Of a stretch of DNA of 64,000 bases, positions 1 to 64,000 are shown piece by piece. This DNA is from Haloprofundus halobius (lineage in GTDB: Archaea > Halobacteriota > Halobacteria > Halobacteriales > Haloferacaceae). The position numbers were made by a program, and so were the translations under genes. The stretch lies in the NCBI RefSeq assembly GCF_020097835.1, contig NZ_CP083667.1:248001-312000 (forward strand), written 5' to 3'. Within the stretch, counting starts at the first letter, position 1. Every line of letters starts with the position of its first letter. Under the pieces are notes generated by a model. That model worked only from the letters and a program-made list of their open reading frames with translations. It was not told the DNA's origin and made no database searches.

Positions 1-521
1 TCCTCGGCGGTGTACTCGAACGTGGCGTCCCCGCGCGAGTAGAGTTCGCTCTCGAACGCGCCGTCCTCGTCGACGACGTTGTGCGAGCCGCTGGCGGCGG
101 CCCACTCCCAGACGACGGTCGTTCCCGGTGAGACGCGAACCGCCGCCGGGTCGTACGCGTACGGGCCGCTGTCGGCCTGCGCGCCCACGGTTATGGCTAT
201 CTCGTCGGTTCCCGTCTCGTCGACGATGCCGTCGTAGTTGAGCGCGTCTGACATCCACTCGTCGACGTCGGTGTCGGTGTCGGTGTCGGCGTCAGCGTCG
301 GCATCGGCATCGGCATCGGCACCGGTCTCGGCGTCGGGGGAAGCCGTCGATTCTGTCGAGGTATCCGACGAAGCCGATCCCTCCGAGTCGTCCGCTTCGT
401 CACCTCCACTATCGAGACAGCCAGAGAGCGTCACACCCGTCGTGACCGCCGCGGCGAGAGTGAGAAACCGGCGTCGAGACGATCTGCCGACGAGAGGGGG
501 CCACTGTGGCTTCTGGACCAT
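1..521 (-). CDS. Halocyanin-like blue copper lipoprotein (3' end beyond window)
   Basis: This is a membrane-anchored small blue copper protein, expected to carry electrons at the outer face of the membrane. The start at 521 gives a Tat-type signal (SSRRRFL at about residues 14-20), a hydrophobic stretch and a lipobox LSGC with Cys35 as the lipidation site. A Ser/Asp/Ala-rich linker of about 60 residues follows, then a halocyanin domain with VSPGTTVVWEW and SHNVV, whose His is the first copper ligand. The Cys-His-Met end of the site lies beyond base 1, so the gene is truncated by the window. It is divergent from a CopD-like membrane protein across 95 bases, a copper-related pairing. The family is confident; the redox partner is unknown. 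Confidence 0.88.
   Translation of the reverse strand, partial: MVQKPQWPPLVGRSSRRRFLTLAAAVTTGVTLSGCLDSGGDEADDSEGSASSDTSTESTASPDAETGADADADADADADTDTDTDVDEWMSDALNYDGIVDETGTDEIAITVGAQADSGPYAYDPAAVRVSPGTTVVWEWAAASGSHNVVDEDGAFESELYSRGDATFEYTAE
265..330. repeat. Six-base tandem repeat coding for Asp-Ala/Asp-Thr linker
   Basis: Near-perfect hexamer repeats (tcggtg, then tcggca) encode alternating Asp with Thr or Ala in the lipoprotein linker of the halocyanin gene. Each unit is two codons, so changes in copy number would keep the frame and only alter spacer length. Confidence 0.7.
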
Positions 522-616
522 GTCCGACTGTCGTCGAATGGGAGTAATAACGCTTCCTAACCGGGAGGACCGTCTCCGAGAGAGTGGCCTCCGTGGAGAG
601 TGTCATCCGAACGGAT

Positions 617-1084
617 ATGAGCACCCGCCGACAACAGCCACCGATGGCGTTCATCGATACGATGGTTCGAGTCGTACACGTGCTGTTCGCGGGAGCGTGG
701 GCCGGCGGCACCCTTCTCTTCGTGGGCGGAGTGCTGCCCGTGGCACGGAAGGGTCTCCTCGACGCGTCGGCGCTCGAAGCGGTGACGAACCGGTTCAACC
801 ATCTCTCGGTCGCCGCAGTCGTGCTGTTGCTTCTCACGGGTGGGCACCTCGCGGGGACGCTGTACACGTTCGGGACGCTACAGACGACGGGTAGCGGTCA
901 TCTCGTGCTCTCGATGGTGGCCCTCTGGTTTCTCCTCGCCGGCGTCACACACGTCGCCACGAGTCGGTTGACCGGTGCCCTGGAGACGACGGACGTGACG
1001 TCGGCCGTCGAGGCGTCGTGGGGGCTGTTCGTCGTCGCCGCCGCTCTCGCGGTCGGACTTCTCGTCGTCGCCGGACTGCTCTGA
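617..1084 (+). CDS. CopD-like four-helix membrane protein
   Basis: A 155-residue integral membrane protein with about four hydrophobic segments (roughly residues 15-40, 60-85, 95-115 and 132-155). Conserved-looking histidines lie at or near the helices (RVVHVLF, FNHLS, GGHLAG, THVATS). This resembles the CopD/copper-resistance D domain group often annotated as a transporter in haloarchaea. The ATG at 617 is preferred to an in-frame GTG at 584, and another ATG at 647 is possible. It is divergent from the halocyanin gene, supporting a role in copper handling or in membrane redox. Substrate and direction of transport cannot be read from the sequence. Confidence 0.7.
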   Translation: MSTRRQQPPMAFIDTMVRVVHVLFAGAWAGGTLLFVGGVLPVARKGLLDASALEAVTNRFNHLSVAAVVLLLLTGGHLAGTLYTFGTLQTTGSGHLVLSMVALWFLLAGVTHVATSRLTGALETTDVTSAVEASWGLFVVAAALAVGLLVVAGLL

Positions 1085-1187
1085 AACGGGTTCGGCCGTG
1101 GGGCCACTCGGACGAGCGGTCTCGTGGTCGCGCCGACCGGAGACGAGTGCGGGACACCGTTTTCACGGTCGGGGTCGAACGAAGCGC

Positions 1188-2153
1188 GTGAACGAGAACG
1201 GTCACCGGTCGACGCCCACCCGAGACGGTGAGGCGTCGCGGCTCATCGGAGACGAGGGACGGCGCAGACTCGTGATGAATCCGACAAGCGGCGGTGGCGA
1301 CCACAGAGAGCAGTTGTTGGAACTCGCGGACGAGCACGGCTACGAGGTCGTCGAGACCGCCGAAGCGGGGCACGCGACCGAACTGGCGAAAGCGGCCGCG
1401 GCCGACGGCATTCGGCGTCTCGCCGTCGCCGGGGGTGACGGTACGCTCCACGAAGTCGTGGAAGGGCTCGTCGAGGCGGACGCCCTCGACGACGTGACGG
1501 TTGGGATCGTCCCCGTCGGCACCGCGAACATCTTCGCGAGAAACGTCGGCGTCGAAGACGCCGAAACCGGATTCAACCTCCTCGAACACGGTGAGAAGCG
1601 CCGTATCGACCTCGGCATGGCGGGCAACGAACCGTTCGTCGTCTCCGCTGTCGCCGGACTGACCGCCGAAACGAGCACGGCGACGAGCGCGGCGCTCAAA
1701 GAGCGACTCGGTTCGCTGGCGTTTCTCTACACGGGTGTCAAGAAGACGATAGAGTTCGAGAGCCTCCGACTCGAAGTCGAGGCGGTCTCGCAGGGAACGC
1801 AGACGACGTGGAGCGGGGAGGCGCTGTGCGCGCTCGTCGGCAACATCCGCCAGTTCGCCAAGGAGGGCGGACAGTCGAACGCCGAGGACGGTCTGTTCGA
1901 CGTCGTCCTCGTCGAGGAGATGCCGCCGCAGAACGTCGTCGCCGAGGCGGCCGCTCATCGAGTGTTCGGAAAGGGAACCGAGCACGTCGTCCACCGCAAG
2001 GCGAGTCAGTTGACCGTCGAGGGGTTGGACAGCGAGCAAATCGTGTTCAGTTTCGACGGTGAGGTGAGCAGCCACGACCGACTCGTCCTGCACGCGACCC
2101 CCCGCGCACTCTCGGTGGCCGTCGGGCCGAGCTACGAGGCCGACCCTACCTGA
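1188..2153 (+). CDS. Diacylglycerol/YegS-type lipid kinase
   Basis: An ATP-dependent lipid kinase of the DAGK catalytic family, likely phosphorylating a membrane diradylglycerol or related lipid on the cytoplasmic side. The N-terminal fold opens with LVMNPTSGGGD. The nucleotide-binding signature GGDGTLHEVVEGL follows at about residue 85, and a GTANIFAR motif comes about 30 residues later. Length (about 321 residues) matches the family. A GTG at 1188 leaves room for the first beta strand before the NPTSGGG loop. GTG 1272 or ATG 1275 would cut into that strand, and an open frame reaches back to 1098. The gene stands alone between the CopD-like gene and a convergent PadR gene. Confidence 0.85.
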   Translation: MNENGHRSTPTRDGEASRLIGDEGRRRLVMNPTSGGGDHREQLLELADEHGYEVVETAEAGHATELAKAAAADGIRRLAVAGGDGTLHEVVEGLVEADALDDVTVGIVPVGTANIFARNVGVEDAETGFNLLEHGEKRRIDLGMAGNEPFVVSAVAGLTAETSTATSAALKERLGSLAFLYTGVKKTIEFESLRLEVEAVSQGTQTTWSGEALCALVGNIRQFAKEGGQSNAEDGLFDVVLVEEMPPQNVVAEAAAHRVFGKGTEHVVHRKASQLTVEGLDSEQIVFSFDGEVSSHDRLVLHATPRALSVAVGPSYEADPT

Positions 2154-2207
2154 CCGCCTGAGTGAGACGCGTGCGCCGCGGGCGGATGCGGTGAACCGAG
2201 TCGTCCG

Positions 2208-2486
2208 TCAATCGAGCGAGACGTACTGGTTTTCCCACTGTCGCCGCTCTCGAAGGCTCTCACGACCCTTGTCGGTGATGGCGTAGTAGTTCGTGCGCCG
2301 GTCTATCGGTCCCTTCTCGACGTACGACTTGTTGACGAGGGTGTCGAGGTTCGGGTACAGTCGACCGTGGTTGATCTCGCCTTCGACGTAGCTCTCCAGT
2401 TCGCTTTTGACTTCCTGACCTGACGGTTGCTCTTGACCAGCGATCACCCAAAGCAGGTCACGTTGAAAGCCGCTAAGGTCGTTCAT
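2208..2486 (-). CDS. PadR-family winged-helix regulator
   Basis: A 92-residue PadR-type DNA-binding protein. It begins DLSGFQRDLLWVIAG, followed by the winged-helix region INHGRLYPNLDTLV and the wing DRRTNYYAITDKG. It lacks a long C-terminal dimerisation extension, as usual for the short haloarchaeal PadR group. A close paralogue lies at 31211-31492. Such proteins usually repress their own and nearby genes. Two direct CGTAAAGT repeats lie just upstream of the start, and a CAGTA-type inverted repeat lies 150 bases upstream. The ligand is unknown. Confidence 0.9.
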   Translation of the reverse strand: MNDLSGFQRDLLWVIAGQEQPSGQEVKSELESYVEGEINHGRLYPNLDTLVNKSYVEKGPIDRRTNYYAITDKGRESLRERRQWENQYVSLD

Positions 2487-2508
2487 ACGCTACCGAACCA
2501 GATTCCTA

Positions 2509-2528
2509 CGTAAAGTTGCTCGTAAAGT
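2509..2528 (-). promoter_or_regulatory. Direct repeat CGTAAAGT at PadR promoter
   Basis: Two exact copies of CGTAAAGT start at 2509 and 2521, 12 bases apart. Read on the minus strand as ACTTTACG, the proximal copy lies about 26 bases before the PadR start at 2486, where a TATA box is expected. The pair could be promoter plus operator. Spacing and location are seen; function is inferred. Confidence 0.4.
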
Positions 2529-2635
2529 CCCGTTCCGTGACAACTATCCTCCTCCGACAGGTGGGTGGGTCGTTCCACGGGGCGGCTACGAACAGGGTCG
2601 TCGAGCGGCGTCGGCCGACCCGGTACTCACAAGCA

Positions 2636-2666
2636 GTACTGTCATGATGTGTGATATATACAGTAC
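2636..2666 (+). promoter_or_regulatory. TATA-like box flanked by perfect 7-base inverted repeat
   Basis: GTACTGT (2636-2642) and ACAGTAC (2660-2666) form a perfect inverted repeat around a 17-base spacer containing gatatata (2653-2660). The half-site CAGTA is also the half-site of the perfect repeat at the second PadR gene (31160-31175). A promoter here would start transcription near 2685 and run toward the double hairpin at 2922-2949. Confidence 0.4.
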
Positions 2667-2921
2667 AGGTGACTGTTGGAGTGTGCCTGGACTCGCCCGG
2701 CCCGGGTACCAGGGGGAAGTGGACTCACCTCCGCTCTCTTCAACAGTCGCCTTTCACGAGCGGTGCTCAAGCCGGAGTGACGTGCTGGGGGGCACGCCGC
2801 TCGGGTCACTCTCTCGACGTCCGTTCCTGTCGTGGAGTCGCTCCGAGGCTCTCATCGACGATAGCTTCGGAACGCTCCGTGACGCTCCGCGATGCGCGGC
2901 CGTAGCGGTTTACGGAAAATT

Positions 2922-2949
2922 CGAGGCGAAAGCCTCGCCCTCCAGGGCG
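2922..2949 (+). ncRNA. IS605/TnpB-type right-end double hairpin without tnpB
   Basis: Two adjacent stem-loops: CGAGGC-GAAA-GCCTCG (2922-2937, GNRA tetraloop) and CGCCC-TCCA-GGGCG (2936-2949), followed by GGATGAAGCC. This arrangement resembles the right end of IS200/IS605-family elements and the 3' scaffold of TnpB guide RNAs. No tnpA or tnpB frame lies within 800 bases, so it is a solo remnant, a MITE-like derivative or an orphan RNA. Hairpins are seen directly; the family link is recalled from known elements and not tested. Confidence 0.45.
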
Positions 2950-3340
2950 GGGATGAAGCCGACCAACAGTCTTCAACCGCCGACGATGGCACGGACGGGG
3001 TGACCGGAGACGTCGATCCGTTCTACCGCCGCCAGATTCCGAAACGTATTTACATATCTTGTCCAACATTCAGTTGTTGGGAACATTCCAGTCGAACGCA
3101 CACTCTCTCACTGACACACCACACACCCGCGTTCCGGCGGTTCCCTACACTTCTTCGAGCCACCTACGAGACCGAGTCGCCACAGTCGAGGGAAAACGCC
3201 TACCGGTCGGCGGTGCGTCACGAATTCTTCCGGGAAACGTCGCCGAGACCGCTGCGTGATACGAGATTCGAGCTACCGTCTAGTGATGCGAATGTTCTTC
3301 ACTCGTCGCGTCCGAATAACCGAGGGATGGAGTGGTCCAC

Positions 3341-4195
3341 GTGAGCGACGACATCGGAACCGTGACTCTCGTCGGAACGGTCCACGTTACCGAAGAGAGC
3401 GGCGAGAACGTCCGCCGAGCGATAGAACGGCGCGATCCGGACGTCGTGACCGTCGAACTCTGCTCGATGCGCCTCCGACACCTGTACGCGCCGGATACGA
3501 CCGTGCAGACCGTTCGGAACGTCGTCGAGAGCTACCGGGTACTCTCACGACCCGGATTCGTGCTGAGTCTCCTGTTCAAACTCTCGCAGCGCTCGTACCA
3601 CGACGGCACCGGCGTCGACAGAGACGACCGGGACATGTTCGCGGCCATCGACGCCGCGGAGGCATCGGGACGGCGAATCGCCGCCGTCGACCGGCCCATC
3701 GAGGAGACACTCGACGGACTCGGCGAGGTCCTCCTCTCGGGCGCACGCGGTATCAGAACCTCGGCCGAGAGACGACTCGCGCAGGCGTCGCGGGGCGAGT
3801 GGCGGAAGTTGGCGTCGGGCGTCCTCGCAGACGGTATCCCGCTCGCTCTCGGTCTCGTTCGACTCCTGGCAGTTCACTTCCGCTACGGGACGATGACCGC
3901 CGACAGTCCGGCGGCGAAGGCCGCGATGATGGAGCGGCTCTCTCCCGAACAGGCAGCGTCGTTCCGGAACGCGCTCGAACGCGTCGCTCCCGAGTTCGTC
4001 CGCGTGATGATTCGAGAGCGCGATGCCTACATGGCCCGTCGACTCGAATACCTCCGACAGGGGGGTAACGACGTGGTGGCCGTCGTCGGCAAGGCACACG
4101 TCGAGGGAATCCGCCGGCATCTCGAGGACGGGACGTTCGCCGACGACGCCGAGAAGCCGCCGTTCGTAAGCCTTCGATACCCCGACGACGGATAG
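3341..4195 (+). CDS. TraB/PrgY-family protein
   Basis: A 284-residue member of the TraB/PrgY (pheromone-shutdown) family, related in fold to TIKI/ChaN-like erythromycin-esterase-type proteins; the biochemical role in archaea is not established. Diagnostic blocks are LVGTVHVTEES near the N-terminus, VTVELCSMR, a central part with a short hydrophobic segment (GIPLALGLVRLLAV), MIRERDAYMARRL and VVAVVGKAHVEGI near the C-terminus. These His and Glu residues are the conserved ones of the family. Start is GTG at 3341; another GTG at 3332 adds three residues. It is monocistronic in this context. Confidence 0.85.
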   Translation: MSDDIGTVTLVGTVHVTEESGENVRRAIERRDPDVVTVELCSMRLRHLYAPDTTVQTVRNVVESYRVLSRPGFVLSLLFKLSQRSYHDGTGVDRDDRDMFAAIDAAEASGRRIAAVDRPIEETLDGLGEVLLSGARGIRTSAERRLAQASRGEWRKLASGVLADGIPLALGLVRLLAVHFRYGTMTADSPAAKAAMMERLSPEQAASFRNALERVAPEFVRVMIRERDAYMARRLEYLRQGGNDVVAVVGKAHVEGIRRHLEDGTFADDAEKPPFVSLRYPDDG

Positions 4196-4614
4196 CGGAG
4201 TGATGCTGCATCGGTGTTCCCGGTGGCTCTGAACCGCCCTTGTCGGGGAGGTCGCCTGCCCAAGCAACGGAATGTCCGCGTATCGACAGAGCCAACGGCG
4301 AGCGGCCGGTAACATTCCGTCGACTACCGCTTCGAAGTCGCCACTCTCGCTCTCTTCGATGTGTAACGTAACGTCTCGAAAGTGGGCGGGGAGAGTATTA
4401 GTGCAAGAACCTAACCAAACACAGTACCTTCCGCCCAAGCGTTGGGTAGCGTCCAGACGGTCATCAATGTGTCGCCCGTAGTATCTCTGAGCGTCGTTTA
4501 TCGCTCGGATGACGACGATCGGCTGCGCTCTCCTCTCTCGTTGGCCGAGCTTCCAAACTCATATTCAGTTTTTAAAGAATAAATAAATGTCCAGTTTATT
4601 TAGTGTTCTATCTG
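4196..4614. other. 419-base intergenic region
   Basis: No gene seen. The last 60 bases turn AT-rich (tttaaagaataaataaatg, then gtttatttag at about 4593-4602) and probably hold the promoter of the aldose-epimerase-like gene, with the second tract about 20 bases before its ATG. Confidence 0.5.
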
Positions 4615-5808
4615 ATGGCAAACACGATACATAACGGTGTGCACGCGATACAGCTACCTCGTGGTGCGGAGTTCAAACGCGGAACCGACAGCATTGTTAC
4701 CAACTACCGAATAGCTCCATCCGAGATGCTTCCCGACTGGAACAGCAGTCCGCGACTCTCGACCGAGTTCACCTATCGCGGACTCGACGCGATACTGCTG
4801 GAGAACGGCTACCTGCGCGTGCTCTTACTCCCCGAAAAAGGCGGTGACGTCGTCTCACTACGCGACAAACGGACCGACGTTGACGTTCTCTGGCACGCAC
4901 CCCACAACTGGAGCGCCCCGACGGCGCGCTATCTCCCTTCGGAGCCGAACTCGACGTGGAACGACCACTATCCGGGCGGGTGGCAGACGAACCTCCCGAA
5001 CGCCGGCGGTGGACACGAGATCGCCGGCAGCGCGTACGGGCTGCACGGTGAAAGCGCGTTACTTCCGTGGGATGCGTCGGTCGTTCGCGCGGACGACGAG
5101 GCGGTGACGGTCCGACTCGAAGTCGAACTCGTCCGCTACCCGTTCGCCGTCGAACGCGAGCTCACACTCCGCGCCAACGAGTCCCGACTCCGGATTGTCG
5201 AGCACGTAACAAACCATGGTGGAGTTGAACTCGACTACGTTTGGCAGCAACATCTCGCACTTGGACCGCCGCTTCTGTCTCCGGGTGCACGGTTGGACGT
5301 TCCGGCCCGCCGCGGCGTCGTCGAGGAGTACGGCGACGGCTATCCGAACCGTCGACTCCGGAGCGGTGCCGAGTTCGACTGGCCGACCGCGCCGGGCCAC
5401 GACGGAGGCGACATCGACCTCTCGACTGACGTACCCGGACAGGACGCCGAGATCCACGATTTGGCGTACGCCGTCGACCTGACCGAGGGGTGGTACGCGC
5501 TCACGAACCCCGAACTCGACCTCGGGTTCGCGCTTCGATTCCCGACCGACCCCTTCGAGTCGCTGTGGTACTGGCAACCGTTCGGCGGGTACGCCGAGTC
5601 GCCGTTCTGGAGTCGGACGTACAACGTCGGCCTGGAACCGACGACGGCGTACCCCGGCGACACGGAGGGCCAGCGCGCGTCGGGCACGATGAAGACGCTC
5701 GCCCCCGGCGAGACCGTCGAAGCCGAGTTCGTCGCCGCGACGTACGGCGGACTCTCTTCGGTGGAGTCGGTCTCCGCGGAGGGTGTGGTCGGCGGGACCG
5801 AGCGCTGA
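4615..5808 (+). CDS. Aldose 1-epimerase-like (galactose-mutarotase fold) protein
   Basis: A 397-residue beta-sandwich protein of the aldose 1-epimerase/DUF4432-like group, which interconverts sugar anomers or binds sugars in the cytoplasm. Seen are an N-terminal strand with TEFTYRGLDAILLENG, the LLLPEKGGDVVSLRDK segment typical of these folds, YGLHGESALLPW and VWQQHLALGPPLL, whose two His residues match the catalytic His positions of mutarotases, and a C-terminal LWYWQPFGGYAESPFW block. ATG 4615 follows an AT-rich promoter; an upstream ATG at 4603 lies inside that promoter. It precedes the SelA-like gene on the same strand with 74 bases between. Substrate is unknown. Confidence 0.75.
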   Translation: MANTIHNGVHAIQLPRGAEFKRGTDSIVTNYRIAPSEMLPDWNSSPRLSTEFTYRGLDAILLENGYLRVLLLPEKGGDVVSLRDKRTDVDVLWHAPHNWSAPTARYLPSEPNSTWNDHYPGGWQTNLPNAGGGHEIAGSAYGLHGESALLPWDASVVRADDEAVTVRLEVELVRYPFAVERELTLRANESRLRIVEHVTNHGGVELDYVWQQHLALGPPLLSPGARLDVPARRGVVEEYGDGYPNRRLRSGAEFDWPTAPGHDGGDIDLSTDVPGQDAEIHDLAYAVDLTEGWYALTNPELDLGFALRFPTDPFESLWYWQPFGGYAESPFWSRTYNVGLEPTTAYPGDTEGQRASGTMKTLAPGETVEAEFVAATYGGLSSVESVSAEGVVGGTER

Positions 5809-5882
5809 CGGACGGGCGAACGCGACCGCACAGTAGCATGTTTCTTATCGGAGGCCTGCGGAGATGCTCCCGAGGCCGAGTC

Positions 5883-7094
5883 ATGGAGTACGAATCCACC
5901 ATCTACGACGAGTTGGGCGTGCCGAACGTCGTCAACGCGGCGGGCACGAAGACGCGCATCGGGGGGAGCCGAATCCGACCGGAAGCGGTCGAGGCGATGA
6001 GTCGGGCGGCGGAGGCGTTCGTCCGCCTCTCGGACCTGCAGGTGCGAGCGGGCGAACTCATCTCCGAAGTCACCGGCGCGGAGGCGGGGTACGTCGGCAG
6101 CGGCGCGGCCGCTTGCATGACGCTCGCCGCGGCGGCGGCCATCGCCGGCGACGACCTGGGGACGATGGCGAAACTCCCCGAAACGGACGATGTACCGAAC
6201 GAGATCGTGATGCCGCGAACGCACCGAAACGGCTACGACCACGCGTTCCGCGCGGCGGGCGCGCGAGTCGTCGACGTCGGCAACAACGACAACTACCTCG
6301 GCACCGGGTCGAACAGCACCGAACCGTGGGAGATCGCCGACGCCATCACCGAGGAGACGGTCGCCGTCGGCTACATGCAGAAAGTGTTCAGCACGCCGCC
6401 GCTGGAAGGCGTCGTCGAGGTGGCCCACGACCACGGCGTGCCGGTCATCGTCGACGCCGCCGCCGAGGTGCCGCCCCGGGAGAACCTCTCGGCGTTCGTC
6501 GAGGCGGGCGCGGACATGGTCGTCTTCAGCGGGGGAAAAGCCATCCGCGGCCCCCAGACTACAGGTATCCTCGCGGGCAAGCGCGAGTACGTCCGCTCGG
6601 CGGCGCTCCAACATCTCGACATGCACGTCGCCGAATCGGTGTGGGAACCGCCGGCGGAACTGTTCGACAAAGAAGAACTGGACGGGGTGCCTCGACAGGG
6701 AATCGGACGACCCCTGAAGGTCGGTAAGGAGGAACTCGTCGGCCTCATCGCGGCGCTGGAGGCGTTCGTCGACGAGGACCAAGCGGCGCTCTCCGCCGAG
6801 TGGAACGACCGACTCGACGTCGTCGACGACGGTCTCGAAGACCTTCCCGGCGTGACGACGACCCGAGAACCCGGCGGGAAACTGATGGTCGCCCCCGAAG
6901 TGTACGTCGAACTCGACCCCGAGACGGCCGCGCTCGACGCGGTGGCGCTCGTCGGCGCACTTCGGAAGGAGAACCCCCGCATCTTCGTCGGTTCGGACGA
7001 CCTCCTCGACGGCGGCTTCACGGTCAACCCGATGTGTCTCTCCGACGACGGGGCCGAGTACGTCGTCGAGCGGATTCGGGCGCACCTCGCGTAG
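5883..7094 (+). CDS. SelA-like PLP-dependent enzyme
   Basis: A 403-residue fold-type I PLP enzyme of the SelA/D-glucosaminate-6-phosphate ammonia-lyase-like group. It starts with DELGVPNVVNAAGT, has the cofactor loop GYVGSGAAACMTLA, an aspartate in VPVIVDAAAEVPP and the Schiff-base lysine in FSGGKAIRGPQ (about Lys219). Archaea with this type do not use it for selenocysteine; elimination or deamination of an amino or hydroxy acid is more likely. It faces a RidA gene tail to tail across 15 bases. RidA hydrolyses the enamine/imine intermediates that PLP eliminases release. Exact substrate not readable. Confidence 0.8.
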   Translation: MEYESTIYDELGVPNVVNAAGTKTRIGGSRIRPEAVEAMSRAAEAFVRLSDLQVRAGELISEVTGAEAGYVGSGAAACMTLAAAAAIAGDDLGTMAKLPETDDVPNEIVMPRTHRNGYDHAFRAAGARVVDVGNNDNYLGTGSNSTEPWEIADAITEETVAVGYMQKVFSTPPLEGVVEVAHDHGVPVIVDAAAEVPPRENLSAFVEAGADMVVFSGGKAIRGPQTTGILAGKREYVRSAALQHLDMHVAESVWEPPAELFDKEELDGVPRQGIGRPLKVGKEELVGLIAALEAFVDEDQAALSAEWNDRLDVVDDGLEDLPGVTTTREPGGKLMVAPEVYVELDPETAALDAVALVGALRKENPRIFVGSDDLLDGGFTVNPMCLSDDGAEYVVERIRAHLA

Positions 7095-7109
7095 TCGGCG
7101 CCGGGTGCG

Positions 7110-7487
7110 TCACTCGACCGTCGCGACCACCTCGATTTCGACGCCGATGTCGATGGGGAGGGCGGCGACTTCGACGGCGCTGCGGGCGGGATACGGGTCG
7201 CTCATGTACTCGCCGTACACCTCGTTGACGGCGTCGTAGTTCGCCATGTCGGTGACGAACACCGTCGCTTTCACGACGCTGTCGAGCGAACTTCCGCCGG
7301 CTTCGAGGACGGCGGCGACGTTGTCGAGTGTCTGTGCGGTCTGTTCGCCGATGTCGTCGCTGACGACGTCGCCGGAGTCCGGGTCGACCGGACCCTGTCC
7401 GGAGACGAAAATGCGGTCGCCGTCTCGTATCGCCTGCGAGAACGGGCCGATGCTGGCCGGTGCTTCGTCCGTGTGTATCTCTTCCAT
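7110..7487 (-). CDS. ridA: RidA (YjgF/UK114) enamine/imine deaminase
   Basis: A 125-residue RidA-family protein, trimeric in known cases, that hydrolyses reactive 2-aminoacrylate-like imines to ketoacids. Typical elements are IGPFSQAIRDGDRIFVSGQGPVDP near the N-terminus, TAQTLDNVAAVLEAGGSSLDSVVKATVF, and YPARSAVEVAALP containing the substrate-binding Arg near residue 102. It is convergent with the SelA-like PLP enzyme gene, its plausible source of substrate. Confidence 0.93.
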   Translation of the reverse strand: MEEIHTDEAPASIGPFSQAIRDGDRIFVSGQGPVDPDSGDVVSDDIGEQTAQTLDNVAAVLEAGGSSLDSVVKATVFVTDMANYDAVNEVYGEYMSDPYPARSAVEVAALPIDIGVEIEVVATVE

Positions 7488-7600
7488 ACGCTGTCGGAGT
7501 GGTGCACCGCCGCGCTCTTAGTGGTTTCTCTCGAATCGCGAACGTGTCACATCCCGCGGGACTTAACACCTGTCTGCCCGAATCGGCGTTCGAACGGACC

Positions 7601-8221
7601 ATGGACCTCATGCGTCTCTTAGACGAGTTACGCGTACTGAGCCAGAACGGACTGCGGTACGCCGACAACCCCTACGACGAGGAACGGTACGAACGAATAC
7701 TCGAACTGGCATGTGAGTACTACGGAGAGGCGTTCGAACTACCGGCCGACGACGTCCGCGAGCGCTTCGAGGCCGAACTCGGTCACGTCACGCCCAAAGT
7801 CGGAGCGGAGGCCGCAGTGTTCGATTCGACGGGGCGCATCCTGTTGATGCGACGCGCCGACGACGGTACCTGGTGTCTCCCCTGTGGCTGGGTCGACCCG
7901 AACGAGTCACCCGCCGAAACCGCGGTCCGCGAAACGCACGAGGAGACGGGACTCGACGTCACCGTGGTCGAACTGGTCGACGTGTATCACTACGCCCCGA
8001 GCGACCGGTTCGGTCCACACGGCCGCATCGACGTGCTCTACCGTTGTGTGGTCGACGGGGGGACGCTCGAACTTTCGCACGAGGGAGAGGCACTCGACTA
8101 CCGAGAGATAGACGACGTCTCCGTCTGGCACAAAGCGCACGAGACGTACGCCCGAGACGCGCTCGACGCGTCCGCTGCGACGACGACCGAAACCGACGAA
8201 CCATCTCGGTCGAGTGGGTGA
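7601..8221 (+). CDS. NUDIX hydrolase with NUDIX N-terminal domain
   Basis: A 206-residue Mg-dependent nucleoside-diphosphate-linked hydrolase. An N-terminal helical domain (residues 1-60, NUDIX_N_2 type) precedes the catalytic domain. The NUDIX box runs GWVDPNESPAETAVRETHEE, with the REx2EE glutamates. The ADP-ribose pyrophosphatase-like subgroup often carries this N-terminal domain, but substrate cannot be fixed. ATG 7601 is preferred; ATG 7610 is the next option. An open frame upstream overlaps the ridA start region and is not needed. Confidence 0.9.
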   Translation: MDLMRLLDELRVLSQNGLRYADNPYDEERYERILELACEYYGEAFELPADDVRERFEAELGHVTPKVGAEAAVFDSTGRILLMRRADDGTWCLPCGWVDPNESPAETAVRETHEETGLDVTVVELVDVYHYAPSDRFGPHGRIDVLYRCVVDGGTLELSHEGEALDYREIDDVSVWHKAHETYARDALDASAATTTETDEPSRSSG

Positions 8222-8275
8222 CGCGATACCCACCGGGCGGAACGGCTATGTAGGTCGCTCACAACTATCGACGGG

Positions 8276-9037
8276 ATGGCACGACCGGCGATTCAGCTAT
8301 ACACGCTCCGTGAGTTCGACGAACCGTTGACTGAGACGCTGCTTCGCGTCGGCGAGACGACGTACGAGGGTGTCGAGTTCGCCGGTCTCGGCGACGAGTC
8401 ACCCGACGCAATCGCCGACGCCCTCGACGACGCTGGTCTCGTGCCGGTGGGTGCGCACGTCGGTCTCGACGCGTTCGAATCCGACTACGCGGCGACCGTC
8501 GAACGCTACCGGACGCTCGGATGCGACCGAATTGTCGTCCCCAGTTACGGTGAGGGAGGGTTCGGCTCCGTCGCGTCGGCCATGGAGACGGCCGACGACC
8601 TGTCGTCGGTAGCGGACCGACTCGTCGCCGACGGCTTCGAAGCACACTATCACAACCACACGTACGAGTTCGCGGCGCTGGAAGCCAGTTCGAGATTCGA
8701 GACCGCGTACGATGCGTTCGCCGCGTACTCGGACGACCAGCTCGGTCTGGAGTTCGACGTCGGACTCGCACAGCACGGCGGCGTCGACCCCACGACGTAT
8801 CTCGACCGCTACGCCGACCGACTCTCGCTCATCCATCTCACCGACACGAACCCCGGCGACGACGACACGCTCCACGTCGATCTCGACGAGGGCGTCGTCG
8901 ACCTCAACGCGTGCGTCAGTACGGCCGCCGCCGCGGACGTAGACTGGGTGATTCACGAGAACGGACTGACGACCGATCCGGAGGCGACGCTGGAGTCGAG
9001 TTCCCGTCGACTCCAAGAACTTCTCGACGACAACTGA
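8276..9037 (+). CDS. Sugar phosphate isomerase/epimerase-like TIM barrel (IolE/YcjR-like)
   Basis: A 253-residue xylose-isomerase-like TIM barrel. It opens with QLYTLREFDEPL, contains EGVEFAGLGDE, the HYHNHTYEF strand and EFDVGLAQHGG and LIHLTDTN strands that provide metal-binding residues. The YHNHxxEF version is typical of IolE, YcjR and other enzymes acting on keto-inositols or 3-keto-sugars after a Gfo/Idh/MocA oxidation. It is followed by two Gfo/Idh/MocA genes. A paralogue with the same architecture lies at 60294-61025. Substrate unknown. Confidence 0.85.
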   Translation: MARPAIQLYTLREFDEPLTETLLRVGETTYEGVEFAGLGDESPDAIADALDDAGLVPVGAHVGLDAFESDYAATVERYRTLGCDRIVVPSYGEGGFGSVASAMETADDLSSVADRLVADGFEAHYHNHTYEFAALEASSRFETAYDAFAAYSDDQLGLEFDVGLAQHGGVDPTTYLDRYADRLSLIHLTDTNPGDDDTLHVDLDEGVVDLNACVSTAAAADVDWVIHENGLTTDPEATLESSSRRLQELLDDN

Positions 9038-9103
9038 ACGGGCGCCCCTCGGAACAACTCGGCGAACTGTGGACCGCCGCCGCGCGGAGTCGTCGGGTCA
9101 CAA

Positions 9104-9114
9104 TACTTATCATA
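9104..9114 (+). promoter_or_regulatory. TATA-like box for Gfo-like gene
   Basis: The tract tacttatcata is centred about 27 bases before the ATG at 9136, the spacing of a leaderless haloarchaeal promoter. It implies the Gfo pair can be transcribed separately from the TIM barrel gene. Confidence 0.45.
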
Positions 9115-9135
9115 CACGCTGTGGGACCTACGCCC

Positions 9136-10134
9136 ATGCAACGCATCGTCGCGGTCGGGTCCGAGACGGCGGTGCGAAAGCACGTCGAACGGTACCGGCG
9201 GTTCGACGATGCGACCGTCTGTGGCGTCGTCGACGCCGACCGTGAACCGTGCGTCGACGAGGGCGTTGGGTTCGACGATATCGACGTGCCGAGATACCAT
9301 TCCCTCTCGGAGGTCCTCCAAACCACCGACGGCGATGTCGACGGCGTCGATATCTGCGGACCGGGGGCGGCTTTCGTCGATGCGCTCGAAACTGCACTCG
9401 CTGTGAGTACCCCGGTTCGCTGTGACCCGCCAGTTGCCTTCGACGCGGAGACGTTCGACCGACTCGTCACCGCTTCGACCGAGAGCGAGGGGTGGATACT
9501 GTCGCACTCACCGCACCGCTTCTCGCGGATGTACGAACGGCTCCACTCGGCCGTCGAATCGGGCGGTATCGGACCGATAGGCGTCGCGCGAATCGAACGG
9601 GCCGCGCCGTTCGACGGTCCGGGATGGAACGTGTCGTACGACGGCGTCTCCGTCGTTGAAGGCCCCGTTCGTACGCTCTGCGCCGTTCTCGCGCACGACG
9701 TTGACGTGCTGGAGTGGACGTTCGGGCCCGTCGAACGAGTGTTCGTTCGAGCGCGGGCGGGCGGGCGGTACGACCACGCCCACGCCGTGTTCGCGTTTCG
9801 AGATGGGGGACGAGCGACCGTCGGTACCCGGTGGCACCGAGCAGAGACTCCGGCCCCACGCATCGGCGTGGAGTACAGCGGCAAACACGGCCGCCTCGAC
9901 TTCAGCGAGGACGACGCGTCGACTGCGCTCCGCGAGGGGTCGACGCCGCTGGCCGTCGACCCGCCGGAGGACGACTGCCGCGGGCGGGCGCTCCGGGCGT
10001 TCATCGATCGTCTCGGAGGGAGCGAGCGTCCGCCGACGGACGTCGCTCCGGTGACGTCTTCGCGGGTCGTCGTCGCTGCGCGCCGCTCCGCGGACGAGAA
10101 CCGCCCGGTCACGCTCGCGGAGGAGTCGCCGTGA
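9136..10134 (+). CDS. Divergent Gfo/Idh/MocA-like protein lacking the EKP motif
   Basis: A 332-residue protein with the overall Gfo/Idh/MocA layout: N-terminal Rossmann-like part, then a beta-sheet domain (HDVDVLEWTFGPVERV resembles the usual H-x-x-D-x-x-x-W region). The normally conserved CEKP, whose Lys is catalytic, reads CDPP here, and the N-terminal glycine loop is reduced to VAVGSETAV. Both losses suggest a non-catalytic or altered enzyme. Its last bases overlap the next gene by GTGA, implying translational coupling, so it may be a partner or regulator of that active oxidoreductase. Confidence 0.7.
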   Translation: MQRIVAVGSETAVRKHVERYRRFDDATVCGVVDADREPCVDEGVGFDDIDVPRYHSLSEVLQTTDGDVDGVDICGPGAAFVDALETALAVSTPVRCDPPVAFDAETFDRLVTASTESEGWILSHSPHRFSRMYERLHSAVESGGIGPIGVARIERAAPFDGPGWNVSYDGVSVVEGPVRTLCAVLAHDVDVLEWTFGPVERVFVRARAGGRYDHAHAVFAFRDGGRATVGTRWHRAETPAPRIGVEYSGKHGRLDFSEDDASTALREGSTPLAVDPPEDDCRGRALRAFIDRLGGSERPPTDVAPVTSSRVVVAARRSADENRPVTLAEESP

Positions 10135-11117
10135 CGGTCGACGTCGGCATCTGCTCGACCGCCCACGTCAACGCCGAGGTGTATGCGGCGCTGCTGTCGA
10201 AACTTCCGTCGGCCGACCTCGTCGGTATCTCGGGACGCAACGCCGAACGAACGCGGCGATACGCCAACTCGGTCGGTACCGCTGCGATGTCGCACGCTGA
10301 ACTGATGCGGGCGACCGACGGCGTCCTCGTTTGTTCGCCGACCGCCATCCACGGCGAGTTGATAGACCTCGCGCTGCAGCACGATGTCGCCATCCTCTGC
10401 GAAAAACCGCTGGCGACGTCGCTGACGGAGGCAAAATCGATTCGGGACCGCTGCGAGGAACAGGGTGCGGTCGCCAAGATGGCGATGCCGATACGGTACA
10501 GTCGCCCAATGCAGCGACTCAAGGAACGATACGAGTCGGGGGCCGTCGGCGACCTCCTCGCGGTGTCTGGGGTCAACCGCGGTCGGATGCCCGGTGGCTG
10601 GTTCGTCGACCCGAAACTCGCCGGCGGCGGCGCCGTCGCCGACCACACCGACCACATCGTCGATATCGTCCGCTGGATCACCGGCGAGGAAGTGACCGAG
10701 GTGTACGCCGAGACCGATACCCGGTTCTACGACATCCCGGTCGAAGACGTAAACGTGCTGTCGATGACGCTCTCGAACGGGGCGTCGTTCCTGCTCGACG
10801 GATCGTGGAGCACGCCGCAGAAGAACCCGTTCTGGGGCGACGCCGAGGTAGATCTCGTCGGGTCGGAGGCGACGCTGTCTGCGGACTGCTTCGGCTACCG
10901 ATACAGCCACGTCAGAGATATCGGCCACGATACGCACAACGAGTCCATCTACTGGGGTGCTGACCCGAACAACGCACTACTTCGAGCGTTCGTCGCGTCG
11001 ATACGGGGCGAGTCGACACTCGCGGCGTCGTTCGACGACGCCGTGCGGACCGCCGCCGTGATAGCCGCCGCCTACGAGTCCGTTGAGCGCGGCGAACCGG
11101 TTGATGTGACCTACTGA
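10131..11117 (+). CDS. Gfo/Idh/MocA-family NAD(P)-dependent sugar oxidoreductase
   Basis: A 328-residue oxidoreductase starting at GTG 10131, inside the stop of the preceding gene. The N-terminal NAD(P) domain contains VCSPTAIHGELI and the EKP motif LCEKPLATS. The C-terminal domain carries GGGAVADHTDHIVDIVRW with the His/Asp residues that act on the sugar, and FLLDGSWS. It oxidises or reduces a sugar, inositol or keto-sugar hydroxyl. Very similar to the convergent gene 11193-12206, so the two are duplicates that may differ in substrate. Neighbouring TIM barrel suggests a coupled oxidation/isomerisation. Confidence 0.88.
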   Translation: MTVDVGICSTAHVNAEVYAALLSKLPSADLVGISGRNAERTRRYANSVGTAAMSHAELMRATDGVLVCSPTAIHGELIDLALQHDVAILCEKPLATSLTEAKSIRDRCEEQGAVAKMAMPIRYSRPMQRLKERYESGAVGDLLAVSGVNRGRMPGGWFVDPKLAGGGAVADHTDHIVDIVRWITGEEVTEVYAETDTRFYDIPVEDVNVLSMTLSNGASFLLDGSWSTPQKNPFWGDAEVDLVGSEATLSADCFGYRYSHVRDIGHDTHNESIYWGADPNNALLRAFVASIRGESTLAASFDDAVRTAAVIAAAYESVERGEPVDVTY

Positions 11118-11192
11118 CCCGCGTTAGCTGTCGTGGGGACCGGTTTTCTGAATCGCGCATCGGCGTTCGATGCCGCTCTCCGTCCGGGACAC

Positions 11193-12206
11193 TCAGTTCG
11201 TCGCCGAGGTGATTTCGCTCGCCTCCACGTCGACGGATTCGGACGCGTTCGCGGATTCGTACGCGGCTTCAACGACAGCCACATCGTTGACGGCGTCCGC
11301 GCCCGTCTTCAGCGGTGGGCGGTCCTCGGCGACCGCCTCGACGAAGTCGGCGACGAGTCCCTCGTCGGGGTTCGACCCCCAAAACACCGACCGAATCCCG
11401 GGGTCGCCGGTGTCGCGCGTCTGCTTTATCTTCTGATCGAAGCAGTCGATGGAGACGACGCCCTCGGTGCCGACGAGTCGCAGCGTCGCGTCGCCCCAGA
11501 AATCCCACTCGTCGGGCTTACTCCACGAGCCGTCGAGGACGAACTCGGTCCCGTCGGTGAGCGTCATCGATAACAGGTTCACGTCCTCGACCGGAATGTC
11601 GTTGAACCGGGTCTCGGTCTCGGCGTACACCTCGCGAACATCTTCGCCCGTTATCCACCGGACGATGTCGACGATGTGTACCGAGTGGTCCATCACGGCA
11701 CCGCCGCCGGACTCGGCCTCGTCGACGAACCAGCTTCCGGGCATCTGCCCTCGGTTCGTCCCGCTGAGGAAGCAGATATCGCCGAGTACGCCGTTCTCGA
11801 CGGCCGTCTTCGCGTTCCGGGCCGGTTGGCTGAACCGAAGCGGCATCGCGACGCCGAGGTGAACGTCGGCACGGTGACAGAGGTCGACCATCTCGTGGGC
11901 CGCCTCGACGCTCGGCGCGAGCGGTTTCTCGCAGAGTACGTCGACGCCGGCGTGGGCGGCACGGCGGACCCACGCGAGGTGGTCGGCGTTCGTCGAACAG
12001 ACGACGACGCCATCCACCTCGGCGAGCAACGCGTCGGGGTCGAAGTAGTCGACACCGTACTCGTCGGCCTTCTCTCGACCCTCGGCGACTCGCTCTTCCG
12101 ACTCGGTGACGCCGACGAGTTCGGCGTCATCGAGGTTGTTCAGACAGGCAGCGTAGGAGTCAGCGTGCAGGTGAGCGACCGAACAGAGGCCGATGCGGAC
12201 CGTCAC
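11193..12206 (-). CDS. Gfo/Idh/MocA-family oxidoreductase (paralogue of preceding gene)
   Basis: A 337-residue oxidoreductase with GLCSVAHLHADSY at the N-terminus, LCEKPLAPS as the EKP motif, NRGQMPGSWFVDE and GGGAVMDHSVHIVDIVRW in the catalytic domain, and FVLDGSWS. The same blocks appear in 10131-11117, which it faces tail to tail across 75 bases, so the pair is an inverted duplication. Its start overlaps the stop of 12203-13201 by ATGA, placing it second in a leftward two-gene operon. Confidence 0.88.
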   Translation of the reverse strand: MTVRIGLCSVAHLHADSYAACLNNLDDAELVGVTESEERVAEGREKADEYGVDYFDPDALLAEVDGVVVCSTNADHLAWVRRAAHAGVDVLCEKPLAPSVEAAHEMVDLCHRADVHLGVAMPLRFSQPARNAKTAVENGVLGDICFLSGTNRGQMPGSWFVDEAESGGGAVMDHSVHIVDIVRWITGEDVREVYAETETRFNDIPVEDVNLLSMTLTDGTEFVLDGSWSKPDEWDFWGDATLRLVGTEGVVSIDCFDQKIKQTRDTGDPGIRSVFWGSNPDEGLVADFVEAVAEDRPPLKTGADAVNDVAVVEAAYESANASESVDVEASEITSATN

Positions 12207-13201
12207 GCCTCCACCTCCACGGGCGACACCGGCTCACCGCGCTCGCTGGACTCGACGGCCGCCAGCGCGACGCGAACTGCCTCGCGCGCGTCGGCCGGCG
12301 AGATCTCGGGGTCGTCGCCGTTCTCGACGCAGTCGAGGAAGTGTTCGAGTTCGACCGTGTACGGGCTCTTCGCCAGCGGACTCGCGGGCGCGTTCGCGCC
12401 TTCCACACCGCCGGAGACGCGGACGGCGTTCTCGTCGCGAGCGTCGAACTCCAACATCCCCTCGTCACCGGCGAGTTCGTAACTGGTAATGAACGGCGAC
12501 CCCTCCGGGTAGCCCCACGACGCCTCGACGTGGCCGACAGCACCGTTTTCGAAGCGCAGGACGACCGACGAGTGCTGGTTGAGGTGGCCATCGTCCCACT
12601 CGGCGGTTCGAGCGAACACTCGGTCGACCTCACCGGCGACCCAGCGCAGATAGTCGAAGTCGTGGATCGCCATGTCCAGCAAGACGCCACCGCTCTGCGC
12701 CTTGTCGCCGAACCAGGAGTTGGTGCCGTACCGCGGCGGCGACGAGAGTCGTTCGGTGTGCAATGTTCCCAGCGTCCCGATCTCGCCCGCGTCGATACGG
12801 CGTTTCGCCTCGGCGTACTCGGGGAAGTAGCGCAACACGTGCCCGGTCATGAACGTGATTCCGGCCTCTTCGACCCTCTCGACGATGGCGTCGGCGTCCT
12901 CGACGGTCCGCGCGAGGGGTTTCTCGCAGAAAGTGTCGAGGCCGCGGGCGGCGGCGGCCTCGACGAGCGGCCGGTGCGTCGGCGTCGGCGTACAGATGTC
13001 GACGACGCTTATCTCGGCGTCGTCCATCATCTCTTCGGCATCGTCGTACACTTCTGCCCCGGGCGCGTGCTCCGCCGCGAACTCCGTTCGGTTCTCACCG
13101 ATCGATGCGACCGCGACGACCTGCGCGCCAGCAATATTTTGGTAGCTGTTAGCATGAGTCGTGGCCATGAAACCACTCCCCACTAACCCAATTCGTTGCA
13201 T
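12203..13201 (-). CDS. Gfo/Idh/MocA-family oxidoreductase
   Basis: A 332-residue enzyme starting MQRIGLVGSGFMATTHANSY, a clean GxGxxG-type Rossmann loop. EKP motif is FCEKPLART, and the catalytic region contains GGVLLDMAIHDFDYLRW with the H-D pair. The ATG at 13201 fits the fold; an in-frame ATG nine bases upstream adds three residues. First gene of the leftward pair with 11193-12206 (ATGA overlap). It differs clearly from the duplicated pair and probably acts on another intermediate. Confidence 0.88.
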   Translation of the reverse strand: MQRIGLVGSGFMATTHANSYQNIAGAQVVAVASIGENRTEFAAEHAPGAEVYDDAEEMMDDAEISVVDICTPTPTHRPLVEAAAARGLDTFCEKPLARTVEDADAIVERVEEAGITFMTGHVLRYFPEYAEAKRRIDAGEIGTLGTLHTERLSSPPRYGTNSWFGDKAQSGGVLLDMAIHDFDYLRWVAGEVDRVFARTAEWDDGHLNQHSSVVLRFENGAVGHVEASWGYPEGSPFITSYELAGDEGMLEFDARDENAVRVSGGVEGANAPASPLAKSPYTVELEHFLDCVENGDDPEISPADAREAVRVALAAVESSERGEPVSPVEVEA

Positions 13202-13256
13202 CACCTCCAACGTGCGGAACTATAGTTATTAAAACTTCTGTAGCGGCAACTGCACC

Positions 13257-14534
13257 CTAGATGTTCGACCACGTGGTGTTCGTCTCGGAGGTGAAGCCCG
13301 CCCTGGCGAACCGGTCGCTCTCGTCGAACACCGATCGGATGACCGAGGGGTCTTCGAGCAGTCGGTGCCGGAGGAAGCTCCCGCGTCCGCGCCCGCCGCC
13401 AGTCCGCGTGATTTCGAGCACTTCGAGGAACTCCCACTCGCGCAGCAGGTCGTGGACTCGGCGCTTCGAGAGCGCGTCGAGACTGACCTCCGCGCAGATG
13501 TCCTCGTAGGCGGCGTACACTTCGGTGGTCTCGAACGTCCGCGTCTTCTCGACGAGCGCCAACGAGACAACTGCCAGCAGCGTCGCCTTCTGTTGGGTGG
13601 TCGCGCCCGCTAGCAGGGCCTCGACGCGGTCTCGTTCGGCGAGGTTGTCGGCACGCTGGACGTGGTCGACGGTGACCGCGTCGGCGTCGTCGAACGTGGC
13701 GAGTTCCCCAGCATGACGCAGTAGGTTGATGGCTTTCCGAGCGTCGCCGTGTTCTTCGGCGGCGAGAGAGGCGCACTCGGAGACCACGTCGTCGGAGAGC
13801 ACGTCGCCCTCGAAGGCGTCAGCGCGGCTTCGAATTATCTCGTGGAGTCCCCGACGGTCGTACGGGGTGAAGACGATTTCGCGCTCCTGGAGGCTGCTCT
13901 TGACCCGCTCTTCGAGTCGGTTTCGGTACTTTATCCTGTTGCTGATACCGACCACGCCGACGGAGCACCGATCGAGTTTCCCCGTCTCCGCCGCGCGCGA
14001 TAGCTGCATGAGCAGGTCGTCGCCCTCCAGGCGGTCTATCTCGTCGAGAACCACGAGCGCGACGTCGAACTGCGCGTCGAGCACCTGCCAGAGCAGGCGG
14101 TAGTAGCGCGAGCGACCGAGGCCGGTCTCCGGAACGGCGAAACCGGTCACGTCGGGGTCGTTCAGCGCTCGGACCGTCGCCCTGACCGCGCGCGTTTCGG
14201 TGTCCTCCTGCGAACAGTCGACGACGACGCGACCCACCGAGACGCCGTGTTCCACCGCGGCCTCGACGATTCGTGCCGTCGCGTACCGGGCGCAGAGCGA
14301 CTTTCCGGTGCCCGTCTTCCCGTATAGAAACACGTTGCTCGGCGCTTCACCCGTGACCGCGGGGTTTAGCGCTGTCGCGAGTCGACGGATCTCTTCGTTG
14401 CGAGCGACGATGTTCGCGGGACCGGGTACGTAGCCGACGTCGAGTCTCTCCTTCTGCGAGAAAATTCGGTCGCGAGCGCCGAACGCGTCGTCGAGGGCGC
14501 TCGCGTTCTCGACCGGTTCGTCGTGCCGTGTCAT
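13257..14534 (-). CDS. Orc1/Cdc6-family replication initiator
   Basis: A 425-residue AAA+ origin-binding ATPase. Walker A is YGKTGTGKS (residues 71-79), Walker B VVLDEIDRL, sensor 1 VVGISN, and the initiator-specific QEREIVFTPYDRRGL and DARKAINLLRHAGE blocks follow. A C-terminal winged helix (about 330-425) contains SKRRVHDLLREWEFLEV. ATG 14534 (MTRHDE) gives the usual N-terminus; a start 36 bases upstream is possible. An ORB-like sequence lies about 130 bases upstream. Haloarchaea carry many orc paralogues, often one per origin or replicon, so this may mark an origin or an acquired replicon. Confidence 0.93.
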   Translation of the reverse strand: MTRHDEPVENASALDDAFGARDRIFSQKERLDVGYVPGPANIVARNEEIRRLATALNPAVTGEAPSNVFLYGKTGTGKSLCARYATARIVEAAVEHGVSVGRVVVDCSQEDTETRAVRATVRALNDPDVTGFAVPETGLGRSRYYRLLWQVLDAQFDVALVVLDEIDRLEGDDLLMQLSRAAETGKLDRCSVGVVGISNRIKYRNRLEERVKSSLQEREIVFTPYDRRGLHEIIRSRADAFEGDVLSDDVVSECASLAAEEHGDARKAINLLRHAGELATFDDADAVTVDHVQRADNLAERDRVEALLAGATTQQKATLLAVVSLALVEKTRTFETTEVYAAYEDICAEVSLDALSKRRVHDLLREWEFLEVLEITRTGGGRGRGSFLRHRLLEDPSVIRSVFDESDRFARAGFTSETNTTWSNI

Positions 14535-14660
14535 ACCGTCCCAGTACCGCCACGTCGCTGATAAACGCATCGGCGGCGACGTCCGTCACCGAGTCCCCTC
14601 CCACGGGTTCGATACGGAACCGATGCGGTGCTGCGGGAACAGTTCGCGCGCTCGAACGAT

Positions 14661-14688
14661 ACCCCCTCCCCCCTCGTTTCACCTGTAT
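14661..14688. promoter_or_regulatory. ORB-like origin recognition box upstream of orc1/cdc6
   Basis: On the minus strand this reads ACAGGTGAAACGAGGGG followed by more G residues, resembling the archaeal origin recognition box layout: a TxCAxxGGAAAC-like core, then a G-string. It is a single copy; no clear inverted partner was found, though an AT-richer stretch and a short inverted repeat adjoin it. Consensus match is from memory. Confidence 0.4.
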
Positions 14689-14690
14689 CT

Positions 14691-14714
14691 CATTACATTC
14701 ATAGTCTCGTAATG
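14691..14714. repeat. Inverted repeat CATTAC-N12-GTAATG
   Basis: CATTAC (14691-14696) and GTAATG (14709-14714) form a perfect 6-base inverted repeat beside the ORB-like box, 160-180 bases before the orc1/cdc6 start. It could be an autoregulatory or origin-associated site. Confidence 0.35.
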
Positions 14715-14830
14715 GCATGTGAGAGAGTTACATTCACGAAAATTCACTCTGGTTTCGGTGACCCTCGTCAGCCCGATAACTCGCGAAGTGGTGACGAACG
14801 CCGAAATACGCCGTAGAAACGGTGGGGATC

Positions 14831-15529
14831 TCAGTTGAGGTACTCGTCTGCGCTCTTGTGGAGTGCGACAAACCCTTCGGCGAACTCCGCACCTCTGGTT
14901 CGACCGAGCACTCTCGCTTCGGCACGGACGCCCTCGACGAGTCCATCGAACTCGGCATCGATGCCGCCGTGTTCCTCCAACCACTCGACCTGCGACTCGT
15001 GTTCGAGGATCGCGTCCTCCTTCGTCGACTGGTGATCGCCGATGTCGACATACGTGTCGGGGGCGAACGAGGAGGTCGGCTTCCCGAAGTAGTAGACGTT
15101 CTGGGGTTCCCACGGATCGTACTCGGTCTCCAAGAGCGGGAGCGAACACATGTAGTACGCGTCGGTCACCAGCCTTGACGTCGCCTGGTGGTCGGGATGC
15201 ATGTCGTCACGGTAATGGGTGAGGACGATGTCCGGCCGGTGTTCGCGCAGTACGTCGACGAGTTGGAGTCGGTTCTCCATCGAGTAGCGTACCCGTCCGT
15301 CCTCGAAATCGAGGAACGTCGCCTCCGCACCGAGCGTCTCCGCGGCGGCTTCGGCCTCGCGTTCGCGCGTCGCGGCGACTTCAGCCTCGGTGGTGTCGAA
15401 CCCGCCGTACTCACCCCGAGTCATGTAGACGATGGTGACGTCGTCGCCCCGGGCGGCGTGCTTTGCGAGCGTCCCGCCGCAGAAGATGTCCGCGTCGTCG
15501 GGATGTGCAACTACTGCTGTGAGATGCAT
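14831..15529 (-). CDS. PIG-L/LmbE-family deacetylase
   Basis: A 232-residue zinc-dependent N-deacetylase acting on acetylated amino-sugar conjugates. Zinc and catalytic motifs are VVAHPDDADIFCGG at the N-terminus and HYRDDMHPDHQATSR near residue 110. The start at ATG 15529 places AHPDD at residues 8-12 as usual; an in-frame ATG 15 bases earlier is less likely. The nearest neighbour on the same strand is a TIM barrel sugar isomerase (15665-16468). This context suggests an N-acetylated or acylated sugar substrate. Confidence 0.9.
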   Translation of the reverse strand: MHLTAVVAHPDDADIFCGGTLAKHAARGDDVTIVYMTRGEYGGFDTTEAEVAATREREAEAAAETLGAEATFLDFEDGRVRYSMENRLQLVDVLREHRPDIVLTHYRDDMHPDHQATSRLVTDAYYMCSLPLLETEYDPWEPQNVYYFGKPTSSFAPDTYVDIGDHQSTKEDAILEHESQVEWLEEHGGIDAEFDGLVEGVRAEARVLGRTRGAEFAEGFVALHKSADEYLN

Positions 15530-15664
15530 ACACACATCAGTCATACAAGTTGGTATTAAGCGTTGTGCTGAACGCGATGTTCGACGCCCCGTCGGTGATC
15601 GACGCCGGAGACTCCGTCGAAGCGCCCTCTCGACCGTCGTCGACGGCCGAACACGACCGTCCGG

Positions 15665-16468
15665 CTACGAGAACAGATGTTCGAGGTCGGCACGGACGCG
15701 CGGCGGCATCCGCTCCGGTGCAGTCCGGTACGGCGGCACCTCCGCGGTTATCCACCCGTCGTAGCCGACTGCCGCGAGCGCCTCATCGACGGCCCGCCAG
15801 TCGACGTCACCCTCCAACGGGTACGTGAAGCCGTCTATCGTGTCTACGTCGGTCCGGTAGTCCTTCACGTGAACGCGTTCGATTCGGTCTCCGAGGATTC
15901 GAATCCACTGCTCGGGGCGGCCGAACCGCCTGACGTTGCCCACGTCGAAGTACGCGCCGACCGGTCCGTCCGTCGACGCCTCGTCGACGAACTCGGCGAA
16001 CTCCAGCGGCGAGAGCAGGAAGTCGTTCCAGACGTTCTCGACGCAGACGGTTACGTCGTAGTCGGCCCCGACCGAGGCGAGCGTTCGAACCGATTCCAGC
16101 GCCCGCTCGTACGCTTCGTCGTATCGTGTTCCCTCGTCGACGACGGCGGGGACGACGAGAACGGCACCGGCGTCGAACGCATCGGCGAGGGCGATCATCC
16201 GCTCGCCCGCTTCGATCCCCGCGACTCGCGTCTCCTCGTCCGCGCTCGACAGGTGTCGGTCCCAGTGTAACGTCGTCGAGATGGCCGGAACGTCGAGTCC
16301 GGACCCGTCGATTCGGTCGGCTAGTTCGTCGACCGCATCGTCGTTCCACAGCGGTCCGTCGGCTGTCAGATTCGGTTCGATTCCATCGTATCCGGCCTCC
16401 GAGAGCAACTCGACGTTGGCTTCGAGGCGTTGCTCGGGGAACCCCATCTGGTTGAGTGCGAACCTCAT
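15665..16468 (-). CDS. Sugar isomerase/epimerase TIM barrel (tagatose-3-epimerase-like)
   Basis: A 267-residue xylose-isomerase-like TIM barrel with a complete metal site: Glu in VCVENVW, Asp in AYFDVGNV, His in ERVHVKDY and Glu in ITAEVPPY. This E-D-H-E set is that of D-tagatose/L-ribulose 3-epimerases and related enzymes. Start ATG 16468 (MRFALNQMGF) matches family N-termini. Divergent from a Gfo/Idh/MocA gene over 88 bases that contain gatttatagg for this gene and tacctttaac for the other. Confidence 0.87.
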   Translation of the reverse strand: MRFALNQMGFPEQRLEANVELLSEAGYDGIEPNLTADGPLWNDDAVDELADRIDGSGLDVPAISTTLHWDRHLSSADEETRVAGIEAGERMIALADAFDAGAVLVVPAVVDEGTRYDEAYERALESVRTLASVGADYDVTVCVENVWNDFLLSPLEFAEFVDEASTDGPVGAYFDVGNVRRFGRPEQWIRILGDRIERVHVKDYRTDVDTIDGFTYPLEGDVDWRAVDEALAAVGYDGWITAEVPPYRTAPERMPPRVRADLEHLFS

Positions 16469-16556
16469 GCACACCAATTCCCGTCCGCGCCGATTTATAG
16501 GTTCGCGTGGTGGTCGGGCGGATACCTTTAACTCGAAGTGTGGGATAAGTGAGGCC

Positions 16557-17606
16557 ATGGCGTGTTCAGTCGGGTTCGTCGGTGCGGGAGGGATCGCCTC
16601 GGTTCACTTGGAGACGTTGGACGCCGCGTTGGACGGCGGACTGACCGATTACGACGGTGGGACTATCGACGTGGAACTGACCGCTGTCGCCGACGTCGAC
16701 GAGACGCGAGCGAGGGAGGCGGCCGTTCCACGCGACGCCGCGGCGTACACCGACGGCGTGGAACTCGTCGAGTCGGAGTCGATCGACGCGCTCGTCGTCG
16801 CCGTCCCGCCGTTCGCTCACGGTGCGTACGAACGAACCGCGGCCGAGTACGGTGTCGACCTTTTCGTCGAGAAGCCGGTCGACCTGACGGCCGACGCGGC
16901 GCGCGAAACGGCCCACCGCATCGCTGATTCGGACGTCCTCGCGCAGGTCGGCTACGTCTGTCGCTACGCGGGGATAACCGAACGCGCGCTGGAACTGCTC
17001 GACGGCCGCCGCATCGGTCACATCGACAGCACGTACTGGGTTCCGCTTCCCGACACGCCGTGGTGGTCCGAACGGGCGAGGTCCGGCGGCCAGATACTCG
17101 AACAGTCGACGCACGTCTACGACCTGCACCGGTACCTCGTAGGGGAAGTAACCGCTGTGACGGGGAGCGGAACCGACGGACTGCTCGTCGACAGCGTCGA
17201 CTTTCAGGACGCGACGTCGGTGACGCTCGAGCACACGTCGGGCGCCGTCTCGCACGTCTCGTCGACGTGCGGGTCGCCCGACTCCCGGTTCGAGGTCAGA
17301 ATCGCCGCCGAGGACGCGTTTCTCGAACTCGACTACTTTGGTCACAGTCTCTCAGGTGTCGTCGACGGCGAGAGCGTCCGATTCGAGGCCGACGGCGACT
17401 GGTACCGCCGCGAGTTCGAGTCGTTCCTTCGTGCGACAGCACACGGAGAGGAAGTTGGGAGGGTTGATGCGGTACGCGCCGACGTTCGCTCGACGTACGA
17501 CGACGCGGTAGAGACGCTGGAACTGACACTCGCGGCACGTGAGGCCGCCGAAACGGGCGAAAATGTGGCGCTCGACGGATCGGACCGTGGGGGCTGCAGT
17601 CGGTGA
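16557..17606 (+). CDS. Gfo/Idh/MocA-family oxidoreductase
   Basis: A 349-residue enzyme with GFVGAGGIASVHLETL as Rossmann loop, EKP motif LFVEKPVDL, and the catalytic segment ILEQSTHVYDLHRYLVGE. Start at ATG 16557. Divergently paired with the tagatose-3-epimerase-like gene, a layout seen for oxidation plus isomerisation modules. It ends 55 bases before the ATPase gene of the sugar ABC operon, whose own promoter lies between. Confidence 0.87.
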   Translation: MACSVGFVGAGGIASVHLETLDAALDGGLTDYDGGTIDVELTAVADVDETRAREAAVPRDAAAYTDGVELVESESIDALVVAVPPFAHGAYERTAAEYGVDLFVEKPVDLTADAARETAHRIADSDVLAQVGYVCRYAGITERALELLDGRRIGHIDSTYWVPLPDTPWWSERARSGGQILEQSTHVYDLHRYLVGEVTAVTGSGTDGLLVDSVDFQDATSVTLEHTSGAVSHVSSTCGSPDSRFEVRIAAEDAFLELDYFGHSLSGVVDGESVRFEADGDWYRREFESFLRATAHGEEVGRVDAVRADVRSTYDDAVETLELTLAAREAAETGENVALDGSDRGGCSR

Positions 17607-17617
17607 AGTCACCCTGC

Positions 17618-17627
17618 AAATTTATTA
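17618..17627 (+). promoter_or_regulatory. TATA-like box for sugar ABC ATPase gene
   Basis: The tract aaatttatta lies about 40 bases before the ATG at 17662, allowing a short leader of about 14 bases. It is flanked by TGCAAATT (17615-17622) and TGCAATTC (17636-17643), a possible direct-repeat operator. Confidence 0.4.
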
Positions 17628-17661
17628 CGGTCTGTTGCAATTCGCCACGTAGTGAGTTCCC

Positions 17662-18798
17662 ATGGGTAAGCTAGACATCCGCAACCTCCGGAAAGTGTTC
17701 GCGGACGGAGACCAGTCGATCGTCGCGGTCGACGACTTGGACATCGACATCGACGACGGCGAGTTCCTCATCTTCGTCGGCCCCTCGGGCTGCGGGAAGT
17801 CGACGACGCTCCGTTGTATCGCCGGACTGGAGACGGTTACGGAGGGCGAGATACTGCTGAACGGCGACGATATCACGCACCAGCCGCCCACCGAACGCGA
17901 CATCGCGATGGTGTTCCAGAACTACGCGCTCTACCCCCACATGTCCGCTCGAAAGAACATCGGGTTCGGACTCAAGATGTCGACGGACATGTCGAAAACC
18001 GAGATCGAGCAGCGTGTGCAGGAGACGGCGGAGATGATGGGTATCGAGGAGTTGCTCGACAAGAAGCCGGGTGAGCTTTCCGGCGGCCAGCAACAGCGCG
18101 TCGCGCTGGGCCGCGCCATCGTCCGCGAACCCGAGGTGTTCCTGATGGACGAACCGCTCTCTAATCTAGACGCCAAGCTCCGGACGACGATGCGGACGGA
18201 GTTACAGAACCTCCAGCAGAACCTCGACATCACCACCATCTACGTCACGCACGACCAGACGGAGGCGATGACGATGGGCGACCGAATCGCCATCCTCGAC
18301 GGCGGCGAACTCCAACAGCTCGGCACGCCGCTGGAGTGTTACTACGAGCCCGCCAACCGATTCGTCGCCGGCTTCATCGGGTCGCCGTCGATGAACTTCT
18401 TCGAGGTGGAGTACAGAGACGGTACGCTCGTTCACGACGCGTTCCGGTACGATCTCTCGCAGGCGACGTGCGAGGAACTCACCGGATACGAAGGGGCGCT
18501 GACGCTGGGTATCCGGCCAGAGAGTATCGAAATCGTCGACGCGAGTGAGCCGAAATCGATTCAGGTGTCCGTCTCGGTGACGGAGCCGATGGGCGAGACG
18601 ACGTACGTCTACGTCGATATCGGCGACGAACGCTACACGGTGACGCTCGACGGCGAGCGGGTGGTCGAACCGGGTACGACGCTCGACATCGTCATCCCCG
18701 AGGAGAAGATGCACCTGTTCGACGCGGACACGGGCGAGACTATCAAATCGCGAAACGTCTCCACCGCCACGAACGTCGACGTCAACGCTCGCGCCTGA
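17662..18798 (+). CDS. Sugar ABC transporter ATP-binding protein (MalK/UgpC type)
   Basis: A 378-residue ATPase powering carbohydrate import at the inner membrane face. Walker A GPSGCGKST (about 40-48), Q-loop VFQNYALYPHM, signature LSGGQQQRVALGRA, Walker B VFLMDEPLSNLD and switch His in IYVTHDQTEAM. The last 130 residues form the MalK-type TOBE/regulatory domain. It leads a cluster with binding protein, two permeases and a small membrane protein, though the binding-protein gene has its own TATA box. A second MalK-type gene is at 44229-45359. Confidence 0.95.
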   Translation: MGKLDIRNLRKVFADGDQSIVAVDDLDIDIDDGEFLIFVGPSGCGKSTTLRCIAGLETVTEGEILLNGDDITHQPPTERDIAMVFQNYALYPHMSARKNIGFGLKMSTDMSKTEIEQRVQETAEMMGIEELLDKKPGELSGGQQQRVALGRAIVREPEVFLMDEPLSNLDAKLRTTMRTELQNLQQNLDITTIYVTHDQTEAMTMGDRIAILDGGELQQLGTPLECYYEPANRFVAGFIGSPSMNFFEVEYRDGTLVHDAFRYDLSQATCEELTGYEGALTLGIRPESIEIVDASEPKSIQVSVSVTEPMGETTYVYVDIGDERYTVTLDGERVVEPGTTLDIVIPEEKMHLFDADTGETIKSRNVSTATNVDVNARA

Positions 18799-18883
18799 AT
18801 ACGGTCGTCGTCCGCGGTGACGCGTTCGATTCGGTTCGGCCACTGGTGAGACTCGGTCGTGGTATGGTACAGCGCACCAAAGA

Positions 18884-18894
18884 TTTATTATATA
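18884..18894 (+). promoter_or_regulatory. TATA-like box for sugar-binding protein gene
   Basis: tttattatata lies 28-38 bases before the ATG at 18922, a strong archaeal TATA candidate. It implies extra transcription of the binding protein relative to the ATPase. Confidence 0.5.
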
Positions 18895-18921
18895 CCGTCT
18901 GTTTGTTCCTCTGAGGCTAGT

Positions 18922-20244
18922 ATGAGCAACAGAAATCTCACCCGGCGTAAGCTTCTCGCACTGACCGGTTCGATGGGCGCGGCGGGATTGGCTGGCTGTT
19001 CGAGCGGCGGTACCGGCGGCGGGAACGACAGCGGCGGCTCCGGTGACGGCAACGGTTCCGGTGGTGGTGGCGGCGGTGACGGCGGCAACGGCGATGGGTC
19101 GGCGACGTTCTGGGCGTGGAACGACCCCGGTCTCGCGCCGATTCGCGAGGACCAGGGCGAGGAGATCGCAGACCAGAGCGACGTGATCTCCGACGTCAGT
19201 TGGGAGTACTACCCCTTCGAGAACTACCTGGCGAAGGCGACGACGGCCATCCCGGCCGGCAACGCCCCCGACAGTCTGGCGCTGTCGGTGCTGTGGGTGC
19301 CGCGCTTCGCGGACCAGGGCGTCGCGTTGAACCTCGAAGAGAACGGGTTCGACCCCGACGACTACGTCGCGGCGGCGCGCCGCAACGCCAGCTTCGACGG
19401 GACGCTCTGGGCGGTGCCGTGGTACGCGGACTGCCGGCTCGTCGCCATCAACACGGCGATGTTCGAGGAGGCCGGACTGGAGATACCGGACCCCACTCAC
19501 CGTCCCAGTTGGGAGGAGTTCGGGTCGTGGATCGACGCGCTCGGCGAAGAGCACGGGAGCGCCTTCTCGATGTCGGCGGGCGAGGGGTTCGACTGCTTCG
19601 TGCTCTCGAACGGGGGCGGATACCTCAACGAGGACGGCACGGAGGCCATTATCAACAACGACGCCGCCATCGAGGCGGCGAACTACCTGCAGCCGAAGAT
19701 CGTCGAGGACGAGACGGTCATCGCACGCAACCCGGGCGGTACGGACGCCATCGAGGACGTCCTCGCCGGCGAGGCGGCGATGTGTTTCGCCGGGTCGTGG
19801 CACTACCCCCGTCTGCGCGACAGCGACCTCGACTGGCAGTACATGCCGTATCCGAGCGGCCCGCAGATAGACACGAGCCACACCTGGAGCGCGGGCGTCT
19901 TCTACACCATCCCGAGTCGCGGCGGCGCCGACCGGGAGATCGGCTTAGAGTGGCTGAACTACATCAACTCGAGTGAGGTCCAACAGGGCGTCACCGAGTC
20001 GATGGGCGGATTCCCCGGGCGTAAGGACGCCTACGAGACCGACGAGTTCACCCAGTTCATCGAGGACAACCCGAAACTGGAACCGGTCGCCCAGGAGATG
20101 GAGAACACGGTGCCGTTCCCCAGCCATCCCGAGGTGTCGAAGATGTGGGACAGCGTCCACACGCAGGCGCAGTCGATGTGGCAGGGTGAGGACCCGCAAC
20201 AGGCGCTCGACAAAGCGGCGCAGGACATCAACGCGCTCCTCTAA
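18922..20244 (+). CDS. Extracellular sugar-binding lipoprotein of ABC transporter
   Basis: A 440-residue cluster-1 solute-binding protein. The Tat signal has LTRRKLL at residues 5-11, and the lipobox LAGC puts the anchoring Cys near residue 26. A Gly/Ser/Asp-rich linker of about 35 residues follows, then the binding domain beginning near ATFWAWNDPG. Segments such as LWAVPWYADCRLVAIN and AAMCFAGSWHYP are typical of sugar-binding proteins. Start ATG 18922 follows the TATA box at 18884. Two bases separate its stop from the first permease. Ligand unknown; the downstream M81 and creatininase genes hint at an unusual sugar conjugate. Confidence 0.93.
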   Translation: MSNRNLTRRKLLALTGSMGAAGLAGCSSGGTGGGNDSGGSGDGNGSGGGGGGDGGNGDGSATFWAWNDPGLAPIREDQGEEIADQSDVISDVSWEYYPFENYLAKATTAIPAGNAPDSLALSVLWVPRFADQGVALNLEENGFDPDDYVAAARRNASFDGTLWAVPWYADCRLVAINTAMFEEAGLEIPDPTHRPSWEEFGSWIDALGEEHGSAFSMSAGEGFDCFVLSNGGGYLNEDGTEAIINNDAAIEAANYLQPKIVEDETVIARNPGGTDAIEDVLAGEAAMCFAGSWHYPRLRDSDLDWQYMPYPSGPQIDTSHTWSAGVFYTIPSRGGADREIGLEWLNYINSSEVQQGVTESMGGFPGRKDAYETDEFTQFIEDNPKLEPVAQEMENTVPFPSHPEVSKMWDSVHTQAQSMWQGEDPQQALDKAAQDINALL

Positions 20245-20246
20245 CA

Positions 20247-21185
20247 ATGGCGCAGTCACAAGGGTTACAGCGCGTCCGTCGTCGTTTCAGCGGATACATC
20301 TCCGACGCCGACGTCAGAAACTCCGACACTGACCTCTCGTGGTACGCCCTCGTCTTACCGAAGGCGATACTCTTCGCCGCGATACTGCTCGTGCCGTTCA
20401 TCGGCGCGTTCTACATCAGCCTCCACGAGTGGGCGCCCTTGGCGCAGGAGCACCCGTTCGTCGGCCTCGACAACTACGTTCGACTGTTCAACGACCCCAT
20501 CTTCTGGAACGCCATCATCAACACCGCCGGCTACAGTTTCGCGCTGCTCGTCTTCGACGTGCCCATCGCGCTGGGACTGGCGCTGCTGTTGAACATGAAT
20601 CTCCGGGGGACGAAGTTCTACTCGGCGGCGATATTCCTCCCCGTCGTGACCTCGTGGGTCGTCGTCTCGCTCATCTGGACGTGGCTCTACAACCCCGAAT
20701 ACGGGCTGTTGAACACCATTATCGGGTCGTTCGGACTCCCTCGACTGGCGTGGCTCCAGAGTTCGGACACGGCGCTGGCGTCCATCGCACTGATGAGCGT
20801 CTGGAAACACATCGGCTTCAACATGGTCATCTTCCTGGCCGGACTGAAGGGAATCCCGGACGACTTCTACGAGGCGGCCATCGTCGACGGCGCGAACCGC
20901 TGGGAGCGGTTCCGTTACATCACGTTGCCGCTTCTGAAGCCGACGACGTTCTTCGTGTTCATCGTGACGCTCATCTTCTCGTTCCGCGTCTACACGCAGG
21001 TGTACGTGATGACGCAGGGCGGCCCGGTACGGTCGACGTACACCATCGTCTACTACTTCTGGCAGGCCGGCTTCCAGCAGTTCGAGATGGGGTACGCCAG
21101 CGCCATCGCCGTCGTGCTGTTCCTCATCGTCTTCGGACTGAGCATCCTCCAGCAGCGCACGTGGGGTGACGACGTTGAGTACTGA
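20247..21185 (+). CDS. Sugar ABC transporter permease (MalF type)
   Basis: A 312-residue membrane protein with six predicted helices. It starts after a short cytoplasmic tail and carries the EAA loop FYEAAIVDGANRWERFRYIT that docks onto the ATPase. Stop overlaps the start of the next permease by 20 bases. Belongs to the operon 17662-22284. Confidence 0.94.
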   Translation: MAQSQGLQRVRRRFSGYISDADVRNSDTDLSWYALVLPKAILFAAILLVPFIGAFYISLHEWAPLAQEHPFVGLDNYVRLFNDPIFWNAIINTAGYSFALLVFDVPIALGLALLLNMNLRGTKFYSAAIFLPVVTSWVVVSLIWTWLYNPEYGLLNTIIGSFGLPRLAWLQSSDTALASIALMSVWKHIGFNMVIFLAGLKGIPDDFYEAAIVDGANRWERFRYITLPLLKPTTFFVFIVTLIFSFRVYTQVYVMTQGGPVRSTYTIVYYFWQAGFQQFEMGYASAIAVVLFLIVFGLSILQQRTWGDDVEY

Positions 21186-22056
21186 CGAACTCGAGTTCGA
21201 CGACGGCCGGCCGACGGTCGAACACGAGGGGTCGTGGTACGACACGCTCGCGAAAGGCGTCGCCCACCTCATCTTGCTCACTGCGAGCGCCGTCATGACG
21301 ATCCCGTTCATCTGGGCGTTCTTCACCTCGTTGAAGCCCGAGAACGAGATATTCACCACCATCAAGCAGATCATTCCGTCGGACCCGACGTTCATCAACT
21401 ACGTCAACGTCTGGATGCAGAACCCGCTCGACCGGTGGATACTCAACAGTCTCATCCTCGCGGTCGGCGTCGTGTTCTTCACGCTGCTTCTGGACACGCT
21501 CGCGGGCTACGCGCTCGCGAAGGGCGAGTTCAAGGGGAAGTCGCTCGTGTACACGCTCGTCATCGGGACGCTCGTAATCCCGCCGCAGGTGGTGCTGGTG
21601 CCGCTGTACCTGGAGATGAACGCCATCAACTGGTCGAACACGTACTGGGCCATCATGGTACTGTACATCGCCAACCCGTTCGGGACGTTCATGATGCGGC
21701 AGTTCTTCCTCGGCATCCCCGACTCGCTCATCGAGGCGGCGCGGATGGACGGGTGTAGCACGTTCCAGATCTACACGCGCATCATGCTGCCGCTGGCAAA
21801 ACCCGCGCTGTCGTCGCTCGGTGTGTTCACGTTCATCTTCGTCTGGGGGGCGTTCCTCTGGCCGCTGGTCATCCTCAACGACTCGGCGATGTACCCCCTT
21901 CAGGTCGGCATCGGCCTGCTCACCGGACGCTACGGTTCGCAGTGGGGGCAACTGCTGGCGGCGGTCATCCTGGCGGCCCTGCCCGTCATCGCGGCGTACC
22001 TGCTCGCCCAGCGGACGTTCATGGAGGGTATCGCCCTCACGGGGGGGAAAGGGTAG
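21166..22056 (+). CDS. Sugar ABC transporter permease (MalG type)
   Basis: A 296-residue permease with six helices and the EAA loop region LIEAARMDGCSTFQIYTRIM. The GTG start at 21166 overlaps the upstream permease; a TTG at 21175 would be a shorter alternative. The stop codon is directly followed by the ATG of a small membrane protein, showing tight coupling. Confidence 0.93.
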   Translation: MTTLSTDELEFDDGRPTVEHEGSWYDTLAKGVAHLILLTASAVMTIPFIWAFFTSLKPENEIFTTIKQIIPSDPTFINYVNVWMQNPLDRWILNSLILAVGVVFFTLLLDTLAGYALAKGEFKGKSLVYTLVIGTLVIPPQVVLVPLYLEMNAINWSNTYWAIMVLYIANPFGTFMMRQFFLGIPDSLIEAARMDGCSTFQIYTRIMLPLAKPALSSLGVFTFIFVWGAFLWPLVILNDSAMYPLQVGIGLLTGRYGSQWGQLLAAVILAALPVIAAYLLAQRTFMEGIALTGGKG

Positions 22057-22284
22057 ATGTTGCCCGACGTTCCCTCTCTCGTGTTGCGCCTCGGCTACTC
22101 CGGACAGAACGAGCCCATCGTCGGAGGTGCGCTCGTCTTCCTCGTCGCCGCTATCGGCGTCCTCTACCTGTCGTTCGTTCGCGACGAGATGGACGCCGGA
22201 CCGATGATGAAGATAGGGGGGATCCTCCTGTTGGGACTGGCGCTGCTCGCGTATTTCTGGCCGATGCGGCCGTGGCCGCACTGA
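22057..22284 (+). CDS. Small two-helix membrane protein in sugar ABC operon
   Basis: A 75-residue protein starting on the base after the permease stop. Two hydrophobic segments (about residues 20-40 and 52-70) flank a charged loop with FVRDEMDAGPMMK. I do not recognise a family. Its zero-base spacing to the MalG-type gene argues that it is translated and functions with the transporter, perhaps as an accessory subunit or stabiliser. No equivalent appears in the second ABC set at 44229-48834. Confidence 0.65.
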   Translation: MLPDVPSLVLRLGYSGQNEPIVGGALVFLVAAIGVLYLSFVRDEMDAGPMMKIGGILLLGLALLAYFWPMRPWPH

Positions 22285-22420
22285 GCGTCCGACGCACACC
22301 GTTCGGCCGTCTCTCCGTTCCCGTCTTTCGACTCCCGAAGCGTCGCACCACCGAATTCGAACGACCGCTCACGAGCGACGCGAGGGAACACTCATAACGC
22401 CGCGTCACACAGTACCTGCC

Positions 22421-23896
22421 ATGCGAATCGCAGTCGGCGCTGTGAGCCACGAAACCAACACGTTCGCCGAGGGGACGACCGGACTCGGGACGTTCTCGAC
22501 CGCCACCGGTAGCGAACTCCTGGAGACGGACGCGGTCGGACGGTCGCTCGGCGGTATCGTCGAGACGCTCGAAGACGAGGCCGAGGACGTCGAGATACTG
22601 CCGACGGTCGGCGCGAGCGCGCTCCCCGCACCCACCGTCGAGGCGGAGGCGTTCGAGTGGATGAAACGCGAACTGTTCGACCGACTCGACGGCGAACCCG
22701 TCGACGGCGTCTGTCTGGATCTCCACGGTTCGATGTTCGTCGAGGGCGACCCCGACCCCGAAGGTGCACTCCTCGCGGGGGTTCGCGACCGCGTCGGTTC
22801 CGAGGTGCCGATAACCGCGGCGCTGGACATGCACGCGACGATAACTGAACGGATGGTCGACTCGCTCGACGGCGTCGCGGGCTATCGCACCGCTCCACAC
22901 ACCGACGTGGCGGAGACGGGCATCCGAGCGGCGAACCTGTTGCTCGACGCCGTTCGCGGCGAGAAATCGCTCAGTCTCGGCTGGAAACGACTGCCGATGC
23001 TCTTAGCCGGCGAACAGTCGGAGTCGGAGGCCGAACCGATGCGCACGCTTGTCGGTCTACTCCGCGAGGCGGACCGGGCCGACGGCGTCTACGACGCCAA
23101 CTACTTTCTGGGCTTTCCGTGGGCCGACAACCCCCACGCGGGGTGTCACGCGCTCGTGACCGGCGACGCGTCGGCGGCGTCCGTCGTCGACGAGACGGCG
23201 ACGGACCTCGCGAGGGAGTTCTGGCGGCGGCGCGAGACGTTCGGCTTCACGACCGAGGCATACACCCCGACGACGGCGCTCGACGAGGCCGCCGGAACCC
23301 ACGCGCGGCCGGTCGTCGTCGCCGACACGGGCGACATCCCCGGCGCGGGCGCGGGCGAGAACACGACGAACCTCCTCGCGGCGATGCTCGACCGGACCGA
23401 CCTCGGAACGCCGCTGTTCGCCGTCGTCGCCGACGCCGACAGCTACGACCGCTGCCGCACGGCGGGCGAAGGGGCGACCGTCTCGCTCGAACTCGGCCGC
23501 GACTATCCGAGCGGAGCGCCGCTGGAACTCGCCGAAGCAGTCGTCGAGCGGCTCTACGATGCCGGCGGCGACGGCGATGGCACCGGTGACGGTGACGACA
23601 CCGACGACGGAGTCGCGCTCGTGTCGCTCGACGGCGCGGACGTCGTCGTCAGCGAGCGTCGGACGAACGTCCACCGCGACCCGGCGTTTCTGCGGCGACT
23701 CGGCGTCGACCCGGACGCACGCGAGGTAGTCGTCCTGAAGAGCGGGTATCTGAGCCCGGCGTGGAAAACAGTCGCGGCACGGCGGCTGTTCGCGCTGACG
23801 CCCGGCGAGACGAACCAGCGACTCGTCGATCTACCGTACGAGCGGGTTCCGCGACCCATCTATCCGCTCGACGAGGACGCGACGTGGTCGGCGTAA
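22421..23896 (+). CDS. M81-family metallopeptidase (MlrC-like)
   Basis: A 491-residue protein of the MlrC/M81 family, zinc enzymes best known from microcystin-linear peptide cleavage, but mostly of unknown substrate. The N-terminus AVGAVSHETNTFAEG is diagnostic. Metal-site motifs DLHGSMF, DMHAT and HTDVAETG follow, then the C-terminal MlrC domain with VVVADTGDIPGAGAGENTT. A short acidic insert, GGDGDGTGDGDDTDDG, lies near residue 385. It follows the ABC operon on the same strand after 136 bases and precedes the enolase-superfamily and creatininase genes, suggesting one pathway that hydrolyses an amide-like bond in the imported compound. Confidence 0.88.
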   Translation: MRIAVGAVSHETNTFAEGTTGLGTFSTATGSELLETDAVGRSLGGIVETLEDEAEDVEILPTVGASALPAPTVEAEAFEWMKRELFDRLDGEPVDGVCLDLHGSMFVEGDPDPEGALLAGVRDRVGSEVPITAALDMHATITERMVDSLDGVAGYRTAPHTDVAETGIRAANLLLDAVRGEKSLSLGWKRLPMLLAGEQSESEAEPMRTLVGLLREADRADGVYDANYFLGFPWADNPHAGCHALVTGDASAASVVDETATDLAREFWRRRETFGFTTEAYTPTTALDEAAGTHARPVVVADTGDIPGAGAGENTTNLLAAMLDRTDLGTPLFAVVADADSYDRCRTAGEGATVSLELGRDYPSGAPLELAEAVVERLYDAGGDGDGTGDGDDTDDGVALVSLDGADVVVSERRTNVHRDPAFLRRLGVDPDAREVVVLKSGYLSPAWKTVAARRLFALTPGETNQRLVDLPYERVPRPIYPLDEDATWSA

Positions 23897-23986
23897 CGCC
23901 GCGCTAGGCGCACAGGACCCGAGACTCGTCACCGCCGTCGTCGTCGCCCCCGATGATTTTATCCGGGGTGTAGTCGATACGCCGGT

Positions 23987-25159
23987 ATGGAGATAACCGG
24001 ACTGCAAGCGTACGCCGTAGACGTGCCGCTCGTCCCCTTCGAGGACGGCGGTGTCGCGCCGTACGTGACGAACCACAACTCCCTGGAGCGCATGACCCGC
24101 GTGCTCGTCCGCGTCGACACCGACGAGGGTGTCTCCGGGTGGGGCGAGATGCGCGTCTTCCTCACGCCGGAGGCGACCGTCTCGGTGCTCGAAGACGGCA
24201 TCGAACCGTTCGTCGTCGGTCGCTCGCCGTTCGAGGTCGAGACGTTCCGTCGGCAGGTGTTCATCGAGTACGCCAACGCCGACCTCTTCTTCGCGCCCGT
24301 AGAAGTCGCCTGCTGGGACATCGTCGGGAAGGTGCTCGACAGGCCGGTGTACGAGCTACTCGGTGGGTGGACCGCGCCCGGGCAGACCGAGACGCGCCAC
24401 CGCGAACACCAGGGCGAGTACGCCGCCGAGCGTGACAACCGAACGGTCGAGGTGGCATACTGCCTCGGCATCCTCCCACCCGAGGAGTCCGCCGAACGCG
24501 CCGTCGAGGTTCGGGACGCGGGCCACTCGGTACTGAAGACGAAGGCCGGTCGCGACTGGCGCGACGACGTCGAGCGCGTGCTGGCGATGCACGACGCAGT
24601 CGGTGGCGACCTCCTGTTTCGCCTCGACCCGAACCAGGGATGGACCGTCGACGAGGCCGTTCGGGTCGGGGCGACACTCGCAGACGCCGGTGTCTACCTC
24701 CAGTATCTCGAACAGCCGATTCGCGTCGACGCCCACCGGACGCTCGCGTCGTTGCAGGCGCGCACGTGGCAACCGATTGCGCCGAACGAGGACACCTACG
24801 CTCCCCACAACCTCCGCCGTCTGATCGAGGCCGGCGCGATGGACGTCGCCGTTCTCGATCTGACGCCCGCCGGCGGCCTCTCCGGACTCCGACAGCAGGT
24901 CGCCCTCGTCGAGGACGCCGGAATCCCGGCGACGCACCACTGTGCGTTCGACCTGGGCATCCGGACCGCGGCGATTCTCCACGCCGCGTACGGGCTACCG
25001 GGGCTGACGCTCCCGCCGGATTCGGTGTACGGCGGCTGGGAGACCGACGTGGTTCGAGAGCCGTTCGAGATAACCGACGGCGCGCTGACCGTGCCACAGT
25101 CACCCGGACTGGGCGTCGACGTCGACGAACGCGTCGTCGAGGAGTACCGCATCGAATGA
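23987..25159 (+). CDS. Enolase-superfamily mandelate racemase/muconate-lactonizing type enzyme
   Basis: A 390-residue enzyme with the N-terminal capping domain and the TIM-type barrel. The KxK acid/base motif appears as LKTKAG near residue 182. Metal ligands are expected in FRLDPNQGW and YLEQPI, with a further acidic position in APNEDTY and a His in ATHHCAFDLG. The pattern fits the MLE-like branch (racemase, epimerase or dehydratase) and not galactonate dehydratase, which is separately encoded at 52398. Its stop overlaps the creatininase-family start by ATGA, so the two are translationally coupled. Confidence 0.85.
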   Translation: MEITGLQAYAVDVPLVPFEDGGVAPYVTNHNSLERMTRVLVRVDTDEGVSGWGEMRVFLTPEATVSVLEDGIEPFVVGRSPFEVETFRRQVFIEYANADLFFAPVEVACWDIVGKVLDRPVYELLGGWTAPGQTETRHREHQGEYAAERDNRTVEVAYCLGILPPEESAERAVEVRDAGHSVLKTKAGRDWRDDVERVLAMHDAVGGDLLFRLDPNQGWTVDEAVRVGATLADAGVYLQYLEQPIRVDAHRTLASLQARTWQPIAPNEDTYAPHNLRRLIEAGAMDVAVLDLTPAGGLSGLRQQVALVEDAGIPATHHCAFDLGIRTAAILHAAYGLPGLTLPPDSVYGGWETDVVREPFEITDGALTVPQSPGLGVDVDERVVEEYRIE

Positions 25160-25986
25160 CGTTCGGGTTCGAGGCGGGCGGCGACGACGGCGACTGCCAC
25201 ACCGACGCCGGGGTCGCGTTCGCGGCACACACCGCCCCGGAGATTCGCGCTCTCGGGGGGAGGGACGGATCGGTGCTCGTCCTCCCCGTCGGGAGCGTCG
25301 AACAACACGGCGACCACCTGCCGGTCGCGACGGACTCGATTCTCGCGTCGACGGTCGCCGCCGCGGGTGCGGCGGCGGTGGCCGACGACGTCCCGGTGCT
25401 AGTCGCACCGACGCTCTGGACGGGGTACTCGCCGCACCACCGCTCGTTCGGCGGGACGCTCACCGCCGAGTTCGACACGCTTTTCGACCTGCTGGGGACC
25501 GTCGCCGACGCCGCGCTGGACAACGGGTTCGACGCGTTGTTGTTGCTCAACGGTCACGGGGGCAATCGAGCGCTCGTCGACGCCGCGGTCACCGTCGTCG
25601 GACGCGCCCACCCAGACGTCGAGGCGCTCGGACTGACGTACTTCGACCTCGCCGCGCCGTTCGCCGACGAGGTGCGTGAGAGCGATACTGGCGGGATGGC
25701 TCACGGCGGCGAGTTCGAGACGTCGATGCTGCTGTACCTCCGACCCGAACTCGTCCGCGACGACGCGCCCGCGGCGTACTGGGACGAACCGTACGACCTC
25801 GCCGGAAGTGACCTGCTCGAAGGGGGGCCGCTGTCGGTGTACCGACCGTTCGAGGCGTACTCCGACAGCGGCGCTATCGGCGACCCCTCGCTGGCCAGCG
25901 CCGAGAAAGGCGAACGGTTCTTCGACGGCATCCGGGCAGAACTGGCGGCGCTTCTCCTTGACGTTCACGAGCGAAACGTCGACTGA
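25156..25986 (+). CDS. Creatininase-family amidohydrolase
   Basis: A 276-residue metal-dependent amidohydrolase. Family motifs are LPVGSVEQHGDHLPVATDS, LLLNGHGGNRA and MAHGGEFETSMLLYL, providing the Glu, His and Asp metal ligands. Members open cyclic amides, deformylate FAPy compounds or mature mycofactocin. The ATG at 25156 lies inside the stop of the enolase-superfamily gene. With M81 upstream, the operon carries two different amide-hydrolysing metalloenzymes. Substrate unknown. Confidence 0.9.
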   Translation: MTFGFEAGGDDGDCHTDAGVAFAAHTAPEIRALGGRDGSVLVLPVGSVEQHGDHLPVATDSILASTVAAAGAAAVADDVPVLVAPTLWTGYSPHHRSFGGTLTAEFDTLFDLLGTVADAALDNGFDALLLLNGHGGNRALVDAAVTVVGRAHPDVEALGLTYFDLAAPFADEVRESDTGGMAHGGEFETSMLLYLRPELVRDDAPAAYWDEPYDLAGSDLLEGGPLSVYRPFEAYSDSGAIGDPSLASAEKGERFFDGIRAELAALLLDVHERNVD

Positions 25987-26048
25987 CGCCGCTCGCCATC
26001 GGCGGCGACGGCTGTCGGCGATGCGCCAGCGATGCGCCGGCGACGCGG

Positions 26049-27194
26049 TCACCTGTCCTCGGGGAGCAGTCCGACGGTACCGATCGACCCGTCCAAAAAT
26101 CCGCTCACGAGGACGACGACGAGTCCGACCGCGGCGACGTACGCGTACATCGACTGGACGCCGACCAGATCGAGAAGGCGTCCGGACGCGAGCTCGCCGA
26201 CGCCGGAACCGGCGGCGAAACCGAACCCGGTGAGGAACGTCTGTGCGGTCGACCCGATGGAGGCGGGCGCGAGTTCGTGAGCGAGGTTCACGGCCGCGAG
26301 CATGAACGCCGCGTAGCCGACGCCGAGGAGTAGTTGGAGGGCGACGACGAGAGCGGGGGCGGGCGCCGACGCATACGCCGCGAACGTGACGACGTGAAAA
26401 CCCGCACCCGCAATCAGGAGTCGACGGTACGACGCGGTGAAATGCGCCGCGGCGAGGAAAACGGCTGCTTCGCCGAGCGTCTTCGCGGCGACGGAGAGAC
26501 CAGTAAGCGCGTCGCTCCCGCCGAGACTCCGAACGTAGACGGACAGGTACGCGCTCCCGGCGGGGAACATCGTTCCCATCAGAAACGCCGCGACGACCAG
26601 GGCGGCGAAGTTGCGGTCTCTGACGAGCGACGCCGCGCGGAGACCGACGCTCTCGGTCGGCGGCCGATTCTCGACGGGAATCCGGAGGAGGATGACGGCG
26701 AGCACCGCCATACCGACGCCGAATACGTAGAAGACGACGACGGAGCCGAGACGCGCGCTGGCGACGCCGGCAGCCACCGCAGCGATACCGAAGGCGATGC
26801 TCCCGTACGCGCGGACGTTCCCGTACGACAACCCCGCCGAGAGCAACAGCGCGTTCGCCACCGGTCGAATCGGTGCGCGAAACGCCGCGAATCCGACCGT
26901 AACGGCCGCGACGAGCGGGAACACCGCCGCGACCCGCGGATACGACAATCCCATCACGCCCGCGCCGACGACGCTCACGAGTAGAATGCGCTTCTGAGCG
27001 CCGAAGCGATCGCTCAAAAGCCCCCACGCGGGCAGCGCGAGGATGCCGGCCGTCCGGAGGAGGAAACCGACCGTCCCCATCTCGACGCCGGTCAGCCCGA
27101 TATCCTCGAAGTACGCGTTTCGGAACACGACGAATCCGCTCCACGCCGCGAAGTAGAGGAAGTAAAACGACTTGAAGTAGGTCCGGTCGTCCAT
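26049..27194 (-). CDS. MFS transporter
   Basis: A 381-residue membrane protein with about 12 helices. The loop between helices 2 and 3 reads GLLSDRFGAQKR, the usual MFS GxxxDRxGxR(K) signature. The N-terminus (YFKSFYFLYFAAWSGF) resembles the LacY/nucleoside-symporter-like branch. It is convergent with the creatininase gene and may move a product or alternative substrate of the neighbouring operon. Confidence 0.88.
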   Translation of the reverse strand: MDDRTYFKSFYFLYFAAWSGFVVFRNAYFEDIGLTGVEMGTVGFLLRTAGILALPAWGLLSDRFGAQKRILLVSVVGAGVMGLSYPRVAAVFPLVAAVTVGFAAFRAPIRPVANALLLSAGLSYGNVRAYGSIAFGIAAVAAGVASARLGSVVVFYVFGVGMAVLAVILLRIPVENRPPTESVGLRAASLVRDRNFAALVVAAFLMGTMFPAGSAYLSVYVRSLGGSDALTGLSVAAKTLGEAAVFLAAAHFTASYRRLLIAGAGFHVVTFAAYASAPAPALVVALQLLLGVGYAAFMLAAVNLAHELAPASIGSTAQTFLTGFGFAAGSGVGELASGRLLDLVGVQSMYAYVAAVGLVVVLVSGFLDGSIGTVGLLPEDR

Positions 27195-27293
27195 CTCGGT
27201 TCGAGTTCGGTCGACTCGATCAGTCGCTCGCCGTTCGACGAGTCTCGTGAGGCGTCCACGGACTGTGCGATCGAGAGGACGACGGCGCCGCAG

Positions 27294-28364
27294 TCACGGC
27301 GTATCGAACTCCACGACGGTCTTGATGACGTCGTCGCCCGTCTCGAACGCCGCCTCCGCCTGTTCAGGCGCGTAGACGCCGGTGACCAGCGCGTCGGTGA
27401 ACCAGTCGGGGAACCCGACGAGTCGTTCTTTCGCCGTCTCGAACTGTCTCACGTTCGAGTTGACGCTGCCGAACAGCGCCTTGTTCTCCAACACGAGTTC
27501 GCGGTGGAGTCGACCCCCGTCGACCTCGAACGCCCAGTCGTTCGGGATGCCGAGAAGTGCGCCGACGCCGTTCGGGGCCAAGGCGTCGACAGTCTCGAAT
27601 GCGTGCTTCGCGTAGCCCGTCGCCTCGTAGACGAAGTCGACCGCCTCGTGGACGTCGGGCAGTTCGTCGACGGGCGTTTCGCGGGAGTCGACGTACGTCG
27701 CGCCGAGGTGTTCGACGATGTCGATGGTCGGGTCGGGTCGGTCTCGACGACCCAGACAGTACGTTCGCTCGAAGGGGAGCGACGAGGTCTCCAGGGCGGC
27801 GAGCGTGAGCAGCCCGAGCGGCCCGTTGCCGAGCACGAGCGCGCTCTCGGGGTCCCACTCGAACGCCGACCGGGAGGCGAATGCGTGCTCGAACGCTTTT
27901 TCGGCGTTCGAGAGCGGTTCGACGAGGAACCCGTGTTCGGCGAACTCGTCGGGGACGGGAACGAGGAACGCCGGCGGACTCGTGAAGAACTCCGACATGT
28001 ACCCGTGCGCGCCGACAATACCCCGTTCTACGTACGTCCCATCGGGGGCCATGTCGGGTTCGCCGCGCTCGAAGTAACCGTTCGTCTCGCCCGACGGTCG
28101 CCGAACTGTGGGAACGACGAGCGTCCCCTCCTCCAGTTCGGTCCCGTTGGCGTCTTCGACGACGGCAACGGCTTCGTGGCCGAGAATCTGGTAGTCGTCG
28201 CCCTCCGGGTAGTCGCCGTGGTTCCCCCGTATCACCTCGTGGTCGGTGCCGTCGATACCGACTCGGAGTGTCCGGAGGAGGACCTCGCCGGTGTCGGGGG
28301 TGGGGTCGGGGACTGCTATCAGTTTCGGCGCGTCGGTTCCGCGTTCGACGGCGACAGCGTTCAT
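27294..28364 (-). CDS. gdh: Glucose 1-dehydrogenase, haloarchaeal zinc MDR type
   Basis: A 356-residue NADP-preferring medium-chain dehydrogenase that oxidises D-glucose (and often D-galactose or xylose) to the lactone, first step of the modified Entner-Doudoroff route. The sequence closely follows the characterised Haloferax mediterranei enzyme: Asp38 (GIDGTDHEV) in place of the usual Cys zinc ligand, His in GHEA, Glu in LVEPLSNAEKA. The Rossmann region LVLGNGPLGLLTLAALE and CLGRRDRPDP for 2'-phosphate binding are present. It is the only strong glucose dehydrogenase candidate in the window. Confidence 0.95.
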   Translation of the reverse strand: MNAVAVERGTDAPKLIAVPDPTPDTGEVLLRTLRVGIDGTDHEVIRGNHGDYPEGDDYQILGHEAVAVVEDANGTELEEGTLVVPTVRRPSGETNGYFERGEPDMAPDGTYVERGIVGAHGYMSEFFTSPPAFLVPVPDEFAEHGFLVEPLSNAEKAFEHAFASRSAFEWDPESALVLGNGPLGLLTLAALETSSLPFERTYCLGRRDRPDPTIDIVEHLGATYVDSRETPVDELPDVHEAVDFVYEATGYAKHAFETVDALAPNGVGALLGIPNDWAFEVDGGRLHRELVLENKALFGSVNSNVRQFETAKERLVGFPDWFTDALVTGVYAPEQAEAAFETGDDVIKTVVEFDTP

Positions 28365-28571
28365 CCGGTAGTTCCTCCGACTGATTTCGCGCGTACGCCC
28401 GTCGCTCTCGAACGACCGCGTTCGTCGCCACTAGTTGACATGGGTCGTGTTTGCTCGGCCCGGGTGATAAACGCTCCGACAGATAGCGATTCCGTCCGCA
28501 ACTCCGCGGAGAACGCAGTAGTCGCTCCCGAGACGCAACGTTTTACCGACCAACGTACCTACGGTGTTCCA

Positions 28572-29225
28572 ATGGAGAACGAAACGGGCGGGGCCGACCA
28601 CTGGGCGGATCGGCAGCGCTCACCTCGTCGGTCCAAGGTGGGACGGGTGATAGAGACGTACGAACTCGACGGGTTCGGCGAGAAACTCGAAGCACAGTGG
28701 ACTGCCGAGGGCGACGAGCGTTCGAGTTTGCGCGAACTCGCGACCGAGTTCAACCAGCGACTGCTCGAAGTCGCGTTGGAAGCGGCCGGGGTGTCACTCC
28801 TCGAAGGGGAAGTCGAGAACTACTATCGACTGTTGACCGACGACGACGTCACAAGCGGGACGAGAGTCCAGGCGGAGCGAACGCTCGAACGTCACGGTGT
28901 CGACGTCGAGACGCTCACCGCCGACTTCGTCTCACATCAGGCGATACACACCTACTTAGTGAAGTACCGGGGGGTCTCGCGTGACGACTCGACCGACGAG
29001 AACCGCGTTGAGAAGGTCGAGGTGAGCATCCGTCGCCTCCGGAGTCGGACACAGACCGTGACGACGAACTCGCTCCAGTCGCTCGTCGACGCCGGCGAGA
29101 TCGAAGTCGGCGACCTCGACGTCTTGGTCGACGTGAACGTCCACTGCGGGTCGTGCGGACAGACGCTCACCGTCGACCAACTGCTCGCAGACGGCGGCTG
29201 TGAGTGTCGGGCCGACGAGCCCTGA
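28572..29225 (+). CDS. Rod-determining factor RdfA-like protein (copy 1)
   Basis: A 217-residue haloarchaeal protein of the RdfA family, linked to rod-shape determination in Haloferax volcanii. Blocks include KVGRVIETYELDGFGEKLE, LREL(A)TEFNQRLLEVAL, EVENYYRLLTDDDVTSG and a C-terminal zinc-binding region with CGSCGQ and CEC. A paralogue lies at 55830-56486. Unlike that copy, no SMC-related gene lies beside this one; the neighbour is gdh, divergent. ATG 28572 is the first start fitting the family N-terminus. Confidence 0.82.
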   Translation: MENETGGADHWADRQRSPRRSKVGRVIETYELDGFGEKLEAQWTAEGDERSSLRELATEFNQRLLEVALEAAGVSLLEGEVENYYRLLTDDDVTSGTRVQAERTLERHGVDVETLTADFVSHQAIHTYLVKYRGVSRDDSTDENRVEKVEVSIRRLRSRTQTVTTNSLQSLVDAGEIEVGDLDVLVDVNVHCGSCGQTLTVDQLLADGGCECRADEP

Positions 29226-30015
29226 GCCGAGGCGACGGCGCTGGGGGTCGGGGCGGTCGGGTGAATAAATTAAGATACAGTTTTCCAAATCAGGGTTTCA
29301 AGAGACAGAAAGGATGAGACAGAAGCGCCCTATAGAGCCAGAAAAGACGTTGAAAGTCGATATCTTGTAGCGCGTTGTCCGACTACGCGAATATCTGTAG
29401 TAAACGGTATCTTTTTCGTTTATACATACCTATATCTCTAGTATTTGGGTAGAAATAAGCAACAATAGAATTTTATACCCGGTGATAGTGGGGAATTTTG
29501 AATTAAAGCCCGGTGGAGATACTCTCGTTCGTGGCGAGAATAAACGCTATTTTTATTTATTATCATGCGAAGAACACGAGACGGGAGAGCCGACTCCCTG
29601 TCACCCGTGAGACGCGACGCTCGGGACGGCGGCGACGGCGAAACGACCGGCTGGGAACCGACGAGCGGCCGGCGGTATCGAAGAGAACGTGTCGTCTGCC
29701 GGCACGGAAGAACAGTCGTCGTATCGGGACGCGCGGAATCGACGGAGATGTGCGGGCCGTGACCCCCGCACAGTCCGTGACTCTGTCTGACGAGAGATCA
29801 CCGTTCCACGTGACCAGGCGTGGCGGTGCTCGTGCAACGCCGCGTAACGCTGCAATACCTTCATCACGTGTCTGTGTGTTAGTTGTTGGCATCTGGTCAA
29901 ATGTCGTCGTTGTTTCGACAGTAGAGTCGGTGTACTGCCGTCGGCGACGGGTTCTCGAACCTAGCGGACGGCCGGCGGCGAGCGGCGCTCGAACCCGGGG
30001 GTAATTTGGCGGAAC
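29226..30015. other. 790-base gap with an AT-rich tract (about 29260-29570)
   Basis: From about 29260 composition drops to well under half G+C, unlike the rest of the window, with several TATA-like runs (gtgaataaattaag, cgtttatacatacctatat, ctatttttatttattatc). The remainder up to 30015 is GC-rich. I see no protein with recognisable content. The AT tract could be a terminator/promoter zone, a scar of an inserted element or a binding region for chromatin proteins. Confidence 0.5.
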
Positions 30016-30025
30016 AGTTATATCA
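30016..30025 (+). promoter_or_regulatory. TATA-like box for hypothetical gene at 30047
   Basis: agttatatca is centred 26 bases before the ATG at 30047, the standard distance of a leaderless haloarchaeal transcript. This supports the reality of the downstream gene. Confidence 0.55.
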
Positions 30026-30046
30026 AAGTGAAAGAAATCGCCGGTT

Positions 30047-30586
30047 ATGGACATACTTCGTCATCTGCTCGACAACCCGGATCCACCGAAGGAGCCGCCG
30101 TGTACGCAGAACCGGAAACGGTTCTACGACGAAACAACCGACGCGTCGGCCGTCACGTTGTTCTGGGAGGACATCTCTGCGCTCAAGGCGTTGCTCGAAT
30201 ACGAAGCGACGACACCGATGCCCGAGGGCGAGACTCTCGCGGTTGGGACGGTTCCGGCGGATGTACCGACCGACGAACTCTCGCTGCGGATGGCTCACGA
30301 ACAACTTCTCTCGGAACTGAACCTCCTCGCGAACCAGTGGGAGGACCAACTCGACAGCTCGCCGTACTCCGTCTGGCTACCCGAGGATTACAGCGCCCGA
30401 ATGCAGATCTATCTTCGACACTGTGAGGCACGCGTCGAAAACGAGGCCGACCCGTTCTCGCCACCGGAGTCGTTCGACCGAGTGCGCTCGCTCGTCGGAC
30501 GCTGCTCCGCGGCCGACGAGGACGACGCTGCGTCCGCCTTCGTCGGCAGAGAGCACGTCCCGCTCACCGATCACGAGCGGCGGTAG
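30047..30586 (+). CDS. Hypothetical acidic protein, 179 residues
   Basis: I do not recognise a family. The protein is acidic in the haloarchaeal way, soluble, without signal or membrane segment. It begins MDILRHLLDNPDPPKEPPC and contains a mid-protein helical part (ISALKALLEYEATTP, MAHEQLLSELNLLANQWEDQL). A leaderless promoter is present at the right distance. It stands between two gene-poor stretches, suggesting it belongs to an island of lineage-specific genes. Confidence 0.6.
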   Translation: MDILRHLLDNPDPPKEPPCTQNRKRFYDETTDASAVTLFWEDISALKALLEYEATTPMPEGETLAVGTVPADVPTDELSLRMAHEQLLSELNLLANQWEDQLDSSPYSVWLPEDYSARMQIYLRHCEARVENEADPFSPPESFDRVRSLVGRCSAADEDDAASAFVGREHVPLTDHERR

Positions 30587-31159
30587 ATACCGACGCGTCG
30601 GCTCCGCCGGGGTCTACTGCCAACAGGTTGATAACGGCCCGACCCTGCATTTTGGGTGCGCCGCCACCGGCGACGCAGCATCGTCCGGACTGGTATCCAC
30701 CTGACGGAAGACGGTTTCTTCGGCCTTCCGACGCTTTTTCGTGGGATTCACGCGACAACACCAACAGCGTCGCGGTCGCCACCGCCGACGGTCGATACCG
30801 ACACGTGAGCGGACGACGCCAGACGACGCCGGACACGACCCAATTTCATTAGGCGCGTGACTGTTGTACGTGTCGTTCGTCCCTTCAGTTGAGTCACCCT
30901 CGGCGACCCGTCACTACGCCGACCGTGGTGCTCCTCGGACGACCTGCTTGGCCGTGGTGTCGTTCGACTCGCCGGACCGTGCCACGTTCCGGCCTTTTCG
31001 AACCGTACGAGCGGTGCGTACCGCCGGACGTCACGCCGAGGACGACGACCGCCGCCCGTCGGTCTCGTCGGCGTGGTCGCGTTCCTCGTCTCCCGACGGA
31101 GACACGTGTCGGCGTTCGCTCATCTAGGCGCCTTACATTCGTTTATTATTGAATTACCA
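30587..31159. other. About 570-base gap without a recognised gene
   Basis: Composition is GC-rich to about 31130, then AT-rich. Short open frames exist on both strands but none has recognisable content. A tatttcatt-like tract near 30842-30850 may be a terminator or weak promoter. Confidence 0.45.
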
Positions 31160-31190
31160 GCAGTAGTGATACTGCGAGGAGCTATATTCA
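31160..31190 (+). promoter_or_regulatory. Perfect inverted repeat operator and TATA box of PadR gene
   Basis: GCAGTA (31160-31165), spacer GTGA, TACTGC (31170-31175) form a perfect 6-base inverted repeat. It ends just before gctatattca (31181-31190), which is centred 26 bases before the leaderless ATG at 31211. Placement directly upstream of the TATA box fits an autoregulatory PadR operator. The half-site CAGTA recurs at 2636-2666. Confidence 0.6.
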
Positions 31191-31210
31191 ACAATGTAGA
31201 GTTATATCAT

Positions 31211-31492
31211 ATGCACGACTTGAGCGGCTTCCAACGTGACCTGTTGTACGTCATCTCAGGTATGGACCGTCCGTCGGGCCAGGAAGCGAAAGAGCGACTC
31301 GAAGAGTACATCGACGGCGACATCAACCACGGACGGTTATACCCGAATCTCGACACGCTCGTGACGAAGGAATACGTGGAGAAGGGACCGATAGACCGGC
31401 GGACGAACTACTACGCGATAACCGAACGAGGCGAGAACCAGATTCGCGAGCGCCGAGAGTGGGAGAAAGCACAGATCTCGGTCGAAAGCTAG
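31211..31492 (+). CDS. PadR-family winged-helix regulator (copy 2)
   Basis: A 93-residue PadR protein with MHDLSGFQRDLLYVIS, INHGRLYPNLDTLVTKEYVEK and DRRTNYYAITERG, very similar to the protein at 2208-2486. ATG 31211 is set by the leaderless promoter; an open frame extends upstream but crosses the promoter. Likely binds the inverted repeat at 31160. It precedes the LLM oxidoreductase by 90 bases. The effector is not known. Confidence 0.9.
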   Translation: MHDLSGFQRDLLYVISGMDRPSGQEAKERLEEYIDGDINHGRLYPNLDTLVTKEYVEKGPIDRRTNYYAITERGENQIRERREWEKAQISVES

Positions 31493-31582
31493 CCGTCCGC
31501 CGCCGTCGGTCTCGCATACACGTCCGATAGCTTCGCGCTCGTCGACCGGAGGTCCCATACCCGCTCGCCGCCGAGTGAAGCC

Positions 31583-32506
31583 GTGACCGACGACCACAGA
31601 AACGCGGGCTACGAACGACTGTTCGGCACCGAGGCGCTCTCGTTCGGTGTCGGATTTCCGCTCACCGACGCGCGGGAGTCGTGCCCGTCCGTCTCCGAGG
31701 AGATGGCGCTCGCGGCACACGCCGAGCGCGTCGGGTTCGACGCGCTGTGGGCGCGCGACGTGCCGCTGTACTGGCCGCGGTTCGGCGACGCCGGCCAGAC
31801 GTTCGACACGTGGCCGTGGCTGAGTCACGTGGCCGCGCACACGACGGATATCGCGCTCGGAACCGCCAGCGTCGTTCTTCCGCTCCGGCATCCGCTCCAC
31901 GTCGCAAAGAGCGCCGCCTCCGTCGACAGACTCTCTGGGGGCCGCCTCGTGATGGGTGTCGCGACCGGTGACCGGGACCCGGAGTTTCCCGCCTTTGACG
32001 TCGACGCCGAGGACCGCGGTGAACTGTTCCGCGAGAGCGTCGACGTGCTCCGGACCCTCTGGCGCGAGGAGTTCCCCGAGGTCGACGCCGACTGGGGGAC
32101 GCTCGACGGCTCGCTCGACGTCGTCCCGAAACCGACGACCGGGACGCTTCCGCTGTTGCCGACCGGACACGCCCGGCAGTCCGTCGAGTGGATTGCCGAC
32201 AACGGCGACGGCTGGTTCTTCTATCACCTCCCGACGAAGACGCTCGAATCCTACCTCGACGACTGGCGGACGGCCGCCGGCGAGAAACCGTACGCGATGG
32301 CCGTCCGGACTGAACTCACCGACGATCCCCGCGCCGACCCCGAACCGCTCCATCTCGGCTACCGCGCCGGAAGCGAGTGGTTCGCCGACTACTTCCGGGA
32401 ACTCGACGAGATGGGCGTCGACCACGTGCTGGTGTCGACGCCGGGCGAAGACCCCGAAACCGAACTGACGCGGTTCGCCGAGGAAGTCGTGGAGCGCGTT
32501 CGCTGA
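31583..32506 (+). CDS. LLM-class (luciferase-like) flavin-dependent oxidoreductase
   Basis: A 307-residue F420- or FMN-linked enzyme of the luciferase-like monooxygenase superfamily, close to the TIGR03571 type. Features are FGVGFPLTDARES, HAERVGFDALWARDVPL, the strand IALGTASVVLPLRHPLHVAKSAASVDRLSGGR and MGVATGDRDPEF. GTG start at 31583. Same direction as the PadR gene 90 bases upstream, a possible target of that regulator. In haloarchaea F420 is a reasonable cofactor but this is inference. Confidence 0.87.
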   Translation: MTDDHRNAGYERLFGTEALSFGVGFPLTDARESCPSVSEEMALAAHAERVGFDALWARDVPLYWPRFGDAGQTFDTWPWLSHVAAHTTDIALGTASVVLPLRHPLHVAKSAASVDRLSGGRLVMGVATGDRDPEFPAFDVDAEDRGELFRESVDVLRTLWREEFPEVDADWGTLDGSLDVVPKPTTGTLPLLPTGHARQSVEWIADNGDGWFFYHLPTKTLESYLDDWRTAAGEKPYAMAVRTELTDDPRADPEPLHLGYRAGSEWFADYFRELDEMGVDHVLVSTPGEDPETELTRFAEEVVERVR

Positions 32507-32569
32507 CGGGGACGAAAGGGTTGTGGAACGAGCGGTCGGCACACCGTCTCGCGGAACCGTCGAACCGCG

Positions 32570-32827
32570 TTACTCACCCCTCTCCGGCGGTTCGACGATG
32601 AGTCGAGAGTTGTCGACCACGGTGACGGTGTGACCGCTATATTCGAACTCGACGACCACTTCGGTCCCGCTTTGGACGGCGTTTTCCACAGCCTCCATGT
32701 CGATGGTTTCGTAGAGCGATGGGAGTTCGGACCGCCGGGACCCCGAGACGCTCTCGACTGCCTCGACGACATCCACGACGAGCGCTCTCTCCTCCGAGCG
32801 TCTGAACTGTTGTTTCCCGCAGTCCAT
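32570..32827 (-). CDS. HalOD1 output-domain protein
   Basis: An 85-residue single-domain protein matching HalOD1, a haloarchaeal output domain of unknown action usually attached to or near signalling proteins. Recognisable are VVEAVESVSGSRRSELPSLYETID, the AVENAV helix and VVVEFEYSGHTVTV. Convergent with the LLM gene. A second HalOD1 gene is at 35952-36308. Confidence 0.85.
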   Translation of the reverse strand: MDCGKQQFRRSEERALVVDVVEAVESVSGSRRSELPSLYETIDMEAVENAVQSGTEVVVEFEYSGHTVTVVDNSRLIVEPPERGE

Positions 32828-32987
32828 ATTTAGTTAGTGACGGTGCGAATTGGTAAATAAGGCCTACTTGATATATACGGCGTCAGTATCAGATTAGTGA
32901 GATGGACCCCGAGACTCCGAGTTAACGTTCCTCCCGTTTCGAAGTCTCCGTACGAGGGCGGCGGAAAATTCGAAAGTAGTTTCAATA

Positions 32988-33003
32988 TTTAGGTGAGCCT
33001 AAA
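32988..33003 (+). promoter_or_regulatory. Iron-box-like palindrome TTTAGG-TGAG-CCTAAA
   Basis: A perfect 6-base inverted repeat (TTTAGG, CCTAAA) with a 4-base spacer ends three bases before the ATG at 33007 and touches the TATA-like ttcaatattt (32981-32990). It resembles DtxR/SirR/Idr-type iron-responsive operators (TTAGGxxxxCCTAA core). Binding here would block initiation of the siderophore-type binding-protein gene when iron is plentiful. Confidence 0.7.
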
Positions 33004-33006
33004 CGT

Positions 33007-34275
33007 ATGGACAACGATTCAGAGGCAAGCGGGTCGCTGACGCGCCGCAACTACATCAGGTACGGCGGCACAGTCGTCGGTGCCGGGCTGCTCGCAGGTT
33101 GTGCCGGCGACGACGGAGCCGAGGAAGAGACACCGGGAACGACGGGCGGGTCTGGAAACGACAGTACAGAAACGACGAATACGGAAGCCGACCCGGAGAC
33201 GACGGATTCGAGCGGGTCGTATTCAGTCTCGATGGCACCAGTCGGGACGGTCGAATTCGATAGGGTACCCCAGAACGTGATGGTGTACAGTTTACTGTAC
33301 GCGGATATGGCCGTCGCGTACGGCCACGGCGACTCGGTGAACGCGCTCGGCTTCGACGCGGACGCCGGCGGCAACACGCTGGACGCGTACTACGAACGCC
33401 TCGACGGTGTCTCCTTCGACCGGAGCGGCCTGGAGCAACTCAACACCGGCTCCGGCGACGTCGACGTCGACAAGGAACTGGTCTACGAGTTGAACTCCGA
33501 CCTCCACCTCGTCGACCCGTGCCTCGTCATGTCGTTCGACGGCTGGGAGCGGTCCGACGTCGACGAGATTCGCGAGAACGTCGCGCCGTGGTTCGGCAAC
33601 GTGTACAGTCGGGAACACGGTCAACCGCCCGAGGAGTGTCGAGACGAGTACGAGTACTACACGCTCTGGGAACTCTCCGAGAGAGTCGGCGCCGTCTTCG
33701 GAGAACGAGAGCGGTTCGAGGCGCTGCAGTCGGTCCACGACGACCTCCTCGGCCGGATCAACTCCGACCTGCCGCCGCGAGCGGAGCGCCCTACCGTCGC
33801 GACGGTGATCTTCATGGAGGAGACGTTCTACCCGTCGAAGCTCAACGCGCCGGGGTTCGCGAGGGCGCACACCCGCCCGCTCGAAGCGACCGACGCGTTC
33901 GCCGACGAGGACGTGACGTACGAGACGACGTACGACTACGAGACGATGCTCGAAATCGACCCCGACGTCATCCTCCACACGTTCGGCATCGCCTCCTACT
34001 ACGACGTCGCGCACATCCGACGGACGCTCGAAGACCACCCCGTCGCCAGCGACCTGACGGCGGTCCGGAACGACCGCGTCTACGCCTCGGGTAATCCGGT
34101 TCAGGGCCCGCTTATGAATCTCTTCCAGCTGGAGATGACCGCCAAACAGCTCTACCCCGAGCAGTTCGGCGAGTGGCCCGAGTACGAGAACGGCGACCCC
34201 TATCCGGAGATTCCGGAGGAGGAGCGGCTCTTCGACCGCCAGCGCGTCGCCGACATCGTCGTCGGCGAGTTCTGA
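33007..34275 (+). CDS. Iron/siderophore ABC transporter substrate-binding lipoprotein
   Basis: A 422-residue FepB/periplasmic-binding-fold protein. Tat motif LTRRNYIRYGG (about 11-21), lipobox LAGC with Cys near residue 35, then a Thr/Glu-rich linker. The binding domain starts near YSVSMAPVGTVEFDRVPQNV, typical of iron-complex binding proteins, and ends with DLTAVRNDRVYASGNPVQGPL. Start ATG 33007 directly follows the iron-box palindrome. No permease or ATPase gene is adjacent, so it probably serves a transporter encoded elsewhere. Confidence 0.9.
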   Translation: MDNDSEASGSLTRRNYIRYGGTVVGAGLLAGCAGDDGAEEETPGTTGGSGNDSTETTNTEADPETTDSSGSYSVSMAPVGTVEFDRVPQNVMVYSLLYADMAVAYGHGDSVNALGFDADAGGNTLDAYYERLDGVSFDRSGLEQLNTGSGDVDVDKELVYELNSDLHLVDPCLVMSFDGWERSDVDEIRENVAPWFGNVYSREHGQPPEECRDEYEYYTLWELSERVGAVFGERERFEALQSVHDDLLGRINSDLPPRAERPTVATVIFMEETFYPSKLNAPGFARAHTRPLEATDAFADEDVTYETTYDYETMLEIDPDVILHTFGIASYYDVAHIRRTLEDHPVASDLTAVRNDRVYASGNPVQGPLMNLFQLEMTAKQLYPEQFGEWPEYENGDPYPEIPEEERLFDRQRVADIVVGEF

Positions 34276-34299
34276 CGGGAGCGAGCGCTCCGCGACGAC

Positions 34300-35208
34300 T
34301 CACCCCACGAACTGGAGCACGGCGAGAATCGTACCGGCGGACGCGACGGTCGTCGCGAACACGTTCGCGGAGGCGAGGTTCGCGTCGCCCCCGAGTTCGG
34401 TCGCGTAGATGAACGTCGAGACGGCCGTCGGCATCGCGAGCATCAGCACGCCCGCCTGCGTCGTCGACACGTCCGCAGACAGCAGCGAGAACGTCGCCAA
34501 CGCGATGACGGGCATCACGAGCATCTTGAGCGCGACGACCGACCCCACCGTCGAGGGGTCGACCGTCGCCTCGTCGAGCGACAGCGACGCGCCGACGACG
34601 ACGAGCGCGACCGGAAGCGCTAGCTGTGCCACCGCGTCGAGTCCCGTCCACAGACTGCCTGGGACCGAGACGTTCAGGGCCGCGCAGACCAACCCGACGG
34701 CGAGTGCAGCGAGGACCGGATTGGCGAACAGTCCGCCGAGTTCCTCGCGCAGGTCCGCGTCGGCGTTGTTGACGAAGACGAGCACCGCGACGGTCAACGG
34801 GACCTGCGTCAGCGCACCGATACCGAAAAGCAGGCTCGCCTTCGCGGTGACGACGCCGCCGAACGCCGCCGCGGTTATCGGCAGGCCGAGAAAGCCGAGG
34901 TTACAGTGGTACGACTGGACGACGGCGACGCTCCGGACCGCCGGCGACGACTCGCGACGATGGACGACCCATCCGATCGCGGCGGCGGCGAGAAGCACCG
35001 TCCAGAAGCCGACGACGAGGCGTGGTTCGAGCACCTCTCGGAGCGACTGCGACGCCGTCGACGTGAAGACGAGTGCGGGAAGCGCGACGTAGAAGGCGAA
35101 CTGCGTGAGTCGGTCCGTGTGGGCGTCGTCGAGGAGACCGAGTCGTCGGACGGCGAACCCGACGGCCAAGAGGACCAGAAGATACACCAGATTCGAGACG
35201 ACATCCAT
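34300..35208 (-). CDS. AEC-family (auxin efflux carrier type) transporter
   Basis: A 302-residue membrane protein with about ten hydrophobic segments, the 5+5 arrangement of the AEC family, which exports or imports organic acids and related anions. N-terminal LVYLLVLLAVGFAVRRLG and the conserved FLGLPITAAAFG region are visible. Convergent with the iron-binding-protein gene across 24 bases. Substrate unknown. Confidence 0.88.
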   Translation of the reverse strand: MDVVSNLVYLLVLLAVGFAVRRLGLLDDAHTDRLTQFAFYVALPALVFTSTASQSLREVLEPRLVVGFWTVLLAAAAIGWVVHRRESSPAVRSVAVVQSYHCNLGFLGLPITAAAFGGVVTAKASLLFGIGALTQVPLTVAVLVFVNNADADLREELGGLFANPVLAALAVGLVCAALNVSVPGSLWTGLDAVAQLALPVALVVVGASLSLDEATVDPSTVGSVVALKMLVMPVIALATFSLLSADVSTTQAGVLMLAMPTAVSTFIYATELGGDANLASANVFATTVASAGTILAVLQFVG

Positions 35209-35302
35209 GCCGACACCTCAACCGCCGACGTACTTCATCCTACGGCAGGTGGCAACGAAGGACGCGTTCGCCATCGCGACTGGCCCGGGTTCGACAGCGA
35301 AC

Positions 35303-35428
35303 CTACCGTCCCGAGTTCGTCCGAGTGATGTCGCACACTCCCTTCGGTTCCCATCGCTGTCCACCTATCTTCTCGAACACGTATCTTTGTGTGTCGTCGA
35401 TGAACAGCAGTCTCGATTCTTTACTCAC
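35303..35428 (-). CDS. Possible leaderless small protein, 41 residues
   Basis: In the 454-base gap 35209-35662, a minus-strand frame starts at GTG 35428 and ends at 35303. It begins VSKESRLLFIDDTQRYVF and ends with RWEPKGVCDITRTNSGR. A TATA-like gtatttta lies 27 bases before the GTG, exact leaderless spacing. Family unknown, and the frame also stays open upstream to 35509. The rest of the gap shows nothing. Promoter spacing is the main support. Confidence 0.33.
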   Translation of the reverse strand: MSKESRLLFIDDTQRYVFEKIGGQRWEPKGVCDITRTNSGR

Positions 35429-35451
35429 ATCTCCGCTTCGTATTCGACGTG

Positions 35452-35459
35452 TAAAATAC
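35452..35459 (-). promoter_or_regulatory. TATA-like box upstream of possible small protein
   Basis: On the minus strand this reads gtatttta within aaaaagtattttacacg, centred about 27 bases before GTG 35428. It is the clearest TATA candidate in this gap. Confidence 0.4.
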
Positions 35460-35662
35460 TTTTTCGCACGAACGTTTCTGCGGGACTCGTCACGCTTAAA
35501 CGTGGGCATCCGTCGAGTAGCTCGAACGAGCCTGAGAAACGGACTACGGAGGGTTCGGTTCTCGCTCGGCGACCCTCGGTTCGTTCCGTTAGCCGAGTAC
35601 GATCCCCGAGGCGTACGAGCCCCCGGAAGAAGCTATCTGCGGGGATACCCGCCACGTACGAC

Positions 35663-35950
35663 CTACCTGTGGTGCGCTTCGTCCCACTTCTCGCGGCAGT
35701 CGTCGCCGCAGAGCGGGTAGATTCGGAGCACACAGTTCCCGTTGCGTACCGTCGCAACTGGGTACCACTCGCTCGTGTCGATGGTGGCGCCGCAGTACTG
35801 GCAGCGCTCCTGTCTGTCCGACCCGGAGCACCCCCTATGAGAGGTGTCGGTGGCGCGTTCGTCGTCCGAAGCGAGAGTCGGCTCTGCGTCGGACGCCGCC
35901 CGGTCCACCCGGTCGGAGATTGTCGATGAGACTGACTCGGACTGTCGCAT
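35663..35950 (-). CDS. Small zinc-binding protein (haloarchaeal CxxC...C...C type)
   Basis: A 95-residue protein with a disordered Ser/Asp-rich N-terminal half and a compact C-terminal part: CQYCGATIDTSEWYPVAT, then IYPLCGDDCREKW. The two Cys pairs form a zinc-finger-like site as in small haloarchaeal zinc proteins. ATG 35950 is one base after the HalOD1 stop, so it is the second gene of that operon. Role unknown; co-occurrence with HalOD1 suggests signalling or gene regulation. Confidence 0.72.
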   Translation of the reverse strand: MRQSESVSSTISDRVDRAASDAEPTLASDDERATDTSHRGCSGSDRQERCQYCGATIDTSEWYPVATVRNGNCVLRIYPLCGDDCREKWDEAHHR

Positions 35951-35951
35951 T

Positions 35952-36308
35952 TCAGTTCTCAAGCGGGTCGACGACGGCGGCAGCCTCGGAGGGAGACAGC
36001 TCAACCCGTATCTCGCCGGTCCCGCGGACGGTGACCTGACAGCCAGCCATTTCGAAATCGAGTTCCATCGAGTTGTCCGTCGGGCCGGCCGAGGAGAAAA
36101 TCGCGTCCAGGGCGTCGGGATCGATAACGTCGTAGAGCGGGTCGAGTTCCAAGGGGTCGACGTTTCGCGCTTCCGCAACTGCGAGAACAACCGCGTTGCT
36201 GACGTTCTGGTCCCCAGAGACTTGTCGGACTCCAACGGCGGGAGTCGAGATTCCATCCATACTACGAACGTTGAGACGTTCGGGGAAATCGACTACTCCT
36301 ACATTCAT
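35952..36308 (-). CDS. HalOD1 output-domain protein
   Basis: A 118-residue protein whose C-terminal 85 residues form a HalOD1 domain: VVLAVAEARNVDPLELDPLYD, VIDPDALDAIFSSAG and LDFEMAGCQVTVRGTGEI. The N-terminus is an extra 30 residues. Operon with the zinc-binding protein and downstream, on the same strand, of the 712-residue response regulator. HalOD1 biochemical function is not established. Confidence 0.87.
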   Translation of the reverse strand: MNVGVVDFPERLNVRSMDGISTPAVGVRQVSGDQNVSNAVVLAVAEARNVDPLELDPLYDVIDPDALDAIFSSAGPTDNSMELDFEMAGCQVTVRGTGEIRVELSPSEAAAVVDPLEN

Positions 36309-36374
36309 AGTGTCATCTCAGGGTGAACACTACGTGTGTTGGTCGCTCCGTTCTAGGGGGGTGGTCCATCCGTT

Positions 36375-38513
36375 CTAGAAGACGGGACCGTCGTCGAACA
36401 GCATCGCACAGAGTTTTCGCTCCGCGGCTCGGAGGTGGGCGTTGAACGTCGGTTGCGTGATATCGAGCGTCGTCGCAACCTCCTCGCCCGTCCGGTCGCG
36501 CGGCCACTCGAAGTAGCCGCTGTGGTACGCCGTCTGCAGCACCTCCAACTGGCGGCGCGTGAGGTCGTCTTCGAGCGTCGTACCGAACGCCTGCTGAGAC
36601 CGGTCGGTCCGTTCTCTGTTCCGACGCGCGCGGAGTCTCGTCTCGGGATACTTCTCTTCGACCCGGGTGACGAACGCACGCACGTCCGTCGCGTCCGGAA
36701 GTTCGACGACGACTCGGGTGAACGTCCCCTCGACCTGGATCGAGCGAGCGATGCCGCCACACTCGACGAGCACCGACGGAACCGTCGTCCCGGAGACGAC
36801 AACCTCGAAGCGGAGGCTGTCTGCGTCGTCTCCCCCGCCGATGTAGTCGATATCCCGGATTCCGGGGACGGTGGCCGCGGCGTCGACGACGGCGTCCGAC
36901 GACGCGTCGGTCGCGCTGAAGAAGATTCGCGTCGTCCCGTCCGTCTGCGGGACGAGACCGCCGTAGCTGAGGTGACATCCCGCTTCACGTGCGAGCTGTT
37001 CGAGCTGTCCGCCAGTCTCGCGAATCTCCAGTTCGAGTTCGACGACCGTGTCGGTCAACAGCGTCCGGCGCGTCTCCACGGAGTTCATCGCGTAGGCGAT
37101 GGTCTCGCCTAGTTGCTCGAAGACGCGCTTCGAGCGGTCGGTGAAGGCGTCCGTTTCGGTCGCAAACACCGTCAGCACGCCGTAGGGTAACTCGTGGTAC
37201 TGAAGCGGGATACTGATAGCCGACTGAAGTCCTCGCGCGATAGCGGCTTTCCGCCACGGTTCGTCGCGAATCCCCGAGGCGATGTTGGAGACGACCGTCG
37301 CGGTCTCGGTCGACACCGTCGCCGCCGCCGGCGAGGCGCTGTCGCTGACTGACAACGAGACGACGTCGAGATAGTCCGGTTCTGCGCCAGCCCAACTGCG
37401 CGAAGTTATCTCTTCGTCCACCACCTCTCCGATCCAGGCGAACGCGAACCGCTCGGTCTGAGTCAAGAGCTCACATACGGCCTGCTCTATCGCGTTGCGC
37501 GTCGTGGCCTGCACGAGCACCTGGTCGATCTCGCGGATGAGATCGTTTATCCGGTTTAGTTCCTCCAGCTGGCGGTTCTGCGACGCTAGTTCGCGTTCCT
37601 GTCGCCGGAGCGACTCCTCGTGCTCGACGCGATCGAGCGCGGCCTCGGTCGTCGCCGCCAGATGGTCAGCCAACTGCTGGGTCTGCTGGTCGATACCCTC
37701 GGGTTCCTCCGAGAGGATGAAGAGTACGCCGTGGCCGTCGAGCGGAATCCAGAGCCCACTCCGCAGCGGTACGTCGAGTCGGCGGAAGAGCTCTACCTCC
37801 CGAAGGTTGTCGCGCACGATGGTCTCGTCGTCGACGAACGCCCGCCACGTGATCGTCGACTCGTCCGGGCGTAGCGACGGTGCGTCGCCGAGGTCCAACT
37901 CGGGATAGTTGGTGTACAGAGCAGTCGGTTCGAGCATGTTCGTCTCCACGTCGAAGAGGTAGATACCGACGCAGCGCCCCCCGAACATGTCGACGGCGGC
38001 GTCGACTGCAAGCTGACTCACCTCGGCTTTCGACGCCGCCTGCACCAACTCGCGGCTCGCGCCGTGCAGCGCCGCCTGCGTCCGTCCGAACTTCTTTCGC
38101 TCGATGGCGTGTCGGATCGACCGGTACAGCAGCGTGGGGGTCAGTTCGTCCTTGACGAGGTACTCCTGTGCGCCCTGCTGGACCGCCTGTACGCCGACGG
38201 TCTCGTCGTGGACGCCGGTCAGGACCACGACCGGGACCTCGTTCGTCCGGTCGCGGACCGCTTCGAGCGTATCGATTCCCGAACTGTCGGGGAGGCCGAG
38301 GTCGAGAAGTAGCACGTCGACCCGCGACGCTTCGAGTTGCTCCAGTCCGTCGGCCAAGCGGTCGGTTCGTCGTAGTCGTGGCGTGCCGACGGAGTCGGAC
38401 TCCGAGAGCGTTACCGCTCGTTGGGTCGCCTCGTCGAGCAACTCTTCGATGAGTCGGACGTCGCCGGGGTTATCCTCGACGAGGAGCACCTCGAGTGTCT
38501 CTTCGTCCGACAT
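36375..38513 (-). CDS. REC-GAF-GAF-HTH_10 regulator (bacterio-opsin activator type)
   Basis: A 712-residue transcriptional regulator. A receiver domain (about 5-140) holds the phospho-acceptor Asp71 in VDVLLLDLGLPDSSG and a Lys in EYLVKDELTP. A GAF domain (about 150-300), a coiled-coil-like link (about 303-340), a second GAF (about 340-480), a BAT-type middle domain, and the HTH_10 domain (LTRRQLEVLQTAYHSGYFEWPR onward) follow. Such proteins sense light, redox or small ligands. Two bases separate its start from the stop of the upstream REC protein. The kinase gene that heads this operon is broken, so the phosphate donor must be elsewhere. Confidence 0.93.
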   Translation of the reverse strand: MSDEETLEVLLVEDNPGDVRLIEELLDEATQRAVTLSESDSVGTPRLRRTDRLADGLEQLEASRVDVLLLDLGLPDSSGIDTLEAVRDRTNEVPVVVLTGVHDETVGVQAVQQGAQEYLVKDELTPTLLYRSIRHAIERKKFGRTQAALHGASRELVQAASKAEVSQLAVDAAVDMFGGRCVGIYLFDVETNMLEPTALYTNYPELDLGDAPSLRPDESTITWRAFVDDETIVRDNLREVELFRRLDVPLRSGLWIPLDGHGVLFILSEEPEGIDQQTQQLADHLAATTEAALDRVEHEESLRRQERELASQNRQLEELNRINDLIREIDQVLVQATTRNAIEQAVCELLTQTERFAFAWIGEVVDEEITSRSWAGAEPDYLDVVSLSVSDSASPAAATVSTETATVVSNIASGIRDEPWRKAAIARGLQSAISIPLQYHELPYGVLTVFATETDAFTDRSKRVFEQLGETIAYAMNSVETRRTLLTDTVVELELEIRETGGQLEQLAREAGCHLSYGGLVPQTDGTTRIFFSATDASSDAVVDAAATVPGIRDIDYIGGGDDADSLRFEVVVSGTTVPSVLVECGGIARSIQVEGTFTRVVVELPDATDVRAFVTRVEEKYPETRLRARRNRERTDRSQQAFGTTLEDDLTRRQLEVLQTAYHSGYFEWPRDRTGEEVATTLDITQPTFNAHLRAAERKLCAMLFDDGPVF

Positions 38514-38515
38514 AC

Positions 38516-38968
38516 TCAGTTGTGGTTCGACGGCGGGAGTTCGACGAACTGTAGCCAGAACTTCTCGAACGTCCGAGCGAGGTCGATGAACTCCTCGGGG
38601 TCGACCGGCTTCACGAGGTAGGCGTTGGCGTGGAGGTCGTAGCTCCGGGCGATATCCTCGTCGGCTTCGGAACTCGTCAACACGATTATCGGTATCTGCC
38701 GCAGAGCGGGTGTGCCCTTTATCTCCCGGAGGACGGCTTTCCCCTCGAGGTTCGGGAGGTTCAAATCGAGGAGGACGAGTCCTGGGGTGGGAGCGTCCTC
38801 GTACTCGTCGCGCTGGTAGAGAAAGTCGAGCGCCCGCTCCCCGTCGTGGACCACGTGGAGTTCGTTCCGAATGCCGCTCTCGTCGAACGCTTCCCGCGTG
38901 AGTCGAACGTCACCGGGGTTGTCCTCGACTAGCAGCACTTCCGCCGGGTCGATAGATGAATCACTCAT
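38516..38968 (-). CDS. Single-domain response regulator (Rcp1-like)
   Basis: A 150-residue receiver domain without an output domain. Asp68 in VLLDLNLPNLEG is the phospho-acceptor; VLLVEDNPGDVRLTREAF, LTSSEAD and YLVKPVDPEE supply the acidic pocket, Thr/Ser and Lys. The Rcp1-like pattern is common beside PAS/GAF kinases in haloarchaea. Its start overlaps the end of the frameshifted kinase by eight bases and it precedes the 712-residue regulator. Confidence 0.93.
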   Translation of the reverse strand: MSDSSIDPAEVLLVEDNPGDVRLTREAFDESGIRNELHVVHDGERALDFLYQRDEYEDAPTPGLVLLDLNLPNLEGKAVLREIKGTPALRQIPIIVLTSSEADEDIARSYDLHANAYLVKPVDPEEFIDLARTFEKFWLQFVELPPSNHN

Positions 38969-39530
38969 GTAAATCCTCTCGAGTTGTCGGTATCGTGGAG
39001 CGGAACGTCGAACCCTCGCCGTCGGACTCGACCCGGATACAGCCGCCGTGACGGTCGACGATTCGCTGACAGAGCGCGAGGTCGATGCCCATCCGCGTAC
39101 TCGGTTCTCGGGTGAAGTCGGTGGAACCGTTCGAAGATCTCGTCGTCTTCGACGGGTCGATGCCGATTCCCTCGTCGCTGACGGCGAACTCCCACTCGTC
39201 GTCTCGCCTCGTCGCCGACACCGCCACGCACGGCCTGCCGTCGCCGCTGTAGGTGATGGCGTTGGCGACGAGGTTCTGAAGCAGTTGGACCAACTGGAGC
39301 TCGTCGAGGGGGAGCGTCGGCACGAACGTCCAGAGGCCGATAGACGCCGCCCACGTCGCCACTTCGGGTTGGTCGCGCGTCGACGCGCCGGTCAGTAGGG
39401 GGGTGAGGTCTCGAAGAACGCGGAAGTGTGCGTGGTGTTGGCGTGCAGCCTCCATCGACTCACAACTAACGAACCGAGCGTCTTGAATCCTCTCATCAGT
39501 AAACCGACTCACGAGCGCGGCGCAGTGCAT
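38961..39530 (-). pseudogene. Histidine kinase remnant with two compensating frameshifts
   Basis: The C-terminal ATPase part of a haloarchaeal histidine kinase. N-box LVQLLQNLVANAITYSGD and G1 box SDEGIGIDP are in one frame. The next block, normally IFEVFQRLH-like, reads EDDEIFERFHRLHPRTEYA only in another frame, and the G2 region MGIDLALCQRIVDRHGG returns to the first. Small indels around 39150 and 39090 therefore scramble the segment between. The upstream dimerisation domain with its phospho-His is missing or degraded. Downstream response regulators are intact. Confidence 0.75.
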
Positions 39531-39647
39531 AGCGTGACTGTTGCACGGCGTGCGTGCGCATCACGAGTCGAAACGAAGTGGCGACAGGCGTTACTATGAA
39601 ACCAGCTATCGAAGCCGAACCGACAACCGGGTGAGCTCGGTCTCAGC

Positions 39648-39799
39648 ATGACGTATCGCTGCCGCTGTACGGTGTGTGAGTTCGAGGCCACCGTCGCGGA
39701 CGTGGGGCCGCCTTCGATCTGCAGGCCGACCACGCCGACGAACACGACGAACCAGACACACTCGACTTCACCCGAACTGATTCGGATGCTCTCTCGTAG
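39648..39799 (+). pseudogene. Frameshifted small zinc-binding-type protein gene
   Basis: The frame from ATG 39648 begins MTYRCRCTVCEFEATVADVG with a CxCxxC cluster. It continues sensibly only after a one-base shift near 39705, as AAFDLQADHADEHDEPDTL, ending at TAG 39797-39799. Both parts read as one small haloarchaeal metal-binding protein of about 50 residues (Cys and His positions). A single-base deletion in a GGG run would explain it. Sequencing error is the alternative. Confidence 0.55.
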
Positions 39800-39826
39800 A
39801 GGGGGACGGCACGACTTCGTGCATAA

Positions 39827-39837
39827 GTATTTAGATA
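39827..39837 (+). promoter_or_regulatory. TATA-like box for IS630-type HTH gene
   Basis: agtatttagat is centred about 25 bases before the ATG at 39858. It lies within a larger imperfect inverted repeat bounded by tgcata (39820-39825) and tatgca (39853-39858). Confidence 0.45.
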
Positions 39838-39857
39838 CAGGAGCGAATATTGTATGC

Positions 39858-40274
39858 ATGGCGAAACTCGACGAGGTGTCGACTGAACGTCTCCGAGATG
39901 CACTCTCGAACGCTGCGGACGCGAAGGAGGCGAAACGGGTCATCGTCGCCCTCGACTACAAAGACGGCCAGTCGGTAGACGAGTTGAGCGAACGGTACGG
40001 AATCCCTCGTTCGACGCTGTACTCGTGGTTAGAGCGGTTCGAGAACGACCCTGTCGAATCCGCGGTCACCGACGAGAGTCGACCGGGACGACCGCCGAAA
40101 CTCACAGAAGAAGCACTCGCCGAACTCCGAGCTGACGTGGCCGCATCTCCGTCGAAACGAGGGTACGACGCCGAGGAGTGGACGACAGCGATGTTTCGAG
40201 AGTACATCGAGGAGCGGTATGGTGTCACATACTCCGAAGGCCACGTCCGGCGGTTACTTCGGCAACTCGAGTGA
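39858..40274 (+). CDS. Stand-alone N-terminal HTH domain of an IS630-type transposase
   Basis: A 138-residue protein with two helix-turn-helix regions (SVDELSERYGIPRSTLYSWLERF; then RPPKLTEEALAELRADV) and a SPSKRGYDAEEWTTAMFREYIEERYGV block typical of the DNA-binding half of haloarchaeal IS630-family transposases. The DDE catalytic half is absent; the gene stops cleanly after VRRLLRQLE. It may be an ORFA remnant or a regulator adopted from a transposon. It has its own leaderless promoter. No flanking inverted repeats were recognised. Confidence 0.75.
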   Translation: MAKLDEVSTERLRDALSNAADAKEAKRVIVALDYKDGQSVDELSERYGIPRSTLYSWLERFENDPVESAVTDESRPGRPPKLTEEALAELRADVAASPSKRGYDAEEWTTAMFREYIEERYGVTYSEGHVRRLLRQLE

Positions 40275-40368
40275 ATGGAACGAACGTCGAATCCGAGGGA
40301 CGCACAGTCGAGAGTTATCCAATTACTTTTATTCGGGGATGCTCGAAAAGGTTCCCAGTTGAACCGAG

Positions 40369-41481
40369 TCAGTCGAGTTCGACCGTTGTCTCCTCGTCGG
40401 CCGCTCGGTGAATGGCTTCGATAGTTCGCATATCGGTCAGCCCGTGTTCGCCGTCCGGGTAGATAGTCGCCTCCGAGAGCAGTCGGTCGGCGAAGTAGTC
40501 GAACTCCTCGGTCATCTCTTCGACCGCCTCGAACGAGTCGTGTGACAGTTCGACCGTCAGGTCGCCGTTCGAGGCGTACAGCGTGCACTCGCCGTGAAAC
40601 GCCGGGCGGAGTTCGAGTTGCCCGTCGGTGCCGGTGATCTTCAACTGTGTATCCGGGTGGGCCCGCTGACTCGCGGTAGAGACCATCTGAACGCCGTCTT
40701 CGAGGACGGCGAGAACCGACGACCGTTCGTCGGGGACGGCGTCGAACGCCTCGTGGTGCGACGACATCCGGGCTTCGACCGTCACGGGATCGCGCCGAAG
40801 CAGGTAGCGAGTGGTGTTTATCGAGTAGATGCCGAGGTCCATCACCGACGTCCCGTAGCCGGTCAGTTCGGGGTCGAGTCGCCACTGATTCTCGTCGGGG
40901 ATCATCTCCAACAGCGGCTGTGAGTTGTTTCCGTACACCTGTACTGGCTCCCCGAGGAAGCCGTCCTTGACGAGTTCGCGCGCGCGGCGAACGGCCGGGT
41001 CGGTCTGCATCCGGTAGGCGACCATCAGCGGGACGCTCGCGTCCTCGCATACGTCGACCATCCGCTCGGCGCGCTCGACGCTCGCCTCCATCGGCTTCTC
41101 ACAGAGAACGCCTTTACCGAGTTCTGCTGCGGTCTCCGCGTATTCGAGATGATACGCGTTCGGCGTCGCGACGTACACCGCGTCGTACGCGTCCGCGGCC
41201 GCGCCGTCGTGGTACTCCTCGTAGGAGATCCCTCGATCGACATCGTGGTCGTCGGCGATTCGGGACGCCTTCTCTCTCGAACTGCTGACGAGGACAGTCG
41301 TCTCGCAGAACTCCGACTCCGATATCGCGGGGAGCGCGACGTCCGTCGTCCACCACCCGAGTCCGACGAGCGCGTAGCGAACCGTCCCCTCGGTCGACTG
41401 CTGCCAGTCGCGTCGGCGGGCGCGAGCGCGTAGCCGCGTCCACGCCGTCTCACTCCCGTCGCGCCCGGTCGACGGCCGCAC
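40369..41481 (-). CDS. gfo6: D-xylose 1-dehydrogenase (Gfo/Idh/MocA type)
   Basis: A 370-residue NADP-dependent sugar dehydrogenase oxidising D-xylose (and possibly other aldoses) to the lactone. It follows the haloarchaeal Gfo6/XacA enzymes: RRDWQQSTEGTVRYALVGLGWW, TTVLVSSSREKA, EYHDGAAADAYDAVYVATPNAYHL, LCEKPMEAS, and GEHGLTDMRTIEAIH. No ATG fits; GTG 41481 is chosen and overlaps the aldolase gene by 32 bases. Last gene of the leftward galactoside/pentose operon. Confidence 0.9.
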   Translation of the reverse strand: MRPSTGRDGSETAWTRLRARARRRDWQQSTEGTVRYALVGLGWWTTDVALPAISESEFCETTVLVSSSREKASRIADDHDVDRGISYEEYHDGAAADAYDAVYVATPNAYHLEYAETAAELGKGVLCEKPMEASVERAERMVDVCEDASVPLMVAYRMQTDPAVRRARELVKDGFLGEPVQVYGNNSQPLLEMIPDENQWRLDPELTGYGTSVMDLGIYSINTTRYLLRRDPVTVEARMSSHHEAFDAVPDERSSVLAVLEDGVQMVSTASQRAHPDTQLKITGTDGQLELRPAFHGECTLYASNGDLTVELSHDSFEAVEEMTEEFDYFADRLLSEATIYPDGEHGLTDMRTIEAIHRAADEETTVELD

Positions 41482-42118
41482 GGAACTGCGCTGCGCGCTC
41501 GGTCAGCACGTCGTACTCCCCTTCGGCGATCGCATCGGAGTCGACGAGACTGCTGCCGACGCCGACGGCCGTCGCCCCGGCGTCGACGTACGCTTCGACG
41601 TTGTCCAGCGACACCCCACCGGTCGGCACGAGCGGCAACTGTGGAAGCGGCCCACCGAGACTGCGGACGTAGTCGGGGCCGAGCGACGACGCCGGGAAGA
41701 TCTTCAGCAGGTCCGCGCCCGACTCGTACGCCCGGACGGCTTCGGTGGGCGTCTGCACACCGGGAGCGACGACCGCCCCGTAGCGATTGCAGGTCTCGAC
41801 GACGTCGGGGTCGAAACTCGGCGTGACGACGAACGACGCACCCGCCAAAAGCACCGCTCGCGCCGTCTCGCTGTCGAGCACCGTCCCGGCCCCGACGAGC
41901 GCCTCCGAGTCGTCGAACGTCGACGTAACGGCTTCAAGTGTGTCGAGCACGCCCGTCGTGTCGGCGGTTATCTCGACGGTGTCGACGCCACCGGAGACGA
42001 GCGCGTCGACGACGTCGATGGTTCGGTCGGCGTCGACGCCGCGGACAATTCCAATGACCCCGTTCTCGGCTATTCGGACGTACGCCGAGTGAGACTGCGT
42101 AGACGACTCTGTCGTCAT
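41450..42118 (-). CDS. KDPG/KDPGal aldolase (class I)
   Basis: A 222-residue Schiff-base aldolase cleaving 2-keto-3-deoxy-6-phosphogluconate or -galactonate to pyruvate and glyceraldehyde 3-phosphate. Catalytic Lys is in LLKIFPASSLGP; Glu in DTVEITADT; VPTGGVSLDNVEAY binds phosphate. Placement between GH42 beta-galactosidase and xylose dehydrogenase, with galactonate dehydratase 10 kb away, favours the galactonate branch. ATG 42118 (MTTESS) lies five bases after the GH42 stop. Confidence 0.92.
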   Translation of the reverse strand: MTTESSTQSHSAYVRIAENGVIGIVRGVDADRTIDVVDALVSGGVDTVEITADTTGVLDTLEAVTSTFDDSEALVGAGTVLDSETARAVLLAGASFVVTPSFDPDVVETCNRYGAVVAPGVQTPTEAVRAYESGADLLKIFPASSLGPDYVRSLGGPLPQLPLVPTGGVSLDNVEAYVDAGATAVGVGSSLVDSDAIAEGEYDVLTERAAQFRAAVDRARRE

Positions 42119-42123
42119 CGGAC

Positions 42124-44169
42124 TCACTCTCGCTCCTGCTGCTGAACGGAGAGCGTCGCCGGGGCAGCATCGGTAACGGCGACGTCGTAGCTGTCGACCG
42201 ATTCGTCGCCGACGAGCCATCGAGCGTCCGCGCCGATGTCGACCGTCACCGGGTCCGAACTGAAATTCGTTACCCACGTCAACCCGTTCCGCTGGGCCAT
42301 CCGAACCTGGTTTGGGAGCCGTGGTGTCGTTTTCACGTCCGCTCGCGTCAACAGGTCGTCAACGAGTTCGTCGGCGAGAGAAGCCTCCGGCCACGTGCCG
42401 ACATACACAACCGAGCCATCGCCGACGGTGTTGTGAACGACTGCCGCCTCGCCGTCGGCGAGTTCGCCTACGTACCGGCCGACGACGTCGGCGCTGTCGG
42501 ACACCGGCGAGAGCCAATCGTTCCAGACGTGACAGGCGAACCGCTCACCGCCGTAGCCGACGCTGCTCTCGATGCGTTCGGGGACGCTTTCGAAGCGAGT
42601 GACCTCCGTGCCGAGGAGGTCGGTTAGTGGGCCCGGTTGCTGCGTCTCGTGGAGTTTGTTGTACGGGTCCTTCACCCCCGACCGCATTGTCACGAGGAGT
42701 TCGCCGCCCGAGCGAACGTACGAGTCGAGCCTCTCCGCCAGCCGGTCGTCCACGAGATAGAGCGTCGGCGCGACGACGGCGTCGTAGTCGGCTAACTCCG
42801 TCGACGGAGGGACGATGTCGACAGTCACGGACCGTGCTTGTAATGCCGCGTAGTACGTTTCGAGGTGTTCCCAGTAGTCGAAATTGGGTGTGTTCGGTTC
42901 GATTTCCAGCGCCCAGAGGTTGTCGTAGTCGTGGAGGATGGCCACGTTCGCCTCAGGAATCCGGGGCGTTCGTCCGTCTCCGCCCTCGGCGCGGTCACAG
43001 AGCAGTTCATCGAACTCCGTGGACGCCTGCGTCGCGTCGTGATAGCCCCGGTTCGGCGAGCCGTCGGGCGCGAGGAGACCGCTGTGGTACTGTTCCTGTC
43101 CCATCCGGCACTGTCGCCAGCGGAAGTACGAGACGACGTCAGCGCCGTGAGCGGCCGCAAACTGCGCCCAGAGTCGCATCGCCCCCTCTCCAGGTTGCGT
43201 CGAGTACGGCGGCCAGTTGATGTCGCCCGGCTGCTGTTCCATCACCCAGAACGGCGACCCGGTGGCGCTGCGATACAGGTCGTGGTTGAGCGCGATCTGG
43301 TCGGGATCGCCGGCACGCAGTTGCGCGCTCGTCGCCGCCGTCGAACGCTCCTGAACGTGGCCGGTCGGGTAGGAATCCCACGACGCGAAGTCGAGGTCCG
43401 CGGAGACGTCGTACGCGTCAAGCGCGCCGAAGTGTCCCATGAAGTTGTGCGTGACGAACCAGTCGTCGTTCGCCTCGCGGAGCAGGTCGGTCTGCAGGCG
43501 ATTGTACTCGACGACGCTGTCGCTGCTGAACCGGTAGTAGTCGAGCAGTCGGGCGGGGTGGTGGTCGGCAGCCGTATGTCGCGGTGGGTCGACTTGCGCG
43601 AACGAGTTGAGTTCTTGACTCCAGAACGCGTTCCCCCACGACTCGTTCAGCGTCTCGATGTCGCCGTACTTCTCTTTGAGCCACTGCCGAAACGCAGTCG
43701 CGCAGTCGTCGCAGTAGCACCGAATCGTGCCGTGACAGCCGTACTCGTTGTCGGTCTGCCATCCGGCGACCGCTGGATCGTCCGCGAACGCCGCCGCCAG
43801 CGTCTCGGTGATACGTCGCGTTTCACGCCGGTAGATCTCGGAGTTGTAGCAGTAGTGTCGTCGACTCCCGTAGTGTCGGGGGGTACCGTCCGCCTCCTCC
43901 TGTCGTATTCCCGGATACTCGTCGACGAGCCACTTCGGGGGCGTCGCCGTCGGCGTGCAGAGCACCGCCTGCATCCCGTGTTCGCCGATGACCGAGACGG
44001 CCTCGTTCAGCCACTCGAAGTCGAGTTCTCCGGGTTCCGGTTCCAGTCGCGACCAGCTGAACTCGCCCATGCGGACGTACTGTAACCCCGCGTCCGCCAT
44101 CCGTTCGATATCTCGCCCCAGTCGCTCCGCCGGCCAGTGCTCCGGAAAGTAGCAGACTCCTACTCTCAT
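42124..44169 (-). CDS. bgaH: GH42 beta-galactosidase (BgaH type)
   Basis: A 681-residue GH42 glycosidase. It aligns throughout with the Haloferax BgaH enzyme. Acid/base Glu142 in WQTDNEYGCH and nucleophile Glu311 in FWVMEQQPGDINWP. The zinc cluster cysteines are visible at about 107, 145, 151, 153 and 156 (IRCYCDDC). The N-terminus GVCYFPEHWPAERL has no signal peptide, so it acts inside the cell on imported beta-galactosides or related disaccharides. It lies 59 bases after the ABC ATPase gene in the same operon. Confidence 0.96.
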   Translation of the reverse strand: MRVGVCYFPEHWPAERLGRDIERMADAGLQYVRMGEFSWSRLEPEPGELDFEWLNEAVSVIGEHGMQAVLCTPTATPPKWLVDEYPGIRQEEADGTPRHYGSRRHYCYNSEIYRRETRRITETLAAAFADDPAVAGWQTDNEYGCHGTIRCYCDDCATAFRQWLKEKYGDIETLNESWGNAFWSQELNSFAQVDPPRHTAADHHPARLLDYYRFSSDSVVEYNRLQTDLLREANDDWFVTHNFMGHFGALDAYDVSADLDFASWDSYPTGHVQERSTAATSAQLRAGDPDQIALNHDLYRSATGSPFWVMEQQPGDINWPPYSTQPGEGAMRLWAQFAAAHGADVVSYFRWRQCRMGQEQYHSGLLAPDGSPNRGYHDATQASTEFDELLCDRAEGGDGRTPRIPEANVAILHDYDNLWALEIEPNTPNFDYWEHLETYYAALQARSVTVDIVPPSTELADYDAVVAPTLYLVDDRLAERLDSYVRSGGELLVTMRSGVKDPYNKLHETQQPGPLTDLLGTEVTRFESVPERIESSVGYGGERFACHVWNDWLSPVSDSADVVGRYVGELADGEAAVVHNTVGDGSVVYVGTWPEASLADELVDDLLTRADVKTTPRLPNQVRMAQRNGLTWVTNFSSDPVTVDIGADARWLVGDESVDSYDVAVTDAAPATLSVQQQERE

Positions 44170-44228
44170 GTGTGTTTGTCTCTCTGTAACACGATAAAAG
44201 CGTGGTGTTTCTTCGTGGAAGTGGCGAG

Positions 44229-45359
44229 TTAGACGCTCTGCGTCCGCGTGTACTGGTCGTAATCCATGTCTGTCTCGCCCGTCTTCGTCTTGATCGCCTC
44301 GGTCGTCTCCGCGTCGAACAGGTAGATATCTTCCTCCTCGAAGCCGAACTCGACAGTCGACCCCTCGTCGGGATAGATCTCGCTCTGGATACGGGCGGTG
44401 ATATCGACTTCACCCGTCCGCCCGTAGAGGAAGTTCTCGTTACCCATCTGCTCGACGACGGTCACCTCGCTCGGGAGGCTCCCGCCCGCAGCCAGATATA
44501 GGTCTTCGGGGCGGATTCCGACGCGGACCCGGTCGCGCCCCGCGACGACGGAGTCGTCTTCGAACGTGTAGGAGAACCCGCCGGGTCCGGTGAGCGTAGG
44601 GCCGTCTACCTCGGCGGTGAACAGATTTATGCTCGGACTGCCGATGAAGCCGGCAACAAACTCGTTGGTGGGACTACGATACACCTCGCTAGCGGTACCG
44701 ACCTGTTGGAGTTCGCCGCCGTTGAGCACGACAATCCTGTCGCCCATCGCCATCGCCTCGGTCTGGTCGTGTGTCACGTACGCGGTAGTGACGCCCAGCT
44801 CCTGCTGTAACTCCTGTAGCTCCGTCCGCATCGTCGACCGGAGTTTCGCGTCGAGGTTCGAGAGCGGTTCGTCCATCAGGAACACTTCGGGGTCGCGGAC
44901 GATGGCGCGACCGAGCGCGACGCGCTGCTGCTGTCCACCGGAGAGTTCCTTCGGTTTCTTCTCCAAGAGGTCCTCAATGCCAAGCAGTTGCGCGACGTTC
45001 TCGACCTGCGCGTTTATCTCTTCGCTCGACTGCTTGGTCGAAAGCCGAAGTGGGAAGCCGATGTTCTTCCGCACGGTCATGTGCGGGTATAGTGCGTAGT
45101 TCTGGAACACCATCGCGACGTCGCGTTCCCGTGCACGTTTGTCGGTCACGTCTTCGCCGTCGAACTCGATGGTCCCGTCGGTCACATCCTCGAGCCCGGC
45201 GATACACCGGAGCGTCGTCGTCTTTCCACAGCCCGACGGTCCGACGAAGACGAGGAACTCCCCGTCCTCGATTGTGAGGTTGAAGTCGTCGACCGCTACG
45301 ATCTGTTCGCTGCCGTTACCGAACGCCTTACGAAGGTTCGTGATGTCGATTGTTGCCAT
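44229..45359 (-). CDS. Sugar ABC transporter ATP-binding protein (second set)
   Basis: A 376-residue MalK-type ATPase: Walker A GPSGCGKTT (40-48), Q-loop VFQNYALYPHM, signature LSGGQQQRVALGRA, Walker B VFLMDEPLSNLD, switch TAYVTHDQTEAM, and a C-terminal TOBE domain. It follows the two permeases and precedes GH42, so the transporter probably imports the GH42 substrate. Paralogue of 17662-18798. Confidence 0.95.
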   Translation of the reverse strand: MATIDITNLRKAFGNGSEQIVAVDDFNLTIEDGEFLVFVGPSGCGKTTTLRCIAGLEDVTDGTIEFDGEDVTDKRARERDVAMVFQNYALYPHMTVRKNIGFPLRLSTKQSSEEINAQVENVAQLLGIEDLLEKKPKELSGGQQQRVALGRAIVRDPEVFLMDEPLSNLDAKLRSTMRTELQELQQELGVTTAYVTHDQTEAMAMGDRIVVLNGGELQQVGTASEVYRSPTNEFVAGFIGSPSINLFTAEVDGPTLTGPGGFSYTFEDDSVVAGRDRVRVGIRPEDLYLAAGGSLPSEVTVVEQMGNENFLYGRTGEVDITARIQSEIYPDEGSTVEFGFEEEDIYLFDAETTEAIKTKTGETDMDYDQYTRTQSV

Positions 45360-45370
45360 TTGTGATCACC

Positions 45371-46207
45371 TTATTGCTTGACCGATCCGGAGAGGATGCC
45401 CTTGATGAAGTACTGTTGTAGTGTCAGGAACACGATGAAGATGGGCGTTACGGCGAGAGAGGTTCCGACCATGATCTGGTCGAACGCCACCCGCTGTTGC
45501 CCGACGAGATCCGCCAGCGCGAGCGGGATCGTGAACATCTGAGGATCCTGTAGGATGACAAGCGGATAGAGGAACGCCTGCCACTGGTTGAGAAAGAGAA
45601 TAATAGCGAGCGCTGCCAGCGACGGGAGCATCGTCGGCAGCGCGATCTTGTAGTACAGTTGAAATTCGGTGGCTCCGTCCATGCGAGCCGATTCCAGGAG
45701 CGAGTCCGGAATCGCCTTCATGTTCTGCCGCATCAGGAAGATACCGAGCGGGTTCGCCGCCCACGGTAGAATTACCGCTAGGTAGGAGTTGGTCCACCCG
45801 ATCTGCACCATGAGCAGGAACAGTGGGATGATTAGCAACTGGATGGGAAGTACGAGCGTCGCTAGAATGAAGTAGAACAGCGGTTCCTTGAACCGGAACT
45901 CGTACTTCGCGAAGGCGAACCCCGCCATCGAGCAGAGTATCAGCGACAGTATCGTGTACGACACCGCGATGATGATGCTGTTGCCGATGCTCCTGACGAA
46001 GTCGACGTTCTCCTGCAGCGCGCGGAAGTTCTCGAGGAAGTGCGTCCCCGGAAGCAGGCGCGGCGGCCACGAGAAGAACTCTGACTGGGGAATCGTCGCC
46101 GCAACGAGCATCCAGTACAGCGGTATCAGCACTATCGCTGTGACGACGAGCAGGAAGATGTAGCTCCCGAACTTCCAGAGCGCCTCCTGTTTGTCCTGTG
46201 TCTGCAT
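45371..46207 (-). CDS. Sugar ABC transporter permease (MalG type, second set)
   Basis: A 278-residue six-helix permease with the EAA loop LLESARMDGATEFQLYYKIA. Start ATG overlaps the TAA of the upstream permease by one base (TAATG). Eleven bases separate it from the ATPase gene. Confidence 0.94.
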   Translation of the reverse strand: MQTQDKQEALWKFGSYIFLLVVTAIVLIPLYWMLVAATIPQSEFFSWPPRLLPGTHFLENFRALQENVDFVRSIGNSIIIAVSYTILSLILCSMAGFAFAKYEFRFKEPLFYFILATLVLPIQLLIIPLFLLMVQIGWTNSYLAVILPWAANPLGIFLMRQNMKAIPDSLLESARMDGATEFQLYYKIALPTMLPSLAALAIILFLNQWQAFLYPLVILQDPQMFTIPLALADLVGQQRVAFDQIMVGTSLAVTPIFIVFLTLQQYFIKGILSGSVKQ

Positions 46208-47226
46208 TACGATTCACTCCCGTACCGAATTTGGATTATCGACATTGCACTCACGAGCACGACGAGGATGACCGATACCGCACTGGCGTATCCGAGGTTC
46301 AGCTGGATGAACGCCTGATTGTAGATGTACTGTACGATGGTGATAGTCGCGTTCGAGGGGCCGCCGCCGGTGATGACGTACGGCTCGGCGAATATCTGGA
46401 ACGTGCCGATAGTCGAGGAGACGATGACGAACAGCAATACCGGCCGGAGTTGTGGCACCGTAACGTACCGGAACTTCTGCCAGCGGCTCGCACCGTCGAT
46501 CTCCGCCGCCTCGTAGAGCTGTTCCGGTACCGTCTGCAACCCTGCAAGAAGGATTATCATGTTGTAGCCGAGCCAGCGCCACGTCACCGCGACGACGAGC
46601 GTTATCCGCGCCCAGAACGCATCTCCGAGCCACGGAATCGAACCGACCCCGATAGTCTCCAAGAGGTAGTTGACGAGTCCGACCTCCCCGTTGAACAGGA
46701 GCAGGAAGATCGTCGAGTACGCCACGAGTCCTGTCGCCACCGGGAGCGCGATGAGCGTCCGGAACAGCCCCTTCGCGCGGATGAACTTGGCGTCCAGCAC
46801 GAGCGCCGTGGCCAGTCCGAGGATGACCATCGTCGGCACCTGTACGAAGAAGATGAACGACGTATTGAACAGCGACCGGTGGAACAGCGAGTCCCTGAAG
46901 ATGAGCCGCTCGTAGTGACTCAGACCGACGAACTCGAGGTTTGCGATCTCCGGGATCGTAATCAGGAGCGGTCCCATCTGGATGCTCAGCAGAATCTCGT
47001 TCGAGGCTCCAACGTAGTTAAAGAACGAGAGGTAGAACGTGTACGCGGCCGGAAACAGCAGGAAGATGGCGAACAGGATGAAGAACGGTGAGACGTAGAG
47101 GTACGGCAACCCCGGAATCGCAGGCATCGCTCTCGAGATATCTTGGCGCGCGTATCTAACGCGATCTGAGAGGTGCTGATACGTCGTCGACGACCGAACC
47201 GTCGATTGGATGGCGGTGAGTACCAT
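46207..47226 (-). CDS. Sugar ABC transporter permease (MalF type, second set)
   Basis: A 339-residue permease with an N-terminal cytoplasmic extension of about 40 residues, six helices and the EAA loop LYEAAEIDGASRWQKFRYV. The ATG at 47226 is the longest; an internal Met at residue 34 would remove most of the extension. Second gene after the binding protein. Confidence 0.93.
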   Translation of the reverse strand: MVLTAIQSTVRSSTTYQHLSDRVRYARQDISRAMPAIPGLPYLYVSPFFILFAIFLLFPAAYTFYLSFFNYVGASNEILLSIQMGPLLITIPEIANLEFVGLSHYERLIFRDSLFHRSLFNTSFIFFVQVPTMVILGLATALVLDAKFIRAKGLFRTLIALPVATGLVAYSTIFLLLFNGEVGLVNYLLETIGVGSIPWLGDAFWARITLVVAVTWRWLGYNMIILLAGLQTVPEQLYEAAEIDGASRWQKFRYVTVPQLRPVLLFVIVSSTIGTFQIFAEPYVITGGGPSNATITIVQYIYNQAFIQLNLGYASAVSVILVVLVSAMSIIQIRYGSES

Positions 47227-47478
47227 ACCGAGTGACTACTCCTCCCCTCCGCTCTGCTTGACTGTCCGCCCCGTCTCGGGCGTGGTCCTGGTTATCGCTC
47301 GGGTGTGCTCGTCAGTCGGGGAACGACTCCCGTCGGAACGAACCCGGCAGAATACGGTACTCTCGGGGTCGTGGGTCGTTGATGGCGGCATTCGTTGTCT
47401 CACCGTGGTGTTGAAATCGACATCTCCGTCTGATTTATAGATGGCCGTTGTCGTCGGTTTGCGGCGCCGCTTCCATTG

Positions 47479-48834
47479 CTACGCCAGTTCCCTATCGGTT
47501 CTGTCTGCGACGGTTTCTGCAGCGTCCTGCATCGCCTGCTCGGGTCCTTTCGCGCCGTCGAGCATCCGGCCGAGTTCTGTTTCGAGCGCGTCCTGCGCTT
47601 CCGGCGTGTCCGTCGTGTAGTTGTACGGCTCGATCTCGGTGGCGACCTCCGCGAACAGTCGGAAAACGGCTTGGCCGTCGTAGAAATCCTGCTCCTGGTC
47701 GTATATCTCCGCCTCGTAGGCGGTGGTGAGCGACGGGAACAGGCCGTAGTCCTCCAGCATCGTGTTCTGAACTTCGGGAGTCGTCATCGCCCAGAGGCAG
47801 TAGTCGAACGCACGGTTGACGACGCCGTCGTCCGATATCTGCGCCGGTATCGCCATGTTCGATCCGCCGCGGTTCGATGCGCGGGTCCCACCTTGCTCGA
47901 AGGCCGGTAGCTTGTACACGCCCCAGTTGCCCTCAGTATCCGGAAGCTCTGCACGAAGCGTCCCGTCCATCCACGCCGCGGTCGCGACCGAAGCGAGCGA
48001 CCCCTCCGAGAACGACGTAAACCAGCCACCGGACCACGTCTCAATTCGGGTGGTGATGTCGGCGTCACTCATGTCCTGAATCAGCTGTGCTACTTGTACG
48101 CTTTCCTCGCCACCGATATTCACTGCACCGTCCTCGGTAAACGCTTGTCCGCCAAGTTGTCGAACGAGCATCCGCCACAGAGAGGACATGTCATCGGGTG
48201 GAAGATTTATCATAGCAACGTCGTCCGAGAGTTGTTGTCCGGCCTCTATGAAGTCGTCCCACGTTTCGAGGCTCTCCACGTCGATACCTGCCTCCTCGTA
48301 TCGGTCGCGCTTGTAGAACACGCCCGTGGGACCGATGTCCCACGGGATGGCGTAGTCGGCGTCCTCGTAGCTGACAGTCTGCCACTTCGACTCGACAATA
48401 TCCTCGCGGATTCCCGCTTCGTCGATACGGCTCGTGAGGTCGGCCAGCCCGTCGATGCTCGCGTAGTTCGTCACGTCGTAGTTCTGGACGACGGAGAAGT
48501 CGGGCGCGCCGTTTCCGCTCGTGACCGCCGTCTGGAAGCGCTGCTCCCAAGCGTCGCCGCCGAGTTCCTCGACGGTGACGTCCGCATCCTTCTCCTCGTT
48601 GTACGTCTCCGCGGCGTCTTGAAGCGACCGAGCGGCGATGTTCCAACCCCAACCGGTGGACGACTGCGCCATCTCGGAACTCGACCCGCCGCCGTTCCCC
48701 GAACTGTTGTCTCCTCCGTCGTTGGCGCTGCCGCCGGTGTTGACACTACAACCTGCTAAACTCGCAGTTCCGGCGACACCGAGCATCTGTAGTAACTGTC
48801 GGCGACGCGCACTAGGCTCTGATGACTTTGGCAT
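47479..48834 (-). CDS. Sugar-binding lipoprotein of ABC transporter (second set)
   Basis: A 451-residue extracellular solute-binding protein. Tat motif ARRRQLLQMLG, lipobox LAGC (Cys near residue 29) and a Gly/Ser/Asn linker precede the binding domain. WGWNIAARSLQDAAETYNEE and YAIPWDIGPTGVFYKRD are typical of cluster-1 sugar-binding proteins. It heads a set with two permeases, ATPase and GH42. The 252 bases before the permease contain no gene; the extra length may hold a processing or stem-loop site that sets higher binding-protein levels. Confidence 0.93.
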   Translation of the reverse strand: MPKSSEPSARRRQLLQMLGVAGTASLAGCSVNTGGSANDGGDNSSGNGGGSSSEMAQSSTGWGWNIAARSLQDAAETYNEEKDADVTVEELGGDAWEQRFQTAVTSGNGAPDFSVVQNYDVTNYASIDGLADLTSRIDEAGIREDIVESKWQTVSYEDADYAIPWDIGPTGVFYKRDRYEEAGIDVESLETWDDFIEAGQQLSDDVAMINLPPDDMSSLWRMLVRQLGGQAFTEDGAVNIGGEESVQVAQLIQDMSDADITTRIETWSGGWFTSFSEGSLASVATAAWMDGTLRAELPDTEGNWGVYKLPAFEQGGTRASNRGGSNMAIPAQISDDGVVNRAFDYCLWAMTTPEVQNTMLEDYGLFPSLTTAYEAEIYDQEQDFYDGQAVFRLFAEVATEIEPYNYTTDTPEAQDALETELGRMLDGAKGPEQAMQDAAETVADRTDRELA

Positions 48835-48871
48835 GAGTTCTCTACTGTCACCATTTTCGCAGGGACTATAT

Positions 48872-48880
48872 CAATATATC
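48872..48880 (-). promoter_or_regulatory. TATA-like box for second sugar-binding protein gene
   Basis: On the minus strand gatatattg lies 38-46 bases before the ATG at 48834, allowing a leader of about 12-18 bases. Confidence 0.45.
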
Positions 48881-48985
48881 GGTATGTATAATCATTAGTG
48901 GTTATCTCTTCTGAATGACAGTTGTCGGTAGTTCGTCGACGGGTGTACCGCGAACCCGCTCGAAAATCTGTGTCCTGCGCCGTAC

Positions 48986-49738
48986 TCACCCGAGGTCGAA
49001 CGTCGTAGCTAGCGCCTCGTCGGGATTGCCGGTCGGGGTGAACTCGCAGCCGACGTACCCCTCGTATCCAGCGTCGTCGATAGCCGCGAGAACGTTTCCG
49101 TAGTTGATCTCGCCGGTTTCCGGTTCGTGGCGTCCGGGAACGTCTGCGACGTGGATGTGCCCGATCTGTTCGACGTTGGCCGTGATCGTCTCGATGAGGT
49201 TTCCCTCCGTAATCTGTTGGTGATACACGTCGTACAGCAGTTTCACGTTCGGAGAGCCCACTTCGTCGACGATGGCGACTCCCTCATCGGTGTCGGTCAG
49301 ATAGTATCCGGGGTGATCGACAGCCGTGTTCAGCGGCTCGACGACGAGCGTGACTCCGGCGTCCTCGGCGTCTTGCGCGACACGGTCGAGCACCTCGACG
49401 ATGTTCTCACGCTGCTCCTGTCGACCTACGCCCTCCTGGTCGGGGCCGGTCGTGACGATGAGCGACGGGCACCCGAGTTCCGACGCCGTCGAGATCGACT
49501 CCCGGATGGTGTCGACCGTCTCGTCGGTCGCGTCGAGATCGGTCAACACGCCGCCAGCGGTACAGCCAGCGATGGGGAGGTCGACCTCGTCGGCCGCCGC
49601 ATGTATCGCGTCGAGATCTTTCTCCCGCCAGTCCCAGAATTCGACGGCGTCGGCACCAGCGGCGGCGGCGCGGTGAATGCGTTCGTGGAACGGGTCGTCG
49701 TTGTACACCATCTCGACGCAGACCGAAAATTTGACCAT
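48986..49738 (-). CDS. Hydroxypyruvate isomerase-like TIM barrel
   Basis: A 250-residue TIM barrel of the Hyi/OtnI-like group. Start SVCVEMVYNDDPFHERI is characteristic. Metal ligands: Glu in LVVEPLNTAV, Asp in LLYDVYHQQ, His in GHIHVADVPGR and Glu in GCEFTP. The GRHEPxTGEINY stretch is typical of hydroxypyruvate isomerases and related sugar-acid isomerases. ATGA overlap with the Gfo/Idh/MocA gene upstream shows translational coupling: oxidation then isomerisation. Confidence 0.9.
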   Translation of the reverse strand: MVKFSVCVEMVYNDDPFHERIHRAAAAGADAVEFWDWREKDLDAIHAAADEVDLPIAGCTAGGVLTDLDATDETVDTIRESISTASELGCPSLIVTTGPDQEGVGRQEQRENIVEVLDRVAQDAEDAGVTLVVEPLNTAVDHPGYYLTDTDEGVAIVDEVGSPNVKLLYDVYHQQITEGNLIETITANVEQIGHIHVADVPGRHEPETGEINYGNVLAAIDDAGYEGYVGCEFTPTGNPDEALATTFDLG

Positions 49739-50841
49739 CAGTCGTCTCCCGCAGGCGTCGGCCTGAGTTCCCCCGACTCGATCATCGCGGCGAGCGGGTT
49801 GTCGTCGACGTCGAGCGGGAGGTCGACTCGGCCCCGTCGGCGGGCCGACTCCCAGACGGAGAAGATGAGTTCAGTCGCGTTTAGTGCGTTCTCCGCGCCG
49901 AGTTCCGGCGTCTCGCCCGCTTCGAGGCAGCGCACGTTCTCGGCGATTGCGCGGTCGATAAACTCCCAGCCGTGGAGGCCGTCCTTCGTCTCGACAGGTT
50001 CCCACTCGCCGCCGCGTCGAACACGCAACGCCGGGAGCTCTTCGCTCTCGTCGTCGCTCTCGGGGCCGACCTCGATGGTCCCCTCCGTTCCGATGAGTCG
50101 GTTGTGACAGCGGAACGCGTCGGCGGGGCCACCGGTTCCGGTGCTGTCGGAGGCTGCAATCCCGTGGACACCGTTCTCGTACTCCCAGTGGACGATAGCC
50201 TGGTTCTCGTTGTGCGTGCCGAAGAGGATGTTCTCCTCGTCGTAGTGAATCTGACCGAGAACCCACTCGCCGGGGATTTCGTCGTTGAAGTAGTTACAGA
50301 GGTCGAACGAGTGGCTTCCGTAGTCGAAGATACCGACGGGTGCAGAGAACTCGACTCGCTGCAGTTCGCCGATTTCGCCGTCGTCCAACAGCGCTTTGGC
50401 GGTCCGCACGGCGTCGCTGAACCGACGCTGATGGTTGATCGTTAGCTGGACGTCGTGTCGCGACGCCTCCTGCGTCATCAGCTTCGCTCCGCCGTAGGTG
50501 TCTGCCATCGGTTTCTCGCAGTGGATCGCGTCGACGACGCCGCTCCGGATGCAGTCAATCGTAATCCGCTCGTGAATCGCCGGGGGAACACAGATAGAGA
50601 CGATATCCGGTTCTACCTCCCGTAGCATCGTCTCGTAGGACTCGTAGATCCGGTCGTCGTCGAGTCCGAACTCCTCGGCGAACGCCTCTGCATTCTCTCG
50701 AACGATGTCCGCGCAGGCGGCGAGTCGACAGTCGTCGTGTTTCTCGTATCCAGCCGCGTGGTGATACGCCATCGCGTAGCCGTCACGCCCGGGGTTCTCA
50801 GGCTCTGCACCAGTTCCTATTACTGCTACGGTGTACGACAT
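49738..50841 (-). CDS. Gfo/Idh/MocA-family oxidoreductase
   Basis: A 367-residue oxidoreductase; EKP motif HCEKPMADT, Rossmann start VAVIGTGAEPENPG with an insertion, and C-terminal region NALNATELIFSVWESARRRG. The final 45 residues are closely matched by a pseudogene fragment at 58971-59150. TATA-like ctttatgatg on the minus strand (50862-50871) lies 25 bases before the start, indicating a leaderless transcript. First gene of the leftward unit that continues with the hydroxypyruvate-isomerase-like enzyme. Confidence 0.88.
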   Translation of the reverse strand: MSYTVAVIGTGAEPENPGRDGYAMAYHHAAGYEKHDDCRLAACADIVRENAEAFAEEFGLDDDRIYESYETMLREVEPDIVSICVPPAIHERITIDCIRSGVVDAIHCEKPMADTYGGAKLMTQEASRHDVQLTINHQRRFSDAVRTAKALLDDGEIGELQRVEFSAPVGIFDYGSHSFDLCNYFNDEIPGEWVLGQIHYDEENILFGTHNENQAIVHWEYENGVHGIAASDSTGTGGPADAFRCHNRLIGTEGTIEVGPESDDESEELPALRVRRGGEWEPVETKDGLHGWEFIDRAIAENVRCLEAGETPELGAENALNATELIFSVWESARRRGRVDLPLDVDDNPLAAMIESGELRPTPAGDD

Positions 50842-50861
50842 CAGGTGAAACTCTCTGATTC

Positions 50862-50871
50862 ATCATAAAGA
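50862..50871 (-). promoter_or_regulatory. TATA-like box for Gfo/Idh/MocA gene
   Basis: Minus strand ctttatgatg, centred 25 bases before ATG 50841; leaderless spacing. Confidence 0.45.
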
Positions 50872-50988
50872 GGTTGGTAAAACGGCAACGAAAGGGCGTC
50901 GTCTCCCGACAGAGCCGTCGTTGAAGCTCCCGAATTCGGGGATCAGAGCCACTCTCGGGAGGTACTCGTAGTAACTAATCTATACGAT

Positions 50989-50998
50989 ACTTTTATGG
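50989..50998 (+). promoter_or_regulatory. TATA-like box for GH4 operon
   Basis: acttttatgg is centred about 30 bases before ATG 51024. The 182-base divergent region up to 50841 holds both promoters and is the likely site of IclR or other control. Confidence 0.45.
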
Positions 50999-51023
50999 CA
51001 CTCACCGGAACATATGAAACCGA

Positions 51024-52331
51024 ATGCCGCGGATAGCTTTCATCGGAGCGGGGAGTATGGTCTTCGCCCGGAAACTCATCGGCGACATCCTCTCGTTCGA
51101 AGAACTGTCGGACAGCACCATCGCGCTCGTGGACATCGACGAGCACCGACTCGAACGGACGACGCGCGTCGCCGAAGCGATGGTCGAGAACGGCGGCGTC
51201 GACGCGACCGTCGAGTCGACGACCGACCGCCGCGAGGCGCTTGACGGCGCCGACTACGTTCTCAACATGATCAACGTCGGCGGCACCGAACCGTTCGAGA
51301 ACGAGATACGCATTCCCGAGCGCTACGGCGTCGGACAGGCCATCGGCGACACGCTCGGCCCCGGCGGCGTCTTCCGGGCGCTCCGAACCGTCCCCACGAT
51401 GCTCGACATCGCGGCGGACATGGAGGAGCTCTGTCCGGACGCACTCCTGATGAACTACACGAACCCGATGGCGATACTCTGCTGGGCGCTGTTCGAGGCG
51501 ACCGAGATCGAGACCGTCGGTCTCTGTCACAGCGTGCCGCACACCGCGGCGGTCATCGCCGACTACGTCGACGTTCCGCAGGAGGAACTCGACTACTGGG
51601 TCGCCGGCATCAACCACATGGCCTGGTTCCTGCGCTGCGAACACGACGGCGAGGACCTCTATCCGCGGCTGGAGGAGGCGATGCGCGACCCCGAGACGTA
51701 CCGGCGCGACACCGTCCGCTTCGAGATGATGCGGCACTTCGGCGCGTTTCCGACCGAGTCGAGCCACCACCTCAGCGAGTACGTCCCCTACTTCCGGACC
51801 GAGAGCGAGACCATCGACCGGATGGCGGGGACCGACTACGCCGAGCGGATGGCGACGGCGACGTACCTCGAAGGCTGGAAACGGCGGTCCGAAGAGCGCG
51901 ACGGCGCGCTCGCCGAGGTCGACCCCGAGTCGGTCGGTATCGAACGCTCCGAGGAGTACGCCTCCCGCATCATCCACTCGCTGGAGACCGACACGTCGCG
52001 ACGGTTCAATCTGAACGTGAGCAACCGCACGGACGCGATCCGGAACCTCCCCGACGAGGCGTGCGTCGAGGTGCCGTGTTTCGTCGACGGCACGGGTATC
52101 CACCCGTGTTCGGTCGGCGACCTCCCGCCGGAACTCGTCGGGCTCGTCCGGACGAACGTCAGCGTCCAACAGCTCGCGGTGCAGGGCGCGCTGGAGGGAG
52201 ACCGCGAGGCGGTCCACCGGGCGGTCAAACTCGACCCTCTGACTGCCGCAGCGCTGACGCTCGACGAGATCCACGAGATGACCGAGGAACTCATCGCGGC
52301 GAACGAGGCGTATCTCCCGACGCTCGACTGA
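51024..52331 (+). CDS. GH4-family alpha-galactosidase/alpha-glucosidase
   Basis: A 435-residue GH4 glycosidase, which uses NAD and Mn to cleave glycosides by oxidation at C3, elimination and re-reduction. Nucleotide loop FIGAGSMVFARKLIGD at the N-terminus, NYTNPMAI, metal Cys in GLCHSV and His in GINHMAWF are present. The MelA-like pattern with galactonate dehydratase and an SDR dehydrogenase directly downstream suggests alpha-galactosides; alpha-glucosidase or galacturonidase are alternatives. No signal peptide: intracellular. Confidence 0.92.
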   Translation: MPRIAFIGAGSMVFARKLIGDILSFEELSDSTIALVDIDEHRLERTTRVAEAMVENGGVDATVESTTDRREALDGADYVLNMINVGGTEPFENEIRIPERYGVGQAIGDTLGPGGVFRALRTVPTMLDIAADMEELCPDALLMNYTNPMAILCWALFEATEIETVGLCHSVPHTAAVIADYVDVPQEELDYWVAGINHMAWFLRCEHDGEDLYPRLEEAMRDPETYRRDTVRFEMMRHFGAFPTESSHHLSEYVPYFRTESETIDRMAGTDYAERMATATYLEGWKRRSEERDGALAEVDPESVGIERSEEYASRIIHSLETDTSRRFNLNVSNRTDAIRNLPDEACVEVPCFVDGTGIHPCSVGDLPPELVGLVRTNVSVQQLAVQGALEGDREAVHRAVKLDPLTAAALTLDEIHEMTEELIAANEAYLPTLD

Positions 52332-52397
52332 CCGTTGGCCGTCACGCCGCCGCACGCCCGGCACGCGACGACAAACCACGACAACGACACAGAAACT

Positions 52398-53552
52398 ATG
52401 ACGAAGATAATCGACTACGACCTGTACGAAGTACCGCCACGATGGCTCTTCCTGCGCATCGAGACGAGCGACGGCACGGTCGGCTGGGGCGAGCCGGTCG
52501 TCGAGGGCCGCGCGAAGACGGTCGAAAGAGCCGTCGAAGAGCTGATGGATAACTACCTCCTCGGTGAGGACCCCCACGCCATCGAGGACCACTGGCAGCG
52601 GATGTACCGCGGCGGCTTCTACCGCGGCGGCCCCATCCTCATGAGCGCCATCGCGGGCATCGATCAGGCGCTGTGGGACATCAAAGGCAAACACTTTGGC
52701 GCGCCCATCTACGAACTGCTCGGCGGCCGAGCGCGGAACCGCGTCCGCGTCTACCAGTGGATCGGCGGCGACAGACCCTCGGAGGTCGGCGACGCCGCCG
52801 CCGAGAAAGTTTCGGAGGGGTTCACCGCGCTGAAGATGAACGCCACCTCCGAGATGCGTCGCGTCGACAACCCCGCGTCGGTCGAATCCGCGGTCGACAG
52901 GCTGCGGGAGGTCCGCGAACGGGTCGGCCCGGAGACCGACATCGGCGTCGACTTCCACGGGCGCGTCTCGAAGCCGATGGCGAAACGGCTCGCGGCCGCG
53001 CTGGAGCCGTTCGAGCCGATGTTCGTCGAGGAACCGGTGCTCCCCGAACACAACGACGCGCTCCCCGAGATCGCTGCCCACACGACCATCCCCATCGCGA
53101 CGGGCGAACGGATGTTCTCGCGCTGGGATTTCAAGGAAGTGTTCGAGTCGCAGGCGGTCGACGTCATCCAACCGGATCTCTCGCACGCCGGCGGCATCAC
53201 CGAGGTGAAGAAGATCGCCGCGATGGCCGAAGCGTACGACGTCGCCGTCGCGCCTCACTGTCCGCTCGGCCCCATCGCGCTCGCGTCCTGCATCCACGTC
53301 GACACCTGTTCGCCGAACGCGCTCATCCAAGAGCAGAGTCTCAACATCCACTACAACGAGACGAGCGACGTGCTCGACTACCTCCGGAACCCGGACGTGT
53401 TCCACTACGACGACGGCTACGTCGACGTCCCGGACGACCCCGGCCTCGGCATCGAGATCAACGAGGAGTACGTCGAACAGCAGGCCGAACAGACCGTCGA
53501 CTGGCACAACCCGGTGTGGCGCAACGACGACGGGAGCGTCGCCGAATGGTGA
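52398..53552 (+). CDS. dgoD: D-galactonate dehydratase
   Basis: A 384-residue enolase-superfamily dehydratase converting D-galactonate to 2-keto-3-deoxygalactonate. It follows E. coli DgoD closely: YEVPPRWLFLRIET, GWGEPVVEGRA, FYRGGPILMSAIAGIDQALW, DFHGRVSKPMAK, VEEPVLPEHN, ERMFSRWDFK, PHCPLGPIALA and the end NPVWRNDDGSVAEW. ATG 52398 matches the family start; the frame is open upstream. Its stop overlaps the SDR gene start (ATGGTGA). Confidence 0.96.
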   Translation: MTKIIDYDLYEVPPRWLFLRIETSDGTVGWGEPVVEGRAKTVERAVEELMDNYLLGEDPHAIEDHWQRMYRGGFYRGGPILMSAIAGIDQALWDIKGKHFGAPIYELLGGRARNRVRVYQWIGGDRPSEVGDAAAEKVSEGFTALKMNATSEMRRVDNPASVESAVDRLREVRERVGPETDIGVDFHGRVSKPMAKRLAAALEPFEPMFVEEPVLPEHNDALPEIAAHTTIPIATGERMFSRWDFKEVFESQAVDVIQPDLSHAGGITEVKKIAAMAEAYDVAVAPHCPLGPIALASCIHVDTCSPNALIQEQSLNIHYNETSDVLDYLRNPDVFHYDDGYVDVPDDPGLGIEINEEYVEQQAEQTVDWHNPVWRNDDGSVAEW

Positions 53553-54388
53553 ACCTCCCCGACGGCAGCGAGAACGGCAGCGTCAGCCTCCCCGCGAGGG
53601 ACGGCCGCCTCAGCGATCGAGTCGCCATCGTCACCGGGTCGACGCGCGGCATCGGCGCCGGCATCTGTCGTCGCTTCGCCGCCGAGGGCGCGGACGTCGT
53701 CGTCTCCGGTCGCAGCGAGGCCGCGGGCGAGGCGGTCGCTCGCGAGATTCACAACGCGCCGACGGCCGGCGACGCGACGTTCGTCCGCTGCGACGTGCGC
53801 GACCCCGACGACATCGAGTCGCTGGTCGAGCGGACCGTCGACGAGTACGGCGGCGTGGACGTGCTCGTCAACAACGCGGGCGTCCAGACCGAGACGGGGG
53901 TCGAGGAGGCGACGCTCGACGACTGGTCGTTCGTGCTCGAAACCGACTTCCGCGCGTACTGGTTGGCCGCCAAGCACGCGATCGGCCACATGTCGGATGG
54001 GGGGAGCATCGTCAACATCTCCTCGAACCACGCGTTCGTGACGATGCCCGAGCACTTTCCGTACAACGCGGTGAAGGCGGGCATCAACGGGATGACGCGG
54101 GCGATGGCGCTGGAACTCGGTCCCATCGGTATCCGGGCGAACACCATCAATCCGGGGTGGATAGAGGTCGAACGGACCCGGGAGGAACTCGAAGACGGAC
54201 GCTACGAGGCCGTCGAGGAGCTCCATCCGCTCGACCGAATCGGACAGCCCGGCGACGTCGCGGGCGTAGCGACGTTTCTAGCGAGCGACGACGCGGCGTT
54301 CGTCACCGGCGAGAGCCTCCTCGTCGACGGCGGCCGCTCCGTCGTGATGGACGACGACGCGTTCCGGGCGTACAAACAAACCCTGTAG
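53546..54388 (+). CDS. SDR-family sugar dehydrogenase
   Basis: A 280-residue short-chain dehydrogenase. Cofactor loop VTGSTRGIGAG, NNAG motif VLVNNAGVQ, catalytic Ser in NISSNHAF, Tyr/Lys in YNAVKAG, and NPGWIEVERTR. A 20-residue N-terminal extension precedes the fold. Overlap with dgoD implies it works in the same pathway, most simply oxidising D-galactose (or an intermediate) to the lactone or acid that DgoD dehydrates. Substrate inferred from context only. Confidence 0.9.
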   Translation: MVNLPDGSENGSVSLPARDGRLSDRVAIVTGSTRGIGAGICRRFAAEGADVVVSGRSEAAGEAVAREIHNAPTAGDATFVRCDVRDPDDIESLVERTVDEYGGVDVLVNNAGVQTETGVEEATLDDWSFVLETDFRAYWLAAKHAIGHMSDGGSIVNISSNHAFVTMPEHFPYNAVKAGINGMTRAMALELGPIGIRANTINPGWIEVERTREELEDGRYEAVEELHPLDRIGQPGDVAGVATFLASDDAAFVTGESLLVDGGRSVVMDDDAFRAYKQTL

Positions 54389-54671
54389 CCGTCTTCGGAT
54401 TCGACTTCTGCCCTCGGCGACGAGTGCCGGACACTACCGTCTCTTCAGCGCGAGTGACGACTGTCCCGAGTCGCGACCGACCGCTACCCCCGCCCGCACA
54501 CCACTCCATCGTCTTCGCCACCGGTCGACTCTGTGTCGAGACTCCGGCAGCGTTCTCTATCGAGAAACGAAATCGAAGTGTCTCCACGACGAGCGTCGTT
54601 TCGCCGATGAGAGCGCGAGTAGCCCCGGAACTGCTTCGGTCGCCGCCGTCAAGGCGTTTCCCGAGGGGAAA
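54389..54671. other. Intergenic stretch before IclR gene
   Basis: About 283 bases (313 to the next start) without a recognised gene. Toward the end cgctataac (54672-54680) is a TATA candidate for the IclR gene, followed by an SD-like gaggagag (54691-54698) just before its ATG. Confidence 0.45.
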
Positions 54672-54701
54672 CGCTATAACGGTCGGCCGAGAGGAGAGCG
54701 T

Positions 54702-55466
54702 ATGAGCAGGGACGAACGGTATCCGGTCGGGTCGGTTCGGACGACGTTTCGAATCGTCGAAGCGCTCGAACAGCGGGATTCCGCCGGCGTCACCGAAATC
54801 GCAGAGGAGATCGGGCTCTCGAAGAGTTCCGTCCACAAGCACCTAACGACGCTCGAATCGCTGAACTACGTCGTCAAGGAGGAGGGGACCTACCGACTCG
54901 GCTTCCGCTTTCTTGGCGTCGGAAATCGGGTTCGGAACCGCTCTGAACTCGTCTCGATAGCCAAACCAGCGATAGAGAATCTGTCGCAGACAGCCGGCTC
55001 GGTCACGAACTTGATGGTCGTCGAGCACGGCTACGGCGTCTACGCGTACCGGGCGGGCGAGGAGTTCGAGACCTCCGGCTATCTACCGCCCGCTGGCGGA
55101 CGAGTCTACCTCCACGCGACCGCCGGTGGGAAGGCGATTCTCTCGCGGTTCTCCGATGAACAGGTCGAGGCGGTGCTCGAACGGCGCGGACTCCCCTCGC
55201 TGACCGAGAAGACCATCACCGACGAGCGGGCGCTCCGACAGGAACTCCGGTCGGTCGGGGACCGGGGACTCGCCTTCGAGCGGGGCGAGCATCTCCCGTC
55301 GGTGCAGTGCGTCGCCGCGCCGGTGACGGCCTCCGGGCGTCCGGTCGGTGCCATCAGCGTCTCCGGAAGCATCGACCAGATGAGCGGAAAAAAACTCGAA
55401 GAGGACCTCGCGGGACTCGTCGTCAGTACCGCCAACGCGATAGAAGTCGCACTCCTCCGACAGTAG
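54702..55466 (+). CDS. IclR-family transcriptional regulator
   Basis: A 254-residue regulator. N-terminal winged helix: SVRTTFRIVEALEQRDSAGVTEIAEEIGLSKSS type block (about 9-45). The C-terminal IclR effector domain contains GGRVYLHATAGGKAIL and QCVAAPVTASGRPVGAISVSG. It lies downstream of the GH4-dgoD-SDR operon, which makes it a candidate controller of the divergent sugar operons. It is unusual in having an SD-like gaggagag before its ATG. Confidence 0.93.
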   Translation: MSRDERYPVGSVRTTFRIVEALEQRDSAGVTEIAEEIGLSKSSVHKHLTTLESLNYVVKEEGTYRLGFRFLGVGNRVRNRSELVSIAKPAIENLSQTAGSVTNLMVVEHGYGVYAYRAGEEFETSGYLPPAGGRVYLHATAGGKAILSRFSDEQVEAVLERRGLPSLTEKTITDERALRQELRSVGDRGLAFERGEHLPSVQCVAAPVTASGRPVGAISVSGSIDQMSGKKLEEDLAGLVVSTANAIEVALLRQ

Positions 55467-55829
55467 CGTTTCCAGGTAGAGAACGAACCTCGCGGGCGGC
55501 GCCGTCTCGAACCGCTCCGTCGATGCTCGGACTCGACGCTTCCGTGCCCAAACGCCCGTCTCGGACGCTGCGGCGCCCGCCGCTGTCGAAACGACTGCAG
55601 GAGTGTGCGCTGTTCGGGAGGGTTCGGGGGACGCGGGCGGCCGGACGACATCGATCGTTTCGCTTCGGGAAACGACCGAGTGGCCGAAACGTCCGAAGGG
55701 ACGTAGTTCTCTCGTCGCTGCGACTCCCGTCTCCGAGTTCACCCGCTCGAAATAACATCGATAGTGTTGTTACGTTTGCTGCTCGGAACCCGTACGATTA
55801 AACCGTCCGCTCACCAAAATAGGGGTAAT
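55467..55829. other. 363-base intergenic region
   Basis: No gene recognised. GC-rich until about 55740; the final part holds gattaaacc (55795-55803), a TATA candidate about 30 bases before the rdfA-like start at 55830. Confidence 0.45.
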
Positions 55830-56486
55830 ATGGACACGGACGAGACGGACGATGGTCCCGAGCGGCCAAACAGCAAGGTCGCTCGCGTCATCAAAGCGTA
55901 CGACCTCGGACCCGAATTCGGGCAGCGACTCGAGCGACTCTGGACCGGAGAAGGCGAACGACGACACAGCCTCCGGGATTTAGCCGACCGGTTCAACCGG
56001 CGCGTGCTCGAAGCGGCGATGACGGCCGCGGGAGCGTCGACGCTCGACGGCGAAGTCGAGAACGTCTACCGTTTGCTGACCGACGACGAGGTGAGCAGCG
56101 GGATGCGGACGGAAGCACGGGTCAGACTCGAACGCGAAGGCATCGACATCGACAGCGTAGAGCGCGACTTCGTCACCTATCAGGCGATTCGTTCGTACCT
56201 CAAGGAGTACCGCGGCGCGGAGTACGAGCGATCGAGCGACGCCGACCGAGTCGAGAACGCGACGCAGAGCATCCAGCGGCTCCGGTCGCGCGCGGCAACC
56301 GTCACCGAAGGTAACCTCGAACAGTTGCAGGGAAACGAACACATCACCCTCGGCGAGTTCCGACTGCTGGTCGAGATGAGCGTCCTGTGCGAAGAGTGCG
56401 GTGCCCAGTACGGCATCGACGACCTGCTTGAGCGCGGGGGTTGTGACTGTCAGCCCGATTCGTCGAACGCGGACACCGCCGAGTAA
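55830..56486 (+). CDS. rdfA: Rod-determining factor RdfA-like protein (copy 2)
   Basis: A 218-residue RdfA-family protein with SKVARVIKAYDLGPEFGQ, DLADRFNRRVLEAAMTAAGAS, EVENVYRLLTDDEVSSG, and the C-terminal zinc site CEECGAQ plus CDC. It faces the SMC-related gene tail to tail across about 100 bases. In Haloferax, RdfA and a neighbouring SMC-like protein are linked to rod-shape control, so this copy has the more canonical setting than that at 28572. Confidence 0.85.
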   Translation: MDTDETDDGPERPNSKVARVIKAYDLGPEFGQRLERLWTGEGERRHSLRDLADRFNRRVLEAAMTAAGASTLDGEVENVYRLLTDDEVSSGMRTEARVRLEREGIDIDSVERDFVTYQAIRSYLKEYRGAEYERSSDADRVENATQSIQRLRSRAATVTEGNLEQLQGNEHITLGEFRLLVEMSVLCEECGAQYGIDDLLERGGCDCQPDSSNADTAE

Positions 56487-56584
56487 ACCAGGTACATAGA
56501 GACTCTCGGAGGCGAAGGCGTCTCGAAGAGCGGCGGGACGAGAGAGTGAGGAGAGCAGCGGCGAGAACAGTCGGCGGGAACGTC

Positions 56585-58528
56585 TCAGATTTCGGAGATA
56601 CGGGCGTCCTCGTGGTCGATGGCCTGCGCGTCCTCGGGCAGGAGCGCGACGACGAGGAACTCCGCGTACTCCGAGAGATAGTCGACGAGTCCGGCGATTC
56701 GGTCGGAGTCGATCGCCTCCAGCGAGTCGAGCAGCATGAACGGGACCGACTCGTAGAGATCGTGGACGAGATACCCCGCGAGCGCGAAGACGAGGCCGGT
56801 GACCTCCTGTTCGGACTCGCTGAGGTGGTCGACGGTGTCCTCGTACGTGGTCCCCGAGTCGGTGCTGCGGACGATGTGGAGTTCGAACACCACCTTGTCG
56901 ACTTTCCGCCGTCCTTCACGCACGCGGCGCTCGACCCGCTCGATCCAGATGCGCTCGATGTTAGCGTACTCCAGGATACCGAGGACGGCGTCCATGTGCT
57001 CGTTGAACTGGGAGATAGCCTGTGTCTCTATCTGCTCGATGCGCGTCCGCAGGTCGGTGAGTTCGTCAGCGACGCGTTCGCGCTCGTCGTTCAGGTCGCT
57101 CTCGCTGGCGAGTTCCTCCTCGACGTCGGCGATGTCGGATTCGGTCTCTTCGAGCGACGATTCGAGCCGTCCGAGTTCGAATTCGAGTTCGTTGGCCTCC
57201 TTGTGGAGACCGAGCACTTCGCTGAAGTCCTCCGATTCGAGGTCGTCGACCGTCTCTTCGAGCGCCGCCACCTCCTCGCCGAGTCGTTCTCGTTCGTTTC
57301 GCTTGTCGGCGAGCGTCTCCTCGCGGCGGTCGAGTTCGTCTTCGACGCGTCCGAGCTTTCGGCGGACCGTCTCGACCTGCTGTCGGCGGTTCTCGCGTGC
57401 TTTCTTCTGACTCCGGAGCTCTTTGAGGTCATCCTCGATGTCGCGCACCGTCGCGAGTTTCTCCTTGCGGAGCTCTCTGAGCTGGTCGAGCGTCCCCTCG
57501 ATGTTGTCGCGGTCGACGGTCGACCCGCACGTCCAACAGACGACCGAGTCGTCGTCGACGAGGCGGTCGGTGACGGCCTTCGACTCGTCGTCTTCGGCCA
57601 TCAGCGTTCCGGTGATGGGGCCGTCCTCCAGCATCTCCTCGTTGAACTTCAGCACGTTTTGGAGTTCGCTCACCTCCGAACTGAGACGCTGTTTCCGCTC
57701 GCGGAGCTGCCCGATCTGCTGGTCGACGTCGGCGTCAGGGTCCTCGGAGACGTCGGAGAGGTCGTCGAGTTCGGCTTCGAGTTCGCGCTGTTCGCGCGTC
57801 AGCGAGTCGATGCTCTCCTGTTCGAGGTCGATGTCGGAACGAACCGTCTCGAGGTCGGCGCGGCGGTTGCGGAGTTCGTCGAGTTTCGTCTCCAGTTCGC
57901 GCTTCTCCTCGCGCGACTCGTCGACGTCCGTGCCGTGTTCGTCTATCTCGGCCTCTTTCTCGGCCAGCTCTTCGCGCTTGGCTTCGAGTTCGTCGCGCAG
58001 GCGCGCCCGCTCGTTCTCGAGTTCGGGGAGGTCGCGCTTGAGGTCCTGAAGTTCGTCGAGGCGGTCGTCGAGCCGCGATTTCTCGTCTTCGAGGTTCGAT
58101 ATCTCGCGACGAATCGCGTCGGTGTCGACCGGTCGCATGATTATCTCGCGGAGGTCGGCGTCGCGCGTGACCGCCCGGCGCGCCTCGTTGTCCCCGAGGA
58201 GAAACGCGAAGAGGTCGGCGACATCGGCGTCGTCGAGATACGGGTCACCGGTCGCGGTCACGCCGCTGCCGGTTCGCTTCAGCGTCCGAGTGTACAGTTC
58301 GTCGCCGAGTTCGAGTTCGACGTGTCCCTCGTCGGCGTCGCCCTTCAACGAGCTTCGCTCGCTACCCATCGCCGCCATAACCGCCTGCAGAAATGACGTC
58401 CTGTTCGTCGCGTTTCGTCCCGCGAGCACCGTGATGCCCGGCGGGATTTCGACTGTGGTTTCGTCGATACCGCCGATGTTTCGCACCGTGAATCGTGCGG
58501 CTTCCCCCGTAGCAAGTGTCGATGACAT
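56585..58528 (-). CDS. Archaea-specific SMC-related protein
   Basis: A 647-residue SMC/Rad50-like ATPase. N-terminal half-ATPase with P-loop GRNATNRTSF (about 37-46); two long coiled coils (about 150-320 and 350-520); a Rad50-type zinc hook CWTCG near residue 331 between them; C-terminal signature LSESEQEVTGLVFALAGY and Walker B FMLLDSLEAIDSDR. Expected to dimerise through the hook and act on DNA or membrane organisation. Convergent with rdfA copy 2. The start ATG 58528 is 28 residues before the first strand of the ATPase. Confidence 0.93.
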   Translation of the reverse strand: MSSTLATGEAARFTVRNIGGIDETTVEIPPGITVLAGRNATNRTSFLQAVMAAMGSERSSLKGDADEGHVELELGDELYTRTLKRTGSGVTATGDPYLDDADVADLFAFLLGDNEARRAVTRDADLREIIMRPVDTDAIRREISNLEDEKSRLDDRLDELQDLKRDLPELENERARLRDELEAKREELAEKEAEIDEHGTDVDESREEKRELETKLDELRNRRADLETVRSDIDLEQESIDSLTREQRELEAELDDLSDVSEDPDADVDQQIGQLRERKQRLSSEVSELQNVLKFNEEMLEDGPITGTLMAEDDESKAVTDRLVDDDSVVCWTCGSTVDRDNIEGTLDQLRELRKEKLATVRDIEDDLKELRSQKKARENRRQQVETVRRKLGRVEDELDRREETLADKRNERERLGEEVAALEETVDDLESEDFSEVLGLHKEANELEFELGRLESSLEETESDIADVEEELASESDLNDERERVADELTDLRTRIEQIETQAISQFNEHMDAVLGILEYANIERIWIERVERRVREGRRKVDKVVFELHIVRSTDSGTTYEDTVDHLSESEQEVTGLVFALAGYLVHDLYESVPFMLLDSLEAIDSDRIAGLVDYLSEYAEFLVVALLPEDAQAIDHEDARISEI

Positions 58529-58970
58529 AGCTGAAACTTACGGAGGCGACCATATAAAGATTTTCAGCGACGAGTGGGTTCTACCGCACTCGACCCGCGT
58601 TTCGCCGCAGGTTGTCAATTACGGAAACGTTATTTTGCAGTATAACGTGACGTGTTCCTCATAGTTTCGAATTCACCACTATCAAACGGGTCTCCGAGTC
58701 TGAAACTGAACGACCACGCTGGTAGTACTGAAGAAAAGAATTATATCCCATCGAACCGTTCGCGCCCGAGAACACTTACTCCGACGTGAGTCGTCCGTGG
58801 CCGAGGAGTGCTGTGCGATGTGCTCGTCGACCTTATCGAGATGTGGCACCGAGTCCGGAGACGCTAGAAGAGCTGTCGAACGCCGAACGCGGGCGGATAC
58901 GCGATCCCCCCGAATCACGTCAGAGGAGATGCCGACGACGAGTGAGGATGTCGTTGTCATGGCTCAGTAG
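58529..58970. other. 442-base region upstream of SMC-related gene
   Basis: No intact gene. It holds the inverted repeat at 58627-58648, an AT-richer stretch to about 58755 (gaagaaaagaattatatccc) and GC-rich non-coding-looking sequence leading into a truncated Gfo/Idh/MocA fragment. Confidence 0.45.
58627..58648. promoter_or_regulatory. Inverted repeat ACGTTAT-N8-ATAACGT
   Basis: Perfect 7-base inverted repeat (58627-58633 and 58642-58648) about 100 bases upstream of the SMC-related gene start. Candidate operator or element end. Confidence 0.4.
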
Positions 58971-59150
58971 TCCCAGGCCGGACGGTTCGGACTTAACACG
59001 GCGGAAATCCTGTTCGCCGGCTACGAGTCGGTTCGCCGCCGGGGCCGGGTCGACCTCCCGCTCGACGTCGACGACAACCCGCTCGAAGAGATGGTCGAAT
59101 CCGGGGTACTGACGCCCGCAGCGGTCGGCCGAGCCGAGAGCCACGACTGA
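58971..59150 (+). pseudogene. C-terminal fragment of a Gfo/Idh/MocA oxidoreductase
   Basis: The frame ending at TGA 59148-59150 reads LNTAEILFAGYESVRRRG, then RVDLPLDVDDNPLEEMVESG. This matches the final part of the intact enzyme at 49738-50841 (LNATELIFSVWESARRRG, RVDLPLDVDDNPLAAMIESG). An in-frame TAG at 58968 and no start codon mark it as a 5'-truncated remnant. It shows that a close relative of that oxidoreductase once stood here, beside the 2-hydroxyacid dehydrogenase, TIM barrel and ThuA genes. Confidence 0.8.
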
Positions 59151-59215
59151 GAGCCCGGTTCACGATCCCGCGCGACCGACGCCCGCGAATCGAATCGGAA
59201 GCGGCCCCGTCGAAC

Positions 59216-60178
59216 TCAGTCTCCGCTGGGGTCGTTCACCGGGTTCGTCGGTGCGTCGCCGGTGACGACACCGAGAACGTCCTCGGTGACCCGACGGCGC
59301 ATCTCGGTACTGGACTGCTCGGAGTACCAGGCCACGTGTGGCGTGTAGACGATGTTCGGGTGGTCGAGCGGCGGCGTCGGCTCCGGCGGTTCCTCCGGCA
59401 GCACGTCGATGCCCGCCCCGGCGATATGCCCTTCGTCGACGGCCGTCACCAGCGCGTCGACGTCGACGAGTCCGCCGCGGGCCGTGTTCACGAGGACGGC
59501 GTCGTCGCGCATCCGCTCGAAGGCGTCGGCGTCGAACAGTCCCCGCGTCTCGTCGGTCAGCGGCGCGTGAACGGAGACGAAGCGCGACCGCTCCAGCAGC
59601 GCGCCGAACGACACCTTCTCCGCCCCGGCGGCTTCGATCTCCTCGGCGTCGACGTACGGGTCGTACACCAGAACCTCGAACTCGAACCCCGAAACGAGGT
59701 CGACGAGGCGGCGCGGCAGTTTGCCGAACCCGACGAGCCCGAGCGTCGAACCGGCGACCCGGTCGATGGGTCTCCCGCTCGTCCAGTCCCAGGTGCCGGA
59801 TTTCACCTCGTGGTCGTACTGCGCGACGCGTCGGGCGCAGGCCAGAAGGAGACTCAGCGCGTGCGTCGGTACCTCGTCGAGACAGTAATCGGGGACGTTG
59901 AGAACGTACACGCCGCGGGCGGTCGCCGCGTCGACGTCCACGTTGTCCACGCCGATACCGTAGCGACCGACGGCGTCGACCCCCAGCGCCTCTAGCACTT
60001 CTTCGGTCACCGGCGCGTACTGGACGAGTAGTCCGTCGGCCCCCTCGGCGGCGTCTATCACCTCGCTCGGCGTCTCCGCCTGCGCCGAGACGAGCGTCAC
60101 GTCGGTGTCGGCGACGACCGACTGTTCGACGGAGAGGTCCGGAAAGTCCCAGTCGGTGACGACGATTGTCTTCGACAT
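59216..60178 (-). CDS. D-isomer-specific 2-hydroxyacid dehydrogenase (C-terminal-binding-protein type)
   Basis: A 320-residue NAD-dependent dehydrogenase reducing 2-keto acids or oxidising 2-hydroxy acids (glyoxylate/hydroxypyruvate type possible). Catalytic Arg in LVNTARGGLVD, Glu in DVLPEEPP and His in TPHVAWYSEQ are present. The dinucleotide loop reads GLVGFGKLPRRL, where most relatives have GxGxIG. ATG 60178 (MSKTIVVTDWDFPDL) matches the CtBP-like group. Divergent from a TIM barrel gene. Confidence 0.9.
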   Translation of the reverse strand: MSKTIVVTDWDFPDLSVEQSVVADTDVTLVSAQAETPSEVIDAAEGADGLLVQYAPVTEEVLEALGVDAVGRYGIGVDNVDVDAATARGVYVLNVPDYCLDEVPTHALSLLLACARRVAQYDHEVKSGTWDWTSGRPIDRVAGSTLGLVGFGKLPRRLVDLVSGFEFEVLVYDPYVDAEEIEAAGAEKVSFGALLERSRFVSVHAPLTDETRGLFDADAFERMRDDAVLVNTARGGLVDVDALVTAVDEGHIAGAGIDVLPEEPPEPTPPLDHPNIVYTPHVAWYSEQSSTEMRRRVTEDVLGVVTGDAPTNPVNDPSGD

Positions 60179-60293
60179 CGTGTGTACGATACAACCGCGA
60201 GAGCAAAAAGTCCGCGCCCGTCGCGCGTCGACGGAACAGGCAACCTTTGAACAATCACGGAGATTTATGACTCCGACCGCGGAACGTTGCGCC

Positions 60294-61025
60294 ATGACCT
60301 CACAAGGGTTCCAGCTGTACAGCGTTCACGCGGTGGATGACCCGTTGCCGACCGTCATCGAGCGCGTCGGCGAGACGGCGTTCGACGGTGTCGAGTTCGC
60401 CGGACTCGGCGATCAGAGCGTCGAGGCGGTGGCGTCCGCGCTGGAGAACGCCGGACTCGACGTCGCTGGCGCACACGTCGGTCTGGACGAACTCGAGGAC
60501 GGACCGGGCGAGGCGGTCGAGCCGTACGTCGAACTCGGATGCGACGATGTCGCGGTCCCGTGGCTCGACGCTGACCACTTCGAATCCGTCGACGCGGTCG
60601 AGGCGGCCGCAGAGCGGCTGTCGGCCGTCGCCGACGACCTCGACGACCACGGCGTCTCGCTGCAGTACCACAACCACAATCAGGAGTTCGTCGACCTCGA
60701 CGGGGAACCGGCGTTGACGCATCTGATCGAGGCGACCGAGAACGTCGGCTTCGAGCTGGATCTCGGGTGGGTCGGCGCCGCTGGCTACGACCCGCTCTCG
60801 TACCTCGACGAGCATGCCGACCGCGTCCGACTGGTTCACTTGAAGGATTACGACGCCGAGACGGGCGAACCTGTCGAAGTCGGCGACGGCGACCTCGACC
60901 TGTCGGTGACCGTCGAACTGGTCGAAGATCACGGCTTCGACTGGCTCATCTACGAGGCCGAGGAGCGCCCCGACTCGTACGGGACGCTCGATCACGCCGA
61001 CGAAATCGTCAGCGGGTTCGCCTGA
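60294..61025 (+). CDS. Sugar phosphate isomerase/epimerase-like TIM barrel (IolE/YcjR-like)
   Basis: A 243-residue paralogue of 8276-9037: FQLYSVHAVDDPLPTVIERV, FDGVEFAGLGDQS, AGAHVGLDELED, QYHNHNQEF, ELDLGWVGAAGYDPL and VHLKDYDAE. Shares the same NH/E/D/H metal layout. Start ATG 60294; ATG 60267 would add nine residues. Convergent with ThuA, divergent from the hydroxyacid dehydrogenase. Confidence 0.86.
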   Translation: MTSQGFQLYSVHAVDDPLPTVIERVGETAFDGVEFAGLGDQSVEAVASALENAGLDVAGAHVGLDELEDGPGEAVEPYVELGCDDVAVPWLDADHFESVDAVEAAAERLSAVADDLDDHGVSLQYHNHNQEFVDLDGEPALTHLIEATENVGFELDLGWVGAAGYDPLSYLDEHADRVRLVHLKDYDAETGEPVEVGDGDLDLSVTVELVEDHGFDWLIYEAEERPDSYGTLDHADEIVSGFA

Positions 61026-61184
61026 CGAACGGACCGGCTGTCGTCCCTCTCTCCGACGTTCGGATACGTCCCGTCGAACCGGGTCGTACTCGGGCGCGTG
61101 GTAGACAGATCGGCTCAGCAACTGCCCGTCCATCCCCGCTCTGCGGACGCTCGCTGGAAACCGCACCGAGTCGCCTGCGGCGAT

Positions 61185-61937
61185 TCAGTGAACCGTACGG
61201 TCGTCGCTCGTGTCGATATCTTCTATCGGGTCGGCGTTGCCATAGGTGGGCGACGGCTGGTCCTCGCCCGATGCAGCCCACTCACAGGCGTTCGCGAGAA
61301 CCTGCTGGATGGTCTCGTCGTGGTAGACGGGGTACGTCTCGTGGCCGGGGCGGAAGTAAAACACCTTCCCCGCGCCGCGGCGGTAACAGCACCCCGAGCG
61401 GAACACCTCGCCGCCCTCGAACCAGCTGTTGAAGACGAGCGTCTCGGGGGTGGGGATGTCGAAGCGCTCGCCGTACATCTCCGCCTCCTCCAGTTCGATG
61501 TAGTCGTCGTCGAGACCGGAAACGATGGGGTGACTCGGCTCGACGACCCAGAGACGCTCGCGCTCGGCGGCCTCGCGCCACTTCAGCGAACAGGTCGTCC
61601 CCATCAGCGATTTGAAGATCTTCGAGTAGTGCGCCGAGTGGAGGACGAGTAGTCCCATACCGTCGAGGACGTGCTCTTTGACGCGCTCGACGATCTCGTC
61701 GTCGACCTCGTCGTGGGCGGCGTGGCCCCACCACGTCAGTACGTCGGTGTCGTCAAGCACTTCTTCGGTGAGCCCGTGCTCGGGTTCGTCGAGTGTGGCC
61801 GTTCGGGTCTCGAAGCCGTGCGCGTCGAGCGCGTCGGCGATCACCGCGTGGATGCCCTCGGGGTAAATCTCCGCGACGACGTCGCTCTCTCGCTCGTGGA
61901 CGAACTCGTTCCAGACCGTGACCGTTGGGGCTGTCAT
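61185..61937 (-). CDS. ThuA-domain protein
   Basis: A 250-residue ThuA-like (class I glutamine amidotransferase-like fold) protein. [47 protein letters not shown] and the end [18 protein letters not shown] are typical. ThuA participates in 3-keto-trehalose/3-keto-sugar metabolism in rhizobia; enzymatic details are debated. With a TIM barrel convergent and a hydroxyacid dehydrogenase nearby, a keto-sugar pathway is plausible. Confidence 0.92.
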
Positions 61938-62090
61938 ACGGGACGATTGTCAGCGGACATTAACGCTATTGTTGAATCGGCAATACTGTGCGACATCATC
62001 CTCACCACGGAAGGGGGACGACTTACTGGGCGCTGTTGTCGTGATTGGGCCAGCCGAGGGTGTCGACGGACCGGTCTGCGATATCAGTTA

Positions 62091-62105
62091 TTCTCTATTT
62101 CAGAA
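62091..62105 (+). repeat. Solo copy of MITE terminal sequence TTCTCTATTTCAGAA
   Basis: Identical to the left terminus of the element at 63228-63363 over 15 bases, and over 17 bases with the preceding TA. Same orientation as the left end. No partner copy was found near it. Confidence 0.55.
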
Positions 62106-63227
62106 TATTACGTCGGAAGTTCGGTGTCGACTCGACCCCTCGCTCGGACGAGAGAGTCACAGAAACGGCTCTCGAGGTGTTGGTTGTCGAGGTGACGCAA
62201 GTGAGAACTGTCTCTCTGTCGGGGAATCTGGGAACGCTTGCTCGTCGGAGGTGTTCGGCTTGCTTCGACACACCGGCACTTTTGCTGCTTGAATACGGTC
62301 GTTCGTGCTGGCGAGTCGTCGTGTCGGAACGCGACTGTGATTTCTGATGTACAGAACAAGCCACTTCGCGTGGTGTACCTCTCGGGAGAGCCGTGGCGTT
62401 CACGCGGTTGGTTTTCGTTTCGACGGTACCGTCGTCGACGCGCAGGAAGAGTAACGCGCCAGTGCTGCCTTTTTCGTTCAGGTTATTGCGCGAGCGGGTC
62501 GGGTAGCGACCCCAAGCCGACAAAGGTGGAACAGATATCGCCGATCTCGCGGCGGTCGCTGTCGTCGATATACTGGCCGACTGAGCCCTCGCGGCTATCT
62601 CCTCGACGGCGCGACGGACGGGAAACGAAGTCGTCTCTCCAAACTGGAAAAAAATCGCCGCGGCGACCGGCGGAAGAAGCAGGGGATTCGGTTGGGACAG
62701 TCGAGCTCCCACCGACTGCCGCGTGCGGAACATGACTAACGTCAAAGCTACGCAGGTGGTCGTTCGCTTCGACCATGTGATTCTTCAGGCGAGTTCGTAC
62801 TAATCATTTTGTTCGACGCAACTTTTCGTGGGTCGTCGACGGTCGAAAGACGGGCAGCGTCGCCGACGTTCCGGAGACGAGTTGCGTCGTCGAGTCTCGT
62901 ATCGGTGCTGAGAGTGAATGATGGCTGTCCCCGCTCGGTGGATTCATCTGGTGCTTACCTGCAGCGTCTACAACCTTTACCGAAGTGTGAAATATTCGTG
63001 AAACCCAGCACCGAATACCGATTCTACAGAGCGTATCTCTGTTCTCAACGTTTGGCTTATGGTTGTCGATGATTCAGAAATTAGTCTACTGAGTACGGTA
63101 TCGAAGTAGGACAGCCACCATCTCTTCACCATTCGAACCGAAGTACCAACGCGACCGCCCAGTAGGTTTCTCGAAATTTGAGACACGATGAGTTGGACGT
63201 CCCACTTATAGCTCCCCAAACACAATA

Positions 63228-63363
63228 TTCTCTATTTCAGAACACATTGTCGCCAATTTCTACCGGGCATTACAGATCTAAGTCTGTAATTGCAGATGCG
63301 CAAAGAAGCCACAAGTACTGTGATATTGCCTGTTGCCCACCGCAGGTGTTCTGTAATAGAGAA
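63228..63363. mobile_element. 136-base MITE-like element with about 20-base terminal inverted repeats
   Basis: Left end TTCTCTATTTCAGAACACAT (63228-63247); right end, read from the minus strand, TTCTCTATTACAGAACACCT (63363-63344): 18 of 20 bases agree. It carries no frame of length and holds an internal perfect inverted repeat (63269-63290). No obvious target-site duplication. Family unknown; ends could belong to a haloarchaeal IS not present here. Confidence 0.55.
63269..63290. repeat. Inverted repeat ATTACAGA-TCTAAG-TCTGTAAT inside the MITE-like element
   Basis: Perfect 8-base inverted repeat with a 6-base spacer. It could fold into a hairpin or bind a dimeric protein. Confidence 0.55.
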
Positions 63364-63550
63364 CACCAAAGACGATAGTCGAGGTCCAATTCACCGATAT
63401 TTACTGCATCGGGGGCACGGTAGGAATTTCTTTGAGTCCGTGAAGGAGTTTCTGAAGAGTCTATGCTCTAAAGTAATTACAGTATTATTACAGTTTTGCA
63501 CAGAATGTACTCTCACAGTTCGAACTGAGTTCCAATATTAGAAATTACAG
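63269..63550. repeat. Cluster of six ATTACAG/CTGTAAT motifs
   Basis: Copies at 63269, 63284 (inverted), 63351 (inverted), 63476, 63487 and 63544, i.e. six within 282 bases. The pair 63476/63487 is 11 bases apart, close to one helical turn. Resembles a set of protein-binding sites. Confidence 0.5.
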
Positions 63551-63617
63551 GCATCGATGACGAGGAGACAAGGTGGTTCAAAACTCACTCACATCGGCGC
63601 CAGCCACGAGGTTGTTC

Positions 63618-64000
63618 TCAAACTTCAATCTTTGATCGGAACTCTTCTCGACCACTAACATCCAAATCGACGCGGAATACGCTACCTGCACCTCTCCCTT
63701 CTCTCTCGCGGCCCTCGATACAGGCAGTTGTCACGTATATGTCGTTATACGACTTTCCAGCGAACGTCACCGAAGAGACCTTTTTGGGGTCGAACTGCAC
63801 TGTCTCTCGACGCGTTCCGTCGGGTGCGAATCGGACGAGGGAATTTCCGTTCCAGAACGCAGACCAGATGTGTCCCTCAGCGTCAACGGTCAGTCCGTCA
63901 GGTTTCCCATCGAAGTCAGAGGCTTCGAGGAATACTTCGGGGTCGGTAATCGAACCTGTGGCGCGGTCGTACTTATATCGGTAAATGTAACCTGATGACG
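63618..64000 (-). CDS. SMP-30/gluconolactonase-family protein (5' end beyond window)
   Basis: The C-terminal 127 or so residues of a beta-propeller lactonase. Visible are YRYKYDRATGSITDPEVF, SDFDGKPDGLTVDAEGH and IWSAFWNGNSLVRFAP, with the Asp and the ..GLTVD.EGxIW.A signature of the family, followed by VSSVTFAGKSYNDIYVTTA. Ends at TGA 63618. It would hydrolyse aldonolactones (gluconate, galactonate, xylonate) produced by the dehydrogenases in this window. Start lies beyond 64000. Confidence 0.88.
   Translation of the reverse strand, partial: SSGYIYRYKYDRATGSITDPEVFLEASDFDGKPDGLTVDAEGHIWSAFWNGNSLVRFAPDGTRRETVQFDPKKVSSVTFAGKSYNDIYVTTACIEGREREGRGAGSVFRVDLDVSGREEFRSKIEV

Follow-up and report, generated by a model that had tools for sequence, protein, structure and literature searches.

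Gene content and conservation of the locus

The window, which here means the whole 64,000-nucleotide stretch of the Haloprofundus halobius contig that was analyzed, contains five Gfo/Idh/MocA genes (GfoA to GfoE), two TIM barrel genes (TIM1 and TIM2) and a PIG-L gene within 9.3 kb. All eight had been listed in a preliminary description of this DNA, and all were confirmed with Pfam, but an Orc1/Cdc6 gene in the middle of the array and a DgaE/SelA-like gene to its left had been overlooked (Table 1). The genome carries 27 Gfo domains in 3.95 Mb, 17 of which are on the 423-kb contig of the window; random placement would give approximately 0.06 Gfo domains per 9.3 kb, compared with the five observed.

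The array is part of a larger cassette that occupies about 4.6-28.4 kb of the window. The functional unit reaches leftward to a DUF4432 gene and the DgaE/SelA-like PLP enzyme, and rightward to an ABC importer, an M81 protein, an MR_MLE enzyme, an MFS transporter and a glucose dehydrogenase. No glycoside hydrolase domain was detected among the scanned cassette genes. DUF4432 adjoins the SelA-like gene in congeners and in one further genome (G028) and lies near it at two other loci (L090 and L097), and the NUDIX gene belongs to the cassette in some genomes, comprising the congeners and some Haladaptatus loci. The cassette order is near-identical in three families, mostly on megaplasmids, and plasmids of several genera carry it. 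Because the gene order is kept in congeners as well as in other genera and families, the arrangement is not a chance adjacency.

Table 1. Coordinates of the cassette features, numbered from the first letter of the window
Feature	Position	Strand	Remarks
DUF4432, aldose-1-epimerase-like (mutarotase superfamily)	4603..5808	+	PF14486, E 5e-26
DgaE/SelA-like PLP enzyme	5883..7094	+	PLP lysine K219 by motif
NUDIX hydrolase	7460..8221	+	PF00293, E 5e-21
TIM1, putative 3-keto-O-glycoside beta-eliminase (OGE/1,2-lyase) type	8276..9037	+	AP_endonuc_2 (Pfam), 8276-9034
GfoA, Gfo-family protein	9136..10134	+	Gfo domain over Pfam cut-off, 9136-10131; stop overlaps GfoB start
GfoB, Gfo dehydrogenase	10131..11117	+	Gfo domain over Pfam cut-off, 10131-11114; K, D, H present
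GfoC, Gfo dehydrogenase	11193..12206	-	Gfo domain over Pfam cut-off, 11196-12206; K, D, H present
GfoD, Gfo dehydrogenase	12203..13210	-	Gfo domain over Pfam cut-off, 12206-13210; K, D, H present; stop overlaps GfoC start
Orc1/Cdc6 paralog, full-length, mid-array	13257..14570	-	TIGR02928, 390 bits, E 8e-117
ORB-like element with halophile G-string, ACAGGTGAAACGAGGGGGGAGGGGG	14662..14686	-	Unique in genome
Palindrome CATTACGAGACTATGAATGTAATG next to ORB, candidate operator	14691..14714	.	
PIG-L/LmbE (CE14-type) N-deacetylase	14831..15544	-	PF02585 (Pfam), 14834-15544, E 1.6e-36
TIM2, ketose-3-epimerase/isomerase-type TIM barrel	15665..16468	-	AP_endonuc_2 (Pfam), 15668-16558
GfoE, Gfo dehydrogenase	16557..17606	+	Gfo domain over Pfam cut-off, 16557-17603; K, E, H (Asp to Glu)
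CUT1-type sugar ABC importer (MalK, SBP, two permeases)	17662..22056	+	
M81/MlrC-like protein and MR_MLE sugar-acid dehydratase-like enzyme	22421..25159	+	Accessory, missing from some loci
MFS transporter and Zn glucose-1-dehydrogenase-type enzyme	26049..28364	-	PF12832; PF16912, E 1.5e-93; syntenic

TIM barrels and Gfo/Idh/MocA proteins

The closest PDB relative of TIM1 is AtOGE of Agrobacterium tumefaciens (8bvk; E 3.6e-25, 92 bits), and the next relative reaches 43 bits; the identity to AtOGE is only about 24%. The top Foldseek matches of the TIM1 fold (8tcd, 8bvk and 8tct) are 3-keto-beta-glucopyranoside-1,2-lyases and AtOGE, with the lyases AL1 from Alistipes (8tcd) and BT1 from B. thetaiotaomicron (8tct) showing about 20% identity. 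All eight metal or base residues of AtOGE (E39, H66, H132, H134, E161, D163, H189 and E233; roles taken from PMC10628242) are kept in TIM1, and their counterparts (E34, H61, H126, H128, E159, D161, H187 and E228) are invariant in 10 orthologs. By sequence, TIM1 is much closer to OGE and the 1,2-lyases than to IolE, which also ranks lower in fold. At the residue level, the assignment of TIM1 as a putative 3-keto-O-glycoside beta-eliminase/1,2-lyase is thus supported. Of the 293 haloarchaeal genomes sampled, 147, or about half, encode TIM1-like proteins.

TIM2 shares an epimerase-type barrel and a Glu/Asp/His/Glu metal site with YcjS/YcjR of E. coli and with ketose 3-epimerases; the four residues (E174, D205, H230 and E273, numbered in the 297-aa frame) are invariant, and TIM2 falls under all curated equivalog cut-offs. 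Neither TIM barrel reaches the NCBIfam cut-offs for IolE or IolO. Orthologs and TATA-like boxes suggest that TIM2 starts at 16468 rather than 16558.

The EKP lysine and the Asp/His pair are present in GfoB to GfoE, with Glu replacing Asp in GfoE, which is itself missing from some loci. GfoA has lost both the catalytic Lys (EKP to DPP) and the Asp, and CDPP together with Ala or Ser was found in all four GfoA sequences examined. Therefore, at most four Gfo proteins of the cassette are active, and we infer that GfoA may serve as a non-catalytic partner of GfoB. GfoB and GfoC are 48% identical. GfoD finds its best PDB matches in 8w9s and 3ezy; its true start is probably 13201, with a TATA-like box of its own upstream. 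No cassette Gfo reached the cut-off of the NCBIfam models for IolG, LgdA, Gfo6 or BT_2158/2159, the best scores being 28 versus 750 for the glycoside 3-dehydrogenase BT_2158 and 52 versus 650 for the disaccharide 3-dehydrogenase BT_2159, and neither of the latter two models was reached by any Gfo in the window. Since the cassette Gfo genes fall in no characterized clade, oxidation at C3 is assumed.

The preliminary description had also listed Gfo and TIM barrel genes further to the right. At least some of these serve other purposes: GfoF, at 604.6 bits against a cut-off of 350, is Gfo6, the D-xylose dehydrogenase already described from haloarchaea, and the nearest relatives of TIM3 are hydroxypyruvate/oxo-tetronate isomerases. 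With GfoF being Gfo6 and TIM3 being of this isomerase type in a separate GH42/GH4 unit, a single pathway for the seven Gfo genes of the window was rejected.

Linkage of PIG-L and the DgaE-like enzyme

PIG-L scores over the PF02585 cut-off, its metal motifs AHPDD and HPDH are invariant in orthologs, and its PDB matches are TT1542, BshB-type and diacetylchitobiose deacetylases. With 80-94% identity among orthologs, it ranks with the best-conserved members of the array. The bacillithiol deacetylase BshB1 was rejected as an assignment, the score lying just under the cut-off (TIGR04001, 161.8 versus 182.5). The DgaE-like protein (67-94% identity among orthologs) has D-glucosaminate-6-P ammonia lyase as its best PDB relative (7lc0, E 2.5e-44) and stays below the curated DgaE cut-offs (TIGR01437, 212.6 versus 385.3; NF047797, 205 versus 600). 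The known DgaE enzyme works on a phosphorylated substrate. From its relatives, the protein encoded here may be an aminosugar-acid (glucosaminate) ammonia lyase.

Among 293 haloarchaeal genomes, PIG-L is present in 75, the DgaE-like protein in 77 and both in 69 (hypergeometric 2e-50, kinship ignored). Moreover, PIG-L lies within 5 kb in 51 of the 86 SelA loci, compared with an expectation of about 0.3%. This linkage across haloarchaea points to an amino sugar and suggests a role for PIG-L, whose presence the preliminary description had noted correctly but left unexplained.

The Orc1/Cdc6 gene and its neighboring elements

An Orc1 gene tied to a catabolic cassette is the most surprising feature of the locus. 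The Walker A (GKTGTGKS) and Walker B (VLDEID) motifs are intact, and among the 293 genomes sampled this Orc1 clade (at least 72% identity) occurs only alongside the cassette. One ORB copy is conserved in 11 of 11 loci, beside a 60-bp stretch of 35% GC, and no second conserved ORB was found in these loci with up to 3 mismatches or with a relaxed pattern. Working origins of haloarchaea depend on ORBs in inverted orientation (PMC3528665, PMC3936714), with a minimum of two around an AT-rich element; as a single conserved ORB is present here, an active replication origin at Orc1 was rejected. An ORB beside Orc/Cdc6 without an inverted pair is also found at the deficient cdc6D origin of Haloarcula hispanica (PMC3528665), but the Orc1-ORB pair described here accompanies a single catabolic cassette in different families. 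The adjacent palindrome recurs at intergenic positions and, in this genome, only on secondary contigs, and was therefore rejected as an origin iteron; an operator is more likely. That Orc1/Cdc6 and the single ORB have been domesticated, for example as a local transcriptional regulator, within a cluster for the oxidative beta-elimination of amino-sugar glycosides, a type of route that is not known from archaea, is a speculative reading that we consider rather unlikely.

A putative pathway and alternative explanations

Gene content, kept gene order, the TIM1 active-site residues, the residue loss in GfoA and the genomic linkage between PIG-L and the DgaE-like gene were observed directly. Building on them, we propose that the cassette may serve the uptake and oxidative, non-hydrolytic (3-keto elimination) breakdown of an amino-sugar-containing glycoside, a proposal for which we judge the chances to be evenly balanced. 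Its reactions, the C3 position, the order of the steps and the substrate are predictions from sequence. The ABC importer would take up the glycoside, and PIG-L would remove the N-acetyl group. GfoB, GfoC and GfoD (and GfoE) would oxidize a sugar hydroxyl to a ketone, most likely at C3, and TIM1, using a metal and His128 as the base in the manner of AtOGE, would eliminate the aglycone across C1-C2. The resulting keto-sugar would be hydrated or isomerized by TIM2 and reduced back by a Gfo enzyme. Oxidation of the freed amino sugar at C1 by the glucose dehydrogenase would produce an aminosugar acid, for example glucosaminate, from which the DgaE-like PLP enzyme would strip ammonia to yield 2-keto-3-deoxygluconate for the haloarchaeal Entner-Doudoroff route.

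Alternatively, the 3-keto route might act on ordinary glycosides that contain no amino sugar, for instance glucosides from plants or algae, with PIG-L, the DgaE-like enzyme and the glucose dehydrogenase forming a separate neighboring GlcNAc module. Glucosides are the substrates of AtOGE and of the bacterial lyases (PMC10628242), and where SelA and PIG-L are paired, the Gfo/TIM array is lacking in most genomes. In addition, one locus (L039) has TIM2, GfoC, GfoD, GfoE and the importer but neither PIG-L nor Orc1, so that keto and amino-sugar modules can occur apart. Against the proposed amino-sugar route, 4 of the 12 genomes that carry the cassette lack SelA next to it. However, in each of these 12 sampled genomes the strongly conserved PIG-L gene adjoins Orc1 inside the array, and we regard the ordinary-glycoside explanation as possible but the less probable one. 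It is improbable that the locus is a mobile replicon origin (Orc1 plus ORB) with catabolic cargo on either side, its order reflecting origin hitch-hiking and not a pathway. The conserved ORB with its G-string and the predominance of megaplasmids would fit such an origin, but functional haloarchaeal origins have inverted ORBs where a single one is found here, the cassette also resides on one 3.9-Mb chromosome (G295), and about ten flanking genes keep their order across families. An inositol, levoglucosan or other cyclitol/anhydrosugar pathway, suggested by the mix of Gfo and TIM barrel genes and by a weak NCBIfam likeness to IolG and IolE, is very improbable, given the best scores for IolG (205 versus 355), LgdA (114 versus 650, NF052479) and IolE (36 versus 290) and the greater closeness of TIM1 to OGE and the 1,2-lyases in sequence and fold. 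The NCBIfam cut-offs largely refute the inositol and levoglucosan assignments; of the routes first suggested for the array, the keto-glycoside route is the one that the eight AtOGE residues of TIM1 uphold.

Relation to known systems and significance

The proposed amino-sugar-glycoside route has partial counterparts in known and predicted systems. The AtOGE operon of A. tumefaciens encodes a TIM barrel of the OGE type, whose eight active-site residues are shared by TIM1, and, as in the cassette, a second TIM barrel and oxidoreductases nearby (PMC10628242). However, A. tumefaciens oxidizes via the flavoenzyme GlycDH, whereas the cassette has Gfo enzymes only, four of them potentially active; PIG-L, the DgaE-like enzyme, Orc1 and the archaeal host are further differences. 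In Natrarchaeobius, a GlcNAc-to-glucosaminate route was independently predicted from a CE14 deacetylase, a glucose dehydrogenase, a DgaE-like enzyme, a dehydratase and an ABC importer (PMC12343721), and the cassette has PIG-L/CE14, the glucose dehydrogenase, the DgaE-like enzyme, MR_MLE and the ABC importer in common with it. In contrast, the Natrarchaeobius clusters carry chitinases and mostly GH3/GH20 enzymes, whereas the cassette has the Gfo/TIM set and Orc1 but no hydrolase.

In a partial coverage of the literature, we found no prior description of an archaeal 3-keto-glycoside route. To our knowledge, non-hydrolytic glycoside cleavage through 3-keto-sugars is established in bacteria only. 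The pairing of an Orc1 clade with the cassette makes the recruitment of an archaeal replication initiator for another task testable. If the proposed pathway is true, non-hydrolytic 3-keto cleavage would extend to a second domain of life, and haloarchaea would gain, together with the deacetylase and the ammonia lyase, a hydrolase-free entry to amino-sugar glycosides.

The cassette

Pfam bore out the five Gfo/Idh/MocA genes, the two TIM barrels of xylose-isomerase type and the PIG-L gene that the preliminary description lists. Since contig C2 (423 kb), of which the window spans 248001-312000, holds 17 of the 27 Gfo domains in this 3.95-Mb, five-contig haloarchaeal genome, five within 9.3 kb far exceeds a random spread. 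A full-length Orc1/Cdc6 gene (TIGR02928, 390 bits), absent from that description, lies between GfoD and PIG-L. Synteny shows that the real unit is a cassette larger than the described array, with the order DUF4432, DgaE/SelA-like PLP enzyme, NUDIX (variable), TIM1, GfoA, GfoB / GfoC, GfoD, Orc1, PIG-L, TIM2 / GfoE, ABC importer, M81, MR_MLE, MFS and glucose dehydrogenase. No glycoside hydrolase domain was found within the window's cassette.

Features of the window (strand in brackets)
Feature	Position
SelA-like	5883-7094 (+)
TIM1	8276-9037 (+)
GfoA	9136-10134 (+)
GfoB	10131-11117 (+)
GfoC	11193-12206 (-)
GfoD	12203-13210 (-)
Orc1	13257-14570 (-)
ORB	14662-14686 (-)
Palindrome	14691-14714; 63268-63291
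PIG-L	14831-15544 (-)
TIM2	15665-16468 (-)
GfoE	16557-17606 (+)
GfoF	40369-41481
647-aa open frame	56585-58528
Second eliminase-like TIM barrel	60105-61025

Three congeners share this order, as do Halogeometricum limi and pallidum, Halegenticoccus tardaugens and soli, and named plasmids of three Haladaptatus species; one further genome (G295) has it on a 3.9-Mb chromosome. GfoE, M81 and MR_MLE are absent from some loci, and a MAG locus (L039) carries TIM2, GfoC, GfoD, GfoE and the importer without PIG-L or Orc1. A second, shorter cluster type, in which a TIM2 homolog (52-53%) adjoins an ABC importer, occurs on Haladaptatus chromosomes and a Halomarina plasmid (L041, L042, L043). A Clostridia contig (L044, 7030-10709) groups a TIM2 homolog (40%) with one Gfo and one PIG-L gene, which hints that the combination has a bacterial counterpart. 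Elsewhere in the window, a 647-aa open frame is strongly coding in composition and matches no Pfam family.

Predicted enzymes

TIM1 is predicted, from profile, model and residues, to be of the 3-keto-glycoside eliminase type. Among solved proteins, a profile of ten orthologs matched the Agrobacterium tumefaciens 3-keto-O-glycoside beta-eliminase (AtOGE, 8bvk) at E 3.6e-25, the next relatives following at about 4e-10, and the top fold matches of its AlphaFold2 model (pLDDT 86) were 3-keto-beta-glucopyranoside-1,2-lyases and AtOGE. The AtOGE residues that act as catalytic base or bind the metal, alternate ligands included, are E39, H66, H132, H134, E161, D163, H189 and E233 (PMC10628242); all correspond to TIM1 residues invariant in the ortholog set (E34, H61, H126, H128, E159, D161, H187 and E228). 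Seven more full-length TIM1-like sequences (35-50% identity) retain the eight, with one Gln for Glu; among the seven is another TIM barrel of the window, flanked by a 2-hydroxyacid dehydrogenase gene and a ThuA gene, in which all eight are present. TIM1 homologs (E 1e-20 or better) occur in 147 of the order's 293 genomes.

TIM2 resembles ketose 3-epimerases and UlaE (model pLDDT 76), with E174, D205, H230 and E273 invariant; we infer a keto-sugar isomerase/epimerase or hydratase. The starts of its orthologs, together with two divergent TATA-like boxes, point to a start at 16468.

GfoB and GfoC are paralogs (48% identical), and the remaining cassette Gfos are distant; no cassette Gfo reached a curated equivalog cut-off. 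GfoB, GfoC and GfoD retain the EKP Lys, the Asp and the His, and in GfoE the Asp is replaced by Glu. GfoA has CDPP instead of CEKP, and its Asp is replaced by Ala or Ser (4/4 sequences examined). It is conserved immediately upstream of GfoB, whose start its stop overlaps, and we read it as a predicted non-catalytic partner. GfoF is Gfo6, the D-xylose 1-dehydrogenase already known from haloarchaea (604.6 bits; cut-off 350), and shares its unit with GH42, a KDPG-type aldolase and an ABC importer.

Orc1 and its surroundings

Of 293 genomes, 12 have the Orc1 clade (72-100% identity; nearest outsider about 50%), and exactly these carry cassette-type TIM1 (64% or more), at a distance that is always 4.9-6.5 kb. 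The Walker motifs of Orc1 are intact. A single ORB with the halophile G-string lies upstream; it has no second copy in the genome, is present once per locus (11/11) and adjoins a conserved palindrome. Functional origins require ORBs in inverted orientation, and a case in which each flank carries one ORB was termed deficient (PMC3528665, PMC3936714). Orc1 may mark a relic or dormant origin, or it may act as a regulator. Because GfoD has an apparent TATA-like box of its own in the 46-nt gap after Orc1, the two genes need not be co-transcribed. The palindrome, TTAC-N5-TA-N4-TGTAA, has eight genome sites (seven on C2, one on C5, none on main contig C1), lies mostly on secondary contigs in intergenic positions in relatives, and is a candidate operator of some regulator family.

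A putative aminosugar route

The PIG-L protein's nearest relatives are TT1542, BshB-type and diacetylchitobiose deacetylases. SelA-like genes occur in 77 and PIG-L in 75 of 293 genomes, with both in 69 (hypergeometric 2e-50, optimistic as uncorrected for kinship); PIG-L lies within 5 kb in 51 of 86 SelA loci, against about 0.3% by chance, again optimistic given kinship. Genes for GDH (Zn glucose-1-dehydrogenase-type) and MR_MLE recurrently adjoin these loci. In Natrarchaeobius chitinase clusters, a GlcNAc route was predicted in 2025 as CE14, GDH and DgaE-like enzymes (PMC12343721); our cassette shares these ingredients but has the keto-elimination set in place of a glycoside hydrolase.

In the proposed mechanism, a glycoside would be imported, N-deacetylated and oxidized by a Gfo enzyme, at an assumed C3 position. 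TIM1 would then catalyze 1,2-elimination and TIM2 hydration or isomerization, and reduction, C1 oxidation to an aminosugar acid and deamination would yield KDG. No archaeal 3-keto-glycoside route was found in the open literature. We rate the enzyme combination and the host domain as new, the enzyme types as already known, and Orc1 as an unexplained passenger.
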